NCBI GenBank assembly: GCA_020073265.1 | Contig: JAIQFN010000013.1 | Location: 1 to 64,000 of the forward strand | DNA: 64,000 nt | From: Terriglobia bacterium | GTDB taxonomy: Bacteria > Acidobacteriota > Terriglobia > Bryobacterales > Bryobacteraceae | Reading direction: 5' to 3' | Part shown: positions 1-64,000 of the stretch, in pieces | Position numbering within the stretch: the first letter of the stretch is position 1 | Layout of the letters: the number at the start of each line of letters is the position of its first letter | Translations under genes and position numbers: made by a program | The notes under the pieces: model-generated | The model's database searches: none | What the model was told of the DNA's origin: nothing | What the model saw: the letters and a program-made list of their open reading frames with translations, nothing else

Positions 1-202
1 GCCGCTTCCATAGCGAAATGGTCGGCGCCGTGGTGTCCAGCTTCTCCTTGATGTCGTTGTAGCTGGAGCCTTCGTCCAGCATCAGTACGATCTTCATTCG
101 GACGGCCACGCTGGCCGGAAGATTGCGACGCCGCAAATGCGCTTGCAGTTCGCCCCGTTGAGTTGGAGTCAAGGTAATGCGAGAACGCAACGTCATAATC
201 AT
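1..202 (-). CDS. IS630-type transposase, N-terminal part (cut by window edge)
   Basis: The minus strand opens with ATG at 202 (or the in-frame ATG at 196) and runs off the left edge. The peptide begins MIMTLRSRITLTPTQRG and continues into a helix-turn-helix region with a KIVLMLDEG stretch and a TAPTISLWKR recognition helix. This arrangement is typical of the DNA-binding N-terminus of IS630/Tc1-mariner transposases. Only about 67 residues are present, so the DDE catalytic domain lies outside the window and it cannot be judged intact. It points away from the decayed nucleotidyltransferase gene at 297, so the insertion may have contributed to that decay (inference). A stand-alone HTH protein is the alternative. 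Confidence 0.7.
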   Translation of the reverse strand, partial: MIMTLRSRITLTPTQRGELQAHLRRRNLPASVAVRMKIVLMLDEGSSYNDIKEKLDTTAPTISLWKR

Positions 203-210
203 ATGACGTT
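189..210. repeat. Inverted repeat over the transposase start
   Basis: AACGTCAT (189-196) and ATGACGTT (203-210) are perfect 8-bp inverted arms around a 6-nt spacer. They cover both candidate start codons of the transposase. It could be an operator, a hairpin occluding the start, or coincidence. No clear element end was recognised further right. Confidence 0.4.
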
Positions 211-296
211 ACCTGGGCTAGTAAAGAGTACTTAGAGACAACCCACTAGAGCTATTGGAATTGGGTTCCTGGGGAGATGGGGCTAGAATCTTAGAG

Positions 297-1311
297 ATGA
301 CGGAAATGCCGAACCCGGCCGAGATCCAGTTCGCCACTCCGTCCGAACTCTCGCTTCTGCGGGCTGCTCTCCTGGAAGGACCTGCGGCCGCGGAAGCGGC
401 AAAGAGCTGGCTCGCCCTGCTTCGGAATGGAGAAGCTCGCTCTGGATTTCGCGGCCTGGAACAGCCTCGAGGCGATTGCTCCCGCTGGTCTACCGGAACG
501 CGAAGGCATTCATTCCCGCGCCCTGGCGAGATGATCTCCGGCTAGTGCATCACGAATATTGGGCTGACAATCAAAAACGCTTCCACCGCTTACAAGGTAC
601 TGCTGTCCTGGTTTGAGGCACATGGCTGTCCCACGCTGGTCCTCAAAGGCATGGCGTTAACCCTTCTTCACTACCGGGATATGGCGCTCCGTCCCATGTC
701 CGACCTTGACATTCTCGTGCCGGAGGACCGGGCTCCCGAAGTCGTCGGCCTGGTGCAGCGTGACGGATGAAACGGTACTCTACTACCTTCCGAGCGCGCC
801 AAGACACCGTTACTTTTACCGCTATACCCACGCGGTAGGGTTGACCCGTTCAGACCACGGAGTTCTGGACCTGCATTGGCACGTGCTTTCCGAAGCTACG
901 TTCCGAGGGGCGGATCGGTCCTTCTGGAGCAACAGCCTTCCGCTCTTGGTGAACACGATCGAGTCGAGCGCTCAATCCTACCGATCAGCTCCTGCATGCG
1001 TGCGTGCATGGCTTTGCGGCCGACGAGATGATGCCTCCGATTCGCTGGATAGCGGACGCGGTTACTATACTCCGGAGCACTCCGATGGACTGGACCCGGC
1101 TCGTGAATCTGGCCAGAGACCTGCACGTCACCATATCGCTGGGCGCCTCTTTGTCATTCCTGCGCACGACATTTCCGACCCCCATACCCGAAGAGGTTGT
1201 GGAGGAACTCAAGGCTGTGCGGGTCGACCATGCGGAGCGGCGCTACTTCGAGACACTGGTGCACCGCAACTCGGGTTGGCGAGAGGTGTTGGCCTACAAT
1301 CTCGCGATGGA
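297..1311 (+). pseudogene. Nucleotidyltransferase family protein (PF14907-like), broken by several frameshifts
   Basis: Successive pieces of one protein are read in changing frames. The N-terminus is from ATG 297. A segment with RRLLPLVYRNAK lies near 470-590. The catalytic core at about 576-767 has TLVLKGMALTLLHYRDMA and RPMSDLDILVPED, matching the LKG...RPMSDLDLLV signature of the uncharacterised nucleotidyltransferase family. A further piece at about 771-970 includes LDLHWHVLSE. The last piece, from about 970, has LLHACVHGF and PPIRWIADAV. At least four frame changes separate them, so it cannot make an intact protein. Relatives often sit beside HprK-like kinases and PqqD-like proteins, and both of those are adjacent here. 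Assembly indels are possible, but four in one kilobase favours real decay. Confidence 0.75.
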
Positions 1312-1726
1312 GTTCGAGGTGCAAGACGGCAGCGTTCTCTTTCCGGTGCTGAGCGTACGGAACGAGTGGGGAACGAAAGTGCTTTGGACGACCGACACCG
1401 GTACCGAATGGCATGGACGGAAGGGACCGCCCGGCCGCTACCGGGTGATCGCTTGGATTCCTCCGAATTTCCTGGCTGCCGGCGCCATGACGGTCAGTGC
1501 GGCAGTCCACTCGTTCCTTCCCCGGACGGAGCATTTTTGTGAAGTTGACGCAGTAGGTTTTCAGGCCGTCGACACCCTGGGAGCCGGGACCGCGCGAGGC
1601 TACTTCACGGGTCATATCGGGGCTGCAATACGGCCGAAGCTGGAGTGGACCGTGGAATACGAGGCAGGTGTCACCGGCACAAATCCAGCCCGGATGTCGG
1701 CGCCTCGATCTGATCGCGCTGTTTAG
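1312..1726 (+). pseudogene. Orphan Wzt C-terminal (O-antigen-binding) domain remnant
   Basis: In the same frame as the end of the nucleotidyltransferase remnant, the protein abruptly becomes a beta-rich domain. It contains VLFPVLSVRNEWG, PGRYRVIAWIPPNFLAAG, DAVGFQAVD and a terminal ARGYFTGHIGAAIRPKLEW. This pattern (nucleotide-free, ending in G-x-IRP-x-LxW) is that of the C-terminal glycan-recognition domain of Wzt ABC-transporter ATPases. No ATPase domain precedes it. I infer that a deletion fused the tail of a wzt gene to the damaged nucleotidyltransferase, so the locus once encoded an ABC-type polysaccharide exporter. The stop (1724-1726) overlaps the end of the converging gene at 1723 by 4 nt. 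Confidence 0.6.
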
Positions 1727-3525
1727 CTCAAGATAGTTCCTTGTGTCCCGCGATTTCCTGCCTCGTCGAGCTGCCGGCGCCTATCCACATGAGCTTTCAA
1801 CATGCCCAAGGCCACTTTGGGGGGAAGACGGCAGGGTCGACTCTTGGAAGCGCCTGCGGCGTGCAGGGTGACGGTATCGAGCTGTATCCCGGTCAACTGC
1901 TTCTGCTCCACCCGCCTGAGCCAGTCCCGATGCTCTGATCCCTGTAGGAATGGATTTTCAGTGAATAGTCCGCACTCGCGGAATGCGCTCTTCCGGATCA
2001 ACGCTCCACGCAGAGAAATGCGGGATTCGTCCTCCTGCTCGGAAGACACAACCCTGCCGCGAACCCAGGCAACTCCTGGGTCCCTCTCGCTGGCACGCAC
2101 CAGAGCATCCAGTGCGCCGGGCTGCAATCGATCGCCCGGCTCGAGCAAAACCAGCAACTCGGCAAAGCACTCCCGGATTGCACAGTTCCAGGCCAGGGCA
2201 TTGACGACCGCTTCCGGGAAGGAAAGAAATCGCACGCTCCCCGGGAGACTGGCCGCGTCGTCCGTCATGGCGCACGCCGGACCGCCGGCCGCGACGATGA
2301 GCTCCGTTCTGGGGTAGCCTTGCTCTTCAATTCCGGCCGCAAGACTCCTCAGCTCCTCATGATCTTCTTCGCAAAGATGCACAATTACGGAAACAAACGG
2401 CCGCCGCTCTCCGGCTCGGCGATTGGGCGCAGCGGTGATCCGCGCTTCTAGAGCTCCCTGAATGGCGGCCGGGATGCGCGACCGGTCGGTTCCCAAGTGA
2501 ATCGCCGCGCGCGGAATCTCATTGGAGACACGACCCAGGAATTCCAGCGTCTGGACGCCGGCGTGCGGCAGATGCACGAGAGTTTCTGACGCGAGTGCGC
2601 GCTCGATTTCAGATGGCTCCACCGGTCCCAGTGTGGTTTCTGGCACTCCAGAAAACCGCGGCTTCAGCACCAGCTTGAGCGGCAGGCTCTCTCGCAACTG
2701 CTCGCGGTATTCGTCTTCGAGAAACAGCACCACTTTGTCGAAACCAGGCTGATGCACCGTGCGGCAGCGGGTTGCAAGCTCGGGATACAGATTCAAGTTC
2801 TGGGGGTCCAGCTTGGCCGTCGAATACAACCGGTATGCGCGTGGCTCCGGGTCCAGGGCCAGGGCGAGATAATCGTCCGATATGAAGTCCAGTCCGCCCA
2901 GCAGGCACGCCAGAGAGGTCGAGGATTTGCCCGATCCTCCGCGGCCGGGCATCAGTACGGCTCGGCCGTCATACCCAACCGCCGCCGCGTGCACCAGCTG
3001 ACGGCCGTTGAGCTCCATCCACCAGTGGAGAATACTGCGAAGCGGTGCAGCCAGGACCCAGGGCGGCAGCTGTTTGCTCGATCGCACCCAGAACATTGCC
3101 TGGCGAGTCTCGCGATCCATCCCGCTGACCGACCCCTCGCCCCACTGGTAGGCGGAGCGGTATCGGAGACTGTCGAAACCCCAGATATTGCCGCTCGCGG
3201 TGAAGTCTCTCCAGGGCCGGGGTGATGGCGCCAGGCGAACGCCGGTGGTTTCCGAATCCCAGAGGCAGATTTCGCAGTGAGGATCGGCCTGCACGCCAAG
3301 AATAGGACAGGCCAGTCCTGGAACGATCGCCGGAATCAGAGCTTCGCCCGCAAAGCGGAGCCTGACAGAAGTGCCAGCCACTCGGAAATCGCGCACGATT
3401 TCGCCCGCCCGCGCGGACGCGGCTGCGTACCCTTCTTGGAGCTGGGCGAAGAAGCGCGCTTGTTCTTGTTCTGTCGCGGGTAAGCCGTCCATTGTTAAGA
3501 ACCGTCTATCGAACCGGCGTGTCAT
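1723..3525 (-). CDS. HprK-related serine kinase fused to a GT2-type glycosyltransferase domain
   Basis: This is a 600-aa protein. Residues about 50-360 look like an HPr-kinase-related domain, with the Walker A PGRGGSGKSS at 193-202 and an ISDDY motif around 215-219 in the position of the HprK Walker B. The C-terminal part (about 375-600) begins with PFVSVIVHL and resembles a GT-A glycosyltransferase. Its acidic centre is degenerate (LLEPGD where DDD or DxD is expected), so catalysis is doubtful. HprK-like kinases of this type occur with PqqD-like proteins and PF14907 nucleotidyltransferases, some in lasso-peptide clusters, but their substrate is usually unknown. The upstream gene ends 34 nt before, suggesting an operon. 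ATG 3525 is used; ATG 3492 is an alternative start. Confidence 0.75.
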   Translation of the reverse strand: MTRRFDRRFLTMDGLPATEQEQARFFAQLQEGYAAASARAGEIVRDFRVAGTSVRLRFAGEALIPAIVPGLACPILGVQADPHCEICLWDSETTGVRLAPSPRPWRDFTASGNIWGFDSLRYRSAYQWGEGSVSGMDRETRQAMFWVRSSKQLPPWVLAAPLRSILHWWMELNGRQLVHAAAVGYDGRAVLMPGRGGSGKSSTSLACLLGGLDFISDDYLALALDPEPRAYRLYSTAKLDPQNLNLYPELATRCRTVHQPGFDKVVLFLEDEYREQLRESLPLKLVLKPRFSGVPETTLGPVEPSEIERALASETLVHLPHAGVQTLEFLGRVSNEIPRAAIHLGTDRSRIPAAIQGALEARITAAPNRRAGERRPFVSVIVHLCEEDHEELRSLAAGIEEQGYPRTELIVAAGGPACAMTDDAASLPGSVRFLSFPEAVVNALAWNCAIRECFAELLVLLEPGDRLQPGALDALVRASERDPGVAWVRGRVVSSEQEDESRISLRGALIRKSAFRECGLFTENPFLQGSEHRDWLRRVEQKQLTGIQLDTVTLHAAGASKSRPCRLPPKVALGMLKAHVDRRRQLDEAGNRGTQGTILS

Positions 3526-3559
3526 GCGAGCGCGGAAGGTCCTGACTCGTAAACCCCAT

Positions 3560-5776
3560 TCACGCCCCCGTCTCCACCGGTTGCGCTCGCCTCAACAAGG
3601 AAAAGAGCTTCTCTCTAGTCTCATCCGAGTGGCTGCACCGGATGCCTTCTCGAAGATTCGCTATGGCCGCGGATAGGTTGCCTCGCTCCATTTGCTCGCG
3701 CACATGCTCAAACGCCCGCAGCGCGTAGGCCTCACCTGCTCTTCGCGACAGGGTGTCCACCTTTGCGCTGGGCAGATAGCTCCTGGCGATCTCGATCACG
3801 GCGCGCGTGTCTGCGATCTGCTCGCCGGACGCGATTACCCGAGCGCTCTCGGACCCACTGCTTCGCCGGAAAAACGCCAGCGGCTTGGGGTCATACCAAA
3901 ACGGATAGTAAACCGAAAGCCGCTGCCACATCTCCCAATCGTAAGCAGACTTGGCTTGAGGACAATATCCGCCGAGCCGCTCGTAGGCTTCGCGCCGGAC
4001 CACGATCGACGGCGTCGCCAAACGGGAAGAGCATCCGATGCGGTCCAACCAGCCGTCGATCGTACCGGGCGTCTCGCGCTCCAGGAACGACAGACCAGCG
4101 CTCCGTCCCTCTTCATCGACGTAGGCCTGCCTGCAAAAGGCCGCTCCGATATCCGGCGCCTCACGAATCCCCACCTGCATGGCTTCGTAAAAACCCGGCG
4201 CCACCCAATCGTCGTCGTGCAAGAGATGGATCCATCGCCCGCGGGCCCGCCGCACACAAACGTTGAATATCTCCGGCTGCCCGGCGCGGATCAGGTGCCG
4301 GTACAAACCGACCCTCTCTCCGGCGATCGATCGGACCGTTGCTTCGATGTCAGCCTGGAGCGAATCATCCGGACCGTCGCTCACCACTTCGATCTCCATT
4401 TCCTCCGGGCCGGGCGATCGTGCCAGAACGCTCCGCAGCGCCTGCTCCAGATAGCGACTTCGTCGATATACCGTCAGCACAACCGACCAGAAGGGCCGTT
4501 TCCGGGAGGACACCTCGGCAATTTTGGGAAAGACCACCGCAGCGGACGCGTCGGCCGGTTCATCCGCCTGCATCACTCCCAAACGGACAAGTTGCCGGCT
4601 GTCTTCCAGCTTCACCGAATGTGCCGGATCATAACAGCTAAGCGACGGTTGCTCGCTGAGCGCTTGCTCGTACCCCCGATATCGTATCGCCTCACCGTAG
4701 TGCTCCTTGCGTCTGACTTCTTCGGAAACACGGCCGTGAAAGCATGAGAAGTATTTATAGTGGAGCAGACATCCCGTTTCGACGGCGATCTGATCGAGCG
4801 GCAGATTGGTCCAGTGTTGGCCACCGGCTAGAATGCAGTCCTCATCATACTTGAGCAGTGGAACTTTGCTCAGGTAACATCTATCCTCTTTAAAGACTCG
4901 CTGCCGGAGTCCGCCGAAGTAGGCCGTCTGATTGTGAAACGGTCCGGCAGCGTTGTCGTATTCATGGTAGAAGCGGCGATCAAAGTAGGGACATACTTCC
5001 TCAAAGGATCTTCCCGGCGTGTAGCGGGTGTCCTGAATTGGCAGGTCAGAGTACATGTCCAGGTGAATTGCTTTGAAGGCTCGCTTCCCCTTGAGGTCCA
5101 ACCGCCGGCATAGGTCCACAATACTTCTATGCTCACAGTCCGGGTAATAGAGCAGCTCGTCGGTATCGACGATCACACACCAGTGATCTCGCCCATGCAT
5201 CCGAAGTATCGGCTCAAACCAGCCTGCGCCGAAGTTTGCTCGATTGAAAGAGAAATAGGACTGCCAAAGATAAACGTCAGGCTGATTGAGTAAATACTCG
5301 GCACTGCCGTCTGAGGAACCGTTGTCCACCACCAGAAACGAACGTATGCCCTTATTGCGGTAGTACTCAAGAAAGTAAGGCAGGCGAGCCAGCTCGTTTC
5401 TCAAGACCGTGCAGCAGAGTGGTTCTGCCGGCCGTGGATTGAGATATCGTGGATCCTTGCGCACCAGTCCGTAGTGGCGGAAGACCGCCTCAGGGCCCTC
5501 CTGCGTGAGCATGACATTCACAAAGTGTTTGTGGAGCAGGGCCTCGTTAGGATGATGTTCCAGCGCTTGCCGATAGACCTGGATCGCCTCGTCCAGCCGC
5601 CGCTGTCCCTGCATCACAGCGCCCAGCAGAATGGCGGCCTGGAGGTGCCCGGGGTCCAAAGCCAAGGCCTCGCGGAAGCCTGCAATCGCCGCCGCGAGCT
5701 TGCCCTTACTGTGCCAGGCTCTGGCCAGGATGTATCGGCTTTGGGCAGAACTTCCGGACAAAGAATCGTGCTGCAT
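3560..5776 (-). CDS. TPR protein with two glycosyltransferase domains
   Basis: This is a 738-aa protein without a signal peptide. Residues about 10-100 form TPR-like helices (for example GFREALALDPGHLQAAILLG). A first glycosyltransferase domain of the Glyco_tranf_2_4/GT92-like kind follows, with CCTVLRNELARLPYFLEYY, VVDNGSSDGS and the metal-binding VIVDTDELLYYP. A second GT-A domain from about residue 425 starts PFWSVVLTVYRRSRYL and contains WIHLLHDDDWV. It is therefore probably a bifunctional cytoplasmic enzyme of surface-glycan synthesis. The start at 5776 is preceded on its own strand by TATAAT (complement of 5789-5794), only 12 nt away, which may be a -10 element for a nearly leaderless transcript. 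It is transcribed with the HprK-GT gene downstream. Confidence 0.8.
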   Translation of the reverse strand: MQHDSLSGSSAQSRYILARAWHSKGKLAAAIAGFREALALDPGHLQAAILLGAVMQGQRRLDEAIQVYRQALEHHPNEALLHKHFVNVMLTQEGPEAVFRHYGLVRKDPRYLNPRPAEPLCCTVLRNELARLPYFLEYYRNKGIRSFLVVDNGSSDGSAEYLLNQPDVYLWQSYFSFNRANFGAGWFEPILRMHGRDHWCVIVDTDELLYYPDCEHRSIVDLCRRLDLKGKRAFKAIHLDMYSDLPIQDTRYTPGRSFEEVCPYFDRRFYHEYDNAAGPFHNQTAYFGGLRQRVFKEDRCYLSKVPLLKYDEDCILAGGQHWTNLPLDQIAVETGCLLHYKYFSCFHGRVSEEVRRKEHYGEAIRYRGYEQALSEQPSLSCYDPAHSVKLEDSRQLVRLGVMQADEPADASAAVVFPKIAEVSSRKRPFWSVVLTVYRRSRYLEQALRSVLARSPGPEEMEIEVVSDGPDDSLQADIEATVRSIAGERVGLYRHLIRAGQPEIFNVCVRRARGRWIHLLHDDDWVAPGFYEAMQVGIREAPDIGAAFCRQAYVDEEGRSAGLSFLERETPGTIDGWLDRIGCSSRLATPSIVVRREAYERLGGYCPQAKSAYDWEMWQRLSVYYPFWYDPKPLAFFRRSSGSESARVIASGEQIADTRAVIEIARSYLPSAKVDTLSRRAGEAYALRAFEHVREQMERGNLSAAIANLREGIRCSHSDETREKLFSLLRRAQPVETGA

Positions 5777-5920
5777 GCTCGTGGTCCATTATAATAGCGG
5801 CCGAAACGGCCCCTTCGAAAAACTTGTCACCGCAGCTAGTGTACGTGAGACGGCTTCCAGCGTGGACTTCGCCTCGTACCCGGACTGTACAGTACTTACG
5901 GATCACCCCGTACCGCTTGA

Positions 5921-6397
5921 ATGTCCATCGTTGTGGATTCGATAATAAAAGATATGGGTGAGTGGTGTTTTCGAGTCAATGCGCCATCGGTCGTCTACGA
6001 GCAATTCGACAACGAGTTGGTCGCCATTCATATGGGCACCGGTGTGTATCACAGCATGGTTGGCGTAGCCACAGACGCGTTCGTCTTATTGTCGAAAGAA
6101 GCGACCGCGGCGGAGCTGGCTGAAGCGCTCGCAACCAGGTACGCGGCAACATCCAGCGAGATCCTGACCGCGCTGGCGCCGTTTCTGGAAGAACTTCAGA
6201 AAGAACAACTGATCGTACGGGTGGAAACGCCTAAGCCGCGAGAACCCCTCCGGGTGGCTGGAGATGAGAGCGGGTTGCCATTCGTTCCGCCCAGCTTGGA
6301 GGCCTTCAAGGATCTGGAAGGTCTTCTCCTTTTGGACCCGATTCATGAAGTGGATGACGAGGGTTGGCCTCCGCCCTCCCAGCCGGCGGCGACATGA
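5921..6397 (+). CDS. PqqD-like peptide-binding protein
   Basis: This 158-aa protein has residues about 15-100 that match the PqqD/RRE-like winged-helix fold. It shows VVYEQFDNELVAIHMGTGVYHSM followed by helices ending in LEELQKEQLI. PqqD proteins hold leader peptides for radical-SAM or other modifying enzymes. The C-terminal tail (about 130-150) has a distinctive LLLLDPIHEVDDEGWP stretch that reads like a short linear motif rather than part of the fold. It is divergent from the HprK-GT operon and starts the rightward glycan operon (23 nt before the methyltransferase). With the neighbouring HprK-like kinase and broken nucleotidyltransferase it completes a kinase/PqqD/nucleotidyltransferase trio. 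No precursor peptide was recognised nearby. Confidence 0.8.
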   Translation: MSIVVDSIIKDMGEWCFRVNAPSVVYEQFDNELVAIHMGTGVYHSMVGVATDAFVLLSKEATAAELAEALATRYAATSSEILTALAPFLEELQKEQLIVRVETPKPREPLRVAGDESGLPFVPPSLEAFKDLEGLLLLDPIHEVDDEGWPPPSQPAAT

Positions 6398-6419
6398 AGC
6401 TTGCTGGCAGGCTTCCGCG

Positions 6420-7174
6420 ATGAACTTCGACCCGCGTGAAGCGGCCATGCACGGCATCGTGGCGTCGATGCGCTTCCCGGGACCCGACTATTGCGAAGTG
6501 CTGCGATGGCTGCACCAGGACTTACTACCGGAAAGCTATTTAGAAATCGGTGTCTTTCGGGGACATTCCTTGAGCCTGGCGATGCCGCCGACCATTGCGC
6601 TCGGCATCGATCCCTGCCCCGAGGTCGACGATCGCTGGAGAACCGAGACACACGTCCCGCGGATGCCCAGCAGCGAATTTTTCGCGAAGCACACCCCCGA
6701 GGAATTCTTTAGGACCGATCGTTTTTCATTCGCATTCGTCGACGGTTTGCACCAATTCGAACAGACGATCGAGGATATCTTTAGCCTGGAGGTTTACGCA
6801 CAGCCAGAATCGGTGGTCGCCGTTCACGACACCATGCCCCTTGACGAAAAAACGCCGCGCGGGACCGCCGCGCAAAATTTTATACGGGGGACGTCTGGAA
6901 GGTAATTCCATTTCTGAAGTACTACCGCCCCGACTTGGAGCTTATTACGGTCCGGACAGCTCCGTCGGGACTAACCCTGATCCGGCGACTGAATCCGTCG
7001 CGCAGGAGATCGAAGGAAGAGATCGAAGCGCTCGGCCGGTTCCGGGAGTTGCCCTGGGAGTACTACAAACAACACCGCAATGAGTTTCTGGAAACGATAC
7101 CGAACGAGCGAGGCGCGGTAGTGAGTTGGCTGCGTAGTCGGGTTTATGATCAGCATCGTAGTTCCGGCGTATAA
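6420..7174 (+). CDS. Class I SAM-dependent methyltransferase, interrupted by a -1 frameshift
   Basis: The first part (ATG 6420 to a stop near 6905) has the SAM-binding SYLEIGVFRGHSLSLA, a GIDP acidic loop and the FVDGLHQFEQ and VAVHDT motifs of Methyltransf_24-type enzymes. The sequence then continues convincingly one frame back: FYTGDVWKVIPFLKYYRPDL and onward to a stop at 7172-7174. The junction falls on AAATTTT (6875-6881), which in the zero frame reads A AAT TTT and fits an X XXY YYZ slippery heptamer. Slippage there would yield QNF-YTGDVW without a gap. A lost T in the run, or an assembly indel, is the simpler explanation. Expected joined length is about 251 aa. It overlaps the next gene by 29 nt. 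Likely role: methylation of a sugar or glycan intermediate. Confidence 0.7.
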
Positions 7175-7856
7175 CGGCGCGGAGTTTCTCGATTCGGCCC
7201 TCGCGTCGATCGAGGCCCAGCAGTTCGCCGACCGGGAAGTATTGCTGGTCGATGATGGATCGGAGGACGAACTGCGGCCTCCCGCATTCGTGCGCTACTT
7301 TCGCCAGCCGCACCAGGGAGCGTCGGCAGCCTACAATCGAGGCATCCGTGAGTCGCGCGGCGAATTCCTGGCCTTCCACGACATCGACGACCTGTGGACT
7401 CCCGGACATCTCTCACGGCTTCACGCTGCTCTTCTCGCGCATCCGGAAGCAGGCATTGCACAGGGGCGCATGCGGCAGCTCTCGGGCGACCGGATCAGCG
7501 GCCCCTATCGGATGCCTTACATACAAAGCTGCCTGTTCCGCCGAGAAGTGTTTGAGATCAGCGGCGGCCTTGACGAGACCATGCCTCTCGGAGAAGACTA
7601 CGATCTGATGTACCGCTGCTGGGAAAAAGACATTGTCAAAATCAACGTCGAGGAGGTGTCCTTAGTCTATCGCCGGCACGATGGGAACATTTCGCGCGGC
7701 AACAACTTTCGATCTCATCTGATGGTGATGAAACGGCGGGTGGACCGGATTCGATCGGGCCAGGTGGATCCGACCGAGCAGCGGCGCTTTCTTTTTCGGG
7801 ACTATATCGGCGATCCGGAAGGGGCGATCCAATGGACTCTCTGGTCAGCGTCGTAA
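7146..7856 (+). CDS. GT2 family glycosyltransferase
   Basis: This 236-aa GT-A enzyme begins MISIVVPAYNGAEFLDSAL. It has the nucleotide-binding VLLVDDGSED, the HQGASAAYNRGI stretch and the AFHDIDDLW acidic cluster in place of the DxD motif. Further on, MPLGEDYDLMYRC supplies the ED motif that usually carries the catalytic base. It lacks membrane segments, so it should work at the cytoplasmic face on a lipid-linked or nucleotide-sugar acceptor. It overlaps both neighbours (start inside the methyltransferase 3' end, stop 25 nt inside the next GT2 gene), so it is translationally coupled in the glycan operon. Sugar specificity cannot be read from the sequence. Confidence 0.88.
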   Translation: MISIVVPAYNGAEFLDSALASIEAQQFADREVLLVDDGSEDELRPPAFVRYFRQPHQGASAAYNRGIRESRGEFLAFHDIDDLWTPGHLSRLHAALLAHPEAGIAQGRMRQLSGDRISGPYRMPYIQSCLFRREVFEISGGLDETMPLGEDYDLMYRCWEKDIVKINVEEVSLVYRRHDGNISRGNNFRSHLMVMKRRVDRIRSGQVDPTEQRRFLFRDYIGDPEGAIQWTLWSAS

Positions 7857-8518
7857 TCCCGGCGCACAATAGCCGGTACATCGCTTCCGCGCTCGACAGC
7901 ATTCTCGCTCAGAAGCAACGGCCGCTCGAAATTCTGGTGGTCGACGACGGCTCCACCGATTCCACCGCCCAAATCGTGCGGGCATACGCTCCGAAAGTCC
8001 GCCTGATCGAACAGGACCAGCGGGGGCATCCGGCAGCGCGAAATGCGGGCATTGGTGCAGCGACCGGCCAGTTTCTCGCGTTCCTGGATCATGACGACCT
8101 GTGGAGTCCGGACAAGCTCGAACGCCAGATCGCCAGCTTCGAGCGCGATCCGGAGCTCGACTTGGTATTCGGCCACATACTGAATTTTTTCACTCCGGAA
8201 ATGCCGCTGGAGGAGCGTGCGCGCTTTCGCGTTCCGCTGCGGCCGCTTCCCGGATTGTTGCAGGGCGCCATGCTGGCGCGGCGGCGGTCCTTCGATCGCG
8301 TGGGACTGTTTTCTGAAAAGCGAGGCACGGGCGATTTTCTCGATTGGTACGGTCGCGCGCTGCTGGCGCGAATGAACATCGAAATGCTGCCGGAAACGGT
8401 GCTCTACCGGCGCATTCACGCGGACAACTATCAACGCACGCACAAACACCAGCGCCGGGAGTATCTGCGCGCGGTGAAAGAGCTGCTGGACCGGCGCCGC
8501 GCACTTTCGGGTGGTTAG
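7832..8518 (+). CDS. GT2 family glycosyltransferase
   Basis: This 228-aa GT-A protein begins MDSLVSVVIPAHNSRYI. Motifs in order are ILVVDDGSTDST, GHPAARNAGI and AFLDHDDLWSPDKL (metal and nucleotide site). Near the end, GDFLDWYGRAL corresponds to the acceptor-side acidic motif, followed by VLYRRIHADN. No transmembrane segment follows the catalytic domain. It overlaps the preceding GT2 by 25 nt, which suggests coupled translation, and ends 56 nt before the next gene. It may add the following sugar in the same repeat unit (inference from order only). Confidence 0.88.
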   Translation: MDSLVSVVIPAHNSRYIASALDSILAQKQRPLEILVVDDGSTDSTAQIVRAYAPKVRLIEQDQRGHPAARNAGIGAATGQFLAFLDHDDLWSPDKLERQIASFERDPELDLVFGHILNFFTPEMPLEERARFRVPLRPLPGLLQGAMLARRRSFDRVGLFSEKRGTGDFLDWYGRALLARMNIEMLPETVLYRRIHADNYQRTHKHQRREYLRAVKELLDRRRALSGG

Positions 8519-8562
8519 CGTCTTATGCTGCCATTCCAGTCGCGCACCAGGACGGCGTTGCC

Positions 8563-8570
8563 GGGAGGAA
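8563..8570 (+). promoter_or_regulatory. Ribosome binding site fixing a GTG start
   Basis: GGGAGGAA lies here with its GGAGG core 6 nt upstream of the GTG at 8575. The frame is open much further upstream, but that part lies over the previous glycosyltransferase gene, so this site decides the start. Confidence 0.75.
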
Positions 8571-8574
8571 CATC

Positions 8575-10422
8575 GTGGCGGTCGTAGTATTCGCGATGAA
8601 TGGGCAAGGCCTCGGCCATCTGATCCGCGGCACGATCGTAAGCACTGCTCTCGCTTCCGTGGGCGAGCGGCCGGTGATCTTTTCAGGCGGCCAATATCAG
8701 CCCGGAGGACTGGAGCAGTTTCCAGTCCGGGTGGTGCCCTCGCTGTGGGGCGCCACCGACGAGGTGCGCAAGCGCGTAGCCTCCGAACTGCACTCGTTGG
8801 CCAGCATTTCGTTGCCGGCGGTGGTGGTCGAAGATACCCACCCAGCGCCGATTCAATTGCCGGCTGCGATTCGCCGCGTGCTGCTGGTTCGTCCTACTTC
8901 GTTCGAATATCTGGTCCGTCTGAACGAAAGCTACAGCGGCCTGTATTCGGTCTTCCTTTTGTGCGATTCGCCGGATTCCCCTACTTGGCCCTACGACCAA
9001 GCCCAAACCCGGCAGTTGGCCCGTTGGAAAAATTGGCGCGTCATCGGCCCAGTCTACCGCACGGCTTCCGAAGATGCGGTCCGCCAGGTGCGGGCCCGCC
9101 ATCATCTGTCCGGCGATCAGGAGGTGTGCGTCTTCAGCATGGGCGGGGGCGGCGCCAAGGTCAACGACCCGAAGGGCCAGGATTTTGTGCGTTTCCTGAG
9201 GCTGGCGTTGCAAGTGGCCGATGTCATCGAGGCCGCGGGATCGCGTGTTCGGTTGCTTTTCGTGAAGGGACCCTACTTTCCGCCGCGCATCCCCATCCCT
9301 CCGCGATTCGAGGTGGTGCAGGACGAAGACCAAATGCCGGCACTGCTGAAGATTGCAAAGGGAGCGGTCGTCCGCGCGGGTTTCAACACTCCGTGGGAGT
9401 GCATCGCTGCCGGGACACCGTTTCTTCCGTTGATCGGCACCACCTATGCTGAGCCTGTGACAGAGCGGCTGAACCGCCTGACGTCGCTTGGGTTGGTCCC
9501 GCCCAACATAGAAAGCTTCTGGCTCGATGACAAGTGGCGCGAGGAGTATCGCCGTATTGCCAGAGGCATTGTTGCAAAGCACTCCGGTATGCCCGAGCCA
9601 CGGGAGCTGCAGCGTTTGATTCTCGATCGGCAGAGGACGCGCGTGACGCCAAAGCAGAAGCGGAGCACGCACCGCATGAGCAGCGCCAAGCAGGGACTCC
9701 CGCTGGTGATTCGCATTGACGATGTAGTGTGCCAGGAGCCGGCGCTGTGTTGGCTGCTCGACCTGCTTGCCTGGCGTGGCCTGCGCGCTTCGCTCGAGGT
9801 GGTCCCTTATCTCTTGCAGTTCGACGAGACTTTGCTCGACCGCTTCGATCCTTCCAGGAAGTTGTTCGAGGTTTCTCAACACGGATATGCCCACGTTCCT
9901 CGCACTCCCGATAGCGGGCGGCGCTGCGAATTTTCCCCCGAAAGCACCGCGCCCACGCCGGAGGACGTTGAAGTCATTGCGCGGGGCAAACAGCAAATCG
10001 AGGCGGCATTCCCCAATCGGTTCAAGGGCGGATTTTCGCCACCCTTTGATGCCCTGCCCCCCTGGCTGCCTGCGGCTTGGCATGCGCTGGGCGGTACGTT
10101 CGTATCGTGCCTTCACACTAACTCCGTGCCGGGTTCGCCCTTGCCCGTCAGACGCGCGGGAGTGGATGTGTGGGATTGGACCATGGATCGTGCGTTCAGC
10201 GCGGATCAGGTGATGCGCAAACTGGCGCCCGAAGCCAGCGTGGACGGCCATGCGGGTATCGTGCTGCACCCCCGATGTCTTCGGCGCCGCTCGGAGAAAT
10301 TGCATCTCCGCAGCCTGTTGAACCGTGTGGAGGAAGGCACCCGGACGGTTTCGTTAAGGGAACTCGCGCTGGGAAAAATCGAAATCGCGGCACCTCCTGG
10401 CGACCGGCTCCGGACTCGTTGA
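8575..10422 (+). CDS. GT-B (GT28/MGT-like) glycosyltransferase fused to a polysaccharide-deacetylase-like domain
   Basis: This 615-aa protein starts at GTG 8575 behind a strong ribosome binding site. Residues 1 to about 360 look like a GT-B transferase. The N-terminal FAMNGQGLGHLIRG has the GxGHxxR pattern of MurG/GT28 enzymes. The C-terminal half has VVRAGFNTPWECIAAGTPFL, which replaces the usual GG-x-x-T donor-binding motif. From about residue 375 a second domain begins VIRIDDVV, then has EVSQHGYAHVPR (the HGxxH metal site of NodB deacetylases) and FSPPFDALPPWL. The fusion suggests that one protein adds a sugar and deacetylates it or a neighbour. No signal peptide is seen, so the deacetylase would act in the cytoplasm, unlike most NodB enzymes. 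Confidence 0.8.
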   Translation: MAVVVFAMNGQGLGHLIRGTIVSTALASVGERPVIFSGGQYQPGGLEQFPVRVVPSLWGATDEVRKRVASELHSLASISLPAVVVEDTHPAPIQLPAAIRRVLLVRPTSFEYLVRLNESYSGLYSVFLLCDSPDSPTWPYDQAQTRQLARWKNWRVIGPVYRTASEDAVRQVRARHHLSGDQEVCVFSMGGGGAKVNDPKGQDFVRFLRLALQVADVIEAAGSRVRLLFVKGPYFPPRIPIPPRFEVVQDEDQMPALLKIAKGAVVRAGFNTPWECIAAGTPFLPLIGTTYAEPVTERLNRLTSLGLVPPNIESFWLDDKWREEYRRIARGIVAKHSGMPEPRELQRLILDRQRTRVTPKQKRSTHRMSSAKQGLPLVIRIDDVVCQEPALCWLLDLLAWRGLRASLEVVPYLLQFDETLLDRFDPSRKLFEVSQHGYAHVPRTPDSGRRCEFSPESTAPTPEDVEVIARGKQQIEAAFPNRFKGGFSPPFDALPPWLPAAWHALGGTFVSCLHTNSVPGSPLPVRRAGVDVWDWTMDRAFSADQVMRKLAPEASVDGHAGIVLHPRCLRRRSEKLHLRSLLNRVEEGTRTVSLRELALGKIEIAAPPGDRLRTR

Positions 10423-10434
10423 GCGGCATTTACG

Positions 10435-11295
10435 ATGAGCGATAAGCCAGCGCTTTCTGTCCTGATCCCGTGGTATGAGCGGGACGAACTTCGCCTGACG
10501 CTCGCCGCGAATGGGCCATTCTTCGCTGCACAAAAAGCAGAAGTGCTGGTATTGAACTGCGGCGGCGACAGCGGGCGCTTGCACGCCCTAATTGCCGCAT
10601 CGGAAGTCTCGGGTGTCCGTCAACTGGATATTTCTGCTCCGCGCTTCAACAAATCCTTGGCGCTGAACATTGGCCTCGCGCATAGCAGATCCGATATCGT
10701 TCTTACGTTGGACGCTGACATCGTCCTGTTAGATGACGCTCTTCGAGAAGCCAGAATGCTCCCGGAGGATGGCTCATTCGTGACGATCGAATGGTTGTAT
10801 GAGGCAGAGCCAGCGGCGATTGACAGCTTGAAGCAGAGGGACATCGGCAACACCTCTAATCAGATTGCACTGGGTCCCAGCGCTTTTCTGGAATTCCGTT
10901 TTCGGGGTGGCAGTACCGTTCAACATCAGGTGAGTCGCGGAGATGCGTTCGGCAACAGACACGCAAACCCGGGCTTGCTTCTCTCTAAGAAACGTGAATT
11001 GTTAGAGGTTCAGGGTTATAACTCGGAACTGGAAGGCTGGGGATGGGAAGACGATGATATCTTAGTTCGCCTGCAATACGCCGTAGGGCTGCGGCGGGTT
11101 CTGAAAGGAGCTGCTTTGCACCTGGCTCATGGCGACGATCGACGCATCTTCGAGGGGTCTCGCAAGCAATCCAATCAGAGAAATTTTCTCAGGTGCTGCC
11201 GCAACTACAATCATGGATTGTTTCTCGGAACCTATTGCTCCGATGTCGCGTGGGCCGCAGACAAAGTAACCGAGACGCCTACGCGTAACGATTAA
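10435..11295 (+). CDS. GT2 glycosyltransferase with galactosyltransferase-type C-terminus
   Basis: This is a 286-aa protein. It opens with ALSVLIPWYERDELRLTL and has the FNKSLALNIGLAHSRSD segment and the LTLDADIVLLDD metal site. The C-terminal GYNSELEGWGWEDDDILVRL matches the Glyco_transf_7C (galactosyltransferase/chondroitin-polymerase-like) signature, in which the W-G-W-E-D-D block helps bind the acceptor. It starts 12 nt after the GT-B/deacetylase gene, so it is probably the last gene of this rightward operon. The converging DegT gene ends 17 nt beyond it. Confidence 0.85.
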   Translation: MSDKPALSVLIPWYERDELRLTLAANGPFFAAQKAEVLVLNCGGDSGRLHALIAASEVSGVRQLDISAPRFNKSLALNIGLAHSRSDIVLTLDADIVLLDDALREARMLPEDGSFVTIEWLYEAEPAAIDSLKQRDIGNTSNQIALGPSAFLEFRFRGGSTVQHQVSRGDAFGNRHANPGLLLSKKRELLEVQGYNSELEGWGWEDDDILVRLQYAVGLRRVLKGAALHLAHGDDRRIFEGSRKQSNQRNFLRCCRNYNHGLFLGTYCSDVAWAADKVTETPTRND

Positions 11296-11312
11296 GTCTT
11301 CGACGGCCTGGC

Positions 11313-12461
11313 TCATGCACTAACGCCGGCAGACGAGAATCCGCCGGGCGGCTCGGTTTGCATCGACATGCCAAGCTCCGCGATAACTTCCGCCGTCCTG
11401 CGAATTGCGCTTTCCTCCAACTCGGGATACATGGGCAGCGAGAGCACTTCCGAAGCGGCTCTCTCAGCGACGGGGAAATCGCCCACGCGATACTGGTTGC
11501 CGCACCAAGCCTCCATAAGATGCACCGGGACTGGATAGTGAATCGCGGTTTGAACCCCGCGCTGGCGCAGGCGTTCACGAAGCAGGTCCCGTTGCGCGGT
11601 CCGGACGCAGTACACGTGATACACGTGACGCCGCTCCGGCCGAAGACCCACGGGCACGGCCCTGGAGCCATCCAGTAGCCGGTTATATAGAGCGGCGTGT
11701 GCCCCCCGCTTGATCGTCCACTCTTCCAGATGCCTGAGCTTGACCCGCAGAATCGCCGCCTGCAGATTGTCCATTCGGTAGTTGAAGCCACGCAACACGT
11801 GCCGGTATTTCGATTCCTGGCCCCAGTCACGAAGCATTCGCAGGGTACGGAGGTACTCCGGATCGCTGCTTACGACCATACCCGCTTCGCCGCACGCGCC
11901 GAGATTCTTGGAAGGGTAGAAGCTGAAGCATCCCAGTTGGCCCAGCGACCCCGCCCGCCGGCCTTTGTAGTCTGCTCCGTGGGCCTGGGCGGCATCCTCG
12001 ATGACAACCACTCGCCGGGCGCGGGCGATCTCGAGAATTGGGTCCATTTCCGCCACCTGCCCGTAGAGATGGACCGGGACAACGGCTTTCGTTCTGGCTC
12101 CGATGGCGCGCTCAAGCATGGATGCGTTCATGGTCAGCGAGTGCGGCTCAACATCGACAAACACCGGCCGGGCGCCGGTGTAAACGATGGCTGCCACGGT
12201 GGCGACAAACGTGAACGGTACCGTGATGACTTCATCGCCCGGCCCCACGCCGGCGGCCAGCAGACTGAGGTGCAACGCGCTGGTACCGGAGTTGACGGCT
12301 ACGGCAGACTCGGTGCCGCAATAGGCCGCGAACTCCCGCTCAAAGAACTGCACTTCGGATCCGAGTGCATACTGACCGCTTTCCAGCACCCCAAGCGCCG
12401 CTGCCGAAAGCTCATCCTTGATCGATTGGTACTGCGCCTTGAGATCGACGAAGGGAATCAT
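11313..12461 (-). CDS. DegT/DnrJ/EryC1/StrS sugar aminotransferase (WlbE/C-like)
   Basis: This 382-aa PLP enzyme starts at ATG 12461 (MIPFVDLKAQYQSIKDEL). It overlaps the stop of the upstream oxidoreductase gene by ATGA, so the two are translationally coupled. The frame is open further upstream but that stretch is inside the oxidoreductase gene. Family motifs are present: AVNSGTSALHLSL, PVHLYGQVAEMDPI, VIEDAAQAHGADYKG and SFYPSKNLGACGEAGM, which contains the PLP-lysine in SFYPSKNLG. With a WlbA-like dehydrogenase before it, it probably transaminates a 3-keto UDP-sugar to a 3-amino-3-deoxy sugar. Dedicated substrate assignment is inference. Confidence 0.9.
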   Translation of the reverse strand: MIPFVDLKAQYQSIKDELSAAALGVLESGQYALGSEVQFFEREFAAYCGTESAVAVNSGTSALHLSLLAAGVGPGDEVITVPFTFVATVAAIVYTGARPVFVDVEPHSLTMNASMLERAIGARTKAVVPVHLYGQVAEMDPILEIARARRVVVIEDAAQAHGADYKGRRAGSLGQLGCFSFYPSKNLGACGEAGMVVSSDPEYLRTLRMLRDWGQESKYRHVLRGFNYRMDNLQAAILRVKLRHLEEWTIKRGAHAALYNRLLDGSRAVPVGLRPERRHVYHVYCVRTAQRDLLRERLRQRGVQTAIHYPVPVHLMEAWCGNQYRVGDFPVAERAASEVLSLPMYPELEESAIRRTAEVIAELGMSMQTEPPGGFSSAGVSA

Positions 12462-13489
12462 CGGATGAACACCTGCTGGCTGATCTCGACAGGCTGTCCT
12501 CGAAGACGCATGGATTCGGTGGCTGCTTCCAGCGTCCGTATGACGCGCAGACCCGCCTGACCGTCCGTAAGGGGACGAGCGCCAGTCGCAATGCTCCGCA
12601 CGAACTCGGCAATCACGTGGCGCAGCGCTTCGGTTGTGTCCAGTTTGGGCGCCCACATGTCACCCGTCCTATACGCCCTCAGGTATCGCCGCACATTCTC
12701 CGGCGTGGACGTGGTGTCCACTTCCACGCCCTTGTCATAGACTTTCACTTTTTCGCTCGGCTCCACGTCATCATACAAAATCATTTTCCGGCTTCCGCCG
12801 ATGAGCGTCTGCCTCACCTTCACGGGAGCGAGCCAGTTTACGCCGACATGGGCGATCAGCGGGCCATCGAAGAACAAAGTCATGTAGGCAATGTTTTCCG
12901 CGCCCTCGAAGTGACTCATGCCGGTGGCGGACACCGCACGAATGGGCTGATCCAGCAGGCCGTCGATGATGGAGAGATCGTGCACGGCAAGATCCCAGAG
13001 TATGTTGAAGTCGGGCTGGAAGATTCCGAGGTTTACCCGAACCGAGTCGTAATAGTAGACCTCGCCAAACTCAGGATCTTTGACCAGTTCGCAGATCTTC
13101 CTGACCGCGCCGGTGTAGACGAAGGTGTGATCCACCATCAGCGTCAGCCCGCGCCGCTCGGCCTCCCCGATGAGGCACTCGGCTTGCTCGCTCGACCCCG
13201 CCAGAGGTTTCTCCACCAGTACATGCTTGCCGTGACGGAGCGCGGCGAGGGCCAGTTCGAAGTGACTGCGCGGCGGTGTCGCGATGGCGAACGCATCGAT
13301 GTCCTTTCGCTTCAATAAATCTCCGGGGCTCTCGCACGTCTCAATCCCCGGGTATCTTCGCTGTGCGTCCGCGAGACGGTCGATTCTCGGATCAGCTATC
13401 GCCACCAGATGGCATTCAGGATTTACCGCGATATTACGTGCAAGATTCGGGCCCCAATAGCCGTAGCCTAGAATCGCGACCTGGATCAC
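12458..13489 (-). CDS. Gfo/Idh/MocA family dehydrogenase (WlbA-like UDP-sugar 3-dehydrogenase)
   Basis: This 343-aa NAD(P) oxidoreductase begins with the Rossmann motif VAILGYGYWGPNLARN. It carries ATPPRSHFELALAAL and VLVEKPLA, whose EKP lysine is catalytic in the family. VDHTFVYTGAVRKI and ILWDLAVHDLSI match the WlbA/WbpB branch, which oxidises UDP-GlcNAcA at C3. The downstream gene encodes the matching aminotransferase with a 4-nt overlap. On the upstream side, same strand, lie remnants of a hexapeptide acetyltransferase, the third activity of the pathway. A different keto-sugar specificity is possible. Confidence 0.88.
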   Translation of the reverse strand: MIQVAILGYGYWGPNLARNIAVNPECHLVAIADPRIDRLADAQRRYPGIETCESPGDLLKRKDIDAFAIATPPRSHFELALAALRHGKHVLVEKPLAGSSEQAECLIGEAERRGLTLMVDHTFVYTGAVRKICELVKDPEFGEVYYYDSVRVNLGIFQPDFNILWDLAVHDLSIIDGLLDQPIRAVSATGMSHFEGAENIAYMTLFFDGPLIAHVGVNWLAPVKVRQTLIGGSRKMILYDDVEPSEKVKVYDKGVEVDTTSTPENVRRYLRAYRTGDMWAPKLDTTEALRHVIAEFVRSIATGARPLTDGQAGLRVIRTLEAATESMRLRGQPVEISQQVFIR

Positions 13490-13554
13490 TTCCGTCCCCT
13501 GCGTTCTCTAACGTATCCGATCATACACACCGGCACACCGGCCATGATTGCATA

Positions 13555-13572
13555 CTTAGTGATCCTTAGTGA
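13555..13572. repeat. Tandem CTTAGTGA direct repeat, 10-bp period
   Basis: CTTAGTGA occurs at 13555-13562 and again at 13565-13572, exactly one helical turn apart. It lies in the gap upstream of the leftward dehydrogenase/aminotransferase operon. It could be a tandem regulator site, but no regulator can be named. Confidence 0.35.
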
Positions 13573-13591
13573 CTGACTGTCCTGGCTGCGG

Positions 13592-13807
13592 TCAGCGCAT
13601 GTTGTCCGATTGTGACCGGCGGAGAATCGTGGCATCGCTTCCGATCGCTACCTGCTCTTTCACCAGAGTTCGACTAATTGCCGGATCCTCCAAATGGCGA
13701 TGGGCGCCTTTGCTTGCCCCAGCATGGCAGTACGGCTCACCTCCAGACAATAGAACATTAGTTCCGATACTGATGGAACCAACGGCATAGGAGTGTCTCG
13801 CAACCAA
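13592..13807 (-). pseudogene. Fragment of a hexapeptide-repeat acetyltransferase (WlbB-like)
   Basis: On the minus strand the frame reads AVGSISIGTNVLL, loses similarity, and then gives LEDPAISRTLVKEQVAIGSD followed by ATIL. The latter matches the part of WlbB/WbpD-type left-handed beta-helix acetyltransferases where (T)LVK-x-G-x-xIG-x-N/D-ATI follows the insertion loop. The rest of the helix is absent: the frame ends soon after in unrelated residues. It has the same orientation as the WlbA- and WlbE-like genes just downstream. I read it as the ruined N-acetyltransferase of that pathway. The match is short, so chance cannot be excluded. The remaining bases of the 13490-13876 gap show no other gene. 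Confidence 0.45.
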
Positions 13808-13876
13808 AATTATGGACTCCGGATTCGGAGAGCTGTATTTGGGCGACCCGAGTTATCATAATGCATCGGATTCGGC

Positions 13877-14896
13877 ATGCTCGAGGAAGTTTTTGGCGGA
13901 TCGCTCCGGCGGCTTTCGCGCGCCCCCCTCGCCGTCGCGAGATTCACAGCGCGGCGCCAGCCCTTCACTCCCCTGGACCCGTTCGATCAGATAACGAAAA
14001 TGGGAAGGGGAGTCAATATCCTCGGCTACGATCCCATCTGGGACGACTTTCGACGCGCGCGCTTTCAGCAACGCCATTTTCGACTCATTCATGAAGGCGG
14101 ATTCCATACCGTCCGTATCAACCTCCACGCTTTCCGGCACATGAACGATGCCAATCGACTCAACGCCGCCTGGTTCCGGACCCTGGATTGGGCTGTCCAG
14201 AACGCTCTCGCCAACAACCTTCAGGTGATCCTGGACGAACATGACTTTCGCGCCTGTGGAACCGACCCGGATGGCTGTAAGCCCAAGCTTCTGGCGTTCT
14301 GGGAGCAGGTGGCGGAGCGTTACAAAGACGCGCCCAATGGCGTGGTCTTCGAGCTTCTCAACGAACCGAATACCCAACTTACGCCCGAAGCCTGGAACGC
14401 GCTGATGAAAGACGCATTGGCGATCGTCCGGAAGACCAATCCACGGCGCAATGTTGTGATCGGCCCGGCCTCCGAGAACGACATCCACTTTCTCGACCAG
14501 CTTCAGCTACCGGCCGACGACCGCAACATCATTGTCACGGTCCACTACTATCTCCCCATGGAATTCACGCATCAGGGAGCGAACTGGTGTCCGGCCACTA
14601 CCAGTCTCTCCGGTGTGAAGTGGGGAACCGACCAGGAAGAGCGCCGTATCGAAGAAGATTTTGACGCTGTCCAGCAATGGTCGAAGAACGAGAAGCGCCC
14701 CGTTCTGCTCGGTGAATTCGGAGCTTACGACAAGGGCGACATGGATTCGCGCTTCCGCTACATCTCGTGCATTGCCCGCGCGGCCGAGCGCTTCGGCTGG
14801 GCGTGGACCTATTGGCAATTCGATTCGGACTTTGTGCTCTGGGACATGGCCCGTGACGCCTGGGTTCAGCCCATCTGGAAGGCGTTGGTGCCGTAG
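13877..14896 (+). CDS. Glycoside hydrolase family 5 (cellulase-like)
   Basis: This 339-aa protein has a GH5 TIM barrel: GRGVNILGYDPIWDDF near residue 43, FHTVRINLH, GVVFELLNEPNTQ with the acid/base Glu of the NEP motif, IIVTVHYYLPMEFTHQG, and PVLLGEFGAYDKGD with the nucleophile Glu. It ends with WAWTYWQFDSDFVLWD. These support retaining beta-glucanase or mannanase-type activity. The N-terminus (MLEEVFGGSLRRL...) has no recognisable signal peptide although such enzymes are normally exported. An in-frame stop at 13859 prevents extension, so the export signal may have been lost, or the enzyme is cytoplasmic. Confidence 0.88.
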   Translation: MLEEVFGGSLRRLSRAPLAVARFTARRQPFTPLDPFDQITKMGRGVNILGYDPIWDDFRRARFQQRHFRLIHEGGFHTVRINLHAFRHMNDANRLNAAWFRTLDWAVQNALANNLQVILDEHDFRACGTDPDGCKPKLLAFWEQVAERYKDAPNGVVFELLNEPNTQLTPEAWNALMKDALAIVRKTNPRRNVVIGPASENDIHFLDQLQLPADDRNIIVTVHYYLPMEFTHQGANWCPATTSLSGVKWGTDQEERRIEEDFDAVQQWSKNEKRPVLLGEFGAYDKGDMDSRFRYISCIARAAERFGWAWTYWQFDSDFVLWDMARDAWVQPIWKALVP

Positions 14897-15003
14897 CGCC
14901 CTTCTACAACTCGGGCGCCGATAGCCACCCCGAGCGTGACAAACCTATGCGGCGACGTATAAGCCACGTGCACGGCCTGGACTGTACAGTGCGTGCTTCG
15001 CTA

Positions 15004-15510
15004 TTACGCGCCGCTCGCGGCAGGTGTCGCCTGGGCCTGCATCTGCTTCATCATCTCTTTCATGGCCTTGGCCATTTCCTTAGGCGTCGGCTCGGACACG
15101 TGAGTCGCAACCATCCAGGTGTATCCGCTCGGATCGACCAGGTTACCGCAACGGTCGCCCCAGAACATGTCCATCACCGGCCCCTTCGCCGTGGCTCCGA
15201 GTTTTACCGCTTTCGCGACCAGCCGGTCTACGTTTTCCGTTGTTAGGTACAGCGTCACTGGCGATGCCCCGAGCGTCTTGGCGCTTCGAGCGCCGCGCTC
15301 GATATTCTCCGGCCCCAGCATGAGCGTCGTATTCCGCAACGTCAGCTCGGCGTGAATCGGTTTGCCGTCCGGCCCGTTCATGATTCCGCGTTTTGCAAAG
15401 CCAAAGGCCTTTTGATAAAAGCTCGCCGCCGCTTTCACATCCGGCACTGTCAGCATGGCCGTCACGGCGCCGTATTGTTTCTTGTTGAGGGGATCGATTT
15501 TCTTAGGCAT
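15004..15510 (-). CDS. VOC-superfamily (PhnB/glyoxalase-like) protein
   Basis: This 168-aa protein starts at ATG 15510, preceded on its strand by AAAGGAG with 5-nt spacing, which decides the start against a longer open frame. It contains the paired beta-alpha-beta-beta-beta modules of the VOC fold: VTAMLTVPDVKAAASFYQKA and, later, GPVMDMFWGDRCGNLVDPSG. The latter, with WGDR...DP.GY/W, is typical of PhnB-like uncharacterised members. The C-terminal tail is lysine- and methionine-rich (AKAMKEMMKQMQAQ) and common in this subfamily. No substrate can be assigned. Typical metal-binding His/Glu positions are only partly present. Confidence 0.85.
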   Translation of the reverse strand: MPKKIDPLNKKQYGAVTAMLTVPDVKAAASFYQKAFGFAKRGIMNGPDGKPIHAELTLRNTTLMLGPENIERGARSAKTLGASPVTLYLTTENVDRLVAKAVKLGATAKGPVMDMFWGDRCGNLVDPSGYTWMVATHVSEPTPKEMAKAMKEMMKQMQAQATPAASGA

Positions 15511-15959
15511 GTCGCTCCTTTCGAGCAGATGACATTGTAGCAGGAGCCAAACCATTCCCGGTCGTCTGCAAGCGCGTTGAAACCCCGCTCCGGGGGGAAC
15601 TCCGCTGACCGAGGGCAGTTCCCGCGGCCGTGGAAATGGCATAAGAACTGCGCCGTCGCGAGCCAGCCATGAAAGTAGCACCAAAGTGGACACCGATTCC
15701 GCGAAGAGACCCCATGGAGGGCAAACGGTGATTTCGTACTAGTAGTTTCATTAGGTTCATTCGTTGGTCTGGTGCTTGACGCTTACCAGACTCCGTGTGA
15801 TGATCTACGGTACACGACGAGATTGTCGGAATATGATGTCGCTGTTTCTTGGCGCTTGGAGGCGTGTTTTGACCGACGCAGTGGTGCGCGAGATCATCGT
15901 GGGCGCCGACGACAGGTTCCGGCAAGCCTGTCTGAAATCACTCTGAAAGGATACTATTT
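15511..15959. other. 449-bp gap with no recognised gene; one hairpin
   Basis: No credible coding region was found. GTCTGGT (15767-15773) and ACCAGAC (15785-15791) form a perfect 7-bp stem around an 11-nt loop that includes TTGAC. It presumably holds the promoters of the divergent VOC gene and the small surface-protein gene at 15960. Confidence 0.5.
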
Positions 15960-16124
15960 GTGAAGATAGCCTTAAATGTTGCACTGTTGACGATAGCTGT
16001 GGCAGGATTTGCGTCGGCTAACTGGGCCACCGGCGTACCCGAGATCGGCGCAGGCTCTGCCGCAAGCGCCGTGGGTCTGCTCGCGGGCGCATTAATCATT
16101 CTCCGGGCGCGGCGGAAGCAGTAA
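15960..16124 (+). CDS. 54-aa exported protein with a VPEI/PEP-CTERM-like sorting tail
   Basis: The short frame from GTG 15960 (AAGGA 9 nt upstream) encodes a complete miniature exosortase substrate. It has a signal peptide MKIALNVALLTIAVAGFASA and a linker NWATG. The sorting motif VPEIG is at residues 26-30, followed by a hydrophobic stretch SAASAVGLLAGALII and the basic end RARRKQ. PEP-CTERM and VPEID-CTERM tails have this layout and are processed by exosortases. Here almost nothing remains between signal peptide and sorting tail (about 5 residues). Such mini-substrates may act as small cell-envelope or matrix components (inference). No exosortase gene lies in the window. Confidence 0.7.
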   Translation: MKIALNVALLTIAVAGFASANWATGVPEIGAGSAASAVGLLAGALIILRARRKQ

Positions 16125-16166
16125 CCTTCGGCGGGTCGGCGAGTCCCATCGGGCGGTCCGGGACGC

Positions 16167-17195
16167 ATGCTGGAAACGTTTGGTCAAAATCTGAGGGAAG
16201 TCCTGGGCCCACTGGCCGAGTGGGCCAGGCACTGTTACGCGCAGCTGATTGGGCCGAATGAACGGCACGACTGGCTGTGGCTGGTTAGCGCACTCATTGC
16301 CACCGATCTGCTTTACAGATTCTGGAACCGGCCCAAGCTGGAAGCCTTCTGGTCTTACGCCGCTCCGTGGCGGATTTATTCGCACCCGTCGGCGGTCTTG
16401 GACTACAAGTTCATTTTCGTCGACCGGCTGGTTATGCTCTTCGTCGTCGGACCCATGCTGGTGTCCGCGCTGGCGCTGGGGAACTGGGGATCGAAGCTAC
16501 TAGCTGCATGGCTGGGCCCCGGGCCGGCGTGGACGCCAAGCCTCACTGCTCTGATAATTTTCGGGGCCGTTCGCTTGTTGCTCTTCGATCTCGGGCACTA
16601 CATCGGTCACTACATCCTGCACAAGGTTCCGTTCTTCTGGGAGTTTCACAAGGTTCACCATTCGGCTGAGGTTCTGACACCGGTGACCGCCTACCGGGTG
16701 CATCCGGTTGAAGAAATCCTGGTTAGTGTGTTTCAGGGCCCCTTGCAGGCGTTGGGAATCGCGGGCTTTTACTACCTCTACGGCGCCGATCAGACTTTGA
16801 TGACCTTCGTGGGGATGAATGCCGTCATCGTTCCCTATTTCCTGATTGGCAGCCTCACGCACTCGCACGTGTGGATTTCCTTTGGCCCGGCGTTAGAGCA
16901 CATTTTCATCAGTCCCGCCCAGCATCAGGTCCACCACAGCACGGCCCCGCAACACCTGGACACCAACTTGGCGCAGTATTTCTCCCTTTTCGATTGGATC
17001 GGTGGCACGCTGTACATTCCCAAGGGGCAGGAGACGCTTGACTTTGGACTCAGCGAGGGGGTCGACTCCGAGCTAAAGACGGTCTGGAGCCTCTACTGGG
17101 TGCCTCTCAAACGAGCCTTCGGCCTGCTGCTCGGCTCGTACACTCCGCTGACCAATGCGCCTGGCTCTGAGACCGCAAAGTCAGTCGGCGCGTAG
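16167..17195 (+). CDS. Sterol desaturase / fatty acid hydroxylase superfamily membrane protein
   Basis: This 342-aa protein has several hydrophobic segments. The three histidine clusters of di-iron membrane hydroxylases are present: DLGHYIGHYILH, HKVHHSAE and, near residue 250, QHQVHHSTAPQH. It probably oxidises a lipid such as a fatty acyl chain, sterol or hopanoid in the membrane. The sequence ends with a short charged tail. It begins 42 nt after the VPEI-CTERM-like gene and may share its transcript, although no functional link is evident. The alternative is a peroxidase-like or alkylglycerol-monooxygenase branch of the same superfamily. Confidence 0.87.
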   Translation: MLETFGQNLREVLGPLAEWARHCYAQLIGPNERHDWLWLVSALIATDLLYRFWNRPKLEAFWSYAAPWRIYSHPSAVLDYKFIFVDRLVMLFVVGPMLVSALALGNWGSKLLAAWLGPGPAWTPSLTALIIFGAVRLLLFDLGHYIGHYILHKVPFFWEFHKVHHSAEVLTPVTAYRVHPVEEILVSVFQGPLQALGIAGFYYLYGADQTLMTFVGMNAVIVPYFLIGSLTHSHVWISFGPALEHIFISPAQHQVHHSTAPQHLDTNLAQYFSLFDWIGGTLYIPKGQETLDFGLSEGVDSELKTVWSLYWVPLKRAFGLLLGSYTPLTNAPGSETAKSVGA

Positions 17196-17248
17196 CCCCT
17201 TCCCCTGCTGGCGGCAAACGTCCGGCGCTCCAGGCGGAAATAGAACGG

Positions 17249-19351
17249 CTACCGAACCGCATCCAGCCGCGCTGGACGCTCCGGGAACGACTCGCTCGGA
17301 GCCCACCGTTCGAGAATGGCTCGCAGATTCGCGAAGTCAATCGGCTTGCTGAGGTAGTCGTCCATGCCGGCTTCGATGCATTTCTCCTCGTCGCCTTTCA
17401 TGGAGTGCGCCGTCATGGCCACGATGGGTGTGCGCCGGACATTCTCAGCCCGGCGGATCGCGGCGGTGGCTTCATATCCATCCATGGCCGGCATCTGGAC
17501 ATCCATCAGAACCAGATCGAAAGGATTGGCCTGCACGGCCGCCACTGCTTCGCCCCCGTTTCCGACCAGGGCGACATCGTGTCCCTCCTTCTTGAGCAGC
17601 TCGCCGACCAGCTTCTGACTTACGGGGTTGTCTTCGGCGACCAGGATACGAAGAGAGCGCTTTCGAGAATGCGCGGCGCCGGCTCCCAGCGGCGCGGCGC
17701 GCAAGTCATGCGCCAGTTGAACTCTTGCCTCGACGGAGGCGGGGACCAGCCGGATGGTAAAGCAGAACGCGCTGCCCTTCCCGAGCTCGCTCTCCACTCG
17801 GATGTGCCCGCCCATCAGCTCCACCAGGCGCGCTGAAATCGTCAACCCCAGGCCCGTGCCGCCGTGGCGTCGCGCGGTCGATCCGTCGGCTTGGCGGAAC
17901 GGATCGAAAATCATCTGCTGTTTCTCCGCCGCGATACCAACGCCGGTATCAGTGACCTGAACGCAAACGATCACCTCCGAGCTGCTCTTGGTCTCCAGTC
18001 CAACGCGCACGGATACGGATCCGCGCTCGGTAAACTTCACGGCGTTGCCCACCAGGTTCACCAATACCTGTCGCAGCCGCAGCGGATCGCCAACCAGCAT
18101 GTCCGGGACGTTGCTGTCCACCTGGGCGATCAACTCCAGACCTTTCTTATGCGTGGTCACCTCAAACATGCGGACCGCTTCGGCCACCGAGCGGCGGATC
18201 GAAAAGGCCATGGGAGCGAGGTCCAGCCGTCCGGCTTCAATCTTGGAGAGGTCCAGGATGTCGTTCAGCAAAGAGAGCAGCGAGTCGGCCGACGACCTGG
18301 CTAACTCCAGGTATTCCTTTTCCTCGGCGGGCAGCGCGCTCAATCGAACCAGGTCGATCATCCCCAGAACGCCGGTCATCGGCGTGCGAATCTCATGGCT
18401 CATGTTCGCCAGAAACACGCTCTTGGCTCGATTGGCTGCTTGCGCTGCCTCCTCTGCGAGCCGGCGTTCGGCGATCTCCTGCTCCAGTCTGCGATTCACG
18501 CGCCGCAGGACTTCGCGCTGCGAATAGGCTTTCAAGGCGAGGTGAACGATCACTCCTAACAAAACCGCGCTCAGGAGCACGCTTAGCAGAGTAAGCCTGG
18601 AGAAAAGGTCCACTTTGATGTGATTTCGAAACGACAACGCCCGCCAGATTCCGAGTCTGGCCGCCGCAACGAAAAGAGTGCAACCGACGGGCACCCAGAT
18701 GGACGCGCCAACGACGGACTCGCTCAGATCCCAAGCCAATGCGGTGACGCCACTGCCCAGCAGAAAAAGCCCCACCGCGGTGTGGACGGCCATGCGCGTC
18801 ACGTGGCCCCACGCAAAAGCGTCGCTCGATCCCGAGAACACGCTGATCCAGCAGGCCGCGCCGATGCCGGCAACTACCAGACCTCCGATGCCGAGCAGCG
18901 GCGATCTTCGGTTGAGCGGCACGCTTTGGCCCAGCGCCAGAACGGTGGCTAGCACGAGAAAACATACCGCCGCCGTCGGAGACATCCGGCCGGCGTCCGA
19001 GACCTGAGTGTTGATGTACCCTGCGCCCAGAAGCTCATCGATCCCGAGATTCATGCCCAGCAGGTACTCGAGAAGCGACAGGCCTGCCACAGCTCCCACG
19101 ATCCCGCAGCAAATGAGGACCAGCCTGGAGCGGCCCATCAGAACGGCCAGAAGCGCGGTCCCACTCAAGACCAAACTGATCGCGGTGTTGCGCTGCATGG
19201 GCGCCAGATGCGGCGCGATTTGAATGAGAAGCTCTGAATGGAAAACCCATCCCGCCAGCACGAGCAACCCGAGCGTGCCGGCCAAGGCGCCGCAAAGCGC
19301 GCCGGTTCGCCGGAGCCAAGACGTACTTGTCACCCTACGCGCGTCCAGCAT
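17249..19351 (-). CDS. Membrane-bound hybrid histidine kinase (HisKA-HATPase-REC)
   Basis: From ATG 19351 the product is 700 aa; ATG 19399 is an equally possible start, and the longer open frame beyond lies over the opposite cpsB gene. The N-terminal half has about seven membrane helices without a periplasmic sensor, resembling MASE-type integral sensors. Then follow a coiled stretch (RRLEQEIAERRLAEEAAQAA), the H-box FLANMSHEIRTPMTGVLGMI, the N-box VNLVGNAVKF, the G-boxes DTGVGI and GGTGLGLTIS, and a C-terminal receiver domain. The receiver has AEDNPVSQ, LVLMDVQMPAMDG (phospho-acceptor Asp), MTAHSM and YLSKPID. No separate response regulator is adjacent, so it may signal through an Hpt or a distant partner. 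Confidence 0.9.
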   Translation of the reverse strand: MLDARRVTSTSWLRRTGALCGALAGTLGLLVLAGWVFHSELLIQIAPHLAPMQRNTAISLVLSGTALLAVLMGRSRLVLICCGIVGAVAGLSLLEYLLGMNLGIDELLGAGYINTQVSDAGRMSPTAAVCFLVLATVLALGQSVPLNRRSPLLGIGGLVVAGIGAACWISVFSGSSDAFAWGHVTRMAVHTAVGLFLLGSGVTALAWDLSESVVGASIWVPVGCTLFVAAARLGIWRALSFRNHIKVDLFSRLTLLSVLLSAVLLGVIVHLALKAYSQREVLRRVNRRLEQEIAERRLAEEAAQAANRAKSVFLANMSHEIRTPMTGVLGMIDLVRLSALPAEEKEYLELARSSADSLLSLLNDILDLSKIEAGRLDLAPMAFSIRRSVAEAVRMFEVTTHKKGLELIAQVDSNVPDMLVGDPLRLRQVLVNLVGNAVKFTERGSVSVRVGLETKSSSEVIVCVQVTDTGVGIAAEKQQMIFDPFRQADGSTARRHGGTGLGLTISARLVELMGGHIRVESELGKGSAFCFTIRLVPASVEARVQLAHDLRAAPLGAGAAHSRKRSLRILVAEDNPVSQKLVGELLKKEGHDVALVGNGGEAVAAVQANPFDLVLMDVQMPAMDGYEATAAIRRAENVRRTPIVAMTAHSMKGDEEKCIEAGMDDYLSKPIDFANLRAILERWAPSESFPERPARLDAVR

Positions 19352-19504
19352 GAACTTGTCAGTCTTCCTCTTTCTATCGGCCGCCAGAGGAAGGAGCATT
19401 AACTTATAAGTCTTTCCAGGACTGAAACTTATGAGGGAGCACGTTAGTCGGGCGCTGCTCCCTGAACACGGCGGCCGGCCGGGCGTGTTGTAGCATGAAC
19501 GCAG

Positions 19505-20272
19505 ATGGTCGATATCCATTGCCACATCCTGCCCGGGCTGGACGACGGCGCCAAGTCGCTCGAGGAGTCCGTCGCCATGGTGAAGCTGGCGAGCGCGGCG
19601 GGAACCACCGACATCGTGGCCACTCCGCACGCCAACCATCACTACAACTTCGATCCGGAACGCATCGCCGCCAAGATCCGGGAGCTCCAGCAGGCCACCA
19701 ATCACCTGGTCAACCTCCACACCGGCTGCGACTTTCACTTGAGCGCCACCAATATCGACGATGCCCTGTCCCATCCCGCCAAGTACACCATCAACCATCG
19801 CGTGTACCTTCTGGTGGAATTTTCGGACTTCGTGATTCCTCCCAGCACCGACGAAATTCTCGGCCGCTTGCGCGCGGCCGGCATGGTTCCGATCATCACG
19901 CATCCGGAGCGAAACCGCCTGTTGCACGACCGCGCGGATCAAATCGCAACCTGGGTCGAAAACGACTGCCGGGTCCAGGTCACAGCTCAGTCTTTCCTGG
20001 GGCGTTTCGGAAAAGCAGCCAAAACCTTCTCCGACACGCTCATGAGAAATGGGCTGATCCACTTTGTCGCAAGCGACGGACACGATCCCGAGCGGCGGCC
20101 GCCGGTTCTGTCGGAAGCACGTCAATACATCGCTAAGAACTACGGCGAGGCTCGAGCCGAAGCTTTGTTCGTCACCAACCCGCGCGCCACTCTGACCGGA
20201 GAGACCATCGAGCCGTTCGAACCGCAGCCCCGCAAGAGGAAATGGTACGAGCTGGGGAGGAATCCTTTCTAG
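19505..20272 (+). CDS. CpsB/YwqE-type tyrosine-protein phosphatase (PHP domain)
   Basis: This 255-aa protein has the metal-binding motifs of PHP phosphatases from capsule loci: VDIHCHILPGLDDGAKS at the N-terminus, VATPHANHHYN near residue 40, ITHPERNRLL and VASDGHDPERRPP. CpsB enzymes use a Mn cluster to dephosphorylate the tyrosine-rich tails of BY-kinases that control Wzy-dependent polysaccharide export. The next gene, 34 nt downstream, is an O-antigen-ligase-like polymerase/ligase, which fits that role. The kinase/co-polymerase itself is not in the window. Its C-terminal residues (PRKRKWYELGRNPF) are basic and possibly membrane-associated. Confidence 0.88.
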   Translation: MVDIHCHILPGLDDGAKSLEESVAMVKLASAAGTTDIVATPHANHHYNFDPERIAAKIRELQQATNHLVNLHTGCDFHLSATNIDDALSHPAKYTINHRVYLLVEFSDFVIPPSTDEILGRLRAAGMVPIITHPERNRLLHDRADQIATWVENDCRVQVTAQSFLGRFGKAAKTFSDTLMRNGLIHFVASDGHDPERRPPVLSEARQYIAKNYGEARAEALFVTNPRATLTGETIEPFEPQPRKRKWYELGRNPF

Positions 20273-20306
20273 GATCGAGCCGCGGGGTGCTAAAATCGCA
20301 TCGCGG

Positions 20307-22907
20307 ATGTCCACCCCTAGGTCGCGGCGCTCCTACTTAGGTTTGCTCGCGATCCTGATCGCCTTCGCGGAGTACTCGCAGGCGGGCGTGCTGCAACTGA
20401 ATTGGAACATCTGCCTGGTGAGCTTGGGGATGCTGTCCGCCGTCTATTGGCTGCGTGTTCCCGACGCTGAACTCGCCCCGCCGCTGGATCCATGGCTGGG
20501 CTGGACGGCCTTGCTCCTTCCACTGTACGTCGCAATCCAACTGGTTCCCTTGCCCGTGCCGGTGCTGGGAGTCCTGAGTCCGGCGCGCGCCGAGCTGCTC
20601 GACAAACTGGCGCACGTCGCCTCGCCGGCCAGCTTTGCTCCCCTCAGCATCGCGCCCGCCACAACCAGCGTGTATCTCCTGCGGATCGCCGCTTACACAC
20701 TCGTATTCTTGCTGGTCCGCGAGCTGGCCTGGCATGCGCGCAAGCGCAACTCCATGGCGGCTGTGATCCCGTTGATCGGCATCGCTGCCATCGAAGCGGC
20801 GCTCGGGCTGGCGCAGAGTGTCAACGGAGAAGAATCCGCGCACGGTACCTACGGCAACAAGAATCACTTCGCCGGTTTGCTCGAAATGGTCCTGCCGCTG
20901 GCGGTGGTCTTCGGACTCGCGCTGGTCATCGGCCGGCGCTCTCGCTCCAGCCCGTCCACCTCGCGCGCGCTCTCAGGCGGTGCGGTTCTGGCGCTCGCGG
21001 CGATCATCGTTGGAGGACTGGTGGCCTCGATCTCCAAGATGGGCTACGTTGCCGGGATCTCGGGACTCGCGGTGATGGGCGCACTGGCGCTTTGGACTTC
21101 GCTCCAAGGCTGGCGCAGATGGCTCGCGGCGGCCGCTCTGGTGGTCCTGTTCGTGTTCGGCCTGGTGTTCCTGCCGTCCGACGAGTTGATGCGGGCCTTT
21201 TCCGCTCTGGCCTCGGATGAATGGGCCACTGGCGAGGGGCGCTTTCCGATCTTCCTCAACGCGCTGGGCCTGATTCGTTCCTACTGGCTGGTTGGCTGCG
21301 GCCTCGGCAATTTCCAAACCGGCTTCCTCAAGTTCCAGACCGCCATCATCGACCGCGACTTCACCTTCGCGCACAACGACTATCTGCAACTGGCTTCTGA
21401 AATCGGCCTGGTTGGCTTCGTGATCGTCATGACCTTGATGCTCGGGGTCTTCTGGAAGGCCTTCGCGGCGGCCACCCGCGATCAAGATCGCCTGGCGCGC
21501 TTGCTCGGCCTGGGATGCGCCGGGGCTCTTGCGGCCATCGCGGTGCATAGCCTGGTGGATTTCAACACTTACATCCCCGCCAATGCGATGGTGCTGGCCT
21601 GGATCTCCGGAATCGCCGCCTCGCTTCCCTCTCGGAACAAGTCCACCGCTCACCGCGCCGTCTTGTTCCGCAGGTTCGCACTGGTCCTAAGCGTGGCGCT
21701 GGTGATCTATGGCGCTGCGTGGATCGTATTCGGCACGTCCTATCGCAGCGACCCCACGGCGGAAAGGCTATTCTGCCGCCTCGGCATCTGCGACACCGAT
21801 GCGGTGCTCGACAAGCAAGTGGCCAGCCACAATGGAAACGTGGCCGCGCTGCCTGCCGGCGACCTGGTTGCAGCGCTCCGAAGAGATCCCGCCTCACCGG
21901 CCCGCTGGTGCGACCTCGCCGAGTCGTTCGCCCAGCAGGGACAGACGGAACGTTCCCGCTACTGTTTCGCAAATGCGCTGGAGTTGGGACCCTACGTTCC
22001 CATGGTCCTGATGAGAGCCTCGCATTTCTTCTTCGACCAGCGTGAGCAACAGCGGGCACTCGAAGAAAACGCGCGCGTGCTGGCGAAGACGCCTACCTAT
22101 GACGCACTTATTTTTGACTGGTACCGAGAGAAGAACATTCCCCTCGCGGAGGTCTTGTCGCACGGTCTCGCGGGCGACCGCCGCGCCTCGCAGGCCTATC
22201 TCCGCTACTGGATCTCTCTTCAGAACATGGACAACGCCTCAGCGGTGTGGGATTGGATGCTCTCGCGCTCCTACGCCGACGACCAGGTCGCGCGGAGCTA
22301 CGTCAATTTCGTCTTCAACGCTCGGAAGTACGAAGCCGCGGCACTGGCCTGGGCTCACTACCTGGGCGAGCACCGCAACGGGTATCTGGAATCCGACTTT
22401 CTCTATAACGGCGACTTCGAGTCCGAACCGGAGGGAATGCCGTTCGACTGGCGCGTGGAGGGCTTGGGCGACAAGGTCGAGGCCGCGCGTGATTCAAAGA
22501 TCGCGCACACCGGCACGCACTCCGTGCGTATTCACTTCACCGGCAATGACAACGTCAACTACGGCCACACATCCGAAACCACCTTCGTGACTCCAGGCGC
22601 CTATCGCTTCGAAGCTTTCGTGCGGACCGAGGGAATCACCACCGACGAGGGGATTGGCTTCGAGATCTCATCGGATGTCCCTCGGCTGGACCTGAAGACC
22701 GCGAAACTTCTCGGCACCAACGACTGGACAAAGATCGAGCTCCCGGTCACGGTTCCGCCCGGCGCGCGGCTCCTGGTAGTCCGGGTGATCCGCCAGCCAT
22801 CGCTGAAATTCGACAGCCTGATCGCCGGCACCGCCTGGATCGACTCGGTCCGTCTGGTGCGGATGGACGAGCGTCCTCAACGTCAGCAGGAAAAAGAAAA
22901 GCGCTGA
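20307..22907 (+). CDS. O-antigen ligase/polymerase family protein with a C-terminal carbohydrate-binding-like module
   Basis: This 866-aa protein has roughly a dozen predicted membrane helices over residues 1-480. The Wzy_C/WaaL region contains AHGTYGNKNHFAGLLEM, GRFPIFLNALGLIRS, GLGNFQTGF and the periplasmic FAHNDYLQLASEIGLVG, which is highly characteristic. A TPR-like helical part (about 520-690) is followed by a beta-sandwich. It begins YNGDFESEPEGMPFDWRVEG and ends with a WIDSVRLVR strand, as in CBM4/9-type modules. It likely polymerises or ligates polysaccharide on the periplasmic side, the module perhaps holding the glycan. It is 34 nt after cpsB. A shorter start is possible but this ATG fits the first helix. 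Confidence 0.88.
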   Translation: MSTPRSRRSYLGLLAILIAFAEYSQAGVLQLNWNICLVSLGMLSAVYWLRVPDAELAPPLDPWLGWTALLLPLYVAIQLVPLPVPVLGVLSPARAELLDKLAHVASPASFAPLSIAPATTSVYLLRIAAYTLVFLLVRELAWHARKRNSMAAVIPLIGIAAIEAALGLAQSVNGEESAHGTYGNKNHFAGLLEMVLPLAVVFGLALVIGRRSRSSPSTSRALSGGAVLALAAIIVGGLVASISKMGYVAGISGLAVMGALALWTSLQGWRRWLAAAALVVLFVFGLVFLPSDELMRAFSALASDEWATGEGRFPIFLNALGLIRSYWLVGCGLGNFQTGFLKFQTAIIDRDFTFAHNDYLQLASEIGLVGFVIVMTLMLGVFWKAFAAATRDQDRLARLLGLGCAGALAAIAVHSLVDFNTYIPANAMVLAWISGIAASLPSRNKSTAHRAVLFRRFALVLSVALVIYGAAWIVFGTSYRSDPTAERLFCRLGICDTDAVLDKQVASHNGNVAALPAGDLVAALRRDPASPARWCDLAESFAQQGQTERSRYCFANALELGPYVPMVLMRASHFFFDQREQQRALEENARVLAKTPTYDALIFDWYREKNIPLAEVLSHGLAGDRRASQAYLRYWISLQNMDNASAVWDWMLSRSYADDQVARSYVNFVFNARKYEAAALAWAHYLGEHRNGYLESDFLYNGDFESEPEGMPFDWRVEGLGDKVEAARDSKIAHTGTHSVRIHFTGNDNVNYGHTSETTFVTPGAYRFEAFVRTEGITTDEGIGFEISSDVPRLDLKTAKLLGTNDWTKIELPVTVPPGARLLVVRVIRQPSLKFDSLIAGTAWIDSVRLVRMDERPQRQQEKEKR

Positions 22908-22932
22908 TCAGCGGGTCTGCCCCTTCAGTGAC

Positions 22933-23553
22933 TCAGATGTTCGACGCCGAGCAGCGTCCATCCTTGGTGCATTGCTGAGTCGGCCCGCAGCACACCATAT
23001 TGCCGCAGCAGTGTTGACTCGCACTGCAACCCGGGCCGGTATTGCCACAGCAAGAACCACCGGACGGCGAACAATACGTCGAGGTCCCGGTCCCGCAGCA
23101 CTGTTGCCCGGCGTTGCACGACCCGGTGCCGCAACAGAGCTTGCCGGCAGCGATGCAGTACGCCGAGGCGCCGCTACCACAGCAGGTTTGGCCCGCGTTG
23201 CAGGTAGTGGTACCGCAACAGAATCCGCCGGCAGGCGAACAGATCTTTGATCCGCTCGGACCATTGCAGCAGGTTTGTCCCGCGTTGCACGATGAACTGC
23301 CGCAACACAGCTTGCCCGCGGCTATACAGAACGCCGGACCTCCCACGCCCGGGCAGCACAGTTGGCCCGGCTTGCAGGCCGGCGAACAGGTTGCCGCATT
23401 GGCTCGCTTGATCCCAACCGTGCCAAGAAGGCCCCCGGCTATCAAACCGCCTAGCATCCTCAGCATCCGGCGTCGCGGTATCGGACTGGCAAGGATGCGA
23501 GCGGCGTCATCGACGAGATGGTTCATGTCAGCACGCTGGACCGGCAAGTTCAT
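22933..23553 (-). CDS. Tat-exported cysteine-rich repeat protein
   Basis: This is a 206-aa protein. Residues about 26-53 carry a Tat-like signal (SPIPRRRMLRMLGG, a glycine-rich hydrophobic core, then KRANA). The mature part of about 153 residues has 32 cysteines, roughly one in five. It is built from repeats of the form CC-G-x-x-x-C-NAGQ-x-CC-G-x(4-6)-Y/I-C-x(3)-G-x-x-CCG; SCNAGQTCC-type units recur at least three times. Its spacing of CC pairs resembles granulin-like disulfide ladders. No enzyme domain is present. Folded export through Tat implies that disulfides or a bound metal may be formed before or during export. The neighbour at 23658 encodes a MauE/thioredoxin protein, a natural maturation partner. 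ATG 23526 is an alternative start. Confidence 0.75.
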   Translation of the reverse strand: MNLPVQRADMNHLVDDAARILASPIPRRRMLRMLGGLIAGGLLGTVGIKRANAATCSPACKPGQLCCPGVGGPAFCIAAGKLCCGSSSCNAGQTCCNGPSGSKICSPAGGFCCGTTTCNAGQTCCGSGASAYCIAAGKLCCGTGSCNAGQQCCGTGTSTYCSPSGGSCCGNTGPGCSASQHCCGNMVCCGPTQQCTKDGRCSASNI

Positions 23554-23612
23554 TATAGTCCCAACAGGCCGAAGATCCGGCTACTAATTTACTTTGAATC
23601 AGTACTAGTTTT

Positions 23613-23650
23613 GCCCGTCTTTGTCAGACAAATGTCTGTCATTTTCGGGC
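23613..23650 (-). repeat. Hairpin between the redoxin and cysteine-repeat genes
   Basis: GCCCG (23613-23617) pairs with CGGGC (23646-23650). Inside this, CAGACA (23625-23630) pairs with TGTCTG (23633-23638). There is no U-run on the transcript strand, so a plain intrinsic terminator is unlikely. A processing or mRNA-stability element between two cotranscribed genes, or an attenuator, is possible. Confidence 0.4.
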
Positions 23651-23657
23651 CTAATCT

Positions 23658-25103
23658 CTAGCGCGAGACTGGTCGAATGCCGCCATTGCCGGCCGAAATC
23701 TTGCCCGCCAGCACGAACACTTCCTGGGCGCCCACGCTCACTTCGGAAGCGACGCGGCCGTCCTCATCCAGAAGGACCGCGGATGGCGTCCCGCCGGCGC
23801 CGAACACCTCGCCGGCCCCAAAGTTCGGATCGAGCAGCACGCGCGACCGGAAGCCCTGCTGCTGATTGGACTCGAAAGAACCTCCGGAGATCACCAGCAG
23901 GTCCGGCGCACCCGGCGCGCGATGGCGCTCCCAGTCCTTCACCTCGGCGAGCATCTGCTGGCAGAATCCGCAGGCAGGGCTCCAGAACAGGAGCAGCGTA
24001 CGGCTACCTCGGACCGTGGCCAGGTCCATGGTCTTGCCGGTGAGATCGGCCAGCTTGAGCGATGGCACCGGATCTCCCTTCTTCACCGGCGGCGGCAAAG
24101 TAGCTCGACCGACCAGCGAACGAATGGCGTCGGCGCCTTCAGCCAGCGAGCTTGCGATCAAACCTTCTCTGAGGAGTACCGCGGTTGGTGAACCGGTCAC
24201 CAAATAGGCCTGGGCGGTCTCGCGGTCTTTCTGAAGCAGCATACTTCTGAGTTCGAGTTTCGCGATCTTGGCGCGATTTTCCTCTGCCGTGCCGCGGCTG
24301 ATCGGAACGATCAACAAGCGGTCGGCATACTCGCGCTGCCATTGCGCCACATCGGGCAACAGCGCATTGCAAAGGCTGCAAGCCGGCTCGCCGAACACCA
24401 GTAGAATGGGCTTGGCTTTCTCGCGCAGCATCTCCAGCGTCACGCTGCCGCCGTCCAGCGCCTGCAAGCTGAACGCCGGCGCGGCGCTGTTCACCACGAG
24501 GCCCGCGGGCGGTGCTTCGGCGCTCGATCCTAGCTTGCCCTCCAGAGCTTCCATGCGCAGCATGAGGCGTCCGTTCTGGCGCAGCACATGGACGGAGAAC
24601 CAAACCTGCGCTGCCGCGAGCGCCGCGAAGCACAGCACCGCGGCTTCAAAGCGGTCGAGTCCACCCAACCACGCCAGCGCGTTCGCGTCTGCTTGCCGCG
24701 GCCCCTGCCACATTACGAAGGCGGCCAGGCTCAGAAGAGCGCCATTCCGGACCAGCGTCTTCCAGCCGATGCCTCCGGAGTGCAGTTGACCGAAGCAGTG
24801 ACAATCCGGACGGCGGCCCAGAGCCAGATTCACGCTGATGGCGGCGGTAAAAGCCACCAGCATCGCCAGCAGGCCAGCGGCTCCCCACCAGGCTAAGCTG
24901 GCAGGAATCAGCGCCGCGACGCAGGCCAGTTCAAACAGCGGCAGAAGCAAGGCCACCGGCGGCCCCAGGAATGCCGGCAACCCAAAATCCACCACCGCTT
25001 TCCTGGATCCGGCCCGATCCGCCATCTTGGCGACTCCTGAGACGGCGAAGACCGCAGCCAGCAGCAGCCGCGCGATCACCAGGACAGCAAGCATAGCAAC
25101 CAC
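23658..25103 (-). CDS. MauE/DoxX-like membrane protein fused to two thioredoxin-like domains
   Basis: This is a 481-aa protein. Residues 1-145 form four to five membrane helices of the MauE/DoxX type with a Cys-His-Cys at 101-103 (DCHCFGQL), as in MauE and VKOR-like electron-transfer proteins. A further helix (about 152-172) leads to two periplasmic redoxin domains. The first has EPACSLC (Cys242/Cys245) with its cis-Pro in TGSPTAVL. The second has SPACGFC (Cys378/Cys381) with GGTPSAVL. MauE and MauD together mature the disulfide-rich small subunit of methylamine dehydrogenase. Here both functions are fused, and the gene just downstream encodes a 32-cysteine Tat substrate. A role in forming or isomerising its disulfides is the natural inference. 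Confidence 0.85.
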   Translation of the reverse strand: MVAMLAVLVIARLLLAAVFAVSGVAKMADRAGSRKAVVDFGLPAFLGPPVALLLPLFELACVAALIPASLAWWGAAGLLAMLVAFTAAISVNLALGRRPDCHCFGQLHSGGIGWKTLVRNGALLSLAAFVMWQGPRQADANALAWLGGLDRFEAAVLCFAALAAAQVWFSVHVLRQNGRLMLRMEALEGKLGSSAEAPPAGLVVNSAAPAFSLQALDGGSVTLEMLREKAKPILLVFGEPACSLCNALLPDVAQWQREYADRLLIVPISRGTAEENRAKIAKLELRSMLLQKDRETAQAYLVTGSPTAVLLREGLIASSLAEGADAIRSLVGRATLPPPVKKGDPVPSLKLADLTGKTMDLATVRGSRTLLLFWSPACGFCQQMLAEVKDWERHRAPGAPDLLVISGGSFESNQQQGFRSRVLLDPNFGAGEVFGAGGTPSAVLLDEDGRVASEVSVGAQEVFVLAGKISAGNGGIRPVSR

Positions 25104-25171
25104 ATTCTAACCCAGCCGGCCTTTCGCACCGCCGGTTCGGAGGCTGGAGTTCATGTCGCCGCGTACTACTC

Positions 25172-25196
25172 GGTACTAAAGATGTACGGCCGTACC
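25172..25196. repeat. Palindrome in the divergent intergenic region
   Basis: GTACGGCCGTAC (25184-25195) is a perfect 12-bp palindrome. GGTAC (25172-25176) can pair with GTACC (25192-25196) as an alternative fold. It lies between the leftward redoxin gene and the rightward small gene at 25269, and is a candidate operator for either. Confidence 0.35.
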
Positions 25197-25268
25197 AGCC
25201 ACTGGAGCAGAACTTGTCAGGACTAAAGTCACTCACGCATCGCGAGCCCCGGATGTTATGTTTCTTGC

Positions 25269-25502
25269 GTGGCACTGGCTTCCGTAACGCTCGAGTATGG
25301 CGGAAAAGTCTACACTTTCGCCGAGGATGATCAAGCGGTGCTGAAGGGCAGACTCTCTTGCGATTGCAGGAAGTCGGATCTCATTCGCGCAGCGTGCGAT
25401 CCCCAGTTCCCAATACTGGGATGCGGCGCCCGCATCACTGTCGTGTCGGTAGTGGATGCCGAACCGGTGATCAAAAAGCCGGCCGGCCGCGCGGGCGCTT
25501 AG
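25269..25502 (+). CDS. Small hypothetical protein with four cysteines
   Basis: The GTG start at 25269 gives a 77-aa soluble protein with a strand-rich beginning (SVTLEYGGKVYTFAEDD). Its cysteine-containing centre has RLSCDCRKSD, AACDPQ and LGCGARITVVSVV. The four Cys could bind metal or form disulfides. I do not recognise a family. The ribosome binding site is weak. The composition, orderly sequence and position ahead of the sensor kinase support a real gene only moderately. Confidence 0.45.
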   Translation: MALASVTLEYGGKVYTFAEDDQAVLKGRLSCDCRKSDLIRAACDPQFPILGCGARITVVSVVDAEPVIKKPAGRAGA

Positions 25503-25587
25503 TCACACGGCAGCGTACCCGGCGCGCAAAATACCGATGCAGCGGATCGCTTCCGCGTTATGATCGAATTGGCGCACAGGCACGCGT

Positions 25588-26991
25588 ATGGATCCGAAGA
25601 ACCAGTTGCGGGATCGCGAGCGCCTGCTGGTGCTGCTCGGGTGTAGTGCGGCGGCCGCCGCGCTCCTGGCTTGCGAGCGCTATCTGGCTTTCGGCGAGCT
25701 TCTGGGCCCGCTCTTCATGATTCCCCTGCTGGTAGCCGCGGCCTTCGTGCCCCGCTGGGCGATCTTCATACTCGCAAACCTGCTGGCCGTTGCGCGCGAA
25801 GCCTGGGAGCCGGACGCCTGGGCTGGAAACGCGCCCGCCCGGCTCAGTTTGAGCATGCTCGCCTTCAGCGGCGGAGCGTTGTTCGCCGGCGAGATGTTTC
25901 GGAATCGGCGGCTCGCCATGGCCCTGGTTCGCAAGACTCAGGAAGAAGCGCGCACCCGCGCCGACGCCGAGCGAGAATTACGTGCGTTGATCGAGGGTAG
26001 CCCATCCGCGATTCTCACCGTGAACAGCCAGGGACAAATCGCGATGGCTAATGAGGCGGCCCACCACCTGCTGGGATTCGAGGGCTTCTCGCTCGAAGGC
26101 GAGCCGGTGGAACGATACATACCGGTGCTGGCGAAACTGGTGCAGTCTAAGACGACCTTGCCCCGGCTGCGCACCATGATCGAGTCCCGCGGGCGCCGCC
26201 GTAATGGCCAATCGTGTTATTTGCAATTTTGGGTTTCCTCCTACGAGGTCGCCTCCGGCCCGCAGTTGGCGGCCATCGTCTCCGACGCCACCGATCAGCT
26301 TCGCGACCGGGAGGAAGCCGGGCTGCGCCAGCTGCTCAGCAGCTCCAAGATCATCGCCGGCGCGGTCTCCCACGAGATCCGCAATTTGACCGGCGCCGCC
26401 TCCGTGCTGCACCACAACCTGAGCCACCTGGACGGGATCGCCGACAACGCGGACTTCCAGGCCTTGGGCAAGGTGATCGAGAGCACTCTCAAGCTATCCT
26501 CCGAAGATGTGGAAGCGGATCCGGAGGAAGCGCTGGAGGGCGCCGACGTCAGCGAGGTGCTGGAGGAATTACGCTTGATCGTAACGCAGGCCTTCGACGA
26601 GGCCGGCGCGCGCCTGGAATTGGAAGTGCCGGACTCGCTGCCGCGCGTCAGAGCCAATCATTCCGGCCTGCTGCAAGTTTTCATCAACCTGGCTCAGAAC
26701 AGTTGCCGGGCTCTCGAAGGCAGGACCGGAGGGAAATTGCGGATTACTGCTTATGCCCTGGCCGATTCCCTGGTGATCCGGTTCGCCGATAACGGCCCGG
26801 GCATTTCGCCCGAGCAACCCGTCTTTCAGCCTTTTCAGCCCGGCGCAGCCGCCAGCGGCCTGGGGCTGTTCGTATCGCGCGCCTGCCTGCGTACCTTCGG
26901 CGGAGAGCTGCACCACACGCAGCGGCCCGGCGAGTGCTGCTTCATCGTGGAGCTCCCGTCCATCGTCACCGCGGAAGCAACTCGTGCCTGA
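25588..26991 (+). CDS. PAS-domain sensor histidine kinase
   Basis: This is a 467-aa protein. Three to four hydrophobic helices occupy residues about 15-115 without a large periplasmic loop. A coiled linker (RKTQEEARTRADAERELRAL) leads to a PAS domain (LIEGSPSAILTVNSQGQIAMANEAAH). The kinase part has the phospho-acceptor H in AGAVSHEIRNLTGA, an N-box VFINLAQNSCRAL, the G1 box FADNGPGI and a G2 block SGLGLFVSR. The HEIRN (rather than HELR) H-box and the ATPase sequence place it with PAS-linked NtrB-like or LuxR-partner kinases. It overlaps the response regulator gene by 8 nt, so they form a two-component pair. The signal is unknown. Confidence 0.9.
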   Translation: MDPKNQLRDRERLLVLLGCSAAAAALLACERYLAFGELLGPLFMIPLLVAAAFVPRWAIFILANLLAVAREAWEPDAWAGNAPARLSLSMLAFSGGALFAGEMFRNRRLAMALVRKTQEEARTRADAERELRALIEGSPSAILTVNSQGQIAMANEAAHHLLGFEGFSLEGEPVERYIPVLAKLVQSKTTLPRLRTMIESRGRRRNGQSCYLQFWVSSYEVASGPQLAAIVSDATDQLRDREEAGLRQLLSSSKIIAGAVSHEIRNLTGAASVLHHNLSHLDGIADNADFQALGKVIESTLKLSSEDVEADPEEALEGADVSEVLEELRLIVTQAFDEAGARLELEVPDSLPRVRANHSGLLQVFINLAQNSCRALEGRTGGKLRITAYALADSLVIRFADNGPGISPEQPVFQPFQPGAAASGLGLFVSRACLRTFGGELHHTQRPGECCFIVELPSIVTAEATRA

Positions 26992-27649
26992 CAGAATCCG
27001 CATACTCTTGATTGACGATCACGTGCTGGTTCGCGAGGCCATCGCCCGGCTTCTGGCGGCCCAGCCGGACTTTCAGGTAGCCGGCCAGACGGCCACGATC
27101 GAAGAGGCCGTCGACATCATCCAGAGCCAGCCTGTGGACATCGTCCTGCTGGATATCAATCTCGGCTCCGAGCAGGGAGGCGCTTTCCTGGGTTTGGCGC
27201 ACGACTGCGGCTTTCGCGGCCGCATCCTGGTGGTCACAGCCGGTGTCAGCAAGCGCGAAGCAGCCCGGCTCCTGGAAAGAGGTTGTGCCGGAATTTTCCT
27301 CAAGCACGAGCGCCCGACGCTGTTGATCGACCGGATCCGCTCCATCGCACACGGCGAAGTGCCCGTCCCGTTGTCCGTACCGGCAGGGGACCTGGGCCAG
27401 GTGGAAACCGCGGCTGCGCGCTCCTCGTTTACACCGCGCGAAGCCCAGGTGCTGCGGGGAGTTTGCAGCGGCATGCTGAACAAGGAAATCGCTTTTGAAT
27501 TGGGCATATCGGAACCGCTCGTCAAGGCCTTCGTGCAGCAGCTCTTCAACAAGACCGGCGTGCGCAATCGGGCTCAATTGGTGCGGGTCGCGGTGGAACA
27601 ATACTTCGATCAGATCGAGGCGGGCCCGGATGGTCGCGAACCTGTTTAA
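26984..27649 (+). CDS. NarL/LuxR-family response regulator
   Basis: This 221-aa protein has a receiver domain with LLIDDHVLVREAI, the phospho-acceptor in VDIVLLDINLG and the conserved Lys in GIFLKHE. A C-terminal HTH of the LuxR/NarL type (residues about 145-205) has FTPREAQVLRGVCSGMLNKEIAFELGISE, the last part being the recognition region. Its start lies inside the end of the upstream PAS kinase gene (8-nt overlap), so the pair is cotranslated. It should bind DNA as a dimer when phosphorylated. No obvious target operon adjoins it, the next gene being convergent. Confidence 0.9.
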   Translation: MPDRIRILLIDDHVLVREAIARLLAAQPDFQVAGQTATIEEAVDIIQSQPVDIVLLDINLGSEQGGAFLGLAHDCGFRGRILVVTAGVSKREAARLLERGCAGIFLKHERPTLLIDRIRSIAHGEVPVPLSVPAGDLGQVETAAARSSFTPREAQVLRGVCSGMLNKEIAFELGISEPLVKAFVQQLFNKTGVRNRAQLVRVAVEQYFDQIEAGPDGREPV

Positions 27650-27659
27650 CCGCGAAATA

Positions 27660-30221
27660 CTAAGCCAGGCGCCGGACGGCTTCTTCCACCTGCCGGGCCA
27701 GCGCCGCGTAAGACTCCCCCTTCACGATGACGGGAGCGCCGATCCGGATCTCCACCGGTCCGGGACGCGGCCATTTCCTGGTTCGATGTAAGACTCTATC
27801 CAGCCCTGTTAGCCGGATCGGCACCACCGCCAGCTCTAGACGCGAAGCGATCATCCCCACGCCGGGCAGGAACGGGCCGATTTTTCCGGTCAGCGTGCGT
27901 TCGCCCTCCGGGAAGATGAGAATCGACCAGCCTTCGTCCACCAGCTCGCCCATGTAGCGAATGGATTCGCGCGCTCCGGTCTCGGTCTGCGGGATCGGAA
28001 ACGCGTTGCCCAGCAGCGTGATCAGACGATACAACAGCGTGTTGGTCCAGCGCTCTCTCCAGGAATGGTGTCGCGGAGTGAAGTGCGCGTCGAAATATTC
28101 CTTCCACATGACCGGCGCGATGCGGTAGCGCCAGCGGCCCGGAAGGCACGCCAGAATCGAAGTGGTATCCAGATAGCTCTGATGATTGGCCGCGAAGATA
28201 ACAGGGCCGCGCAGTCCGTCCAGATTCGCGAGACCGGAGACCCGGGCGTGAGCGATGGCGCGGTTCAGTGGAAGCAGGATGCCGGCGAGCGAAAAACGCC
28301 GGACCAGCCTGGCGAGCCAGCGCCGGTTGTAGGTCGGGAAACGCGTCTCCTCGACCGGCGCCATGGGCCGCTGCAGATCCGCGACCTTGGTCAGCGTGGC
28401 GAAAACGCCTTCATCGATGGTGGTATCGAGCTTTTCTTCGAGGTCCATCATCAGCTCCACCCGATCCAGCGAGCTGAGGCCCAGTTCCTGGAGGGTGGTC
28501 TCCGGAGTCACGATGCGGCCCGGCGCGTACTTTCGAAGCAGCGTCGCGATGCCGGTCTCCTGACCCGCGGGCAAAGTAGCCGCGCCCTGGTGGACGAGAT
28601 TGGCAATCTGGGCCCGGCGCAGTTTGCGCGTGGTGGCCGTGCGCGGCAACTCGCCCTGCGTCCAGACCGAGACGGCGCGGATTTTCTGATGCTCCTCCAG
28701 CAGGTCGTTGGCGTGGCGCACGATCTGGTCGGGGTCGGCGCCGGGATCTAGAACCAGCACGGCATGCACGCGCTCGGTGCCGATCACCGCCGAGTCGCGC
28801 ACTCCGGGAATCCGATTCAGCACTGTCTCGACGTCTTCGGGAAATACGTTGAGACCCTCGGGGGTGACGATCATCTCCTTCTTTCGGCCGCGGACCACCA
28901 GGTCGCCTTCCGCATTGAGCAGCCCGATGTCGCCGGTGTGAAACCAACCGTCGTGAATCGCGGCGGCGGTCTGGTCGGGCGCCTGGAAGTAGCCGCGCGT
29001 TACGTTGTCGCCGCGCACCAGGATCTCGCCATCTTCAGCGATCTTGACGTCCACGCCCTCCAGCGGTTTTCCGGCAGTTCCCCGGTGAACATAGAACGGG
29101 CTGCTGAAGCTGATGATGGGCGCGGTTTCCGTAAGCCCGTAGCCTTGCACCACCAGGAAGCCGAGGTTGGCCCAAAACTGTTCGAGCTCCGCCGCGAGCG
29201 GCGCTCCACCGACAAAGAAGCAGCAAAATTTGTATCCGAAGACGCGATGGACTGCGCGATACCGCCACCAGCGCAGCGGCCAGGGGTCGCCGGCGTGCGA
29301 CGGATCGGCCGCCTCCGGAAAGCGATGCACCACGAAGTCGCGCAAAACTTCCAGCCCTTTGGGCACCGACACCAGCGCGCACACCCGCCGGAGCCGGATC
29401 TGCCGCGCGATTTCCTGGGCGCTCAGGCTGGAAATGAAAACCACCGACGCCGGAACCAGAGGCGGCAGGAACAAACCCAGCGCCTGACCGAACAGATGGC
29501 TCATGGGCAGCAGATTCAGGATGCGCAAGGGTCCGAACCAGCGGTAATACTTGCGGAAGGGAGAAAGCTGGTCCTCCACCGGCTGGAGGCTCGCGGCCAG
29601 GTTGCGGTGGCTGATGAGGACGCCCTTGGGTTCGGCCGTCGTGCCGGAGGTGAAGACAATTTCCGCGATGTCCTCGCTGCCGAGCGACGCGCTCGTGCCT
29701 TGCGGCGCTTCCCGGCCATCGCGTTCCAGGTCGGCCAGGCGCAAGATGAGAGTGCGGCCGTCATCCGGCACCTCGGGGACATGGTTCCCCAGTAGAAGCG
29801 CGCGCGGCTGCACCTTGCGCCGCAGGCGTTCAAACAGGTCGATGGACGATTGTTGGTCGACCGGCACAACCACGATGCCTTCGAGCAGGCATCCCCACAA
29901 CGCGGCCACCCAGCCGGGCCGGTTCTCGGACCAGATCATGACCGTCTCGCCCTTGTGCACGCCGCCGGCGCGGAGCCGCGCCCCGAGCGCTCCCGCCAAG
30001 CGGGCCATGTCCGCGTAGCTGTAGGTCCAGACCCGATACCCATCGTGGTAAACGACGCATTCAGCTTCGGACCGCCCGATTCGGGCCAGGTACTCTGGCA
30101 AAGCGCTGGGCGTGAGTGACACTTCGGCGGCCCCCAGATCGGGAGGCGGTGGATTTTCGGACTTGATGGTGAGTGATGCCATAGACGTCGCCATCATTTT
30201 CTGTGGCAGTTCAATCACCAT
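27660..30221 (-). CDS. Acyl-[ACP] synthetase with internal ACP and PlsC acyltransferase domains
   Basis: This 853-aa three-domain protein starts with an AMP-forming ligase (residues about 30-520) with IVFTSGTTAEPKGVLISHRN (P-loop), QGYGLTETAPI, GWFHTGDIGLLN and RGRKKEMIVTPEGLNVFPED. An acyl-carrier domain (about 550-620) has LGLSSLDRVELMMDLEEKL with the phosphopantetheine Ser. A 1-acylglycerol-phosphate acyltransferase domain (about 640-853) has AANHQSYLDT (the H-x4-D motif) and FPEGERTLTGK. It could activate a fatty acid, load it on its own carrier and transfer it to a lipid or other acceptor. The order ligase-ACP-PlsC resembles Aas-like fusions with an added carrier. The start may be at one of several nearby Met codons. 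Confidence 0.9.
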   Translation of the reverse strand: MVIELPQKMMATSMASLTIKSENPPPPDLGAAEVSLTPSALPEYLARIGRSEAECVVYHDGYRVWTYSYADMARLAGALGARLRAGGVHKGETVMIWSENRPGWVAALWGCLLEGIVVVPVDQQSSIDLFERLRRKVQPRALLLGNHVPEVPDDGRTLILRLADLERDGREAPQGTSASLGSEDIAEIVFTSGTTAEPKGVLISHRNLAASLQPVEDQLSPFRKYYRWFGPLRILNLLPMSHLFGQALGLFLPPLVPASVVFISSLSAQEIARQIRLRRVCALVSVPKGLEVLRDFVVHRFPEAADPSHAGDPWPLRWWRYRAVHRVFGYKFCCFFVGGAPLAAELEQFWANLGFLVVQGYGLTETAPIISFSSPFYVHRGTAGKPLEGVDVKIAEDGEILVRGDNVTRGYFQAPDQTAAAIHDGWFHTGDIGLLNAEGDLVVRGRKKEMIVTPEGLNVFPEDVETVLNRIPGVRDSAVIGTERVHAVLVLDPGADPDQIVRHANDLLEEHQKIRAVSVWTQGELPRTATTRKLRRAQIANLVHQGAATLPAGQETGIATLLRKYAPGRIVTPETTLQELGLSSLDRVELMMDLEEKLDTTIDEGVFATLTKVADLQRPMAPVEETRFPTYNRRWLARLVRRFSLAGILLPLNRAIAHARVSGLANLDGLRGPVIFAANHQSYLDTTSILACLPGRWRYRIAPVMWKEYFDAHFTPRHHSWRERWTNTLLYRLITLLGNAFPIPQTETGARESIRYMGELVDEGWSILIFPEGERTLTGKIGPFLPGVGMIASRLELAVVPIRLTGLDRVLHRTRKWPRPGPVEIRIGAPVIVKGESYAALARQVEEAVRRLA

Positions 30222-30385
30222 GAAAGAAGCGCTGCAACCGTCTTAGTCCTGTAGGTACTTGAACCTAAGCAGAGCGAGACAGCCCAGTTCAGGTGAGCCA
30301 GATCGCGCGCGTCGCGGCGTAAGTTGCTTAGTACTTTCACCTTAGCGCGTGGCCATCAGCGTGCTAACAGTTGGAGAGTTATGGA

Positions 30386-30402
30386 CTTAGTTATGAACTA
30401 AG
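30386..30402. promoter_or_regulatory. Inverted repeat just upstream of the PilZ gene
   Basis: CTTAGTT (30386-30392) and AACTAAG (30396-30402) form perfect 7-bp arms with a 3-nt spacer. They abut and partly overlap the AGGAGG ribosome binding site at 30401-30406. A regulator bound here, or the RNA hairpin, could control the start of the PilZ gene. Confidence 0.45.
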
Positions 30403-30418
30403 GAGGAATAAGTCTCGC

Positions 30419-30937
30419 ATGCTGCTTCACGAGTCTATTCGTGGCAGCGCCGGCCGCGGTGCTGCAAAACATCGATCGATGGAAGCGTTGGGTCAGAAAG
30501 CAAAGATTGAACGAAGGACCAAGGCGCGTTATCCAATCGAGCTTCAGCTCCACTATCATAGCCTCGCCAAGAGAAATCCCATCAACGGAACCGGCCGAAC
30601 GCTGGACATGAGCAGCAACGGTCTGCTGATCACCTCCGAGGTCGGGGTCAATCCGGGCGCCTGGCTTGAGATCAGCATTCAGTGGCCGTCCGAGCTGGAT
30701 GGCGGAATTCGTCTGCAACTGATTGCGGTCGGCAAGGTAGTGCGCAGTGCGGAATCCAACTTCGCGGTGGAATTTCACAGATATGAATTCCGAACCATGC
30801 GGCGCACGCAGCAACCCGACGTGGAGCAGGACACCCAGGTAAGTGTCACGCCAACTGTCATTTGGAATCACCGATACTCCGGAAACGGAGCAGGAGCCGT
30901 TAGTCAGCTCCGGTACGCACCTGAGCCGGAAAGCTGA
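30419..30937 (+). CDS. PilZ-domain (c-di-GMP-binding type) protein
   Basis: From ATG 30419 the product is 172 aa. ATG 30480 would give a shorter form without the basic lead, and a TTG at 30371 is the longest possibility. The PilZ motifs are present: ERRTKARYPIELQLHY contains the RxxxR-type nucleotide contact and GRTLDMSSNGLLITSE the (D/N)-x-S-x-x-G motif. The rest of the beta-barrel reads to about GKVVRSAESNFAVEFHRYEF. The protein is a free PilZ adaptor or transcriptional-output partner. An EAL-domain gene elsewhere in the window shows that c-di-GMP signalling is used by this organism. It is divergent from the acyl-ACP synthetase gene. Confidence 0.87.
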   Translation: MLLHESIRGSAGRGAAKHRSMEALGQKAKIERRTKARYPIELQLHYHSLAKRNPINGTGRTLDMSSNGLLITSEVGVNPGAWLEISIQWPSELDGGIRLQLIAVGKVVRSAESNFAVEFHRYEFRTMRRTQQPDVEQDTQVSVTPTVIWNHRYSGNGAGAVSQLRYAPEPES

Positions 30938-31206
30938 CTGACATTCTCACTAACAAAGGGTCGCAAGTCATTCAGACGGTCGGAGGAACGCCACAAAAGC
31001 CTCCAACTCCTGTGGGACCGTGCACATCTGCGCCATACCGCTCACGCAACAGGCCGCCAGGTTCGCTCGCCGACTGTCCTCAAGGCACGAATCCCGGAGA
31101 GGCTGATCGTGGTGCACCACGTGCAGAGGAGTTTCTCAGCATGCTCCAGCAGGAATTCCAGCCGTCGGTTGCCGCAAGCTGATGCGGCACGAAAGGAGGC
31201 AGTCCC
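30938..31206. other. 269-bp gap; 14-bp palindrome, no gene recognised
   Basis: No convincing coding sequence was seen. CGTGGTGCACCACG (31108-31121) is a perfect 14-bp palindrome about 85 nt upstream of the small membrane-protein gene. The last bases carry its strong ribosome binding site, AAAGGAGG at 31192-31199. Confidence 0.45.
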
Positions 31207-31359
31207 ATGTTTCAGACTCTTGAGGAACAAATCAGAATCGATGACCAGAAGGCGACCACGAAACAAGAGCGCATGATGCGTTGGGCGTTCATCGTTTTGC
31301 TCTCGATCGTGCTCTTTGGTGCTCTGTATATCGGTATTCACTTGGTCGAGGGAAGCTGA
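31207..31359 (+). CDS. 50-aa single-span membrane protein
   Basis: ATG 31207 follows a near-perfect ribosome binding site (AAAGGAGG, 7 nt spacing) and gives a 50-aa peptide ending at a TGA (31357-31359). The first 28 residues are charged and probably helical (MFQTLEEQIRIDDQKATTKQ). They are followed by a membrane helix WAFIVLLSIVLFGALYIGI and a short tail. The orientation should be N-in by the positive-inside rule (KQERMMR before the helix). Small one-helix proteins of this kind often tune membrane complexes, but nothing in the context identifies a partner. The strong translation signal makes it a real gene despite its length. Confidence 0.7.
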   Translation: MFQTLEEQIRIDDQKATTKQERMMRWAFIVLLSIVLFGALYIGIHLVEGS

Positions 31360-31395
31360 GGTTCCCTCTCCGCGCAACTAGCCGTCGACGGTACT

Positions 31396-32496
31396 TCAGC
31401 GTTGCGGGGAAGGCCGCGCCAGCACTGGTCCGCACAACCCGCCGCGAGACGTCGTTTGAGTTGGACACGACGATTCGAGCTTGGTGACGGTCTGCTGTAG
31501 ATTCCTGCTCATGCCCCCAACCAGGCGGCCACGCACCACGCTGCGTCTCAAGCCGCCCAGTATGCCGCCGAGAAGGTCGATGCGCGAGCGGTTCAGGTAC
31601 GCCAGGTAGATGCTGTGTCCGGAGAGATCGGCGGGATCGTCCACCACTAGCGTGATCGCTAGAGAAGCGTCGAAGTAGTGGCTGGCGTATATCTGCTTGG
31701 AGGCGATCCAGGCCCGGTCCGGGAGTTGATAGATGATCACGTGAGTGACGCTGATCACCGGCTTCAGCCCAAAGGCCTCCTTGGACCAATACAGGAACTC
31801 TTCCACGTTCTCGAGCGCCGGCGGCGAACCCCGGGCAAGCAGGTTGCTGAATTCGGGAGCCAGCTCGTTCAACTCCGACCAGCCGCTCAATAGCGAGTGG
31901 AACTGTTCAGCGAGGGAGAGCGGGCCGTCCTTATCGCGGTATCGGATCAGCGCCCGGTCTCCCTGAAAACGATAGCTTTGGAGGTACGTCAGCAATTCTT
32001 CGCGGAAAATGGAGTTGGCGCGTGCCGAGTAGTCTCGCGCGGAGCCTTCCGGCTCGCACGCCAGCCGCTGGATCACCCGGACCGGCACCTTTACCTTGCA
32101 ACTTCCGATGTCGCAGTCACGGAGTGCCTCCACGTCCTGCGGATCCAGGCTCAGGCCCGCCAGGTCCCATGCGTCGCTCGGCGCACTAAGCTTGCCGATT
32201 TGCCGCACCGAGGGACTCTTCTTGAAGGACTCGATATCACGAAAGCGCTCCAGAAAACACTCCCTGGAAGCACGCACCCGGGCCACGCCGGCGACCGCCA
32301 GTTCGCGCTCATGATTCGGCTTCAAAGCTTTGGAAACGACGTTGCCGCCTTCCAGGAGTTGCCATTCCTCGTCAGTGAGAGCCGCGAGCCTGCAGAGTGA
32401 ATCGGGCGCCTGCGGATAGCAACACATCGCGCCGGCAGACAGCAGCGCGAGGAGCCGGAGCACACGATTCTTCCCATGCTCGATCACATCCGGCAC
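31396..32496 (-). CDS. Exported protein of unknown function
   Basis: This is a 366-aa protein. The N-terminus has a basic start and hydrophobic core (KNRVLRLLALLSAGAMCCYP), probably a signal peptide, perhaps a lipoprotein signal with the LSAGAMC lipobox-like stretch. The mature part is alpha/beta with no motif I recognise. It includes DCDIGSCKVKVPVRVIQRL, ISVTHVIIYQLPDRAWIASK, IYASHYFDASLAITLVVDD and SIYLAYLNRSRIDLLGGI. The last two stretches read like a beta-sheet core. The C-terminus has a helix RGRLVGGMSRNLQQTVTKLES. It is convergent with the 50-aa membrane-protein gene and divergent from PolX. Confidence 0.7.
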   Translation of the reverse strand: MPDVIEHGKNRVLRLLALLSAGAMCCYPQAPDSLCRLAALTDEEWQLLEGGNVVSKALKPNHERELAVAGVARVRASRECFLERFRDIESFKKSPSVRQIGKLSAPSDAWDLAGLSLDPQDVEALRDCDIGSCKVKVPVRVIQRLACEPEGSARDYSARANSIFREELLTYLQSYRFQGDRALIRYRDKDGPLSLAEQFHSLLSGWSELNELAPEFSNLLARGSPPALENVEEFLYWSKEAFGLKPVISVTHVIIYQLPDRAWIASKQIYASHYFDASLAITLVVDDPADLSGHSIYLAYLNRSRIDLLGGILGGLRRSVVRGRLVGGMSRNLQQTVTKLESSCPTQTTSRGGLCGPVLARPSPQR

Positions 32497-32689
32497 TCAG
32501 CAAGTTCTCAACCATCTGGCGGGGCCCTTCAGCCCAGGTCGCCGGCGTTGCCAAGCGCTGCCGGTCCGGCTAGTTTGTGTGAAATCGCGCAGCCAATTCT
32601 GAGCCATAGCGCTCATGGAAGCTTGGAAACTGGCCCGAGACGGCGCGTCCGTGCGTGCGCCCCTTTTGGCTTCGGACTTGCACCTGCCG

Positions 32690-34450
32690 ATGAAGAACAA
32701 CCCGATGCTGAACGAAGAAGTCGCCCGCATCTTCGAAAACATGGCGCGCGTCCTGGCGTTCAAGGGTCAAGACCGCTTCCGCATCATGGCCTATGAACGA
32801 GCCGCCGTGTCGCTGCGTGACCTGGAAGAGGACCTGGCCGTGATCGCCGAAGCGGGCCATCTGCAAGAGATTCCGGGCATCGGCCATGACCTGGCGGAAA
32901 TGATCGAAGAGTATGTCAAGACCCGGTCCATCCGCCGCTACCAGCGCGAATGCCGCGGCATTCCCGAAGGGCTTATCGAGTTGATGGCTATTCCCGGGCT
33001 CGGCCCCAAGACGCTGGCGCTGCTCTCCAAACGTTGCCGCGTGAAAGATTTCGACAGCCTGAAGCAGGCCATCGACAAGGGAACGCTCTCGCGCCTGCCC
33101 GGATTTGGCCAGAAGAAGATCGACAATCTGAGGCGCGGCATCGACCTGTGGCTTGGGGGCAAGCAGCGCATGCTGCTGGGCGTGGCTATGCCTCTGGCCG
33201 AAGACCTTCTCGAAAACTTGCGGAAGATCCGCCTGGTGGAACGCGCCGACGTTGCAGGCTCCATCCGGCGGCGTCGCGAAACCATTGGCGACATGGATGT
33301 GCTGATCATCTCCCGCGACAGCCCGCGCGCGCTCGAACAAGCCGTGAAGCTGCCGGTGGTCAAGCAGGTGCTTGCGCTGGGAGACACGCGCGCGACCGTA
33401 ATGATCGAAGGCGGCATTCAGGTGGATATCCGTTCCATGCCGGAAGAATCCTACGGAGCGGCGCTGCAGTATTTCACCGGATCCAAGCAGCACAACGTGC
33501 ATCTGCGGCTGCTCGGCCGCGAGCGCGGGTTGAAGATCAACGAGTACGGAGTCTTCCGCGGAAACAAGCGTCTGGGAGGCAAGGACGAGAACGAAGTCTA
33601 CGGCTTGCTCAAGATGCCGCTGATCGCTCCGGAACTTCGCGAGGACCGCGGCGAGATAGAAGCCGCGCTCGAGGAGCGCCTGCCCAAGCTCATCGACGTC
33701 GGCGATCTCAAGGGCGACCTGCACACTCACACCACCTTTTCGGATGGAAAGGCGACGCTCGAGGAAATGGTGGAGCATGCCGCCGAGCTAGGCTACGAAT
33801 ACATCGCGCTCACGGATCATTCCCCTTCGGAACGCATCGCGCGCGGGCTGGACTTGGACCGCCTGGAGCAGAAAATGGAAGAGATCGAGCGGCTGCGCAA
33901 GAAGAGGGGTAATCGAAAACCGCACATCCTGTGCGGCGCGGAGGTGGACATCCTGGCGGACGGAAAGCTCGACTACCCGGATGAGATCCTGGCTCGTCTG
34001 GATGTCGTCGTCGCAGCGGTGCATTCCGCATTCCGGCAAGCCAGGGATCGCATGACGGGGCGCGTGCTGGATGCGATCGCGAACCAGCACGTCGACATTC
34101 TCGGCCACCCTGGAGGCCGTCAACTGGGAGCGCGAGAGCCGGTGGAACTGGACTTCGAACGCGTGGTGGCCGCCGCGATCAAGGCCGGCGTGGCTTTGGA
34201 GATCAACGGCTCGATGTATCGCCTGGACCTGACGGACGTGCAGGCGAAAGCGGCCCAGGCAGCGGGAGCGCTTCTGGCCATCGGCTCCGACGCGCACAGC
34301 ACGCCGCAGATGGATCAGATCCGCTTTGGCGTGTATCAAGCCCGCCGGGGATGGATCGAGCCGCGGCCGGTGGTCAACACCTGGCCTTTTGCCAGACTGC
34401 ATCGCTGGTTGGCACGGCATGCAACGCGCCGCCACGCCATCAGTGCGTAG
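32690..34450 (+). CDS. polX: DNA polymerase X / PHP phosphoesterase (PolX)
   Basis: This 586-aa protein starts at ATG 32690; ATG 32708 and 32615 are alternatives. The N-terminal HhH region has MAYERAAVSLRDLEEDLAVI and the DNA-binding GxG motifs EIPGIGHDLA and AIPGLGPKTL. The Pol-beta-like palm has the nucleotidyl-transfer motif AGSIRRRRETIGDMDVLI plus the third aspartate in VDIRSM. The C-terminal PHP domain (about residue 340 onward) carries KGDLHTHTTFSDGKATLEEM, ALTDHSP, CGAEVDIL and GSDAHSTPQM, ligands for a metal-dependent 3'-5' exonuclease. It functions in base-excision gap filling. All catalytic residues I can check are present. Confidence 0.93.
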   Translation: MKNNPMLNEEVARIFENMARVLAFKGQDRFRIMAYERAAVSLRDLEEDLAVIAEAGHLQEIPGIGHDLAEMIEEYVKTRSIRRYQRECRGIPEGLIELMAIPGLGPKTLALLSKRCRVKDFDSLKQAIDKGTLSRLPGFGQKKIDNLRRGIDLWLGGKQRMLLGVAMPLAEDLLENLRKIRLVERADVAGSIRRRRETIGDMDVLIISRDSPRALEQAVKLPVVKQVLALGDTRATVMIEGGIQVDIRSMPEESYGAALQYFTGSKQHNVHLRLLGRERGLKINEYGVFRGNKRLGGKDENEVYGLLKMPLIAPELREDRGEIEAALEERLPKLIDVGDLKGDLHTHTTFSDGKATLEEMVEHAAELGYEYIALTDHSPSERIARGLDLDRLEQKMEEIERLRKKRGNRKPHILCGAEVDILADGKLDYPDEILARLDVVVAAVHSAFRQARDRMTGRVLDAIANQHVDILGHPGGRQLGAREPVELDFERVVAAAIKAGVALEINGSMYRLDLTDVQAKAAQAAGALLAIGSDAHSTPQMDQIRFGVYQARRGWIEPRPVVNTWPFARLHRWLARHATRRHAISA

Positions 34451-34455
34451 GCGCG

Positions 34456-36234
34456 CTATAGCCGGCAGGCTTCCGGATCGCACTTAGTGAATCTTTCTCG
34501 AAATTCGGCGTCTTCGCCCGCTCCCAATTCCAGCACTTGTCTGGACTTCGATCCGTACCGGTAGACCGTGATTCCCTTGCACCCCAGCCGGTGAGCCAGC
34601 AGGTAGACCTGGGCGATGTCGTCGGGCGTGGCGCTGTGGGGAAGATTCACGGTTTTGGAAACCGCGTTGTCGACGTGCTTTTGAAACGCCGCCTGCATTC
34701 GGACATGATGTTCGGGCGGTGTCGCCAGGGCCGTCTGAAACAGCTCTTTCACGTCGGCCGGGATGCCTTCGATAGCGTCGAGAGTTCCCTGCTCCAATAT
34801 TCTGCTCAGAATTTCGTCCGTACCGATGTGGCGTGAATGCAAGTACGCGTAGAGCAGCGGATTCAGCTCCGCCAGCGTCTCATTCCCGAGGACATTCTGG
34901 TGCCGGTAGGCCAAGGCGAACAGCGGCTCGATGCCGGAGCTGGTGCCGGCGATGATACTGATGGTGCCGGTGGGCGCGATGGAGGTCTGGGTCGCGTTTC
35001 TCAGGCGCACGCCGCCCGCGGCGTACACGCTCTGAGCCCAATTCGGAAATGCGCCGCGCTCCTCAGCCAATTGAGCCGATGCGAGCCGCGCCTCCCGCGC
35101 GATAAATCCCATCAACTGGTCCGCGAACTCGATCGCCCGTTCGCTCGAATAAGGTATGCCGAGCGCGATGCAAGCCTCGGCAAAACCCATCACTCCCAGG
35201 CCGATTTTGCGGTTGGCCAGCGCCATCTTCTCGATGGCTTCCAAAGGATAGCGGTTCACCGCGATCACATCGTCCAGGAAGCGGACCCCGGTGTGGACCT
35301 GGCCGCGCAGGCGATCGTAATCCAACCCAGCGCGTCCGTTCTGCCGGGCGACAAAGTGGACCAAGTTGATCGATCCCAGATTGCAAGCTTCGTACGGCAG
35401 CAGCGGAACTTCGCCGCACGGATTGGTGCACTCTATCGGGCCGACGGCCGGAGTCGGATTGGAGCGTGCGATGGTGTCGAGGAAAACCAGGCCTGGATCG
35501 CCCGTGGCCCAGGCCGCGTCGCTGATGCCGGAAAACAGCGTTCGCGCCGGCGTGCGTCCGACTTCACGCCCGTCCGCGGGATGCCGCAACGCGAAATCGC
35601 GGCCGGATTGAACCGCGTCCATGAACTCGTCGGTGACTCCGACCGAGAGGTTGAAGTTTTGCAAGGATACACCATCCCGCTTGGCGTTCACGAACTGCTC
35701 GATATCCGGGTGGTCGACCCGCAGCACCGCCATGTTCGCGCCGCGGCGCTTGCCCCCGACTTTGATGTTCTCGGTGGCGCAGTCGAAAATCTTCATGAAG
35801 GACACCGGACCGGACGAGGTTCCGCCGGTTGAGCCGACTACATCGCCGGCCGGGCGCAGATGGGAGAACGAGAATCCGGTGCCTCCGCCCGTACGCTGAA
35901 TCAGGGCCATGCTCCGGAGGGCGTCAAAGATCGACTCCATGCTGTCGTGAACCGGAAGCACAAAGCACGCCGAGAGCTGGCCAAGCTGGGTGCCGGCATT
36001 CATCAGCGTGGGCGAGTTGGGCAGAAAGTCGAGCGACGACAGCATGGCGCAGAATCGCTCCTCCCACATGCGCGCGCCGGCCGGGGTGCCCGACAGCAGC
36101 TCTGCTTCTGACACCGCCCGCGCCACGCGTTGAAACAGTTGATCCGGCGTTTCCACGACGCGGCCTTCAGCGTCACGGCGCAGATAGCGTGCCCGAAGCA
36201 CCTTCAAGCCGTTGTCTGAAATGCTGGCGGGCAC
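34456..36234 (-). CDS. nrdJ: Adenosylcobalamin-dependent ribonucleotide reductase (class II)
   Basis: This 592-aa protein starts at GTG 36234, one nt after the stop of the NAD synthetase gene, so translation is probably coupled. The longer open frame lies inside that gene. Class II motifs are present: LPNSPTLMNAGTQLGQLSAC with the first active-site Cys, GGTGFSFSHLRPAGD, GGKRRGANMAVLRVDHPDI, ECTNPCGEVPLLPYEAC with the radical-bearing NPCGE Cys, ANRKIGLGVMGFAEAC and GCKGITVYRYGSK. A C-terminal CDPEAC pair could be the redox-shuttle cysteines. It reduces (d)NDPs using vitamin B12 and thioredoxin, independent of oxygen. No allosteric ATP-cone is seen. No B12 riboswitch was recognised. Confidence 0.92.
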   Translation of the reverse strand: MPASISDNGLKVLRARYLRRDAEGRVVETPDQLFQRVARAVSEAELLSGTPAGARMWEERFCAMLSSLDFLPNSPTLMNAGTQLGQLSACFVLPVHDSMESIFDALRSMALIQRTGGGTGFSFSHLRPAGDVVGSTGGTSSGPVSFMKIFDCATENIKVGGKRRGANMAVLRVDHPDIEQFVNAKRDGVSLQNFNLSVGVTDEFMDAVQSGRDFALRHPADGREVGRTPARTLFSGISDAAWATGDPGLVFLDTIARSNPTPAVGPIECTNPCGEVPLLPYEACNLGSINLVHFVARQNGRAGLDYDRLRGQVHTGVRFLDDVIAVNRYPLEAIEKMALANRKIGLGVMGFAEACIALGIPYSSERAIEFADQLMGFIAREARLASAQLAEERGAFPNWAQSVYAAGGVRLRNATQTSIAPTGTISIIAGTSSGIEPLFALAYRHQNVLGNETLAELNPLLYAYLHSRHIGTDEILSRILEQGTLDAIEGIPADVKELFQTALATPPEHHVRMQAAFQKHVDNAVSKTVNLPHSATPDDIAQVYLLAHRLGCKGITVYRYGSKSRQVLELGAGEDAEFRERFTKCDPEACRL

Positions 36235-36235
36235 T

Positions 36236-38305
36236 TTAGTTCTCTCTATCGGGGATAAGTGCGAGTTGATCGATCCAGGCGGCGGCCTCGCTGTCACTGG
36301 GGGCGCGATAATCCCCGCGCGGAGAGAGTGAACCGCCCGATCCGACCTTGGGACCGTTGGGGATCGCGCTGCGCTTGAACTGGCTGAACTCAAAGAAGCG
36401 CTGCAGAAAGATCCGAAGATACGACTTGATCTGCCCGATGTCATATTGCCGGCGTTGTCCGGCCGCGACGTCCGGCCAGGAGCCCATGGACGCATCGCGC
36501 CAGGCGCAGTAGGTCAGGAACGCGACCTTGGGCGGCGCGTAGCCGAATCGCAGGATGTAGTACAGATGGAAGTCTTGCAGTTCGTAGGGACCGATCACCG
36601 CCTCGGTCGGCTGCGCGGGTTGCGCGTCGGCTGCGTCGCCGGGCACCAGTTCCGGACTGATCCTGGTTGCAAGAATCGCCAGCAGCGTGTCGCTCGCCTC
36701 GCTCCCTAACGCACCGCTCTGCGCCACCCAGCGGACCACATGTCCGATCAGCGTCTTCGGCACACTGACATTCACGGCGTAATGCGACATCTGATCGCCG
36801 ACGCCATAGGTGCACCAACCCAGCGCCAGTTCGCTGAGGTCGCTGGTTCCAACTACCAGCCCACGCTGCAGGTTCGCAAGGCGGAAGAGATGACTGGTAC
36901 GCTCGCCCGCCTGCACGTTTTCGAACGTGACGTCATAGACCTGCTCACCCGAGGCGTAGGGGTGTCCGATGTCTCGCAGCATTTGCAGGCAGCTCGGGCG
37001 AATGTCGATTTCGTGCGCATCGCAGCCGATCGCGCACATGAGGCGGTGCGCCTGTTCCAGCGTTCGCGCACTGGTGGCGAAACCCGGCATGGTGTACGCC
37101 CGGATGTTGCTGCGCGGATACCCGAGCTGATCCATGGCCTGGGCGCACACCAGCAGCGCCTGTGTGGAATCAAGCCCGCCCGAAATGCCGATCACTACGC
37201 GCTCAAAGCCGGTAGACTGCAGGCGTTTCGCCAGGCCCTGCACCTGGATCTGGTAGACCTCGCGACATCGCTCGTCCCGGTGCGTGGCTTCGGATGGCAC
37301 ATAAGGGAACCGCTCGTAGACTCTCTGCGGGAGCAGCCGGCCCTGGCGAGGCAGACTCACCGGACAACGGATCGTGCGGAAGTCCTGGAGCCGGGAGCGC
37401 TCGTGAATCACCGCCTGGCCGAAGCTTCCCATGCGCGTTCGCTCCTGCGCCAGGCGCTCCAGGTCGATTTCGGAAGTGATCACTTGCGGCGATCGGCTGA
37501 AGCGCGCCGATTCGGCCAGCACATTGCCGTTCTCGCAGATGATGGCGTGCCCGTCCCACGCCAGGTCGGTGGTCGACTCTCCCGGACCGGCCGACGCATA
37601 CAGGTAAGCAGCCAGGCAACGCGCCGCTTGCCCCGTGACCAACTGACGCCGGTAGTCCGCCTTCCCGATCGTGATGTTCGACCCAGACAGGTTCAGCAGG
37701 ACGTTGGCGCCTGCCAGCGCCGCATACGAAGAAGGCGGTATGGGAACCCAGAGGTCCTCGCAGATTTCGACATAGAAAGTGAGCAGCGGCTGCTGGTCGA
37801 GCTGAAACAGCAGCCGATTCCCGAATGGAATTCCGTGCTGGCCCACCAAGTCGATCTCACTCCGCGTGGCTGCGTCGGCGGGAACGAAGTAGCGCTGCTC
37901 GTAAAACTCGCGATAGTTAGGCAGGTAGGTCTTGGGGATCACTCCGAGGATGCGGCCTTGGCCGATGACTACGGCGCAGTTATAGAGCAGTTGATCGATC
38001 TGCAGCGGCGTGCCGACCACCGCCAGCAAGGAGTGCGATCGGGAGGCTTCCACGATCCGTTGCAGCGCGTCCAGGCAGCCGTCCACCAGCGCCTTCTGGT
38101 GAAACAAGTCGTCGCACGAATAGGCCGACAGTCCCAACTCGGGAAACAGCGCGAGCATCGCATGCGAGCCGGCGGCTGCCTCCAGCAGGGCTATGGTTCG
38201 CTCGGCGTTGAATCGGGGATTGGCGACCCGAACCTCCGGGATGCCCACCGCGACACGCACAAGATCGTGATTGTAGAGGTTGAAGAATTCGTCGCTTGCG
38301 CGCAC
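36236..38305 (-). CDS. nadE: Glutamine-dependent NAD+ synthetase
   Basis: This is a 689-aa two-domain protein. The N-terminal nitrilase-type glutaminase has its triad in [17 protein letters not shown] (Glu), [19 protein letters not shown] (Lys) and [12 protein letters not shown] (Cys). The C-terminal NAD-synthase domain has the P-loop [14 protein letters not shown], then [16 protein letters not shown] and [12 protein letters not shown]. It makes NAD+ from deamido-NAD with glutamine-derived ammonia carried through an internal tunnel. Its length agrees with eukaryotic/Actinobacterial-type enzymes. It is followed by the class II reductase gene with a 1-nt gap. ATG 38305 is used; a slightly later start is possible. 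Confidence 0.93.
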
Positions 38306-38332
38306 GATGGATGTCCTCGCTCCGAATGCGTG

Positions 38333-39226
38333 TCAGGCGCTGCCGCCCTGAGTTCCTGCCTGACGGATGATCTCCACCGAGCACTGAGCATGCGAGGCAA
38401 TGGCTTCCGATACGCTTCCGAGCAGGAAGCGGTTGAACCCACGCCGGCCATGCGAACCGCACACGATCAGGTCCGCTCCCCACTCGGCGGCATCCTGAAG
38501 AATGAGTTCTTTCTCCGTGGCGGCCGGAACGGCGACTGTTCCGGACTCAGTGAGACCAGCGTCCGCCAGGATCTGCTCGGCGCCCATCTCGGCAGTCTCG
38601 GCCCTCTGCATGGCCTCGCCGCGGAGCCTTTCCATGGCGCTGGGGCTGAAGTACGGCACCTGTAGCAAAGGTACGGAAAGTTCCGCCACGCTGAGGACTC
38701 GAAATTCCGTTCCAGCGGGCCAGGGGCGTTCGGCGATGGAACGAGCCGCGAGGTTGGAGCACTCCGAACCATCGGTTGCCAGCAATACCTTCATTGCGGC
38801 GCGCCGTGGCTCATCGGACGGCACAGCCCGCACGATCTCCACTGAACACGGTGCAAATCGGGCCACTGCCGACGCGACACTGCCCAGCAGGAACCGCGTG
38901 AGCCCGGTCGCCCCACGCGAGCCGACCACCACAAAATCAGCGGCCATCTCGCGGGCGCGATCTATGATTACGGACCTGGCGTCGCCGGTGAGAACTCGCG
39001 CCGTGGCGTTGAGCCCGGCTGAACGCAGCTTCTCCGCTGCCGACCGCGCAGTATCCTCGGCGGCTTCCTGGAGGCCTTCCAGGATGGACGGCACGTCCCA
39101 GACGTGGGAGAGTTCCACCACGCTCAGCACTTCGACGATGGTACCCGCCGGCCAGGGCCTGGCAGCCACCTCACGGACGGTGGCGCCGGTTTGCTCTGGA
39201 GGATCTACTGCCAGAAGAATCTTCAT
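38333..39226 (-). CDS. Tandem universal stress protein (two UspA domains)
   Basis: This 297-aa protein starts at ATG 39226, where GGGAGAG lies upstream. Two UspA domains each begin with a strand and aspartate (MKILLAVDPPEQTG and MKVLLATDGSECS). Each has the ATP-binding G-x2-G-x9-G(S/T) pattern: VVVGSRGATGLTRFLLGSVA and VCGSHGRRGFNRFLLGSVSE. The tandem arrangement is frequent in stress-responsive proteins. It is the leftmost member of the stress-like island (UspA, BON, phosphoribosyltransferase, PRPP synthetase, HPF). It lies 27 nt before the NAD synthetase gene on the same strand. No promoter was identified. Confidence 0.92.
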   Translation of the reverse strand: MKILLAVDPPEQTGATVREVAARPWPAGTIVEVLSVVELSHVWDVPSILEGLQEAAEDTARSAAEKLRSAGLNATARVLTGDARSVIIDRAREMAADFVVVGSRGATGLTRFLLGSVASAVARFAPCSVEIVRAVPSDEPRRAAMKVLLATDGSECSNLAARSIAERPWPAGTEFRVLSVAELSVPLLQVPYFSPSAMERLRGEAMQRAETAEMGAEQILADAGLTESGTVAVPAATEKELILQDAAEWGADLIVCGSHGRRGFNRFLLGSVSEAIASHAQCSVEIIRQAGTQGGSA

Positions 39227-39427
39227 AGTGACATTCTCTCCCGACGGTACCAGCAACAGACAGGCCAATCCAGCGGTAGTTGAGGCGCTCGTGGCCATTT
39301 TCTGTAATCGAGCAGACATTGCCGGGCGCCGGAGCGAAGTCCGTTGCGCTGGCAGTCGGCGTGCCACTGAATTTTCAGACCACACCGAAGCCGACGAGAA
39401 CAAAGACCGGACTCACGGAGGTGCGCA

Positions 39428-41134
39428 ATGAGAAGTGGAGTATGGATCTGGATTGCTTTCTCGGTGTCGCTTCGCTTAGCCGCTCAACCCAACATCGCGA
39501 GCGCGGTCAATGCGGCCAGCTACCTGACGCCCGGTCTTCCTAACGCCGGCATCGCACAAGGTTCAATCTTTGCCATCTTTGGCGGCGGCTTAGGTCCGGC
39601 GCAAGTGGTCCAGGCCCAGCGCCTTCCTTTAGAAACCCAAGTCGCCGGCACGAGCGTTCGCATTTCGGCGGCTGGCACGGACTATCCGGTGCCCCTGCTG
39701 TACAGCTCGGCAACAGCGGTAGGGGGCGTCCTTCCCTCCTCCGTACCAGAAGGTCAAGCAGATGTGATCGTGAATTACGACGGCCGCGACAGTAATCGTT
39801 TTACGACCCAGGTCCGCAAGTCCGCATTCGGAATTTTCACCCGGAACCAAGCTGGATTCGGCCCCGCGGTTCTGCAGAATTGGATCTCAGGCAGCATTAT
39901 TCTAAACGGCCTGCACCAGGTGACTGCGGCGGGGCAGTTGGCCATACTATGGGGGACCGGTCTCGGCGCCATAAGCCAAAGCGATGCGGATGTTCCTCCG
40001 GCGGGCGATCTCCCCGTTGACGTCGAGGTTCTGGTGGGCGGCCAGGCGGCCAAGGTCCTGTACCACGGCCGTTCTCCCACCTATCCAGGCTTGGATCAGA
40101 TCAACTTCGAAGTGCCCCCGGGGATTATCGGCTGCTATGTGCCTTTAGTGGTGCGAGCCGGGAGTGTGATGAGCAATTTCGCCTCGATGTCGATCGTCTC
40201 GAGCGGAACGATCTGTGGCGACGACGTATCCTGGCGGGGACGGCTGTTCGTTGGCACGGCCGCCGATGTGAGGGTCGGCATTGTCGAGATGACTCATGAA
40301 GAGTACTCGACACCCAGTAGCTCACCGGTTTTCTGGTCCGAGGACGGCACCGCGCGCTTCTTCGACGTTCTGTGGAACAGCATCGACTCTTTGTCGCGCC
40401 TGGGCGACTTGCAGGTGCTGCCGGGGACGTGCAGCGTTGCCTGGAACCGCTGGAACAATGCCGACCAGATGCAGAACATGTATCCCGAGGAGCCGAACCT
40501 CCCCACCGTCCCGATGCAGGCCGGCGATTATCTCAAGATTCAAGGACCGGCGGGTAAGAAGCCTCTCGATCATGCGGGTCCCGGTGAATATGAAGGTCGC
40601 TTGGGTGGGATGACGGACTTGGGCGGTAGCGCCGCCCCGCAGTTCATGAGTCCTGGCGCTTATACCTTTGATAACCTCGCGCCGCCACCGCCTCCCGCTG
40701 ACGCATCTCCCCCCGAAAGCTATGATCTTCAGGCTTCCGTCAGCATTCCAGGCGAGATTCACTGGACCAACAAGGCCCAGTTGACGGAAGTCAACCGCGG
40801 CCAGGACTTGCGGTTTGAATGGTCGGGCGGCGTGGACGGACGGGAGTACGTTGTGGTGGGCGGTTCCTCGGCGGACGAAGCCTTGAAGACGCGCGTAACC
40901 TTCATGTGCGCTCAGAACCCCAGTGCGGGTGCGTTCACTGTTCCGTCCTGGATCCTTGAGGTTCTGCCGAAAAACAGCACCTCGGCGCCAGACTCTTACC
41001 CTTACGGCTTTCTGTTTGTGGGCAGCAGCTCGAACAACGTCAATTCCCTGGCCGCGGGCACCGTCCTTGGGACGCTCAACATGCTGTACTTCCGGTACAT
41101 GTTTATGTACTACTCAATCCTGGACTTCCGCTAG
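39428..41134 (+). CDS. Secreted protein with Solibacter-type TIGR03437 domain
   Basis: This 568-aa protein is preceded by GGAGGTG. A signal peptide (MRSGVWIWIAFSVSLRLAAQ) precedes the TIGR03437-type unit. It shows NIASAVNAASYLTPGLPNAG, IFAIFGGGLGPAQ, PVPLLYSSATAVGGVLPSSV and AILWGTGLG, then SPTYPGLDQINFEVPPGI. This unit is a hallmark of Solibacter/Bryobacter secretomes. The C-terminal half (about 240-568) is a different, unrecognised beta-rich region with a proline-rich linker near residue 420 (LAPPPPPADASPPESYD). Function is unknown, probably adhesion or extracellular binding. It sits alone between the divergent Usp gene and the BON gene. Confidence 0.82.
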   Translation: MRSGVWIWIAFSVSLRLAAQPNIASAVNAASYLTPGLPNAGIAQGSIFAIFGGGLGPAQVVQAQRLPLETQVAGTSVRISAAGTDYPVPLLYSSATAVGGVLPSSVPEGQADVIVNYDGRDSNRFTTQVRKSAFGIFTRNQAGFGPAVLQNWISGSIILNGLHQVTAAGQLAILWGTGLGAISQSDADVPPAGDLPVDVEVLVGGQAAKVLYHGRSPTYPGLDQINFEVPPGIIGCYVPLVVRAGSVMSNFASMSIVSSGTICGDDVSWRGRLFVGTAADVRVGIVEMTHEEYSTPSSSPVFWSEDGTARFFDVLWNSIDSLSRLGDLQVLPGTCSVAWNRWNNADQMQNMYPEEPNLPTVPMQAGDYLKIQGPAGKKPLDHAGPGEYEGRLGGMTDLGGSAAPQFMSPGAYTFDNLAPPPPPADASPPESYDLQASVSIPGEIHWTNKAQLTEVNRGQDLRFEWSGGVDGREYVVVGGSSADEALKTRVTFMCAQNPSAGAFTVPSWILEVLPKNSTSAPDSYPYGFLFVGSSSNNVNSLAAGTVLGTLNMLYFRYMFMYYSILDFR

Positions 41135-41240
41135 AGGCCATGAGGTTGATTAAGGGGCGATTATTCGGAGGCCGCGGCCGGGCGCGAAGGGCCACCGCAG
41201 TTTGGAAGTCCTCTTGCATATTCCTCTTCAAGGTCGCTCA

Positions 41241-41915
41241 ATGAAATCCGACGAACAACTAAGGCGAGATGTTGAAGACGAGCTTGCTACGGAACCAAGC
41301 CTGGATGCCAGCGCGATTGGCGTGGCGGTGGAAGACGGGATCGTAACGCTTTCAGGTCATGTCGCCAGCTACTCCGAGAAGCTGGCTGCGGAACGCTGCG
41401 TTACCAGGGTGTTGGGTGTCGGCGCCGTGGCCACCGAGCTGGACATCAAGCTGCCTGGCTCCAGCCGCGTAACCGATGAGGACATCGCACGGGCCGCCCT
41501 GAGCGCGCTGGCGTGGAATTCCCTGGTCCCGCGAGACCGGATCAAGGTCGAAGTGGGGAGCGGCTGGATCACGCTGGAAGGCGGCGTGGATTGGCACTAT
41601 CAAAAGGTCGCGGCCCACGATGCAGTCTGCCACCTGAGAGGCGTCACGGGAGTCACCGACAAGATCTCCGTAAAGTCGGCCAGCGTCCGCAATGCGGTCA
41701 AGGCGCATATCGAAGCGGCGCTCCGGCGGCGCTTCGGCAAACACTTGAACCATATCAAGATCGAGACGCGCGGCGATCACGTGATCCTGCGGGGAACGGT
41801 CACTTCACTGTCCGAACGCGCTGAGGTGGAGCGGGCGGCGTGGACCACGCCGGGCGTCTGTAACGTCGACAATAACCTGGCCGTCGAACGCGTGCCGAGA
41901 GCTCATTCGGCCTGA
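41241..41915 (+). CDS. Triple BON-domain protein
   Basis: From ATG 41241 the product has 224 residues. Three BON units are visible: VAVEDGIVTLSGHVASYSEK, VEVGSGWITLEGGVDWHYQK and IETRGDHVILRGTVTSLSER. Each is followed by an amphipathic helix and a V-x-N/D-x(2)-L strand. BON domains bind phospholipids or membranes, and here no signal peptide or lipobox is found, so a cytoplasmic location is likely. BON proteins with three units often lie near Usp, Hsp20 and nucleotide-metabolism genes, as here. It is convergent with the phosphoribosyltransferase gene 8 nt away. Confidence 0.9.
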   Translation: MKSDEQLRRDVEDELATEPSLDASAIGVAVEDGIVTLSGHVASYSEKLAAERCVTRVLGVGAVATELDIKLPGSSRVTDEDIARAALSALAWNSLVPRDRIKVEVGSGWITLEGGVDWHYQKVAAHDAVCHLRGVTGVTDKISVKSASVRNAVKAHIEAALRRRFGKHLNHIKIETRGDHVILRGTVTSLSERAEVERAAWTTPGVCNVDNNLAVERVPRAHSA

Positions 41916-41922
41916 TTGCCCG

Positions 41923-42600
41923 TTACGCCGCCGGCACGGAAGCCGTGGCTCGTTTAACGCTCTCCTCCAGGAGCTTGAGGACCTCGGCATCCGCGGTTGG
42001 AAGAAAGTTCCAATACCACTCGCCGACTGAAAAGAACGGATCAGGCGTGGCCAGGCAGACGCATTCGTCGACTTTTTCACGCAGTCTTTCGAGGGCCTCG
42101 ACCGACGCCACCGGAACCGCCATCACGATCCGCTTGGCCAGCCGCTTTCGGGCGAACGCGACGGCAGCGAGCATGGTTGAGCCGGTCGCCAGGCCGTCGT
42201 CCACCAGGATGGCGGTGCGCTCCTTCAAGTCGAGTGCGGGCCGGCCGCGGCGATACAGGGCCTCGCGGCGCTCCAGTTCCGCACGCTCGCGGGTAGTAAC
42301 CGCAGCGACATCCTTGTCGAGTAGGCCGAAGGCGTGAATGAGCTCCTTATCCAGCACTTCGGTACCGTCTCCGGCGATCGCGCCCATGGCCAATTCGGGC
42401 TGGAAGGGAGCACCGAGTTTGCGGACCACCACCACGTCCAGCGGGGCCTCGAGAGCGCTGGCTACTTCCGCCGCGACAGGCACCCCGCCGCGCGTCAGCC
42501 CTAACACCAGTACATCAGCTTTTGACTTGTAGTGAGCGAGTTTCTCCGCCAGCAGACGGCCCGCTTCCGAACGATTCCGATAAGGGAGATCTGGTTTCAT
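41923..42600 (-). CDS. Phosphoribosyltransferase family protein
   Basis: This 225-aa protein starts at ATG 42600 with a strong ribosome binding site (AAAGGAGGT, complement of 42607-42615) inside the upstream prs gene. It has KADVLVLGLTRGGVPVAAEV, typical of the family's N-terminal loop. The PRPP-binding motif TAILVDDGLATGSTMLAA is followed by VMAVPVAS. Members with this pattern and the DPFFSVGEWY ending are often fused or adjacent to erythromycin-esterase or dienelactone-hydrolase domains in stress loci; neither is present here. The substrate base is unknown. It overlaps the prs gene by 86 nt. Confidence 0.9.
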   Translation of the reverse strand: MKPDLPYRNRSEAGRLLAEKLAHYKSKADVLVLGLTRGGVPVAAEVASALEAPLDVVVVRKLGAPFQPELAMGAIAGDGTEVLDKELIHAFGLLDKDVAAVTTRERAELERREALYRRGRPALDLKERTAILVDDGLATGSTMLAAVAFARKRLAKRIVMAVPVASVEALERLREKVDECVCLATPDPFFSVGEWYWNFLPTADAEVLKLLEESVKRATASVPAA

Positions 42601-43498
42601 AGGAGTACCTCCTTTCAAGTTGCTGCCGCAATAGAGGAACGATAGAGAGCACCTCAATACCCCTCCTGTCCAGGCCGACAGGAAGGGGAACCGTGTCGGT
42701 GCAAATGATTCGCCGGACTCCGAGCGACCACAATTGCTTCCAACGCTCTCCTGTAAACAGGCCGTGCGTGACCAGGATGTAGATCTCTCGCACGCCGGCT
42801 TCTGCCAGTTTTTGACACGCGGAAACCAGCGTCGTGCCCGTATCGAGCATGTCATCGACGATCACGGCTTGCGGCCCAACCTGGCCGATCGGCCCTACAT
42901 GCGTGATGCCGGTTTCCGTGCGCCGCTTCTCGAAATAAGGAGTTCCGGCCTCCGTGAGACCCGCTGCTGCCTTGACGGCCTCGCACCGGGCGATCGCGCC
43001 GTTGTCCGGAGCCACGATGGTCGCCCCGGTCAGCTCATATTTCTTTAGCGCATCGGCAAACAACCGGGCGGTGCTGAACGAAGTGATTGGTATTGGAAAC
43101 AACTGCTGATCCGCGTCGCTGTGCACGTCAACCGTGAACACTTCATCGACACCCACGGCTGCCAGCAGACGGCCGACCAGAGCCGTCGCCAGGCTTTCAC
43201 CCGGCTTGTCCTTGTCCTGCCGGCTGTATGCCAGGTAAGGCAGCAGGGCGCTCACTCTGCCAGCCCCTTCTTTCTTGAGCGTATCCGCAAGCAGCAGGGC
43301 CGACAAAAGCTGTTCATCCGGCGGCGCAATGGAGCCCAGGACCACGCAGTGTTCGAACGCCGCCGGACTGTTGACCACCGCGTGAAGCTCGCCGTTGTCG
43401 TAGCGAGCCACCTGGGATTGGCCCGCTCTCAACCAGGGCAGCGCGCTCACCATCGCGGCAGCCATGGCCTCGTACTTCTGGAGCGCAAACAGGATCAT
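42515..43498 (-). CDS. prs: Ribose-phosphate pyrophosphokinase
   Basis: This 327-aa PRPP synthetase has SVLP-type motifs: RVSALLPYLAYSRQDKDKPGES (flexible catalytic loop), VDEVFTVDVHSDADQQ, TIVAPDNGAIARCEAV and the ribose-phosphate loop AVIVDDMLDTGTTLVSA. It makes PRPP from ribose-5-phosphate and ATP. The body ends near LSIVPLLRQQL. The last about 25 residues are read out of frame across the start of the downstream phosphoribosyltransferase gene, an 86-nt overlap that is unusual and suggests loss of an earlier stop. It is probably a second, stress-associated paralog (inference from context). It precedes the phosphoribosyltransferase that would use PRPP. Confidence 0.9.
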   Translation of the reverse strand: MILFALQKYEAMAAAMVSALPWLRAGQSQVARYDNGELHAVVNSPAAFEHCVVLGSIAPPDEQLLSALLLADTLKKEGAGRVSALLPYLAYSRQDKDKPGESLATALVGRLLAAVGVDEVFTVDVHSDADQQLFPIPITSFSTARLFADALKKYELTGATIVAPDNGAIARCEAVKAAAGLTEAGTPYFEKRRTETGITHVGPIGQVGPQAVIVDDMLDTGTTLVSACQKLAEAGVREIYILVTHGLFTGERWKQLWSLGVRRIICTDTVPLPVGLDRRGIEVLSIVPLLRQQLERRYSYETRSPLSESFGSGPSAGGETRSLQVKS

Positions 43499-43507
43499 GG
43501 CGCTTCG

Positions 43508-44104
43508 CTATCGAACCAGCCTCACCGTGCTGGCCTGAGGGCCGTGTTCGCCTTGCTCCTCCGCAAACATCACCGTCGATCCAACTTTCATCCGGCCAAA
43601 GGTTGCATGCAGAATGCTGTTCTTATGGAAGTAGATCTGGCGTCCATCCGTGGTTTCCAGGAAGCCATATCCTTTCTCCGGAAACAGCTCGACGACCTGT
43701 GCCTGCTGTGGTTCATGAATCTTGGTGTCGCCTCGCTGCCGCCGGGCGTAGTCCTGCAACTGCCGGCGCGCGGATCGAAAGGCATCGCGGATCGCCACAT
43801 CGATTTGTCTGTGGGGCGAGTCCACTTCCAGATGCTTGGCTGTATTGTCTTCCCCTTCCGGGATCGAGCTATGCAGGCTCGGTTCGTTCTTGACTACCAG
43901 CTCTCCGCCGGGTACGCCCAGGTCAATGCGCACGTGGTGCAGACCGCCGTACCTGCGACGGTGCTCGGGCGTCTCAATGACCACCCGGCAGCTCATGATC
44001 GGAGAATAAAACTTGTCCAGCTTGGCTGCTTCCTGGCGGATCTTGGCTTCGATCCGGTCGGAATGCTCGGTATTTCGAAAAGTGATCTGGATTGGCAAAG
44101 TCAT
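43508..44104 (-). CDS. Ribosome hibernation (HPF/RaiA-like) protein fused to a cold-shock domain
   Basis: This is a 198-aa protein. The N-terminal part (1 to about 125) resembles HPF/RaiA: PIQITFRNTEHSDRIEAKIR, a helix-rich segment and the VDVAIRDAFRSARRQLQDY helix. The C-terminal part has VVELFPEKGYGFLETTDGR and IYFHKNSIL, a CspA-type cold-shock domain with the RNP-like KGYGF and YFH motifs. HPF inactivates 100S/70S ribosomes during stress, and the CSD would add RNA binding. This HPF-CSD architecture is known in several proteobacterial lineages and differs from long-form HPF. It starts an apparent operon with prs and the phosphoribosyltransferase (9 nt from prs). Confidence 0.88.
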   Translation of the reverse strand: MTLPIQITFRNTEHSDRIEAKIRQEAAKLDKFYSPIMSCRVVIETPEHRRRYGGLHHVRIDLGVPGGELVVKNEPSLHSSIPEGEDNTAKHLEVDSPHRQIDVAIRDAFRSARRQLQDYARRQRGDTKIHEPQQAQVVELFPEKGYGFLETTDGRQIYFHKNSILHATFGRMKVGSTVMFAEEQGEHGPQASTVRLVR

Positions 44105-44149
44105 AACGTCTTGCTCCCTTGCATGAAAACTCTGTGTCCTCGATTCGGC

Positions 44150-44485
44150 CTAGGCTTCCGCCTCCACCACCTTGTGTCCCGGACGGCTCAGTTTGTGACC
44201 GGCCAGGCGCTCGACGGCTGCGACGTTCTCTTCCAGCTTGTTCACCGCGCGGTCTTCGTCTTCGATCTGTATCGAGGTCATCACGTGGTGAGAGAAGGAC
44301 TTGGCCTGAGTGTGGCATTGCTTCACCAGGCCCATGACCTGCTCCCAGTCGCCCTCGATGCAGGTTCCGAATGGAGTCAGGCAATACGGCAACCCGCTGG
44401 CGTCCACTATTTTGAGAATCTCGGCCAGGTCTTTGCTCAGATGCGTGCCTCGGCCGAGCGGATTGATGGTCAACTCGACTAGCAT
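44150..44485 (-). CDS. MTH1187-family thiamine-binding protein
   Basis: This is a 111-aa ferredoxin-like-fold protein. The N-terminus LVELTINPLGRGTHLSKDLA and the central YCLTPFGTCIEGDWEQVMGL match the MTH1187/YkoF-like family (DUF77). Structures of this family form tetramers, and YkoF binds thiamine. Its role here (thiamine sensing or salvage) is speculative because no TPP riboswitch or thi gene is seen. It precedes the HPF-CSD gene by 45 nt on the same strand. Confidence 0.87.
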   Translation of the reverse strand: MLVELTINPLGRGTHLSKDLAEILKIVDASGLPYCLTPFGTCIEGDWEQVMGLVKQCHTQAKSFSHHVMTSIQIEDEDRAVNKLEENVAAVERLAGHKLSRPGHKVVEAEA

Positions 44486-44719
44486 AGTTCCTCCTGATCA
44501 CAAAGAAGAGTTGCACGCCACTTGCCAGCGCTCCTTGCGACGCAAACCCCTACACGAAACGCGGGATCGCGACTAGTGTGCGTTGTGGCGGACCGCCTTA
44601 GCTATAGCTCGACGACCGCCCAAGTTGGAAGCGGCAATGCATCGACCGTTTGAGGGTTCCAACACACCCAAGACCCGGGTTATCCGGCGCAAAGTGGCGG
44701 AATCGGATCGGCGAGCCGG

Positions 44720-45052
44720 TCAGAGCCGTGAAGCTAGCGCACTTGCGGACGGCCTTCCAGCGCCCTTGGCCTCCAGTTGAAGTCCTGCTGGCTTGTGAAA
44801 AACGTTCCACAAGAGCGCCAGCAGCCAGCCGAAAATGTATCCCAGCGCCGACGTGATGACGATCAACAGGGCGGCCGTGCCTAGGCTGAAGCCGGCCACG
44901 TGGAACGGATTGTTCAGGAAGTGCAGGTAGTAAATCCAGTCGAGCAACGTCTGAGCCGCGCCGGTTGCGACCAGCACGCTCCAGGCGAAATGCCACAATC
45001 CCAGGAAGGACGCTAATATGAGCCCGGCCTTGTTCTTGTTAAGTTCCTGCAT
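44720..45052 (-). CDS. Small multi-helix membrane protein of unknown function
   Basis: From ATG 45052 the product has 110 residues. Three hydrophobic helices are visible: AGLILASFLGLWHFAWSVLV, the middle TLLDWIYYLHFL region and TAALLIVITSALGYIFGWLL. The C-terminal tail is basic. No family name can be given. It is divergent from the archease gene and upstream, same strand, of the MTH1187/HPF operon. The gap 44486-44719 between holds no gene I can support. Confidence 0.7.
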   Translation of the reverse strand: MQELNKNKAGLILASFLGLWHFAWSVLVATGAAQTLLDWIYYLHFLNNPFHVAGFSLGTAALLIVITSALGYIFGWLLALLWNVFHKPAGLQLEAKGAGRPSASALASRL

Positions 45053-45157
45053 GGCGACACACTCCGATTGAAAAGATGCATGTGGAATACCAGGAAGCGA
45101 ACCGTGAGGCAACGGTCTGGTATGCGACCTGCTTGACCGAAGGTGGTTCGAAGGGCG

Positions 45158-45580
45158 ATGGACGAGAAACACTGGGAACACTTCTATCATCAGGCGGACA
45201 TCGGCGTGCGCGGTGTCGGCCCCACTAAGGAAGAAGCGTTCGAGCAGGCGGGGCTAGCCTTGACCGCCGTCATCACCGAAGTGGGCTCTTTAGAGGCGAA
45301 GGACCTGGTGAAGGTGGAATGCGAAGCTCCCAACGACGAACTGTTGTTTGCGGACTGGCTGAACGCCATCGTGTACGAGATGGCGACCCGGAGAATGCTG
45401 TTCGGCAGATTCCAAGTGCGCTTCGATGGGAACCGCTTGCAGGGGAACTTGTGGGGGCAACCGGTGGACGTGGCGAAGCACCAGCCTGCGGTCGAGGTGA
45501 AGGGCGCTACTTACACCGAGCTAGAGGTCAAGCGCGGCGAAGACGGAGCCTGGATCGCGCAGTGCGTCGTGGACGTCTGA
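45158..45580 (+). CDS. Archease (RtcB activator)
   Basis: From ATG 45158 the product is 140 aa; GTG 45143 would add five residues. The SHS2-type fold is evident: WEHFYHQADIGVRGVGPTKE near the N-terminus and AGLALTAVITEVGSLEAKD. The acidic DELLFADWLNAIVYEMATR and the C-terminal GEDGAWIAQCVVDV follow, conserved features of archease. Archease speeds the guanylation and turnover of RtcB and alters its NTP use. The rtcB gene follows 9 nt downstream behind its own GGAGG, the classic archease-RtcB pairing. No RtcR/sigma-54 activator is found. Confidence 0.92.
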   Translation: MDEKHWEHFYHQADIGVRGVGPTKEEAFEQAGLALTAVITEVGSLEAKDLVKVECEAPNDELLFADWLNAIVYEMATRRMLFGRFQVRFDGNRLQGNLWGQPVDVAKHQPAVEVKGATYTELEVKRGEDGAWIAQCVVDV

Positions 45581-45589
45581 GGAGGAACC

Positions 45590-47020
<1,431 letters not shown>

Positions 47021-47021
47021 A

Positions 47022-48386
47022 CTAGCCGGCGACGCCGACGTAGCGGAAGCCGAAGCGAGTGAGCCGTGCGCGATCCAGCGCGTTGCGCCCATCCAGCACG
47101 ATGCGCGACCGCATCTTGGCGGCCAGCGCTTCCCAATCCAGCTCGCGGTACTGCTGCCACTCGGTCACCAGAACCAGCGCGTCCACGTCGTCGGCCACCT
47201 CTTCGGGCGTGGTGCAGCACACCGCGCCCATGTCGCCGTATTCCTGCTGGAATCGCTCCATGGCCACCGGGTCGTGCACCTTCACCTTGCAGCCGCGATC
47301 GATCAGCTTGCGGGCGATGTCGATAGCCGGCGCCTCGCGCAGATCGTCGGTATTGGGCTTGAAGGCCAGGCCCAGCAATCCGATGCTGCGCCCTTTGAGG
47401 ATCTTGAGTTCGCCCAGCAGTTTCTCCACCACGCGGTCGCGCTGCCGGCGATTGATCTCGCGCGCGGCGGCGACGATGGGCATGCTCAGATTGTATTCGG
47501 TGGCGGTGGAGACCAGCGCCGCGGTATCTTTGCCGAAACAGGATCCGCCCCAGCCGATGCCGGCTTGCAGGAAGCGCGTTCCGATGCGAGCGTCCAGGCC
47601 GATGCCCTTGGCCACCTGGATGATGTCCGCCCCGACCTTCTCGGCCAGTTGGCCGATTTCGTTGATGTAGCTGATCTTCAACGCCAGAAAAGCGTTGGCC
47701 GCATACTTGATCAGCTCGGCCGACGCCAGATCGGTGGAAATGAGTGGAACCGCGCCGACTTCTTCGGGCCGAGGCAGGTACGGCGGCGGCGCAAAGGTCT
47801 GATCGAGAATCGGACGGTACAAGCTGTACAGCGTCTCGAGCGAGCGCTCGTCGTCGGAGCCGATTACCACGCGATCCGGGTACAAGCTGTCGGACAGCGC
47901 CGTGCCTTCCCTCAGGAATTCCGGATTGGAGGCCACCGAGAAGTGCCCATTGGCCTTGTGGCCGTGGTGCTGCTCATAGGATTCGCGAACCAGCGATCCC
48001 ACCCAATTGCCGCTTCCGATCGGCACGGTCGACTTGTTCACCACCACCACGAAGTCGCCGGCGTAGTGCTCGCCGATGCCGCGCGCGGCTTGCGACAGAT
48101 AACGCAAGTCCGGGCTGCCGTCTGCCAAGGGCGGGGTTCCGACCGCGATGAAGATCACGTCGGCATCCTGAATCGCGCCCGCGTATTTCGTACAGTAGCG
48201 CAGGTTCCGCTGCGCATCCGCCAGCAGCTCCGTTAAGAACGGTTCGTAGATGGGGGTCTTGCCGGCGCGCAGAAGAGCGATCTTTCTCTCGTCGGAATCA
48301 ATGCAAGTGACCTCATGGCCGAGATAGGCCAGGCAAGCTCCCGTGGTGATCCCCACATAACCGGTACCTATGATGGATACTTTCAT
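47022..48386 (-). CDS. UDP-glucose 6-dehydrogenase
   Basis: This 454-aa protein opens with the Rossmann motif MKVSIIGTGYVGITTGACLA. It has VGTPPLADGSPDLRYL, NKSTVPIGSG and NPEFLREGTALSDSLYPDR. The catalytic Cys lies in GIGWGGSCFGKDTAAL, and the C-terminal domain has FKPNTDDLREAPAIDI. It oxidises UDP-glucose to UDP-glucuronate, a precursor for uronic-acid glycans and of the WlbA-like pathway further left. It is convergent with rtcB and divergent from accD. A UDP-ManNAc dehydrogenase role is less likely given the NPEFLREG and GGSCFGKD context. Confidence 0.92.
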   Translation of the reverse strand: MKVSIIGTGYVGITTGACLAYLGHEVTCIDSDERKIALLRAGKTPIYEPFLTELLADAQRNLRYCTKYAGAIQDADVIFIAVGTPPLADGSPDLRYLSQAARGIGEHYAGDFVVVVNKSTVPIGSGNWVGSLVRESYEQHHGHKANGHFSVASNPEFLREGTALSDSLYPDRVVIGSDDERSLETLYSLYRPILDQTFAPPPYLPRPEEVGAVPLISTDLASAELIKYAANAFLALKISYINEIGQLAEKVGADIIQVAKGIGLDARIGTRFLQAGIGWGGSCFGKDTAALVSTATEYNLSMPIVAAAREINRRQRDRVVEKLLGELKILKGRSIGLLGLAFKPNTDDLREAPAIDIARKLIDRGCKVKVHDPVAMERFQQEYGDMGAVCCTTPEEVADDVDALVLVTEWQQYRELDWEALAAKMRSRIVLDGRNALDRARLTRFGFRYVGVAG

Positions 48387-48446
48387 GCTGTTTTTCGATG
48401 TCCCATAGTTACACTAACATCCACGGTCCTCGGCGACAAAGATCCA

Positions 48447-48475
48447 TGGTACTGATACTGGCACTCTCAGTACCA
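48447..48475. promoter_or_regulatory. Inverted repeat between ugd and accD
   Basis: TGGTACTG (48447-48454) and CAGTACCA (48468-48475) are perfect 8-bp arms with a 13-nt spacer. The repeat is about 60 bp from both divergent starts (48386 and 48535). Operator or transcript hairpin; no family can be named. Confidence 0.45.
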
Positions 48476-48534
48476 GTGCGGATCTCCCATGCGCCAGAAC
48501 TTCATTCCCTTAGTATGTAACACTGAATTCTGGT

Positions 48535-49380
48535 ATGGCTTGGTTCACCCGAGACAAGCCGGCTTTGAAGCCGGAGGAGGGCGAGCGGCGGGTCCGCACC
48601 GAAGGGCTGTGGCTCAAGTGCGAGCACTGCGGCCAGATCATTTGGCGCAAGGCGCTGGAGGACAACCTCCAGGTTTGCCCGAAGTGCGAACATCACGAGC
48701 GCATCGGGGCCCGCGCGCGGTTGGCGCTGCTTTTCGACAACGGCCAATTCGACGAATTCGACCAAGGCTTGGCTTCCACCGATCCGCTCGATTTCGTGGA
48801 TTCCAAACGCTACACCGAGCGCCTGGATGCCAGCCGCCGGGCAACCCAGTTGCGCGATGCGATCATTTCCGCGGGCGGCAATCTGAACGGCCGGCGCATC
48901 CATATCTGCGCCTTGGAGCTTCGTTTCATCCTGGGCAGCATGGGGGCGGTGGTGGGTGAAGTGATCACGCGCGCCATCGAGCGGTCACTCGAACGGCGCG
49001 TGCCTCTCATCATCGTCTCTGCATCCGGCGGCGCGCGCATGCAGGAAGGCGCCGTGAGCCTGATGCAGCTCGGCAAGGTGTCGGCCGCGCTCATGCGGCT
49101 GGACGACGCCGGGGTCCCGTACATCAGCGTGCTGACGGATCCGACCACCGGAGGCGTCACCGCCAGCTTCGCCATGCTGGGTGATCTGAACATCGCCGAG
49201 CCGGGCGCGCTAATCGCCTTCGCCGGCCCCCGGGTGATCGAACAAACCATCCGCCAGAAGCTGCCGGAAGGCTTTCAGACCAGCGAATTCCTGTTGCAGC
49301 ACGGTTTCCTGGATGCGGTGGTGAAGCGGTCGGAACTGAAGGCTTATCTCGCCAAGGCGCTGGACTTCTTCCTGCAGTGA
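48535..49380 (+). CDS. accD: Acetyl-CoA carboxylase carboxyltransferase, beta subunit
   Basis: This 281-aa protein has the four-Cys zinc ribbon at the N-terminus (KCEHCGQI and VCPKCEHHERIG). The crotonase-fold carboxyltransferase core follows, with SASGGARMQEGAVSLMQLGK, LTDPTTGGVTASFAMLGD and FAGPRVIEQTIRQKLP. It works with AccA to carboxylate acetyl-CoA using biotin on AccB. No Shine-Dalgarno sequence is seen before ATG 48535. AccA and FolC, frequent neighbours, are not here. The gene directly upstream is divergent ugd. Confidence 0.95.
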   Translation: MAWFTRDKPALKPEEGERRVRTEGLWLKCEHCGQIIWRKALEDNLQVCPKCEHHERIGARARLALLFDNGQFDEFDQGLASTDPLDFVDSKRYTERLDASRRATQLRDAIISAGGNLNGRRIHICALELRFILGSMGAVVGEVITRAIERSLERRVPLIIVSASGGARMQEGAVSLMQLGKVSAALMRLDDAGVPYISVLTDPTTGGVTASFAMLGDLNIAEPGALIAFAGPRVIEQTIRQKLPEGFQTSEFLLQHGFLDAVVKRSELKAYLAKALDFFLQ

Positions 49381-49416
49381 ATTCGAGGGTTACTTCCTGG
49401 CTGCGGGTTGGGGAAA

Positions 49417-49896
49417 TTATTCCGGCTTCTTGAAGAGATTGTCAAACGCGGCGCGGGCGTCGGTGGGAGACCGCGGGGCTTCTCTCGGGGCGGCGGCATT
49501 GTTGCCCCCCGGAGCTGCATCGCGCGCCACCGTGACGCGCGGGCTGAACAACTCGCACTCGTTGGCCTGGTCCTTGGCCGCGATGCGCGCGGGAATCGGC
49601 TTCAGGCACTGGAAGCGCGTGGACGGCTCGAAGTGAGCGCACTGCTTGCAACAGTGCAACGCGGCGCCACACTTGGGACACGCACCCTTCCAATCGATAT
49701 CCGGCGGCAGAGTGATGGAACAGTTGAAGCAGCGCGCCGCAACGACATTTTGCAACAGGCGCGGGAGGCGCGGACCCGTTACGTCGAGGGGAGGGCGCGG
49801 GCCGGAAGGTTTCGGCCGGTCTCCCGGTCGCCGGTCTCGGGATTCCCGGTCGGAATCCTGGTACCCGCGTTGTCGGTATCTACGATCATCGTCCAT
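49417..49896 (-). CDS. Zinc-ribbon protein of unknown function
   Basis: This 159-aa protein has a highly charged N-terminal 35 residues (Arg/Asp-rich, probably disordered). A cysteine cluster follows: ARCFNCSITL, GACPKCGAALHCCKQCAHFE, FQCLKP and ANECELF. Cysteine spacing (two CxxC pairs plus CC and CxxC) implies one or two structural zinc sites. The C-terminus is proline/alanine-rich, ending in NLFKKPE. The conserved orderly Cys pattern supports a real gene, but no function is known. It is convergent with accD (36 nt apart). Confidence 0.72.
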   Translation of the reverse strand: MDDDRRYRQRGYQDSDRESRDRRPGDRPKPSGPRPPLDVTGPRLPRLLQNVVAARCFNCSITLPPDIDWKGACPKCGAALHCCKQCAHFEPSTRFQCLKPIPARIAAKDQANECELFSPRVTVARDAAPGGNNAAAPREAPRSPTDARAAFDNLFKKPE

Positions 49897-50165
49897 GCGT
49901 TAAATCGACTCCTGGAATCGGCCCTCCCATGAGGCACATTCGGCCGGGGCGGCATTCCGCACAGGTGTCATGGTTGTTCAAAGTGTAGGAACAATCGGAG
50001 GATTCCGGCGGGAAACGGCTAGGCTGGAAAAAGACGAGTCCCGCTGCCTACCTACTATGTACCACGAAACAACGCTGGATGCCATCAATATTTCGTACTA
50101 CTGCCGCTGCGGCTTCTTCAAAATGTAATCTGCCTTCGCTGGCCAGGCCGTAGCTCGCGTGCTTT

Positions 50166-52715
50166 CTAGCCAGCGCTCCACTTTAACGGTGCGTTACAGG
50201 GACGTGTCAGGGGATCGTCATAATGATTAGGACTGACTCGAAGCGAGTACCCTAACCGTCCGGTTTGGTGGGGCACAAACTCCTTCTGGAACACGAAAGC
50301 GTCCCCTTCCTGCTGCACCGGCGGCAGGGTCATCACCTGAGTTTCTTCCAGGTTTCCGTTCACGCCCACCCGGCCGATCACGGCTTCGACACGCACATCC
50401 TTGGGTGAAAGACCCGCCAGATTCACCAGGGCCCGCATGGGAACCGGGCGACCCGTCAACACCGACACATCCGGACCCGGCCCTACCTCCACAAACCGAA
50501 CTTCGTCCCAGGCGCCTTGCACCTGCTCGCTCCAGCGAACGCGCTCCCGAGCCGGCTCGAAGTTGTCCCTGGACACGTCCAGGTAGGCCTGGTGCGCGGG
50601 CTCATAGATCTGCGATGCATATTCGCCGATCATCCGCTGGCAATTGAACTGCGGACTCATATGCATCAGCGACTGCTTTACGCGGCGCATCCAGTCCACC
50701 GGAACGCCCTCGTCGCGGTCCTGGTAGTACATCGGCACAATTTCGTTTTCCAACATGGAGTAGATGGCCCGGGCGTGAATTTCGTCCTGGTCGTCGGAAT
50801 AGGGTTCCCGGTCGCCGATGGCCCAGCCCCCGGAGATTTCATAGGCCTCATCGAACCAGCCGTCCAAGATGCTGAAGTTCAGGATGCCGTTGATGCCGGC
50901 CTTCATGCCGCTGGTGCCGCAGGCTTCTTCCCCGCGCCGCGGCGTGTTGAGCCACAGGTCCACGCCCTGGATCAGCTCCCGGGCGACGCCCATGCTATAG
51001 TCCTCCACGAACACGATGTGCTTGGCGAACTCGGGCGCGCGCGAAAGCTGCACGATTTCGCGGATCAGCGTCTTGCCGGGCAAGTCCCGCGGATGCGCCT
51101 TGCCGGCGATCACGATCTGCACCGGCCAGTCCTTGTTGGTGAGCAGGCGCTTCAGCCGCTCGATGTCGCGAAACAGCAGCGTGGCTCTCTTGTAAGTAGC
51201 GAACCGGCGCGCGAACCCGATGGTAAACGTGTCCGGCTCCAGCACGTCCGCAAGCCGGCGCTGCTCGGCGGCGGAAGCCTTGCGCCCCAGCGCGGAAGCC
51301 AGAACGCGCTCCCGGACGAACGTCACCAGGTAGCGTTTCCTGCGCCGATGCGCCTCCCACAATTCCGAACTGGGAATGTCTTCCACCAGGTCCCAGATCT
51401 TCGGGTCGGGATAACGGTCGCGCCAGTCCGGCTGCAGATACTGATCGTAAAGTTGCGCCAGATCGCCGTTCAACCAGGTAGGCAGATGGACTCCGTTGGT
51501 GACGGAGGTGATGGGCACCTCCCAAACCGGCAGCCGCGGCCATAGTTCCTGCCACATCTCCTGCGAAACCTGGCGGTGCAGACAGCTCACTGCATTGCGA
51601 AAGGCCGCTGTCTTAATAGCCGTGATGGCCATCGAAAACGGCTCCGAATGGTTATCCGGACCAAAGCGCCCCAATGCCAGAAATTTTTCGAACGGGATTC
51701 CAGCCTTGTGGCAATAGTCTCCGAAGTATTCGTACAGCAGCCCCGGATCGAAAATATCGATTCCCGCCGGAACCGAAGTGTGCGTGGTGAACACGTTGTT
51801 CGAACGGCAGGCCTCGAAAGCTTCGTCGAAGCCGAGCCCCTGCTCTTCGATTAGAAGGCGCATGCGCTCCACCGCCAGGAACGCCGAGTGTCCTTCGTTC
51901 ATGTGCCAGACCGTCGGCTTCAGGTTCAGGCGGTGCAGCGCTCTGAGGCCGCCGATTCCCAGCACGATCTCCTGACGGATGCGCGTCACCGTGTCGCCGG
52001 CGTACAACTGGTCGGTGATCTCGCGATGATCCGGCCGCTCGTTTTCCATCACGTTGGTGTCCAGCAGGTACAGTTTCACGCGCCCGATGTCCATGCGCCA
52101 GACTTTGATGAAAACCTTGCCGCTGGGCAGATCCACCGAGACCAGCACGTCGTGGCCGCCATCGTCGCGCACCGGCCGCACCGGCAGGGTGTAAAAATCG
52201 TTCACCGGATTACGCTCTTGCTGCCAGCCATCCGGGTTCAGCACTTGTTGCAGGAATCCCTTCTGGTACAGTAGCCCGACTCCGACCAGCGGGACCTCGC
52301 CATCGCTGGACGCCTTCAGATGGTCGCCCGAAAGCACGCCCAGGCCGCCCGAATAAATGGGCATGCACTCCACCAGCCCGTACTCCATGGAAAAATACGC
52401 GATCAGGCGATCCGAAGAAGGCTCGGTTTTCTCCAGGTAGGTGACATACCGGTCACAAGCGCGGCGATAGGCCGCGAGAAATCTCGGATCGGCGGCCGCG
52501 CGCTCGAGCGTGGCTTGCGGAACCCGCCCCAACATCAGCACCGGGTTGTGCCCGCAGGCCTTCCACAAAGCGGGATCGAGTCTGCGGAACAGAGACCGGA
52601 TAGTATGGTCCCAGCTCCACAGCAGGTTGTAAGCCAGGTCGCTCATCCTCGAAAGGGCCGGCGGAAGCGCGGGCCGGACGAGGAACTCCTTAACCGGTTG
52701 AATCTGAAAGGGCAT
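50166..52715 (-). CDS. glgP: Alpha-glucan phosphorylase (short, DUF3417-containing type)
   Basis: This 849-aa GT35 enzyme has an N-terminal helical region (NLLWSWDHTIRSLFRRLDP, the DUF3417 type). The catalytic part has AYFSMEYGLVECMPIYSGGL, WHMNEGHSAFLAVERM, GFARRFATYKRATLLF and GEEACGTSGMKAGINGILN, whose Lys binds PLP. It then reads LDGWFDEAY. It degrades or elongates alpha-1,4-glucan with phosphate. The last about 130 residues are an extra beta-rich domain. Its partner in glycogen metabolism, the GH57/DUF3536 protein, is 8 kb away. ATG 52715 lacks a strong ribosome binding site. Confidence 0.93.
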   Translation of the reverse strand: MPFQIQPVKEFLVRPALPPALSRMSDLAYNLLWSWDHTIRSLFRRLDPALWKACGHNPVLMLGRVPQATLERAAADPRFLAAYRRACDRYVTYLEKTEPSSDRLIAYFSMEYGLVECMPIYSGGLGVLSGDHLKASSDGEVPLVGVGLLYQKGFLQQVLNPDGWQQERNPVNDFYTLPVRPVRDDGGHDVLVSVDLPSGKVFIKVWRMDIGRVKLYLLDTNVMENERPDHREITDQLYAGDTVTRIRQEIVLGIGGLRALHRLNLKPTVWHMNEGHSAFLAVERMRLLIEEQGLGFDEAFEACRSNNVFTTHTSVPAGIDIFDPGLLYEYFGDYCHKAGIPFEKFLALGRFGPDNHSEPFSMAITAIKTAAFRNAVSCLHRQVSQEMWQELWPRLPVWEVPITSVTNGVHLPTWLNGDLAQLYDQYLQPDWRDRYPDPKIWDLVEDIPSSELWEAHRRRKRYLVTFVRERVLASALGRKASAAEQRRLADVLEPDTFTIGFARRFATYKRATLLFRDIERLKRLLTNKDWPVQIVIAGKAHPRDLPGKTLIREIVQLSRAPEFAKHIVFVEDYSMGVARELIQGVDLWLNTPRRGEEACGTSGMKAGINGILNFSILDGWFDEAYEISGGWAIGDREPYSDDQDEIHARAIYSMLENEIVPMYYQDRDEGVPVDWMRRVKQSLMHMSPQFNCQRMIGEYASQIYEPAHQAYLDVSRDNFEPARERVRWSEQVQGAWDEVRFVEVGPGPDVSVLTGRPVPMRALVNLAGLSPKDVRVEAVIGRVGVNGNLEETQVMTLPPVQQEGDAFVFQKEFVPHQTGRLGYSLRVSPNHYDDPLTRPCNAPLKWSAG

Positions 52716-53027
52716 GAAACTAGGATGTGTTTCTCAATATAACACCCGGCGCGCGTGACAACCGCATCGCTGGACTGCCGGACCGCTAGCCTGGTTTAAA
52801 CCAGTGACTTGCGGGCCATTAAATTCTCTTCTTAAGCTGCTACGCTCGATTTTCTCCTAGACTGATGATCGGCAGATCCAGGACGCCAGCATTAGACACG
52901 AAATGCTGCCGGGAAGGCTTCGGGGCTCCCACCGGGTTCAATCCAGTACTCGGCGATCTTTCAGCCTATCAGACGATCTGCCGCCGCCGCTGTTGCCGAA
53001 TGCTAGATTGTATCTTAACCGCGAGTG
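52716..53027. other. 312-bp divergent intergenic region
   Basis: No gene was seen. It lies between the leftward glgP and the rightward FG-GAP protein and contains a 14-bp palindrome at 52791-52804, listed separately. No -35/-10 pair could be assigned with confidence. Confidence 0.5.
52791..52804. promoter_or_regulatory. Perfect 14-bp palindrome
   Basis: CTGGTTTAAACCAG reads identically on both strands, about 75 bp upstream of the glgP start. A LacI/GntR-like dimer site is plausible, since carbohydrate genes flank it on both sides. No regulator gene lies adjacent. Confidence 0.45.
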
Positions 53028-55850
53028 ATGCAACGCCTGCTGTTGGTCTCACTAGTTCTGCTGGCTGTTTCCGGGAAGTTGTGCGGGCAGTCTGAACTGT
53101 TCGTTCAGTCTCAATCTAACGCAGCCAACGTTTGGATGCTGGAACCAACCGGCGACCGCGTGCAGGCGATTCAGCCCATCAACGAAGGCTCGCCGACGCC
53201 GGGCTTGAACCTGGTGGCGGTGACGGACCTGAATCTGGACGGCAATCCCGACCTCATCTGGGCCGACAACTATGGTCAGGTTTCCGCCTGGTACATGACC
53301 GACAAGTCCGGCGCCACGTTCGGCCACGCCGAAACCATCAGCGCACCCGGCCAGCTCAGCGGCTGGAGGGTGGTGGGCTTCGCGGACCTCAATCACGACG
53401 GCCACCCCGACATGCTGTTGGAAGGAACTGCTCCCGGCTCAAATCCCGCGGCGCGCCAACTCATGGTCTGGTATCTCACCGGAGGGAACGGCAACCATTT
53501 TCTGGCCAGCGCGGTGATCGGCAGCCTGCCCGGATGGAGCGCAGCCGGCGTCGCCGACTTCGATCGGGACGGAAACGCCGACATCCTCTGGCAGAACGAC
53601 ACCACGCACCAAGCCGGCATCTGGTACCTGAATCCCGCCGGATTTCTCCGCAGTTTCGAATTCGTCGTGCGCGCCGCCGAGCCCGGGTTCGCCATCGCCG
53701 GAGTCAGAGACCTGGACGGCGACCGGCATCCGGACATCGTCTGGCGCAACGACTCCGCACTCGCGGTCTGGCACATGAACGGCGCGGCTTTCCTTGGTCG
53801 CGTCTTGATTCAGGTTTCCGGCGCAAGCGTCCCGCGCGTCATCGTTCCAACCGATGGCTCGGCGGGTCCGGGTGTGACGCTGGCTGCGCCTCCGCCGCGC
53901 TGGACCGGCATCAATTATTCTCCCCGCTATCATTCCTACTTCCGGATGCTCAAGGACTGGAATCAATATGACCCGAAGCTGGGCATGTTGGTCTATCAGG
54001 CCGCCGACCAAGACATGGAGCTGCTGAGCAGAAACGGATACAACCTGCTGCATCTCTACCTCTGGGACAAGGAACTTCTGGACGACGCCGTGCTGGATCG
54101 CTGGTGCCCGGTGGATCCGGATTCCGGGCGCCGTCCCGCCGGATGCACGCCGCCGTATTCGGAACCCGCCGGCTTTCCGAATTTCCCGAACAGTCCCACC
54201 TCCACGCCGGAGGGCGCCAGCCAGTTTGCGGCGCTCCAGGATTTCGTGGCCCGCGCCGAAAGCCACGGACTTTATGTCGCGCTGCATTTCGCCAGCGGCG
54301 CGCTGATCGATCAAGAGGGCCGGCTCGGCCAGCAATCCCCGCCACCCGGCAGCGCGATTCCTTCGTGCGACAACTTAGCCGCAGGATTCAGCCGCTGGGC
54401 GGGTCAGTTCATCACCGCGCTCACGCCCATCCATCGCAACGTGGCGCTGTGGGGAGTGGCCTTCGCGTTCGGCGCCGATTCCAGCGATGAGACCGACTTG
54501 ACCGGCCATCCCAGCGTGTTCAACCGCTGCTTCGGCCAGATCTATCAATCCGTGGACATCATCGCGCGACAGAGCGCGCCGCCGGGCATGGCCGGAACGG
54601 TCGGGTTGATCGGCGTCAACCCCGAGTTTCCTTTTGTGGCACCGTCGGGCACTGACGCGGGCCGGCAGTTCCGGCGTCCCCAGGGCGGTTACATTTGGGA
54701 CGTCGCCACCACCCAGCGCGTGGTCAAGACCATGACCGACGAGTTGACCGCGCTGTATGGCCAGTCCAAGTCGCCCGACCTGTACATGTTTTCCTTCTAC
54801 AACGCCAATGCGGCGGACCTGGCAAAAAGTGTCGACGCGCTCATTCATTCCAACGACGGCGACCCGTCGAGAATGACCGTGCCCGCCGACCGGATCTTTC
54901 CCATCGAGTTCGCCACCTCGTCCGCCGGAACGGGCGCTGGTTCCTGGGGCGACAATCAGACGCCCACCACCAGCGTCAGCGGACAAGATACCTGGCTGCG
55001 GAATACGCTGTGCGCGTTTCGATCGCTCGGCATCGAGAAGTACGCTTACTGGGCCATGTACGATGCCGCGAGCCTGTGGACGAACGCGCCCTGGTTCAAC
55101 GCGGGGCAGCAGTTGGCCTGGAATGGCTATTGGGGGCTGGGATTCGAGCCGCCGTCGTCGGGCTTCAAGCCGGCCTGGACGACGCTGGCGCTCTACAATG
55201 AGGCGCCCGACGCTCTGCCGTGTCCCGCCAACCCGCCGCCCAACGTCACCGCCTGGCCGTTCAGCGATTACGTCACCGTCGGCCAGACTCCGAAGATTAT
55301 CTGGACCGCCACCGAGACCACCAGCCTGGCTCTGGATGGTAATGCGCAGGGCGGCGCCTGGGCTTGCGATTCCGCCGATTCCTTCGTGGGCGGGCGCGCG
55401 TTCAGCTCGACCCTGGCCGGAAGTTGCGCATTCACTTTCGCCAGCGCGAGCAACACGACCGGCGATCATTCCTACACTCTGAGCGCTCACAACGGCGGCC
55501 AGGAGCAGCGCATCGTCGTGCACGTCGAGGTCGGCCTGGCGCCGGCGATCTCGAAAGTGATGGGCGCCGATTTTTCCGGTCAGCCGGTCTCAGTGGCCGC
55601 TAACGAAATCTTCTATTTCTCCGGAAAGGGACTCGCGCTCACGCCCATCAATTCCCTGCGCTGGAGCCGGCCCGGTTCCAAGGACGTGTTCATGTTTCAC
55701 GGCGACCAGCCCGGACATTTCTTCGAGCAGGACGCCCTGCATGTTTCGACCACTGTTGACGCCCGCGTCGCCCCAGGCGTCTGGACAGTTTCCATCTACA
55801 ACGGCCAGTCGCCGGTACCAGCCGTGATCGGACAAGTCAATGTGTATTGA
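53028..55850 (+). CDS. Secreted multi-domain protein: FG-GAP repeats, TIM-barrel hydrolase-like domain, Ig-like and C-terminal domains
   Basis: From ATG 53028 the product has 940 residues; GTG 53025 adds one. A signal peptide (QRLLLVSLVLLAVSGKLCGQ) is followed by four FG-GAP/VCBS-type calcium-binding repeats (DLNLDGNPDLIW, DLNHDGHPDMLL, DFDRDGNADILW, DLDGDRHPDIVW). From about residue 285 a TIM-barrel-like domain resembles glycoside hydrolases: WTGINYSPRYHSYFRMLKDW, YNLLHLYLWDKELLDD, GLYVALHFASGALID and NVALWGVAFAFGADSSDETD. The C-terminal 220 residues are Ig-like and a TIGR03437-like strand set. I could not locate catalytic acids confidently, so hydrolase activity is unproven. Confidence 0.8.
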   Translation: MQRLLLVSLVLLAVSGKLCGQSELFVQSQSNAANVWMLEPTGDRVQAIQPINEGSPTPGLNLVAVTDLNLDGNPDLIWADNYGQVSAWYMTDKSGATFGHAETISAPGQLSGWRVVGFADLNHDGHPDMLLEGTAPGSNPAARQLMVWYLTGGNGNHFLASAVIGSLPGWSAAGVADFDRDGNADILWQNDTTHQAGIWYLNPAGFLRSFEFVVRAAEPGFAIAGVRDLDGDRHPDIVWRNDSALAVWHMNGAAFLGRVLIQVSGASVPRVIVPTDGSAGPGVTLAAPPPRWTGINYSPRYHSYFRMLKDWNQYDPKLGMLVYQAADQDMELLSRNGYNLLHLYLWDKELLDDAVLDRWCPVDPDSGRRPAGCTPPYSEPAGFPNFPNSPTSTPEGASQFAALQDFVARAESHGLYVALHFASGALIDQEGRLGQQSPPPGSAIPSCDNLAAGFSRWAGQFITALTPIHRNVALWGVAFAFGADSSDETDLTGHPSVFNRCFGQIYQSVDIIARQSAPPGMAGTVGLIGVNPEFPFVAPSGTDAGRQFRRPQGGYIWDVATTQRVVKTMTDELTALYGQSKSPDLYMFSFYNANAADLAKSVDALIHSNDGDPSRMTVPADRIFPIEFATSSAGTGAGSWGDNQTPTTSVSGQDTWLRNTLCAFRSLGIEKYAYWAMYDAASLWTNAPWFNAGQQLAWNGYWGLGFEPPSSGFKPAWTTLALYNEAPDALPCPANPPPNVTAWPFSDYVTVGQTPKIIWTATETTSLALDGNAQGGAWACDSADSFVGGRAFSSTLAGSCAFTFASASNTTGDHSYTLSAHNGGQEQRIVVHVEVGLAPAISKVMGADFSGQPVSVAANEIFYFSGKGLALTPINSLRWSRPGSKDVFMFHGDQPGHFFEQDALHVSTTVDARVAPGVWTVSIYNGQSPVPAVIGQVNVY

Positions 55851-56571
55851 CGCGGCGCACGCTCTCAGCGTGCCGCGTCCCCACTCATGGGGACGCTTGG
55901 TGTTGGCGCTATTCATCGCTCCTCTGCTCGCCCAGCCACCAGGCAGCATAACGGGAACCGTCACCAGCTTGGATAGCAACGTCGCTCTCAGCGGCGTTCA
56001 CCTGGTCGCGGCCAGCCAACGCCCCGACGCCGCCCCTATTCTGCTAGAAGCGACCTCAGCGGACGACGGCCGCTACTCGATCCCCAATGTCCCCCCCGGC
56101 GACTACTCCATCTGCGCGCAGTACAAACCCGCCGCCACCCACGGCTCGCGGCGCGATCTGTGGCAGATGAGCGCGGGCATCGACCAGGAGATCGCCTATC
56201 TGGACCCCTGCGACTGGTCCTCGGGCATCCAGGCCAGCGTGGGGACATCCGAAGCGACGGTGAATATCCGGCTGGAGCGCGGCGTGAGCCTCACGGTGCT
56301 GGTGGACGATCCCGTCGGAGCGCTCGATCCGTCCGCCGCCGCGCTGCAGATTTTTGTCAAGGACTCGTCCGGATCCATCCGCGCCGCTCTGCACCCCTTC
56401 GCCCATGTCGACGGCCCGCACCGTTACCGCGCAGTGGTGCCGAAGTCCGGGCGATACAGCTTGGTGGTGCACGCGCGCGGCGTCAGCCTGGTGGATCATC
56501 CCTCGGACTTCGAGCTGCCCATCGAGACCGCATCCCGCCCGCCGGTAGCCGCCCGTCTTCGGCTGCGTTGA
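55840..56571 (+). CDS. Exported carboxypeptidase-regulatory-like domain protein
   Basis: This is a 243-aa protein. After a hydrophobic leader (GRLVLALFIAPLLAQP) it has the CarboxypepD_reg unit GSITGTVTSLDSNVALSGVH and DGRYSIPNVPPGDYSICAQY. It continues with a second beta-rich part (RLERGVSLTVLVDDPVG, DGPHRYRAVVPKSGRYSLVV). Such small beta-sandwich domains mediate surface or outer-membrane interactions and are abundant in Acidobacteria, often in TonB-dependent receptors. This one stands alone. It overlaps the FG-GAP gene by 11 nt, suggesting coupled translation and a joint surface role. An inner start at a GTG in PRPHSWG is possible. Confidence 0.8.
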   Translation: MCIDAAHALSVPRPHSWGRLVLALFIAPLLAQPPGSITGTVTSLDSNVALSGVHLVAASQRPDAAPILLEATSADDGRYSIPNVPPGDYSICAQYKPAATHGSRRDLWQMSAGIDQEIAYLDPCDWSSGIQASVGTSEATVNIRLERGVSLTVLVDDPVGALDPSAAALQIFVKDSSGSIRAALHPFAHVDGPHRYRAVVPKSGRYSLVVHARGVSLVDHPSDFELPIETASRPPVAARLRLR

Positions 56572-56588
56572 CCGCCCACGCCGCAACC

Positions 56589-56630
56589 TACGAACCTTTT
56601 CGTTGACAACTACGAAGCACTTCGTACATG
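56589..56630 (+). promoter_or_regulatory. BlaI promoter with two tandem palindromic operators
   Basis: Operator 1 is TACGAACCTTTTCGTT (56589-56604) and operator 2 is TACGAAGCACTTCGTA (56611-56626, perfect 7-bp arms). Both share TACGAA..TTCGT and are 22 bp apart centre to centre, two helical turns. A -35 TTGACA (56603-56608) and a weaker -10 TACATG (56625-56630) with a 16-nt spacer place operator 2 between the boxes and operator 1 against the -35. This is the layout expected for BlaI autorepression. Confidence 0.7.
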
Positions 56631-56638
56631 ATCGCCTC

Positions 56639-57034
56639 ATGACGCAATCGCGCCGCCTTCCCCGCCCCACCGAAGCCGAACTGGAAATCCTGGCCGTGCT
56701 GTGGCGGCGCGGACCTTCCACCGTCCGGGAAGTCTTCGAAGCGCTGCCCAAGGGCCGCGCCAGCGGCTACACCACCGTCTTGAAATTCATGCAAATCATG
56801 ACGGCCAAGGGACTGGTGAAGCGCAAGGAAAGCCAGCGGGCCCATGTTTACCAGGCGAGCGTCTCGCGCGAGCAAACGCAGCGGCAGCTTCTGACGCATC
56901 TGGCCGAGCGCGCTTTCGGCGGCTCGGCGCTCCAACTCGCGCAACAGGCGCTGGCGTCGGCCAAGCAGGCTTCGCCGGAAGACCTGGCCGAGCTGCGAAA
57001 AATGCTGGATGAGTTTGAAAGGAGCCAATCATGA
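56639..57034 (+). CDS. BlaI/MecI/CopY-family transcriptional repressor
   Basis: This 131-aa protein starts at ATG 56639. A winged helix is seen in the N-terminal 80 residues: LPRPTEAELEILAVLWRRGP, TVREVFEALP and SGYTTVLKFMQIMTAKGLVK with the recognition helix, then a wing with RAHVYQASVS. The C-terminal dimerisation helix region includes LLTHLAERAFGG. In the family, BlaR1 signals proteolysis of BlaI. Here the downstream gene overlaps by 4 nt (ATGA) and encodes an M56 protease. Two palindromes upstream suit BlaI binding. Targets besides its own operon are unknown; no beta-lactamase adjoins. Confidence 0.92.
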   Translation: MTQSRRLPRPTEAELEILAVLWRRGPSTVREVFEALPKGRASGYTTVLKFMQIMTAKGLVKRKESQRAHVYQASVSREQTQRQLLTHLAERAFGGSALQLAQQALASAKQASPEDLAELRKMLDEFERSQS

Positions 57035-58375
57035 CCTACGCAATCGCTTGGAGTTTGATTCACTCGCTTTGGCAGGACCTGGCGATCGCCGTGGCCCTCG
57101 CTCTGGTTCTGCGTGTGTTCCGGCCGCCCAGCGCCCAGGCCAGGTATGTCGCCGCATGCCTCGGCTTGCTTCTGATGCTGGCTGCGCCGGTCGCGACCTT
57201 TCTACGCCTGCGCGAGTCCGCTGCTCTCTCCCCATCAGGCTTATTCCCGCGCGCGGCGATTGCTCTGCCGGATGCGGACCTTTCCGCGCTTCCACCAGAC
57301 ACGCTGATCGACCGCTTGCTTCCCTGGATCACCGCTGCCTGGCTGCTGGGCGTGGTTGTGCTGTCAATGCGATGGATTGTGTCGTGGGCCTGGCTCCAGT
57401 TCCGGATTCGCTCCAGCCGGTCCAGTGCGCCGCCTCAGCTTCAAGCCATGCTCGCCACGCTGCGCACTAAGCTTCAAGTCTCGAGACAGGTGTTGGTCCG
57501 TCCAGCCGACAGGCTGGCTTCGGCCCACGCTACTGCTCCCGGCTAGCGCGATCACGGGTCTCGCGCCGGATCAACTGGCGGCGGTGCTTGCCCACGAGCT
57601 AGCTCACATCCGCCGCTGCGATTACGCGGTCAATCTCGCGCAGACGGCCATCGAGACGCTGTTCTTCTATCATCCGGCAGTGTGGTGGGTCTCCCGCCAG
57701 ATTCGCATCGAGCGAGAGCATTGCTGCGACGACGTCGCCATCGCAGCCTGCGGGGGCCGGCTGCTCTACGCGAGCGCGCTGGTCCAACTGGAAGAAACTC
57801 GCGGCGCATTGCCGCAAATGGCTGTAGCCGCGGGCGGTGCGTCACTCAAGTCGCGAGTCCGGCGCATTCTGTACAGCACGGAGAATAAGGGATCGGCCTG
57901 GCCGGCCGGCGCGCTGGTCTTGATCCTGGCAACGCTATTTCTCTGGGACGCTCCGAGAATCGTTGCCCAGGACTCCAGGCTCCCGGCAAACTACAAAAAG
58001 TGGCTCACCGAGGACGTGGCGTACATCATCACGGATAGTGAGCGAGCCGCCTTCCGCGCGTTGTCCACGAACCAGGAACGCGACCATTTCATCGAGCAAT
58101 TCTGGCTTCGACGCGATCCGACGCGCGGCACCCCAGCGAACGAGTACAAGGACGAACACTACCGCCGCATCGCATGGGTCAACGACCGTTTTCAGGATGG
58201 CGCGCTTCCCGGATGGAAGACCGACCGCGGCAGGGTCTACATCGTGTATGGCCCGCCCGACGAAATCGAAAGCCATCCTATCCAGGATTATGAAGAGTGG
58301 CTCTATCACCACATCGAGGGCGTGGGTGACGAGGTTGTAATCAAATTCGTTGATGGCCATGAAGTGATGCGTTAG
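57031..58375 (+). CDS. BlaR1/M56-family membrane metallopeptidase with C-terminal GWxTD domain, one frameshift
   Basis: The 5' part from ATG 57031 (171 aa to a stop at 57544-57546) carries membrane helices such as ALALVLRVFRPPS and LLPWITAAWLLGVVV. The continuation, one frame forward, runs to 58375. It has GWLRPTLLLPASAITGL, the zinc motif AVLAHELAHIRRCDY, and EREHCCDDVAIAACG. A GWxTD domain follows: KKWLTEDVAYIITDSER, WLRRDPTRGTP and GWKTDRGRVYIVYGPPDEIE. Dropping A57511 restores VRPADGWLRP. So there is a single +1 insertion, real or an assembly error. The M56-GWxTD fusion is typical of Acidobacteria. If genuine, the frameshift separates the membrane part from the protease core. Confidence 0.8.
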
Positions 58376-58571
58376 CTCGGATCGCGCAGGCGGGGAGTAG
58401 TCAGCCGGCTATGCGTCCGCCTGAGCCGGTAGACGCTGCGGCATCAGGAAGGATCCATCGGCGAGAAGTGAGTCAACTTCCGGATTGCGCGTCATTCAGG
58501 ACTAATGCCGAAAAGTGGCGTCAACGAATGTTGCAGGGTGACTTGAGACACTGAGCATTGGTCCTCGCGCC

Positions 58572-60260
58572 TTAACGAGCTGTTCCTTGCCGCTCCGACA
58601 GAGGCTCGCTGCCAATGTTCCGGGACAGTACGTAAACGAGAAGGACTGGATGTCCCATCCGATCTGTGATGGTTTTGACCAAGTGAATTTGAAGGCCACG
58701 CACTCGAACGGCTTCGAGGAAAATATCGCGGGCCTTTGGAAAGTGCGTCCCGTCCGGTGGGTGGAGCACATAGCGGGATCCTGGTCCGTTAAAGAGGCCT
58801 TGATATCCCGCAGCGTCGTGAACCGACCACAGCTCCACACAGTGAAGACGTCCTTGGGACAGCACGGCCAAAGGTTGCCCTATGCCCCAATCGACAGCCA
58901 CCACCGGCTGTGCGGAATCGTATTGCTCAAGCCATGAGTCAAGAGCATAAATTCCATCTGACCAAGAGCCTGTGCCGCCGGTCTTCTGCAATTGGACCAT
59001 TACTTGCCGATAGCGTAAAGTGCTGCCTGTCACCGGCCCTGCGACACCTGCGAGAAATACTGCACCAGCGGCGATTGTGCCGAGAGGTTTTCGCATTTGA
59101 GAGCATAGCCTCATACATCGAATCGCGATTGCGGCAACCAACAGATGAGGAAACGGATAGGACAGGATGAGATGATGACCCTCGTATGCGCCTGGGGTGA
59201 CCGCAGCGAATAGTATGATGAGGAACGTCGCCAGGAGGAGCAGCATCTCGCCTCGCCATCGACGGCGCAGACGGCGTAGCATATAACAGATTACCGTGAT
59301 TACCGATGCAACGAAAAACACAACGGACATTGGCGCCAGGCGGGGTGCAAGGTAACCTCGCACGTAATTCACAGTCGATGCCGTGAAAAGGTTGTTTAGA
59401 ACCCTAGCCCGCTGCATCAACCGGTGTTCTAACTCCGGGAACGACCGCGGCGCACCAGTCTCGCCGCGCCGCGCCATCATATTCTGAGTTTTAAGAGCAG
59501 TCCAGGTTGGCGGCGGCCAATGGCGATTGTACACGATCAGAGGCAGGCAGCCGACGATGAACAGGCACCCAGCACGCATCACTTCCTGTCGCGTCAAACG
59601 AGTGAAGGATCGGGGCGCAACCATCAGCACGGCACCAGCTATTGCGATCACGATCCACAGGAAGTTGGTCTTGTCGTAAAGACCTAACCCCATAGCGAAA
59701 GCTGCTCGGTACAGCGACCACGAATTTCTGGTTTGCCACCAAACAAGCAATTGCCACAAAGCCACGCCCTTGAGCAGCATCATAAGCACTGTTGGACCAT
59801 AGTCTGTTCGGCAATAGATCAAATAGCTTGGGTCGGTCGCAAGCAAGAAGGCTCCTAAAGCAGCCGCCATTGGTCCCAAGAACCTTCGCGCGAAAGCTGA
59901 TATTGCAATCAGCGCTAGTGCACCGATCATGATCGTGAAATACCGGACGCTCTTGGGGCCAAGATGTAACGCTGCCGCGATCGGCACAAATACGATGGTC
60001 TTCAGCGCGCCAAGATAACCCATGGTCATCCAGGAGAGCCGATGTCCATGGAATCCAATTTCCGTGCCGGCCTCACCAAACACCTGGACTTGCAGAGGCC
60101 CCTTGACGAAACTGAGGGCCGGGGTGACCTGTATCAACTCGTCATAGTACAGGCCGGGGAGGTCAATGTTTGACGCAGCCAGAAACACGAAAACGACAGC
60201 GGCACCCAGAATTGCCAATTTCCAATGCAAAGATGGCGAGTTTTCGTTTCGTAGAATCAT
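58572..60260 (-). CDS. GT39-like polytopic glycosyltransferase
   Basis: This 562-aa protein has about ten membrane helices. After the first helix (KLAILGAAVVFVFLAASNID) it has LPGLYYDELIQV, the position where GT39/ArnT/PMT enzymes carry their acidic residues. Then come a large loop, DPSYLIYCRTDYGPTVLMML, and a periplasmic C-terminal domain (from about 430) with VAVDWGIGQPLAVL. It probably transfers a sugar from a polyprenyl-phosphate donor to a surface lipid or protein. Base composition looks less GC-rich than its neighbours, which may mean recent acquisition. The flanking 58376-58571 and 60261-60736 have no gene. ATG 60260 is used. Confidence 0.75.
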   Translation of the reverse strand: MILRNENSPSLHWKLAILGAAVVFVFLAASNIDLPGLYYDELIQVTPALSFVKGPLQVQVFGEAGTEIGFHGHRLSWMTMGYLGALKTIVFVPIAAALHLGPKSVRYFTIMIGALALIAISAFARRFLGPMAAALGAFLLATDPSYLIYCRTDYGPTVLMMLLKGVALWQLLVWWQTRNSWSLYRAAFAMGLGLYDKTNFLWIVIAIAGAVLMVAPRSFTRLTRQEVMRAGCLFIVGCLPLIVYNRHWPPPTWTALKTQNMMARRGETGAPRSFPELEHRLMQRARVLNNLFTASTVNYVRGYLAPRLAPMSVVFFVASVITVICYMLRRLRRRWRGEMLLLLATFLIILFAAVTPGAYEGHHLILSYPFPHLLVAAIAIRCMRLCSQMRKPLGTIAAGAVFLAGVAGPVTGSTLRYRQVMVQLQKTGGTGSWSDGIYALDSWLEQYDSAQPVVAVDWGIGQPLAVLSQGRLHCVELWSVHDAAGYQGLFNGPGSRYVLHPPDGTHFPKARDIFLEAVRVRGLQIHLVKTITDRMGHPVLLVYVLSRNIGSEPLSERQGTAR

Positions 60261-60736
60261 TTAAGCGCCTGAGCGCTCGTCTAACAATTGCTTTCCGGCT
60301 TGCTCACAAAAAACAAGTCGCCTGCCCTGCTCACGCGAAGACAACCGTTTGTTCAAATGCGCGTTGGAAGACGCCCAATGCAGTGCCCAGTTGGCAACGA
60401 TGGTACCCGACAGGATCCATTTGCCGGACAAGTGAAAAGTAGTTAGAGGCATGCGGAAGATCCTCTTTCGGGTACCGCCGGTCCAATATAACTCATCCCT
60501 GGAAGTTCTGGCTGATCTTCGCGCGGTCATGTTTGTGGTTGTTGGCCGCAGCGCTCGTGCGTGAAGGAACACCATCGGGTCATTGACGTCGTAGATGTCG
60601 CCCAGCCTTTAGGAATGTCAGCGAAGGGCCTGTGACGGAAAAACCGAAATCGCCGGTTACCACTGGAAGCAGTTCTGATTTCAGAACTGATGCACTACCT
60701 TGCGATGCTAGAATACGGGCTCCACTACGAGGATCC
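60261..60736. other. 476-bp gap without a supported gene
   Basis: A frame of about 104 codons on the minus strand and a short hydrophobic stretch on the plus strand (reading KFWLIFARSCLWLLAAALV near 60510-60560) were seen but neither shows family resemblance. The right end has a palindrome at 60670-60689 and an extended -10 (TGC TAGAAT, 60706-60714), probably the YbjQ promoter. Confidence 0.45.
60670..60689. promoter_or_regulatory. 20-bp palindrome upstream of the YbjQ gene
   Basis: CAGTTCTGA and TCAGAACTG are perfect 9-bp arms around TT. The site lies just upstream of the extended -10 at 60706-60714, about where a -35 would be. It is a strong candidate repressor or activator site. Confidence 0.55.
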
Positions 60737-61090
60737 ATGGAAGAACAACTGCCGGCCGTCGACCCACAGATGATCACTACCGCGTTCACGCTGGACGGAT
60801 ATCACATCGACCGGAATCTCGGGATCGTGCGCGGAATCATCGTGCGCTCCCGTTCCATCTTCGGCACCGTGGGCGCGAGCCTGCAAACGCTGGTGGGCGG
60901 TGACATCACGCTGTTCACCAACCTGTGCGAAGAGACCCGCGCGCACGCCTTCCAGCGCATGTCGCAGCACGCCGCGCAGATGGGCGCCAACGCCATCGTC
61001 GGCGTCCGTTACGACGCTACCGAGATCATGCAGGGTGTCACCGAAGTCCTGTGTTACGGGACCGCCGTGATCGCCGCGCCGGCGAAATAG
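60737..61090 (+). CDS. YbjQ/UPF0145-family protein
   Basis: This 117-aa protein starts at ATG 60737 with GAGGA just upstream. It shows the family pattern: TTAFTLDGYHIDRNLGIVRG, GTVGASLQTLVGGDITLFTN, a helix with EETRAHAFQRM, GANAIVGVRYDATEI and a final CYGTAVIA strand. YbjQ proteins form pentamers and are annotated as heavy-metal-binding domains, though the function is not established. A palindrome upstream suggests individual regulation. It lies 6 nt before the GH57/DUF3536 gene and may be cotranscribed. Confidence 0.88.
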   Translation: MEEQLPAVDPQMITTAFTLDGYHIDRNLGIVRGIIVRSRSIFGTVGASLQTLVGGDITLFTNLCEETRAHAFQRMSQHAAQMGANAIVGVRYDATEIMQGVTEVLCYGTAVIAAPAK

Positions 61091-61096
61091 ATTCAC

Positions 61097-63505
61097 ATGG
61101 CGGACGCGACGGTCCCCCTGCGGTACTTGTGCATTCACGGTCACTTCTACCAGCCCCCGCGCGAGAACCCGTGGCTGGAAGCGATCGAAGTCCAGGACTC
61201 CGCGTCTCCCTATCACGATTGGAACGAGCGCGTGACCGCGGAGTGCTACGCTCCCAACACCGCCGCGCGGATTCTGGACGCCGATCACCGCATCGCGAAA
61301 ATCGTCAACAACTACGCGAGCATCAGTTTCAATTTCGGCCCGACCCTGCTGGCCTGGATGCAGCATCACGCCCCGGAAGCCTACCGCGAGATTCTGGCCG
61401 CCGACCGCGCCAGCGCGCAGCGCTTTTCCGGCCACGGCTCGGCGCTGGCACAGTGCTACAACCACATGATCATGCCGCTCGCCAACGCGCGGGACAAGCG
61501 GACGCAAGTGCGTTGGGGCATCGAAGATTTCCGGCACCGCTTCGGCCGAGAACCCGAAGGCATGTGGCTGCCGGAGACGGCCGTGGATCTGGAAACGCTG
61601 GCGATCCTGGCGGAAAACGGGATCAAGTACACCATACTCGCGCCGTCGCAAGCCGCTTCCGTCGACGGCGAGGACGCCAGTGGCGAGCAGATTGACCCGA
61701 CGCGCGCCTACCGCCAGAACCTGCCCGGCGGCCGCAGCATCAGCATCTTTTTTTACGACGGGCCGGTGGCGCGCTCGGTGGCTTTTGAAAAGCTGCTCAG
61801 CAACGGCGAACGATTCGCCAGCCGGCTGCTGGACATCTTTTCCGCTGAGCGCACGGAGCCGCAGCTAGCCCACATCGCCACCGATGGCGAGACCTATGGC
61901 CATCACCACGCGCATGGCGATATGGCGCTGGCCTATGCGTTGGAACAGATCCAGTCCAACGGCCTGACGAAACTCACCAACTACGGGGAATTTCTCGAAC
62001 TGCACCCGCCCGCGCACGAGGTCGAGATCCTGGAGAACACCGCCTGGAGCTGCATTCACGGCGTGGGCCGCTGGAGCCTGAACTGCGGCTGCAATTCCGG
62101 CGGCCGTCCGGCCTGGAACCAGGAATGGCGCGCAGCGCTGCGGCAGGCGCTGGACTGGCTGCGCGACGAGATCGCGACGCGTTACGAAGCCACCGCGGCA
62201 GGCTACCTCAAGGATCCGTGGGCCGCGCGCGACGACTACATCCACGTCATCCTGGACCGCTCGGCGGAAAGCCAGGACCGCTTCGCCGCCCGGCACCTCC
62301 GCCGCAAGCATGTCCAGCGCGCCGATCGCATCAAGGTGTGGAAGCTGCTCGAGCTCCAGCGCAACGCCATGCTCATGTACACCAGTTGCGGCTGGTTCTT
62401 CGACGAGCTGTCGGGCCTCGAAACCGTGCAGATCATGCAATACGCCGGACGCGTCGTCCAACTGGCCGAGGAGCTGTTCGGCGAATCGCTAGAGCCGCGC
62501 TTCCTGGAGCGACTGGCAGAGGCCAAGAGCAACATTCCCGAGCATCGCGACGGCGCCCGCATCTATGAGAGGTTCGTCAGGCCCGCCAGGGTGGACTTGC
62601 ACAAGCTGGCCGCGCACTACGCGCTGAGTTCGGTCTTCTTCGCGCACGAGGACATCGACCGCGTCTACTGCTATTCGGTGGAATCCAAGGACTACCGGCT
62701 GAAGCGATCCGGGAAAATGCGACTGGCGTTCGGCAAAGCCCGGTTCACGTCCGAGATCACGCAGGAATCCGAGCTGCTCATGACCGGCGTGATCCAGTCC
62801 GGGGACCACAACCTGCACGGCGGAGTGGGGACGTTTCCAGGCGACGAGGCCTACCACCGGCTCGCCAGAACGGTTCGCGAGGCCTTCGTTCACCCGTATC
62901 TTCCCGAGGCAATTCGGCGCCTGGAGCAAGCTTTTCAGGGCCACACCTATTCGCTCAAGGACATGTTCCGGGACGAGCAGCGCCGGATCGTGGACCAGTT
63001 GATCGAGTCCAAGCGGGAGGAGGCCGCAGCTTCCTATGGCCGGATTTACGAGAGCAATGCCCCGCTGCTGCGCTTCATGAGCGAGTGCTACATTCCGATT
63101 CCCAAGGACCTGAAAGCCGCGGCCGAAGTCGCCCTCACCGGCCTGCTGCGGACCGCTCTCGAAGCGAGCGAGCTGAACCTGTCCCTGCTCCGGACTCTGT
63201 TCGACGACGTTCGAGCGGCCGGCGTGACTTTGGATACGGCCGCTCTCGAGAAGATTCTGCGGCGCAATCTGGAGCAGGACTGCGAGAGTTTTTTCGATGC
63301 TCCGCGCGATTTGGAAAGCCTCAGCAAGTGCCGCGCATCCATGGAAGCCGCCACGTCGCTGCCGCTTCCCCTGGTGCTATGGTCGATCCAGAATCGATGC
63401 TACGCGCTGCTCGAGACGGTTTATCCGGAGATGCAGGACCGCGGCGACACTGAGTGGGCGGCAGAGTTTGAACGGCTCGCGACGCTGCTCGCGCTGCGCG
63501 TCTAG
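61097..63505 (+). CDS. GH57-type glycoside hydrolase/transferase with DUF3536
   Basis: This is an 802-aa protein. Its N-terminal (beta/alpha)7 barrel shows GH57 motifs: YLCIHGHFYQPPRENPW (the HFHQP-like motif), GMWLPETAVDLETLAILAEN with the probable nucleophile Glu in the WxPE motif, and THIATDGETYGHHH-like LAHIATDGETYGHHHAHGD. The C-terminal part from about residue 320 is DUF3536, helical. The activity is likely on alpha-glucan, matching glgP in this window, but no substrate is established for this subfamily. ATG 61097 is 6 nt after YbjQ. The stop overlaps the end of the convergent EAL gene. Confidence 0.88.
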   Translation: MADATVPLRYLCIHGHFYQPPRENPWLEAIEVQDSASPYHDWNERVTAECYAPNTAARILDADHRIAKIVNNYASISFNFGPTLLAWMQHHAPEAYREILAADRASAQRFSGHGSALAQCYNHMIMPLANARDKRTQVRWGIEDFRHRFGREPEGMWLPETAVDLETLAILAENGIKYTILAPSQAASVDGEDASGEQIDPTRAYRQNLPGGRSISIFFYDGPVARSVAFEKLLSNGERFASRLLDIFSAERTEPQLAHIATDGETYGHHHAHGDMALAYALEQIQSNGLTKLTNYGEFLELHPPAHEVEILENTAWSCIHGVGRWSLNCGCNSGGRPAWNQEWRAALRQALDWLRDEIATRYEATAAGYLKDPWAARDDYIHVILDRSAESQDRFAARHLRRKHVQRADRIKVWKLLELQRNAMLMYTSCGWFFDELSGLETVQIMQYAGRVVQLAEELFGESLEPRFLERLAEAKSNIPEHRDGARIYERFVRPARVDLHKLAAHYALSSVFFAHEDIDRVYCYSVESKDYRLKRSGKMRLAFGKARFTSEITQESELLMTGVIQSGDHNLHGGVGTFPGDEAYHRLARTVREAFVHPYLPEAIRRLEQAFQGHTYSLKDMFRDEQRRIVDQLIESKREEAAASYGRIYESNAPLLRFMSECYIPIPKDLKAAAEVALTGLLRTALEASELNLSLLRTLFDDVRAAGVTLDTAALEKILRRNLEQDCESFFDAPRDLESLSKCRASMEAATSLPLPLVLWSIQNRCYALLETVYPEMQDRGDTEWAAEFERLATLLALRV

Positions 63506-64000
63506 CCGGCCACCGCTGCTTTTCGTTCCTCCCCGGCCAGCAATTCCTCCACCGCTTCGGGGGCAAGCGCGGCTCCATAGAAGTACCCCTGCACTTTGTC
63601 GCAGCCCAGCAACCGAACCAGGTCCATTTCCTCGCTGGTTTCCACGCCCTCGGCTACCACCGTCAGATTCATGCTGTGCGCCAGCCGCACGATACTCTGG
63701 ATCACCGGCAGCGAACCTTCCGGCTCCAGCATGCCGCGCAGGAACGACTGGTCGATCTTGAGGACATCCACGGGAAGCTTGCTCAGATAGCTCAGTGAGG
63801 AGTAACCGGTGCCGAAATCGTCGATCGCGATACTGACGCCCAGCTCGCGGATCTGCGACATGCGCGCCACCGACTGCGGAAGATCCCGCATCACGGAGCT
63901 TTCGGTCAGCTCCAGCTCCAGGCACGCAGGCGCGAGGCCGCTGATGGCCAGCGCGGCCGCCACCGTTTCCAAAAAATCGCGGCGCCCGAATTGCAAAGCC
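63502..64000 (-). CDS. EAL-domain c-di-GMP phosphodiesterase, C-terminal part
   Basis: The open frame continues past the right edge, so the start is outside the window. The present 166 residues are the second half of an EAL domain: ACLELELTESSVM (metal-binding Glu), VSIAIDDFGTGYSSLSYLS (DDFGTGYSS, catalytic loop), VDVLKIDQSFL and VVAEGVETSEE. These active-site residues suggest a functional phosphodiesterase. Upstream GGDEF or sensor domains cannot be seen. It is convergent with the DUF3536 gene, overlapping by 4 nt. Confidence 0.9.
   Translation of the reverse strand, partial: ALQFGRRDFLETVAAALAISGLAPACLELELTESSVMRDLPQSVARMSQIRELGVSIAIDDFGTGYSSLSYLSKLPVDVLKIDQSFLRGMLEPEGSLPVIQSIVRLAHSMNLTVVAEGVETSEEMDLVRLLGCDKVQGYFYGAALAPEAVEELLAGEERKAAVAG

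Follow-up and report, generated by a model that had tools for sequence, protein, structure and literature searches.

A MauE–MauD-type redoxin fusion encoded beside a cysteine-rich Tat-type protein: a candidate oxidative-folding pair in an acidobacterial genome

In the DsbA–DsbB and VKOR–thioredoxin systems, a donor with a thioredoxin fold is combined with a quinone-linked membrane partner of four transmembrane (TM) helices. Proteins travel through the Tat pathway in folded form, although the bacterial cytosol is a reducing compartment, and the folding of disulfide-rich Tat substrates is, to our knowledge, an open question. In methylamine dehydrogenase maturation, disulfide formation by MauE has been a matter of speculation, and the exact function of MauD has been called unclear (PMC7794033). 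Clusters found in Streptomyces by decRiPPter place mauE/mauD beside precursors with at least eight cysteines, for which a precursor-modification role has been suggested (PMC7794033). The location of mauE/mauD beside cysteine-rich Streptomyces precursors is thereby already on record (PMC7794033). MauE/MauD acting on MauA is the established precedent. Among open-licence papers, none was found on a pairing that spans several phyla, on a leader common to the cysteine-rich partners or on an inward topology of the redox domains.

The present analysis concerns two genes within a 64,000-nucleotide stretch of a Terriglobia genome (the whole stretch analysed, hereafter the window). With confidence only slightly above even, we propose that they form a dedicated oxidative-folding pair, in which a membrane thiol oxidase/isomerase would act before export on a Tat-type client linked to exopolysaccharide. 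The gene for the MauE–redoxin fusion lies upstream of that for the cysteine-rich client, both on the minus strand and 104 nt apart (Table 1), in agreement with the initial annotation of two same-strand genes about 100 nt apart; a promoter scan of 22850–25300 found none. Convergent with the client gene is that of a Wzy_C protein, in which Pfam places TPR and CBM_4_9 below cut-off only and whose relatives, traced by tblastn with its two halves, lie near most granulin-like clients.

Table 1. Coordinates of the two genes, their parts and the neighbouring genes in the window.
Feature	Position	Strand	Basis or remark
MauE-MauD-redoxin fusion	23658..25103	-	481 aa; GTG start, Met4 also possible
MauE domain (residues 6-132), four TM helices	24708..25088	-	PF07291, 96.1 bits (cut-off 27)
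CHC motif (residues 101-103), TM3-TM4 loop	24795-24803	-	sequence
MauD-like anchor helix (residues 151-191), leading into the redoxins	24531..24653	-	helix in model; TIGR02661 best stretch from 156
Redoxin 1 (residues 204-312)	24168..24494	-	PF00578 (AhpC-TSA)
CSLC of redoxin 1 (residues 242-245)	24369-24380	-	sequence
Redoxin 2 (residues 341-452)	23748..24083	-	PF08534 (Redoxin)
CGFC of redoxin 2 (residues 378-381)	23961-23972	-	sequence
Cysteine-rich Tat-type client	22933..23553	-	206 aa, 32 Cys; probable start Met10 (23526)
Client leader: pre-RR motif (VDDAARILASPIPRR) and hydrophobic stretch, probable cleavage after ANA53	23395..23553	-	sequence
Three tandem DNA repeats, 79 nt each, spacing 84/87 nt	23072..23321	.	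encode Cys repeats of about 28 residues
Wzy_C O-antigen-ligase-like membrane protein with TPR/CBM-like C-terminal half	20307..22907	+	PF04932, 49.8 bits (cut-off 31.7)
CpsB/CapC-like capsular polysaccharide protein	19505..20272	+	PF19567, 190 bits; context gene

In the membrane protein, two thioredoxin-fold domains come after five predicted TM helices, and the MauE domain exceeds the curated Pfam cut-off (96.1 against 27 bits). The middle of the protein scores 70.1 bits against the MauD equivalog model TIGR02661 (best stretch 156–330), below the cut-off of 188.6, and redoxin 2 likewise matches the NCBIfam model of ResA over residues 340–455 below that model's cut-off; on these profile comparisons, the middle part is MauD-like, not a MauD equivalog, and the whole is a MauE–MauD-redoxin fusion. 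In a Foldseek search with the predicted structure (mean pLDDT 90.4), the best 50 of 1222 matches were thioredoxin/peroxiredoxin-like chains, with ResA/TlpA-type chains in the top rows. The protein thus carries CxxC in a thioredoxin fold, the combination that defines thiol oxidoreductases of that fold, and its six redox cysteines (the CHC pair and both CxxC centres) are conserved in 100% of the rows aligned at those columns, in an alignment of 81 rows, three of them short. The dipeptides within the CxxC centres leave oxidase versus reductase undecided. A MauE/DoxX-like part with CHC at residues 101–103 and two redoxins with CxxC at 242–245 and 378–381 had been annotated initially; each motif lies where it was placed, the Pfam matches bear out MauE and both redoxins, and the MauD-like stretch refines that description.

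In the window's genome, a search limited to the oxidases DsbB and VKOR found neither, so the fusion may be the genome's main membrane oxidase. That result also bears on a division of labour in which the redoxins would reduce or shield client thiols, in a CcmG/ResA-like or holdase-like manner, for export or isomerisation, leaving oxidation to another enzyme or to oxygen. The ResA/TlpA-like character of domain 2 would suit such a reading, as would the prospect that one of the two redoxin domains is an isomerase, but neither of the two oxidases searched for was there to take over, and MauE has been speculated to form the disulfides of methylamine dehydrogenase (PMC7794033); we consider a reductase or holdase role improbable.

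The client protein matches no family in Pfam or NCBIfam at E ≤ 1, and only two PDB entries by sequence (E 0.29 and 0.37); a search of a viral collection returned 37 pattern matches, none a relative. Its cysteines number 32 in residues 54–206 (153 residues) and zero in residues 1–53, and include ten CC pairs and three copies of CCx4Cx5CC. An RR pair stands at residues 27–28, the Tat signal and cleavage site being read by eye, and the true start is probably 23526 (Met10), because relatives begin at about the equivalent position. With RR, a hydrophobic stretch and TatC in the genome (205 bits), the protein has the sequence attributes of a putative Tat substrate, in line with the initial annotation of such a substrate with about 153 mature residues and 32 cysteines in repeats; at the DNA level, the repeats appear as the three 79-nt copies.

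The AlphaFold prediction suggested along with that annotation gave a mature part of short beta-hairpins, with a mean pLDDT of 76.7 overall and, per ten-residue block, 88–95 over model residues 51–140 and 48–84 beyond. Foldseek gave no match at E ≤ 0.001, the 18 at E ≤ 10 including granulin A at 4.9, and the sole VIA row for the model was a granulin (zebrafish granulin AaE, 6cku; Z 4.9, 53/56 residues, rmsd 3.3). The modelled likeness to granulin is weak and lies in the fold alone; in the Pfam search, no granulin family model is matched at E ≤ 1. Were the protein a metallothionein-like metal binder or a RiPP-like product, the redoxins would protect or modify its thiols. Such a role would be in keeping with the candidate RiPPs of decRiPPter, in which mauE/mauD accompany precursors with eight or more cysteines (PMC7794033), and with a PqqD and radical SAM/SPASM enzyme adjoining the client at one relative locus (L039). 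The radical SAM enzyme was noticed at that one locus, however, and the confident hairpin model over residues 51–140, the even number of cysteines and the occurrence of phospholipase A2 and Stig1 domains among clients render this reading very improbable.

Conservation of the pairing was examined at increasing distance from the window. Among 101 related genomes, client relatives occur at six loci in four genomes, and each of the six either carries a client fused to a redoxin or has, no farther than about 3.5 kb away, a MauE–redoxin fusion or a double redoxin. A profile of 12 cysteine-rich proteins found client relatives in 16 of 399 genomes of the class, at 17 loci, 16 of which have a MauE/MauD-type redoxin adjoining or fused to the client relative. 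In one genome that is 83% complete (G229), a close client relative has no redoxin in the two flanks covered, one of about 5 kb and the other of about 4 kb. Class members often carry a form without MauE, in which one anchor helix precedes two redoxins, and another genome (G214) encodes MauE with one redoxin.

Beyond the class, six aligned fusions, of which one carries a single redoxin, served as the query against a named collection, and the best 80 of 128 relatives were used. Putative clients were detected as open reading frames (ORFs) with at least 9 cysteines in 60 residues, an R/K/Q-R pair and a hydrophobic stretch. Among these best 80 of 128, 24 loci have such a cysteine-dense ORF with an RR leader within 1.5 kb of the fusion. 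At 20 of the 24 the ORF is within 260 bp, and at 22 it shares the strand of the fusion; L103, also among the 24, belongs to a different, PqqD-linked type. Because 15 of the 56 loci with no near match have less than 1.5 kb of sequence on one side, 24/80 is a lower bound. Detector matches number 26 in 221 kb near fusions against 3 in 480 kb farther than 2.5 kb, a density about 19 times higher; one of the three far matches (L047) is a true client within the same gene run. Six loci are common to the named set and the genome sets, and the pairing counts are to that extent not fully independent. Record titles assign the paired loci to Acidobacteriota, Chloroflexota, Actinomycetota and Eremiobacterota, as well as to one Nitrospira bin and one alphaproteobacterial bin. 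A plasmid collection held 18 records matching the fusion, of which four were inspected. Judged by its recurrence in other genomes, the pair is not a chance arrangement.

The distribution of the pairing over the fusion family is nevertheless uneven. On a FastTree tree of 79 fusions, which leaves out the incomplete rows L052 and L113 and counts as paired, by hand, L047 (client at a distance of 3.4 kb) and L070 (ORF lacking a leader), the label "paired" changes 11 times against 21.3 in shuffles, and the starred branches (local support of at least 95) force at least six changes. An Acidobacteria clade of 28 rows has no paired member; six of its rows (L081, L087, L090, L093, L096 and L097) lie, by eye, in a housekeeping run with Der-like GTPase, Tgt-like and YajC/SecD-like genes. 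Since this clade is unpaired, the fusion, on this distribution, works without an adjacent client as well. Among 16 genomes with unpaired fusions (Thermomicrobiales and other Chloroflexota), eight hold Stig1-like cysteine-rich proteins elsewhere, with 19 matches; of the 13 inspected, seven, in five genomes, clearly have the leader motif. Because of the unpaired clade and these leader-bearing proteins, the comparison indicates that the fusion is a general machine, to which adjacent clients have been gained or kept several times.

These results bear on what had been proposed initially, namely a dedicated pathway for a new class of cysteine-repeat protein, and support it in part. The conserved neighbourhood on which that proposal was staked extends well beyond close relatives (24/80 and 16/17 loci). 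The word "dedicated" does not apply to every fusion, given the unpaired 28-row clade and, in several Thermomicrobiales genomes, cysteine-rich proteins with the same leader outside the surroundings of the fusion that were covered; the clients, which include phospholipase A2 and Stig1 proteins, are broader than one new class.

No single fold unites the clients: some have group XII-type phospholipase A2 domains (L040, L062) and others Stig1 repeats (L077, L071), and the L048 client has no family match and granulin-like repeats. Common to them are cysteine richness and a leader of the type hydrophobic-D-D/E...RR. The leader detector returned 65 ORFs, 46 with the motif and some clearly spurious (antisense or in overlapping frames), from which 37 leaders were picked by hand. 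The pattern of a hydrophobic residue, D/E/N, a mostly acidic third position and a hydrophobic residue is present in 36 of these 37; coming from hand-picked leaders with no other Tat leaders as background, this proportion should not be read as an unbiased rate. D stands 12 positions before the first R in 27 of the leaders and 13 positions before it in another 7; the leader of Paracoccus MauA (FDDMVEKLSRRVAGQTSRR), one of the 37, follows the same pattern with a distance of 16. A Caballeronia plasmid encodes a double redoxin followed by a 14-cysteine protein with FDEWTKAVARRPSRR. In a leader search of the window's genome, the client alone scored well, with five others at E 0.7–1.4.

Every pairing result fits equally well a version of the same partnership in which the redoxins are extracytoplasmic and the client is oxidised after Tat export. 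This main rival, which we hold to be unlikely, also agrees with the usual description of MauD as periplasmic, at odds with an inward reading, and with the ResA/TlpA-type chains in the top Foldseek rows of the fusion model, since the described members of that type act outside the membrane. Evidence on membrane sidedness points the other way. By helix count in the fusion model, the CHC loop (TM3–TM4) and the redoxins (after TM5) lie on the same side; on that side, loop 1–2, loop 3–4 and the post-TM5 flank carry a mean of 11.1 lysines and arginines against 1.2 opposite, with an excess in 79 of 79 fusions, although in the post-TM5 flank D+E (6.1) exceeds K+R (4.1), which weakens that flank's share. 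Because of this excess, and by the positive-inside rule, which is a heuristic, CHC and redoxins are probably on the cytosolic side. Paracoccus MauE and MauD show the same K/R pattern by eye, and the double-redoxin forms listed have no K/R between start and TM helix, which likewise tells against an extracytoplasmic placement.

Natural gene fusions add a further argument against the extracytoplasmic version. In two genomes of one genus in the window's class, a TM-less redoxin forms the N-terminal part of an ORF that continues in frame into a Tat leader and cysteine domain; the 35 codons preceding RR include no start codon in one of these ORFs (L156) and two in-frame GTG codons in the other (L042), from which the client could be translated on its own. 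A single ORF on each of two closely related Streptomyces plasmids comprises MauE, redoxin, RR, hydrophobic stretch and cysteine domain, with an in-frame GTG shortly before RR that could likewise serve as a separate start for the client. In both lineages, the redoxin stands on the arginine side of the Tat signal. Because of this arrangement and the K/R side, oxidation before export is favoured, and folding may precede export.

To the initial annotation can be added the setting of the window's client, which adjoins an exopolysaccharide/O-ligase module. At L159, the gene run comprises PilZ, NusG-like, double redoxin, client, CBM/TPR, Wzy_C, polysaccharide export and Wzz genes. In tblastn searches, the halves of the Wzy_C protein match 13 of the 18 loci drawn from relatives and the class, compared with one (L048, whose client is granulin-like as well) of the 76 other named loci; of the five unmatched loci among the 18, L041 and L194 are short stretches and L040 has a phospholipase client. 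This setting prompts the guess that the exported client could be a glycan-bearing or matrix protein. It also admits a reading without any functional link, in which both genes merely co-reside in exopolysaccharide clusters, where most loci related to the window's indeed lie. Clients still adjoin redoxins at the other named loci, however, where Wzy_C/TPR neighbours are matched at 1 of 76 (distant relatives could escape tblastn), and single-ORF fusions occur in two lineages; co-residence without function is accordingly hardly credible. Simple co-location was set aside on the tblastn result.

The initial annotation had remarked on the lack of dehydrogenase genes, and the window's genome has no match to PF02975 or PF06433 (MauA/MauB subunits), in a search run without a positive control. 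In the proposed sequence of events, the client would be made in the cytosol with the leader hydrophobic-D-D/E-x10/11-RR; the redoxin CxxC centres at the inner face of the membrane would insert and shuffle its disulfides; electrons would pass via the MauE CHC pair, presumably to quinone; and the folded client would leave through Tat, after which the leader would be cleaved. The mature protein would be a disulfide ladder with up to 16 disulfides in a granulin-like beta-hairpin stack, which, once exported, might work with the neighbouring Wzy_C ligase/TPR-CBM module in this lineage, perhaps as a glycan-bearing or matrix protein. Sequence comparison provides the pairing, the leader type, the cysteine pairs, the fusions, the Wzy_C/TPR association and TatC; we infer oxidation as the reaction, its timing before export, the coupling to quinone and the exopolysaccharide role. 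A wider and more tentative proposal, which we rate somewhat below even, is that a MauE/MauD-type, quinone-linked, inward-facing disulfide machine oxidises Tat clients before export in many phyla and recognises their common leader, with methylamine dehydrogenase as one case.

If true, a membrane oxidase on the cytosolic side with leader-marked clients would explain the folding of disulfide-rich Tat substrates, offer a testable mechanism for methylamine dehydrogenase maturation and supply a tool for the export of disulfide-rich proteins. It would also group many hard-to-place cysteine-rich exported proteins of Acidobacteriota, Chloroflexota and Actinomycetota.

Compared with DsbA–DsbB and VKOR, the system described here has a membrane partner of the MauE/DoxX family, probably cytosolic redoxins and Tat clients. 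The window's client resembles zebrafish granulin AaE (6cku) in its short beta-hairpins with CC pairs and differs from it in being bacterial, in its Tat leader and in the lack of a Pfam match. The decRiPPter clusters share with the present locus the presence of MauE, and once of MauD, beside a small cysteine-rich protein, but are framed as RiPP precursors in Streptomyces, and the Tat leader, other phyla, large clients and topology are not mentioned in the excerpts of that paper considered here (PMC7794033). The mau genes of Paracoccus denitrificans PD1222 (NC_008688) resemble the locus in their adjacency, their MauE with CxC and their MauD redoxin with one anchor helix, and MauA, the methylamine dehydrogenase light chain, is like the clients here a cysteine-rich protein with an FDD...SRR leader, in which D and RR are 16 apart against 12–13 in the clients. 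In Paracoccus, MauE and MauD are separate, with one redoxin and an enzyme as client, whereas here they are fused, with two redoxins. Given the similar pre-RR leader of MauA, the analogy to MauE/MauD is, at the level of sequence, closer than initially annotated.

Beyond the Cys-rich clients, the Tat-type proteins encoded near, or fused to, a MauE-redoxin fusion or a double redoxin (one anchor helix and two redoxins, without MauE), further forms occur at several loci of relatives. The Tat-type protein of L045 has a leader resembling those of the clients, and its cysteines form a twin CX3C pattern, not a Cys ladder. The three L072 proteins are encoded one after another, and each carries the client-typical leader motif, hydrophobic-D-D/E...RR. 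The Tat-type proteins of L104 and L103, in which a PqqD-like N-terminal part was recognized by eye, contain 7-12 Cys, with a MauE-redoxin fusion at a distance of 0.95 to 6 kb; on such visual reading, they appear to represent a separate client type.

Features at the loci of relatives and in the window
Locus	Coordinates	Feature
L045	4586-5972	Double redoxin, then 85-aa Tat-type protein
L072 (Ktedonobacter racemifer)	5689-6791	Three short Cys-rich proteins adjoining fusion gene
L104 (Acidobacteria)	1-3935	PqqD-like Tat-type protein (by eye)
L103 (Acidobacteria)	9381-10004	PqqD-like Tat-type protein (by eye)
L039 (Solibacteraceae)	6366-7903	Cys-rich client immediately preceded by PqqD and radical SAM/SPASM genes
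L038	944-1666	Protein between client and redoxin genes
L039	8473-9210	Protein between client and redoxin genes
Window	25588-27649	PAS/histidine-kinase and response-regulator-like (by eye) proteins, opposite strand to pair

The PAS/histidine-kinase and response-regulator-like genes follow the MauE-redoxin fusion and client pair of the window, and a similar-looking couple was noted by eye upstream of the L041 redoxin. At five Acidobacteria loci (L087, L090, L093, L096 and L097), visual inspection places the fusion gene beside Sec translocon parts, flanked by Der-like GTPase and tgt/yajC/secD-like genes. The 240-245 aa protein of L038 and L039, whose L038 copy gave zero Pfam matches at E <= 0.01, bears C-terminal motifs that, judged by eye, are reminiscent of a kinase fold.
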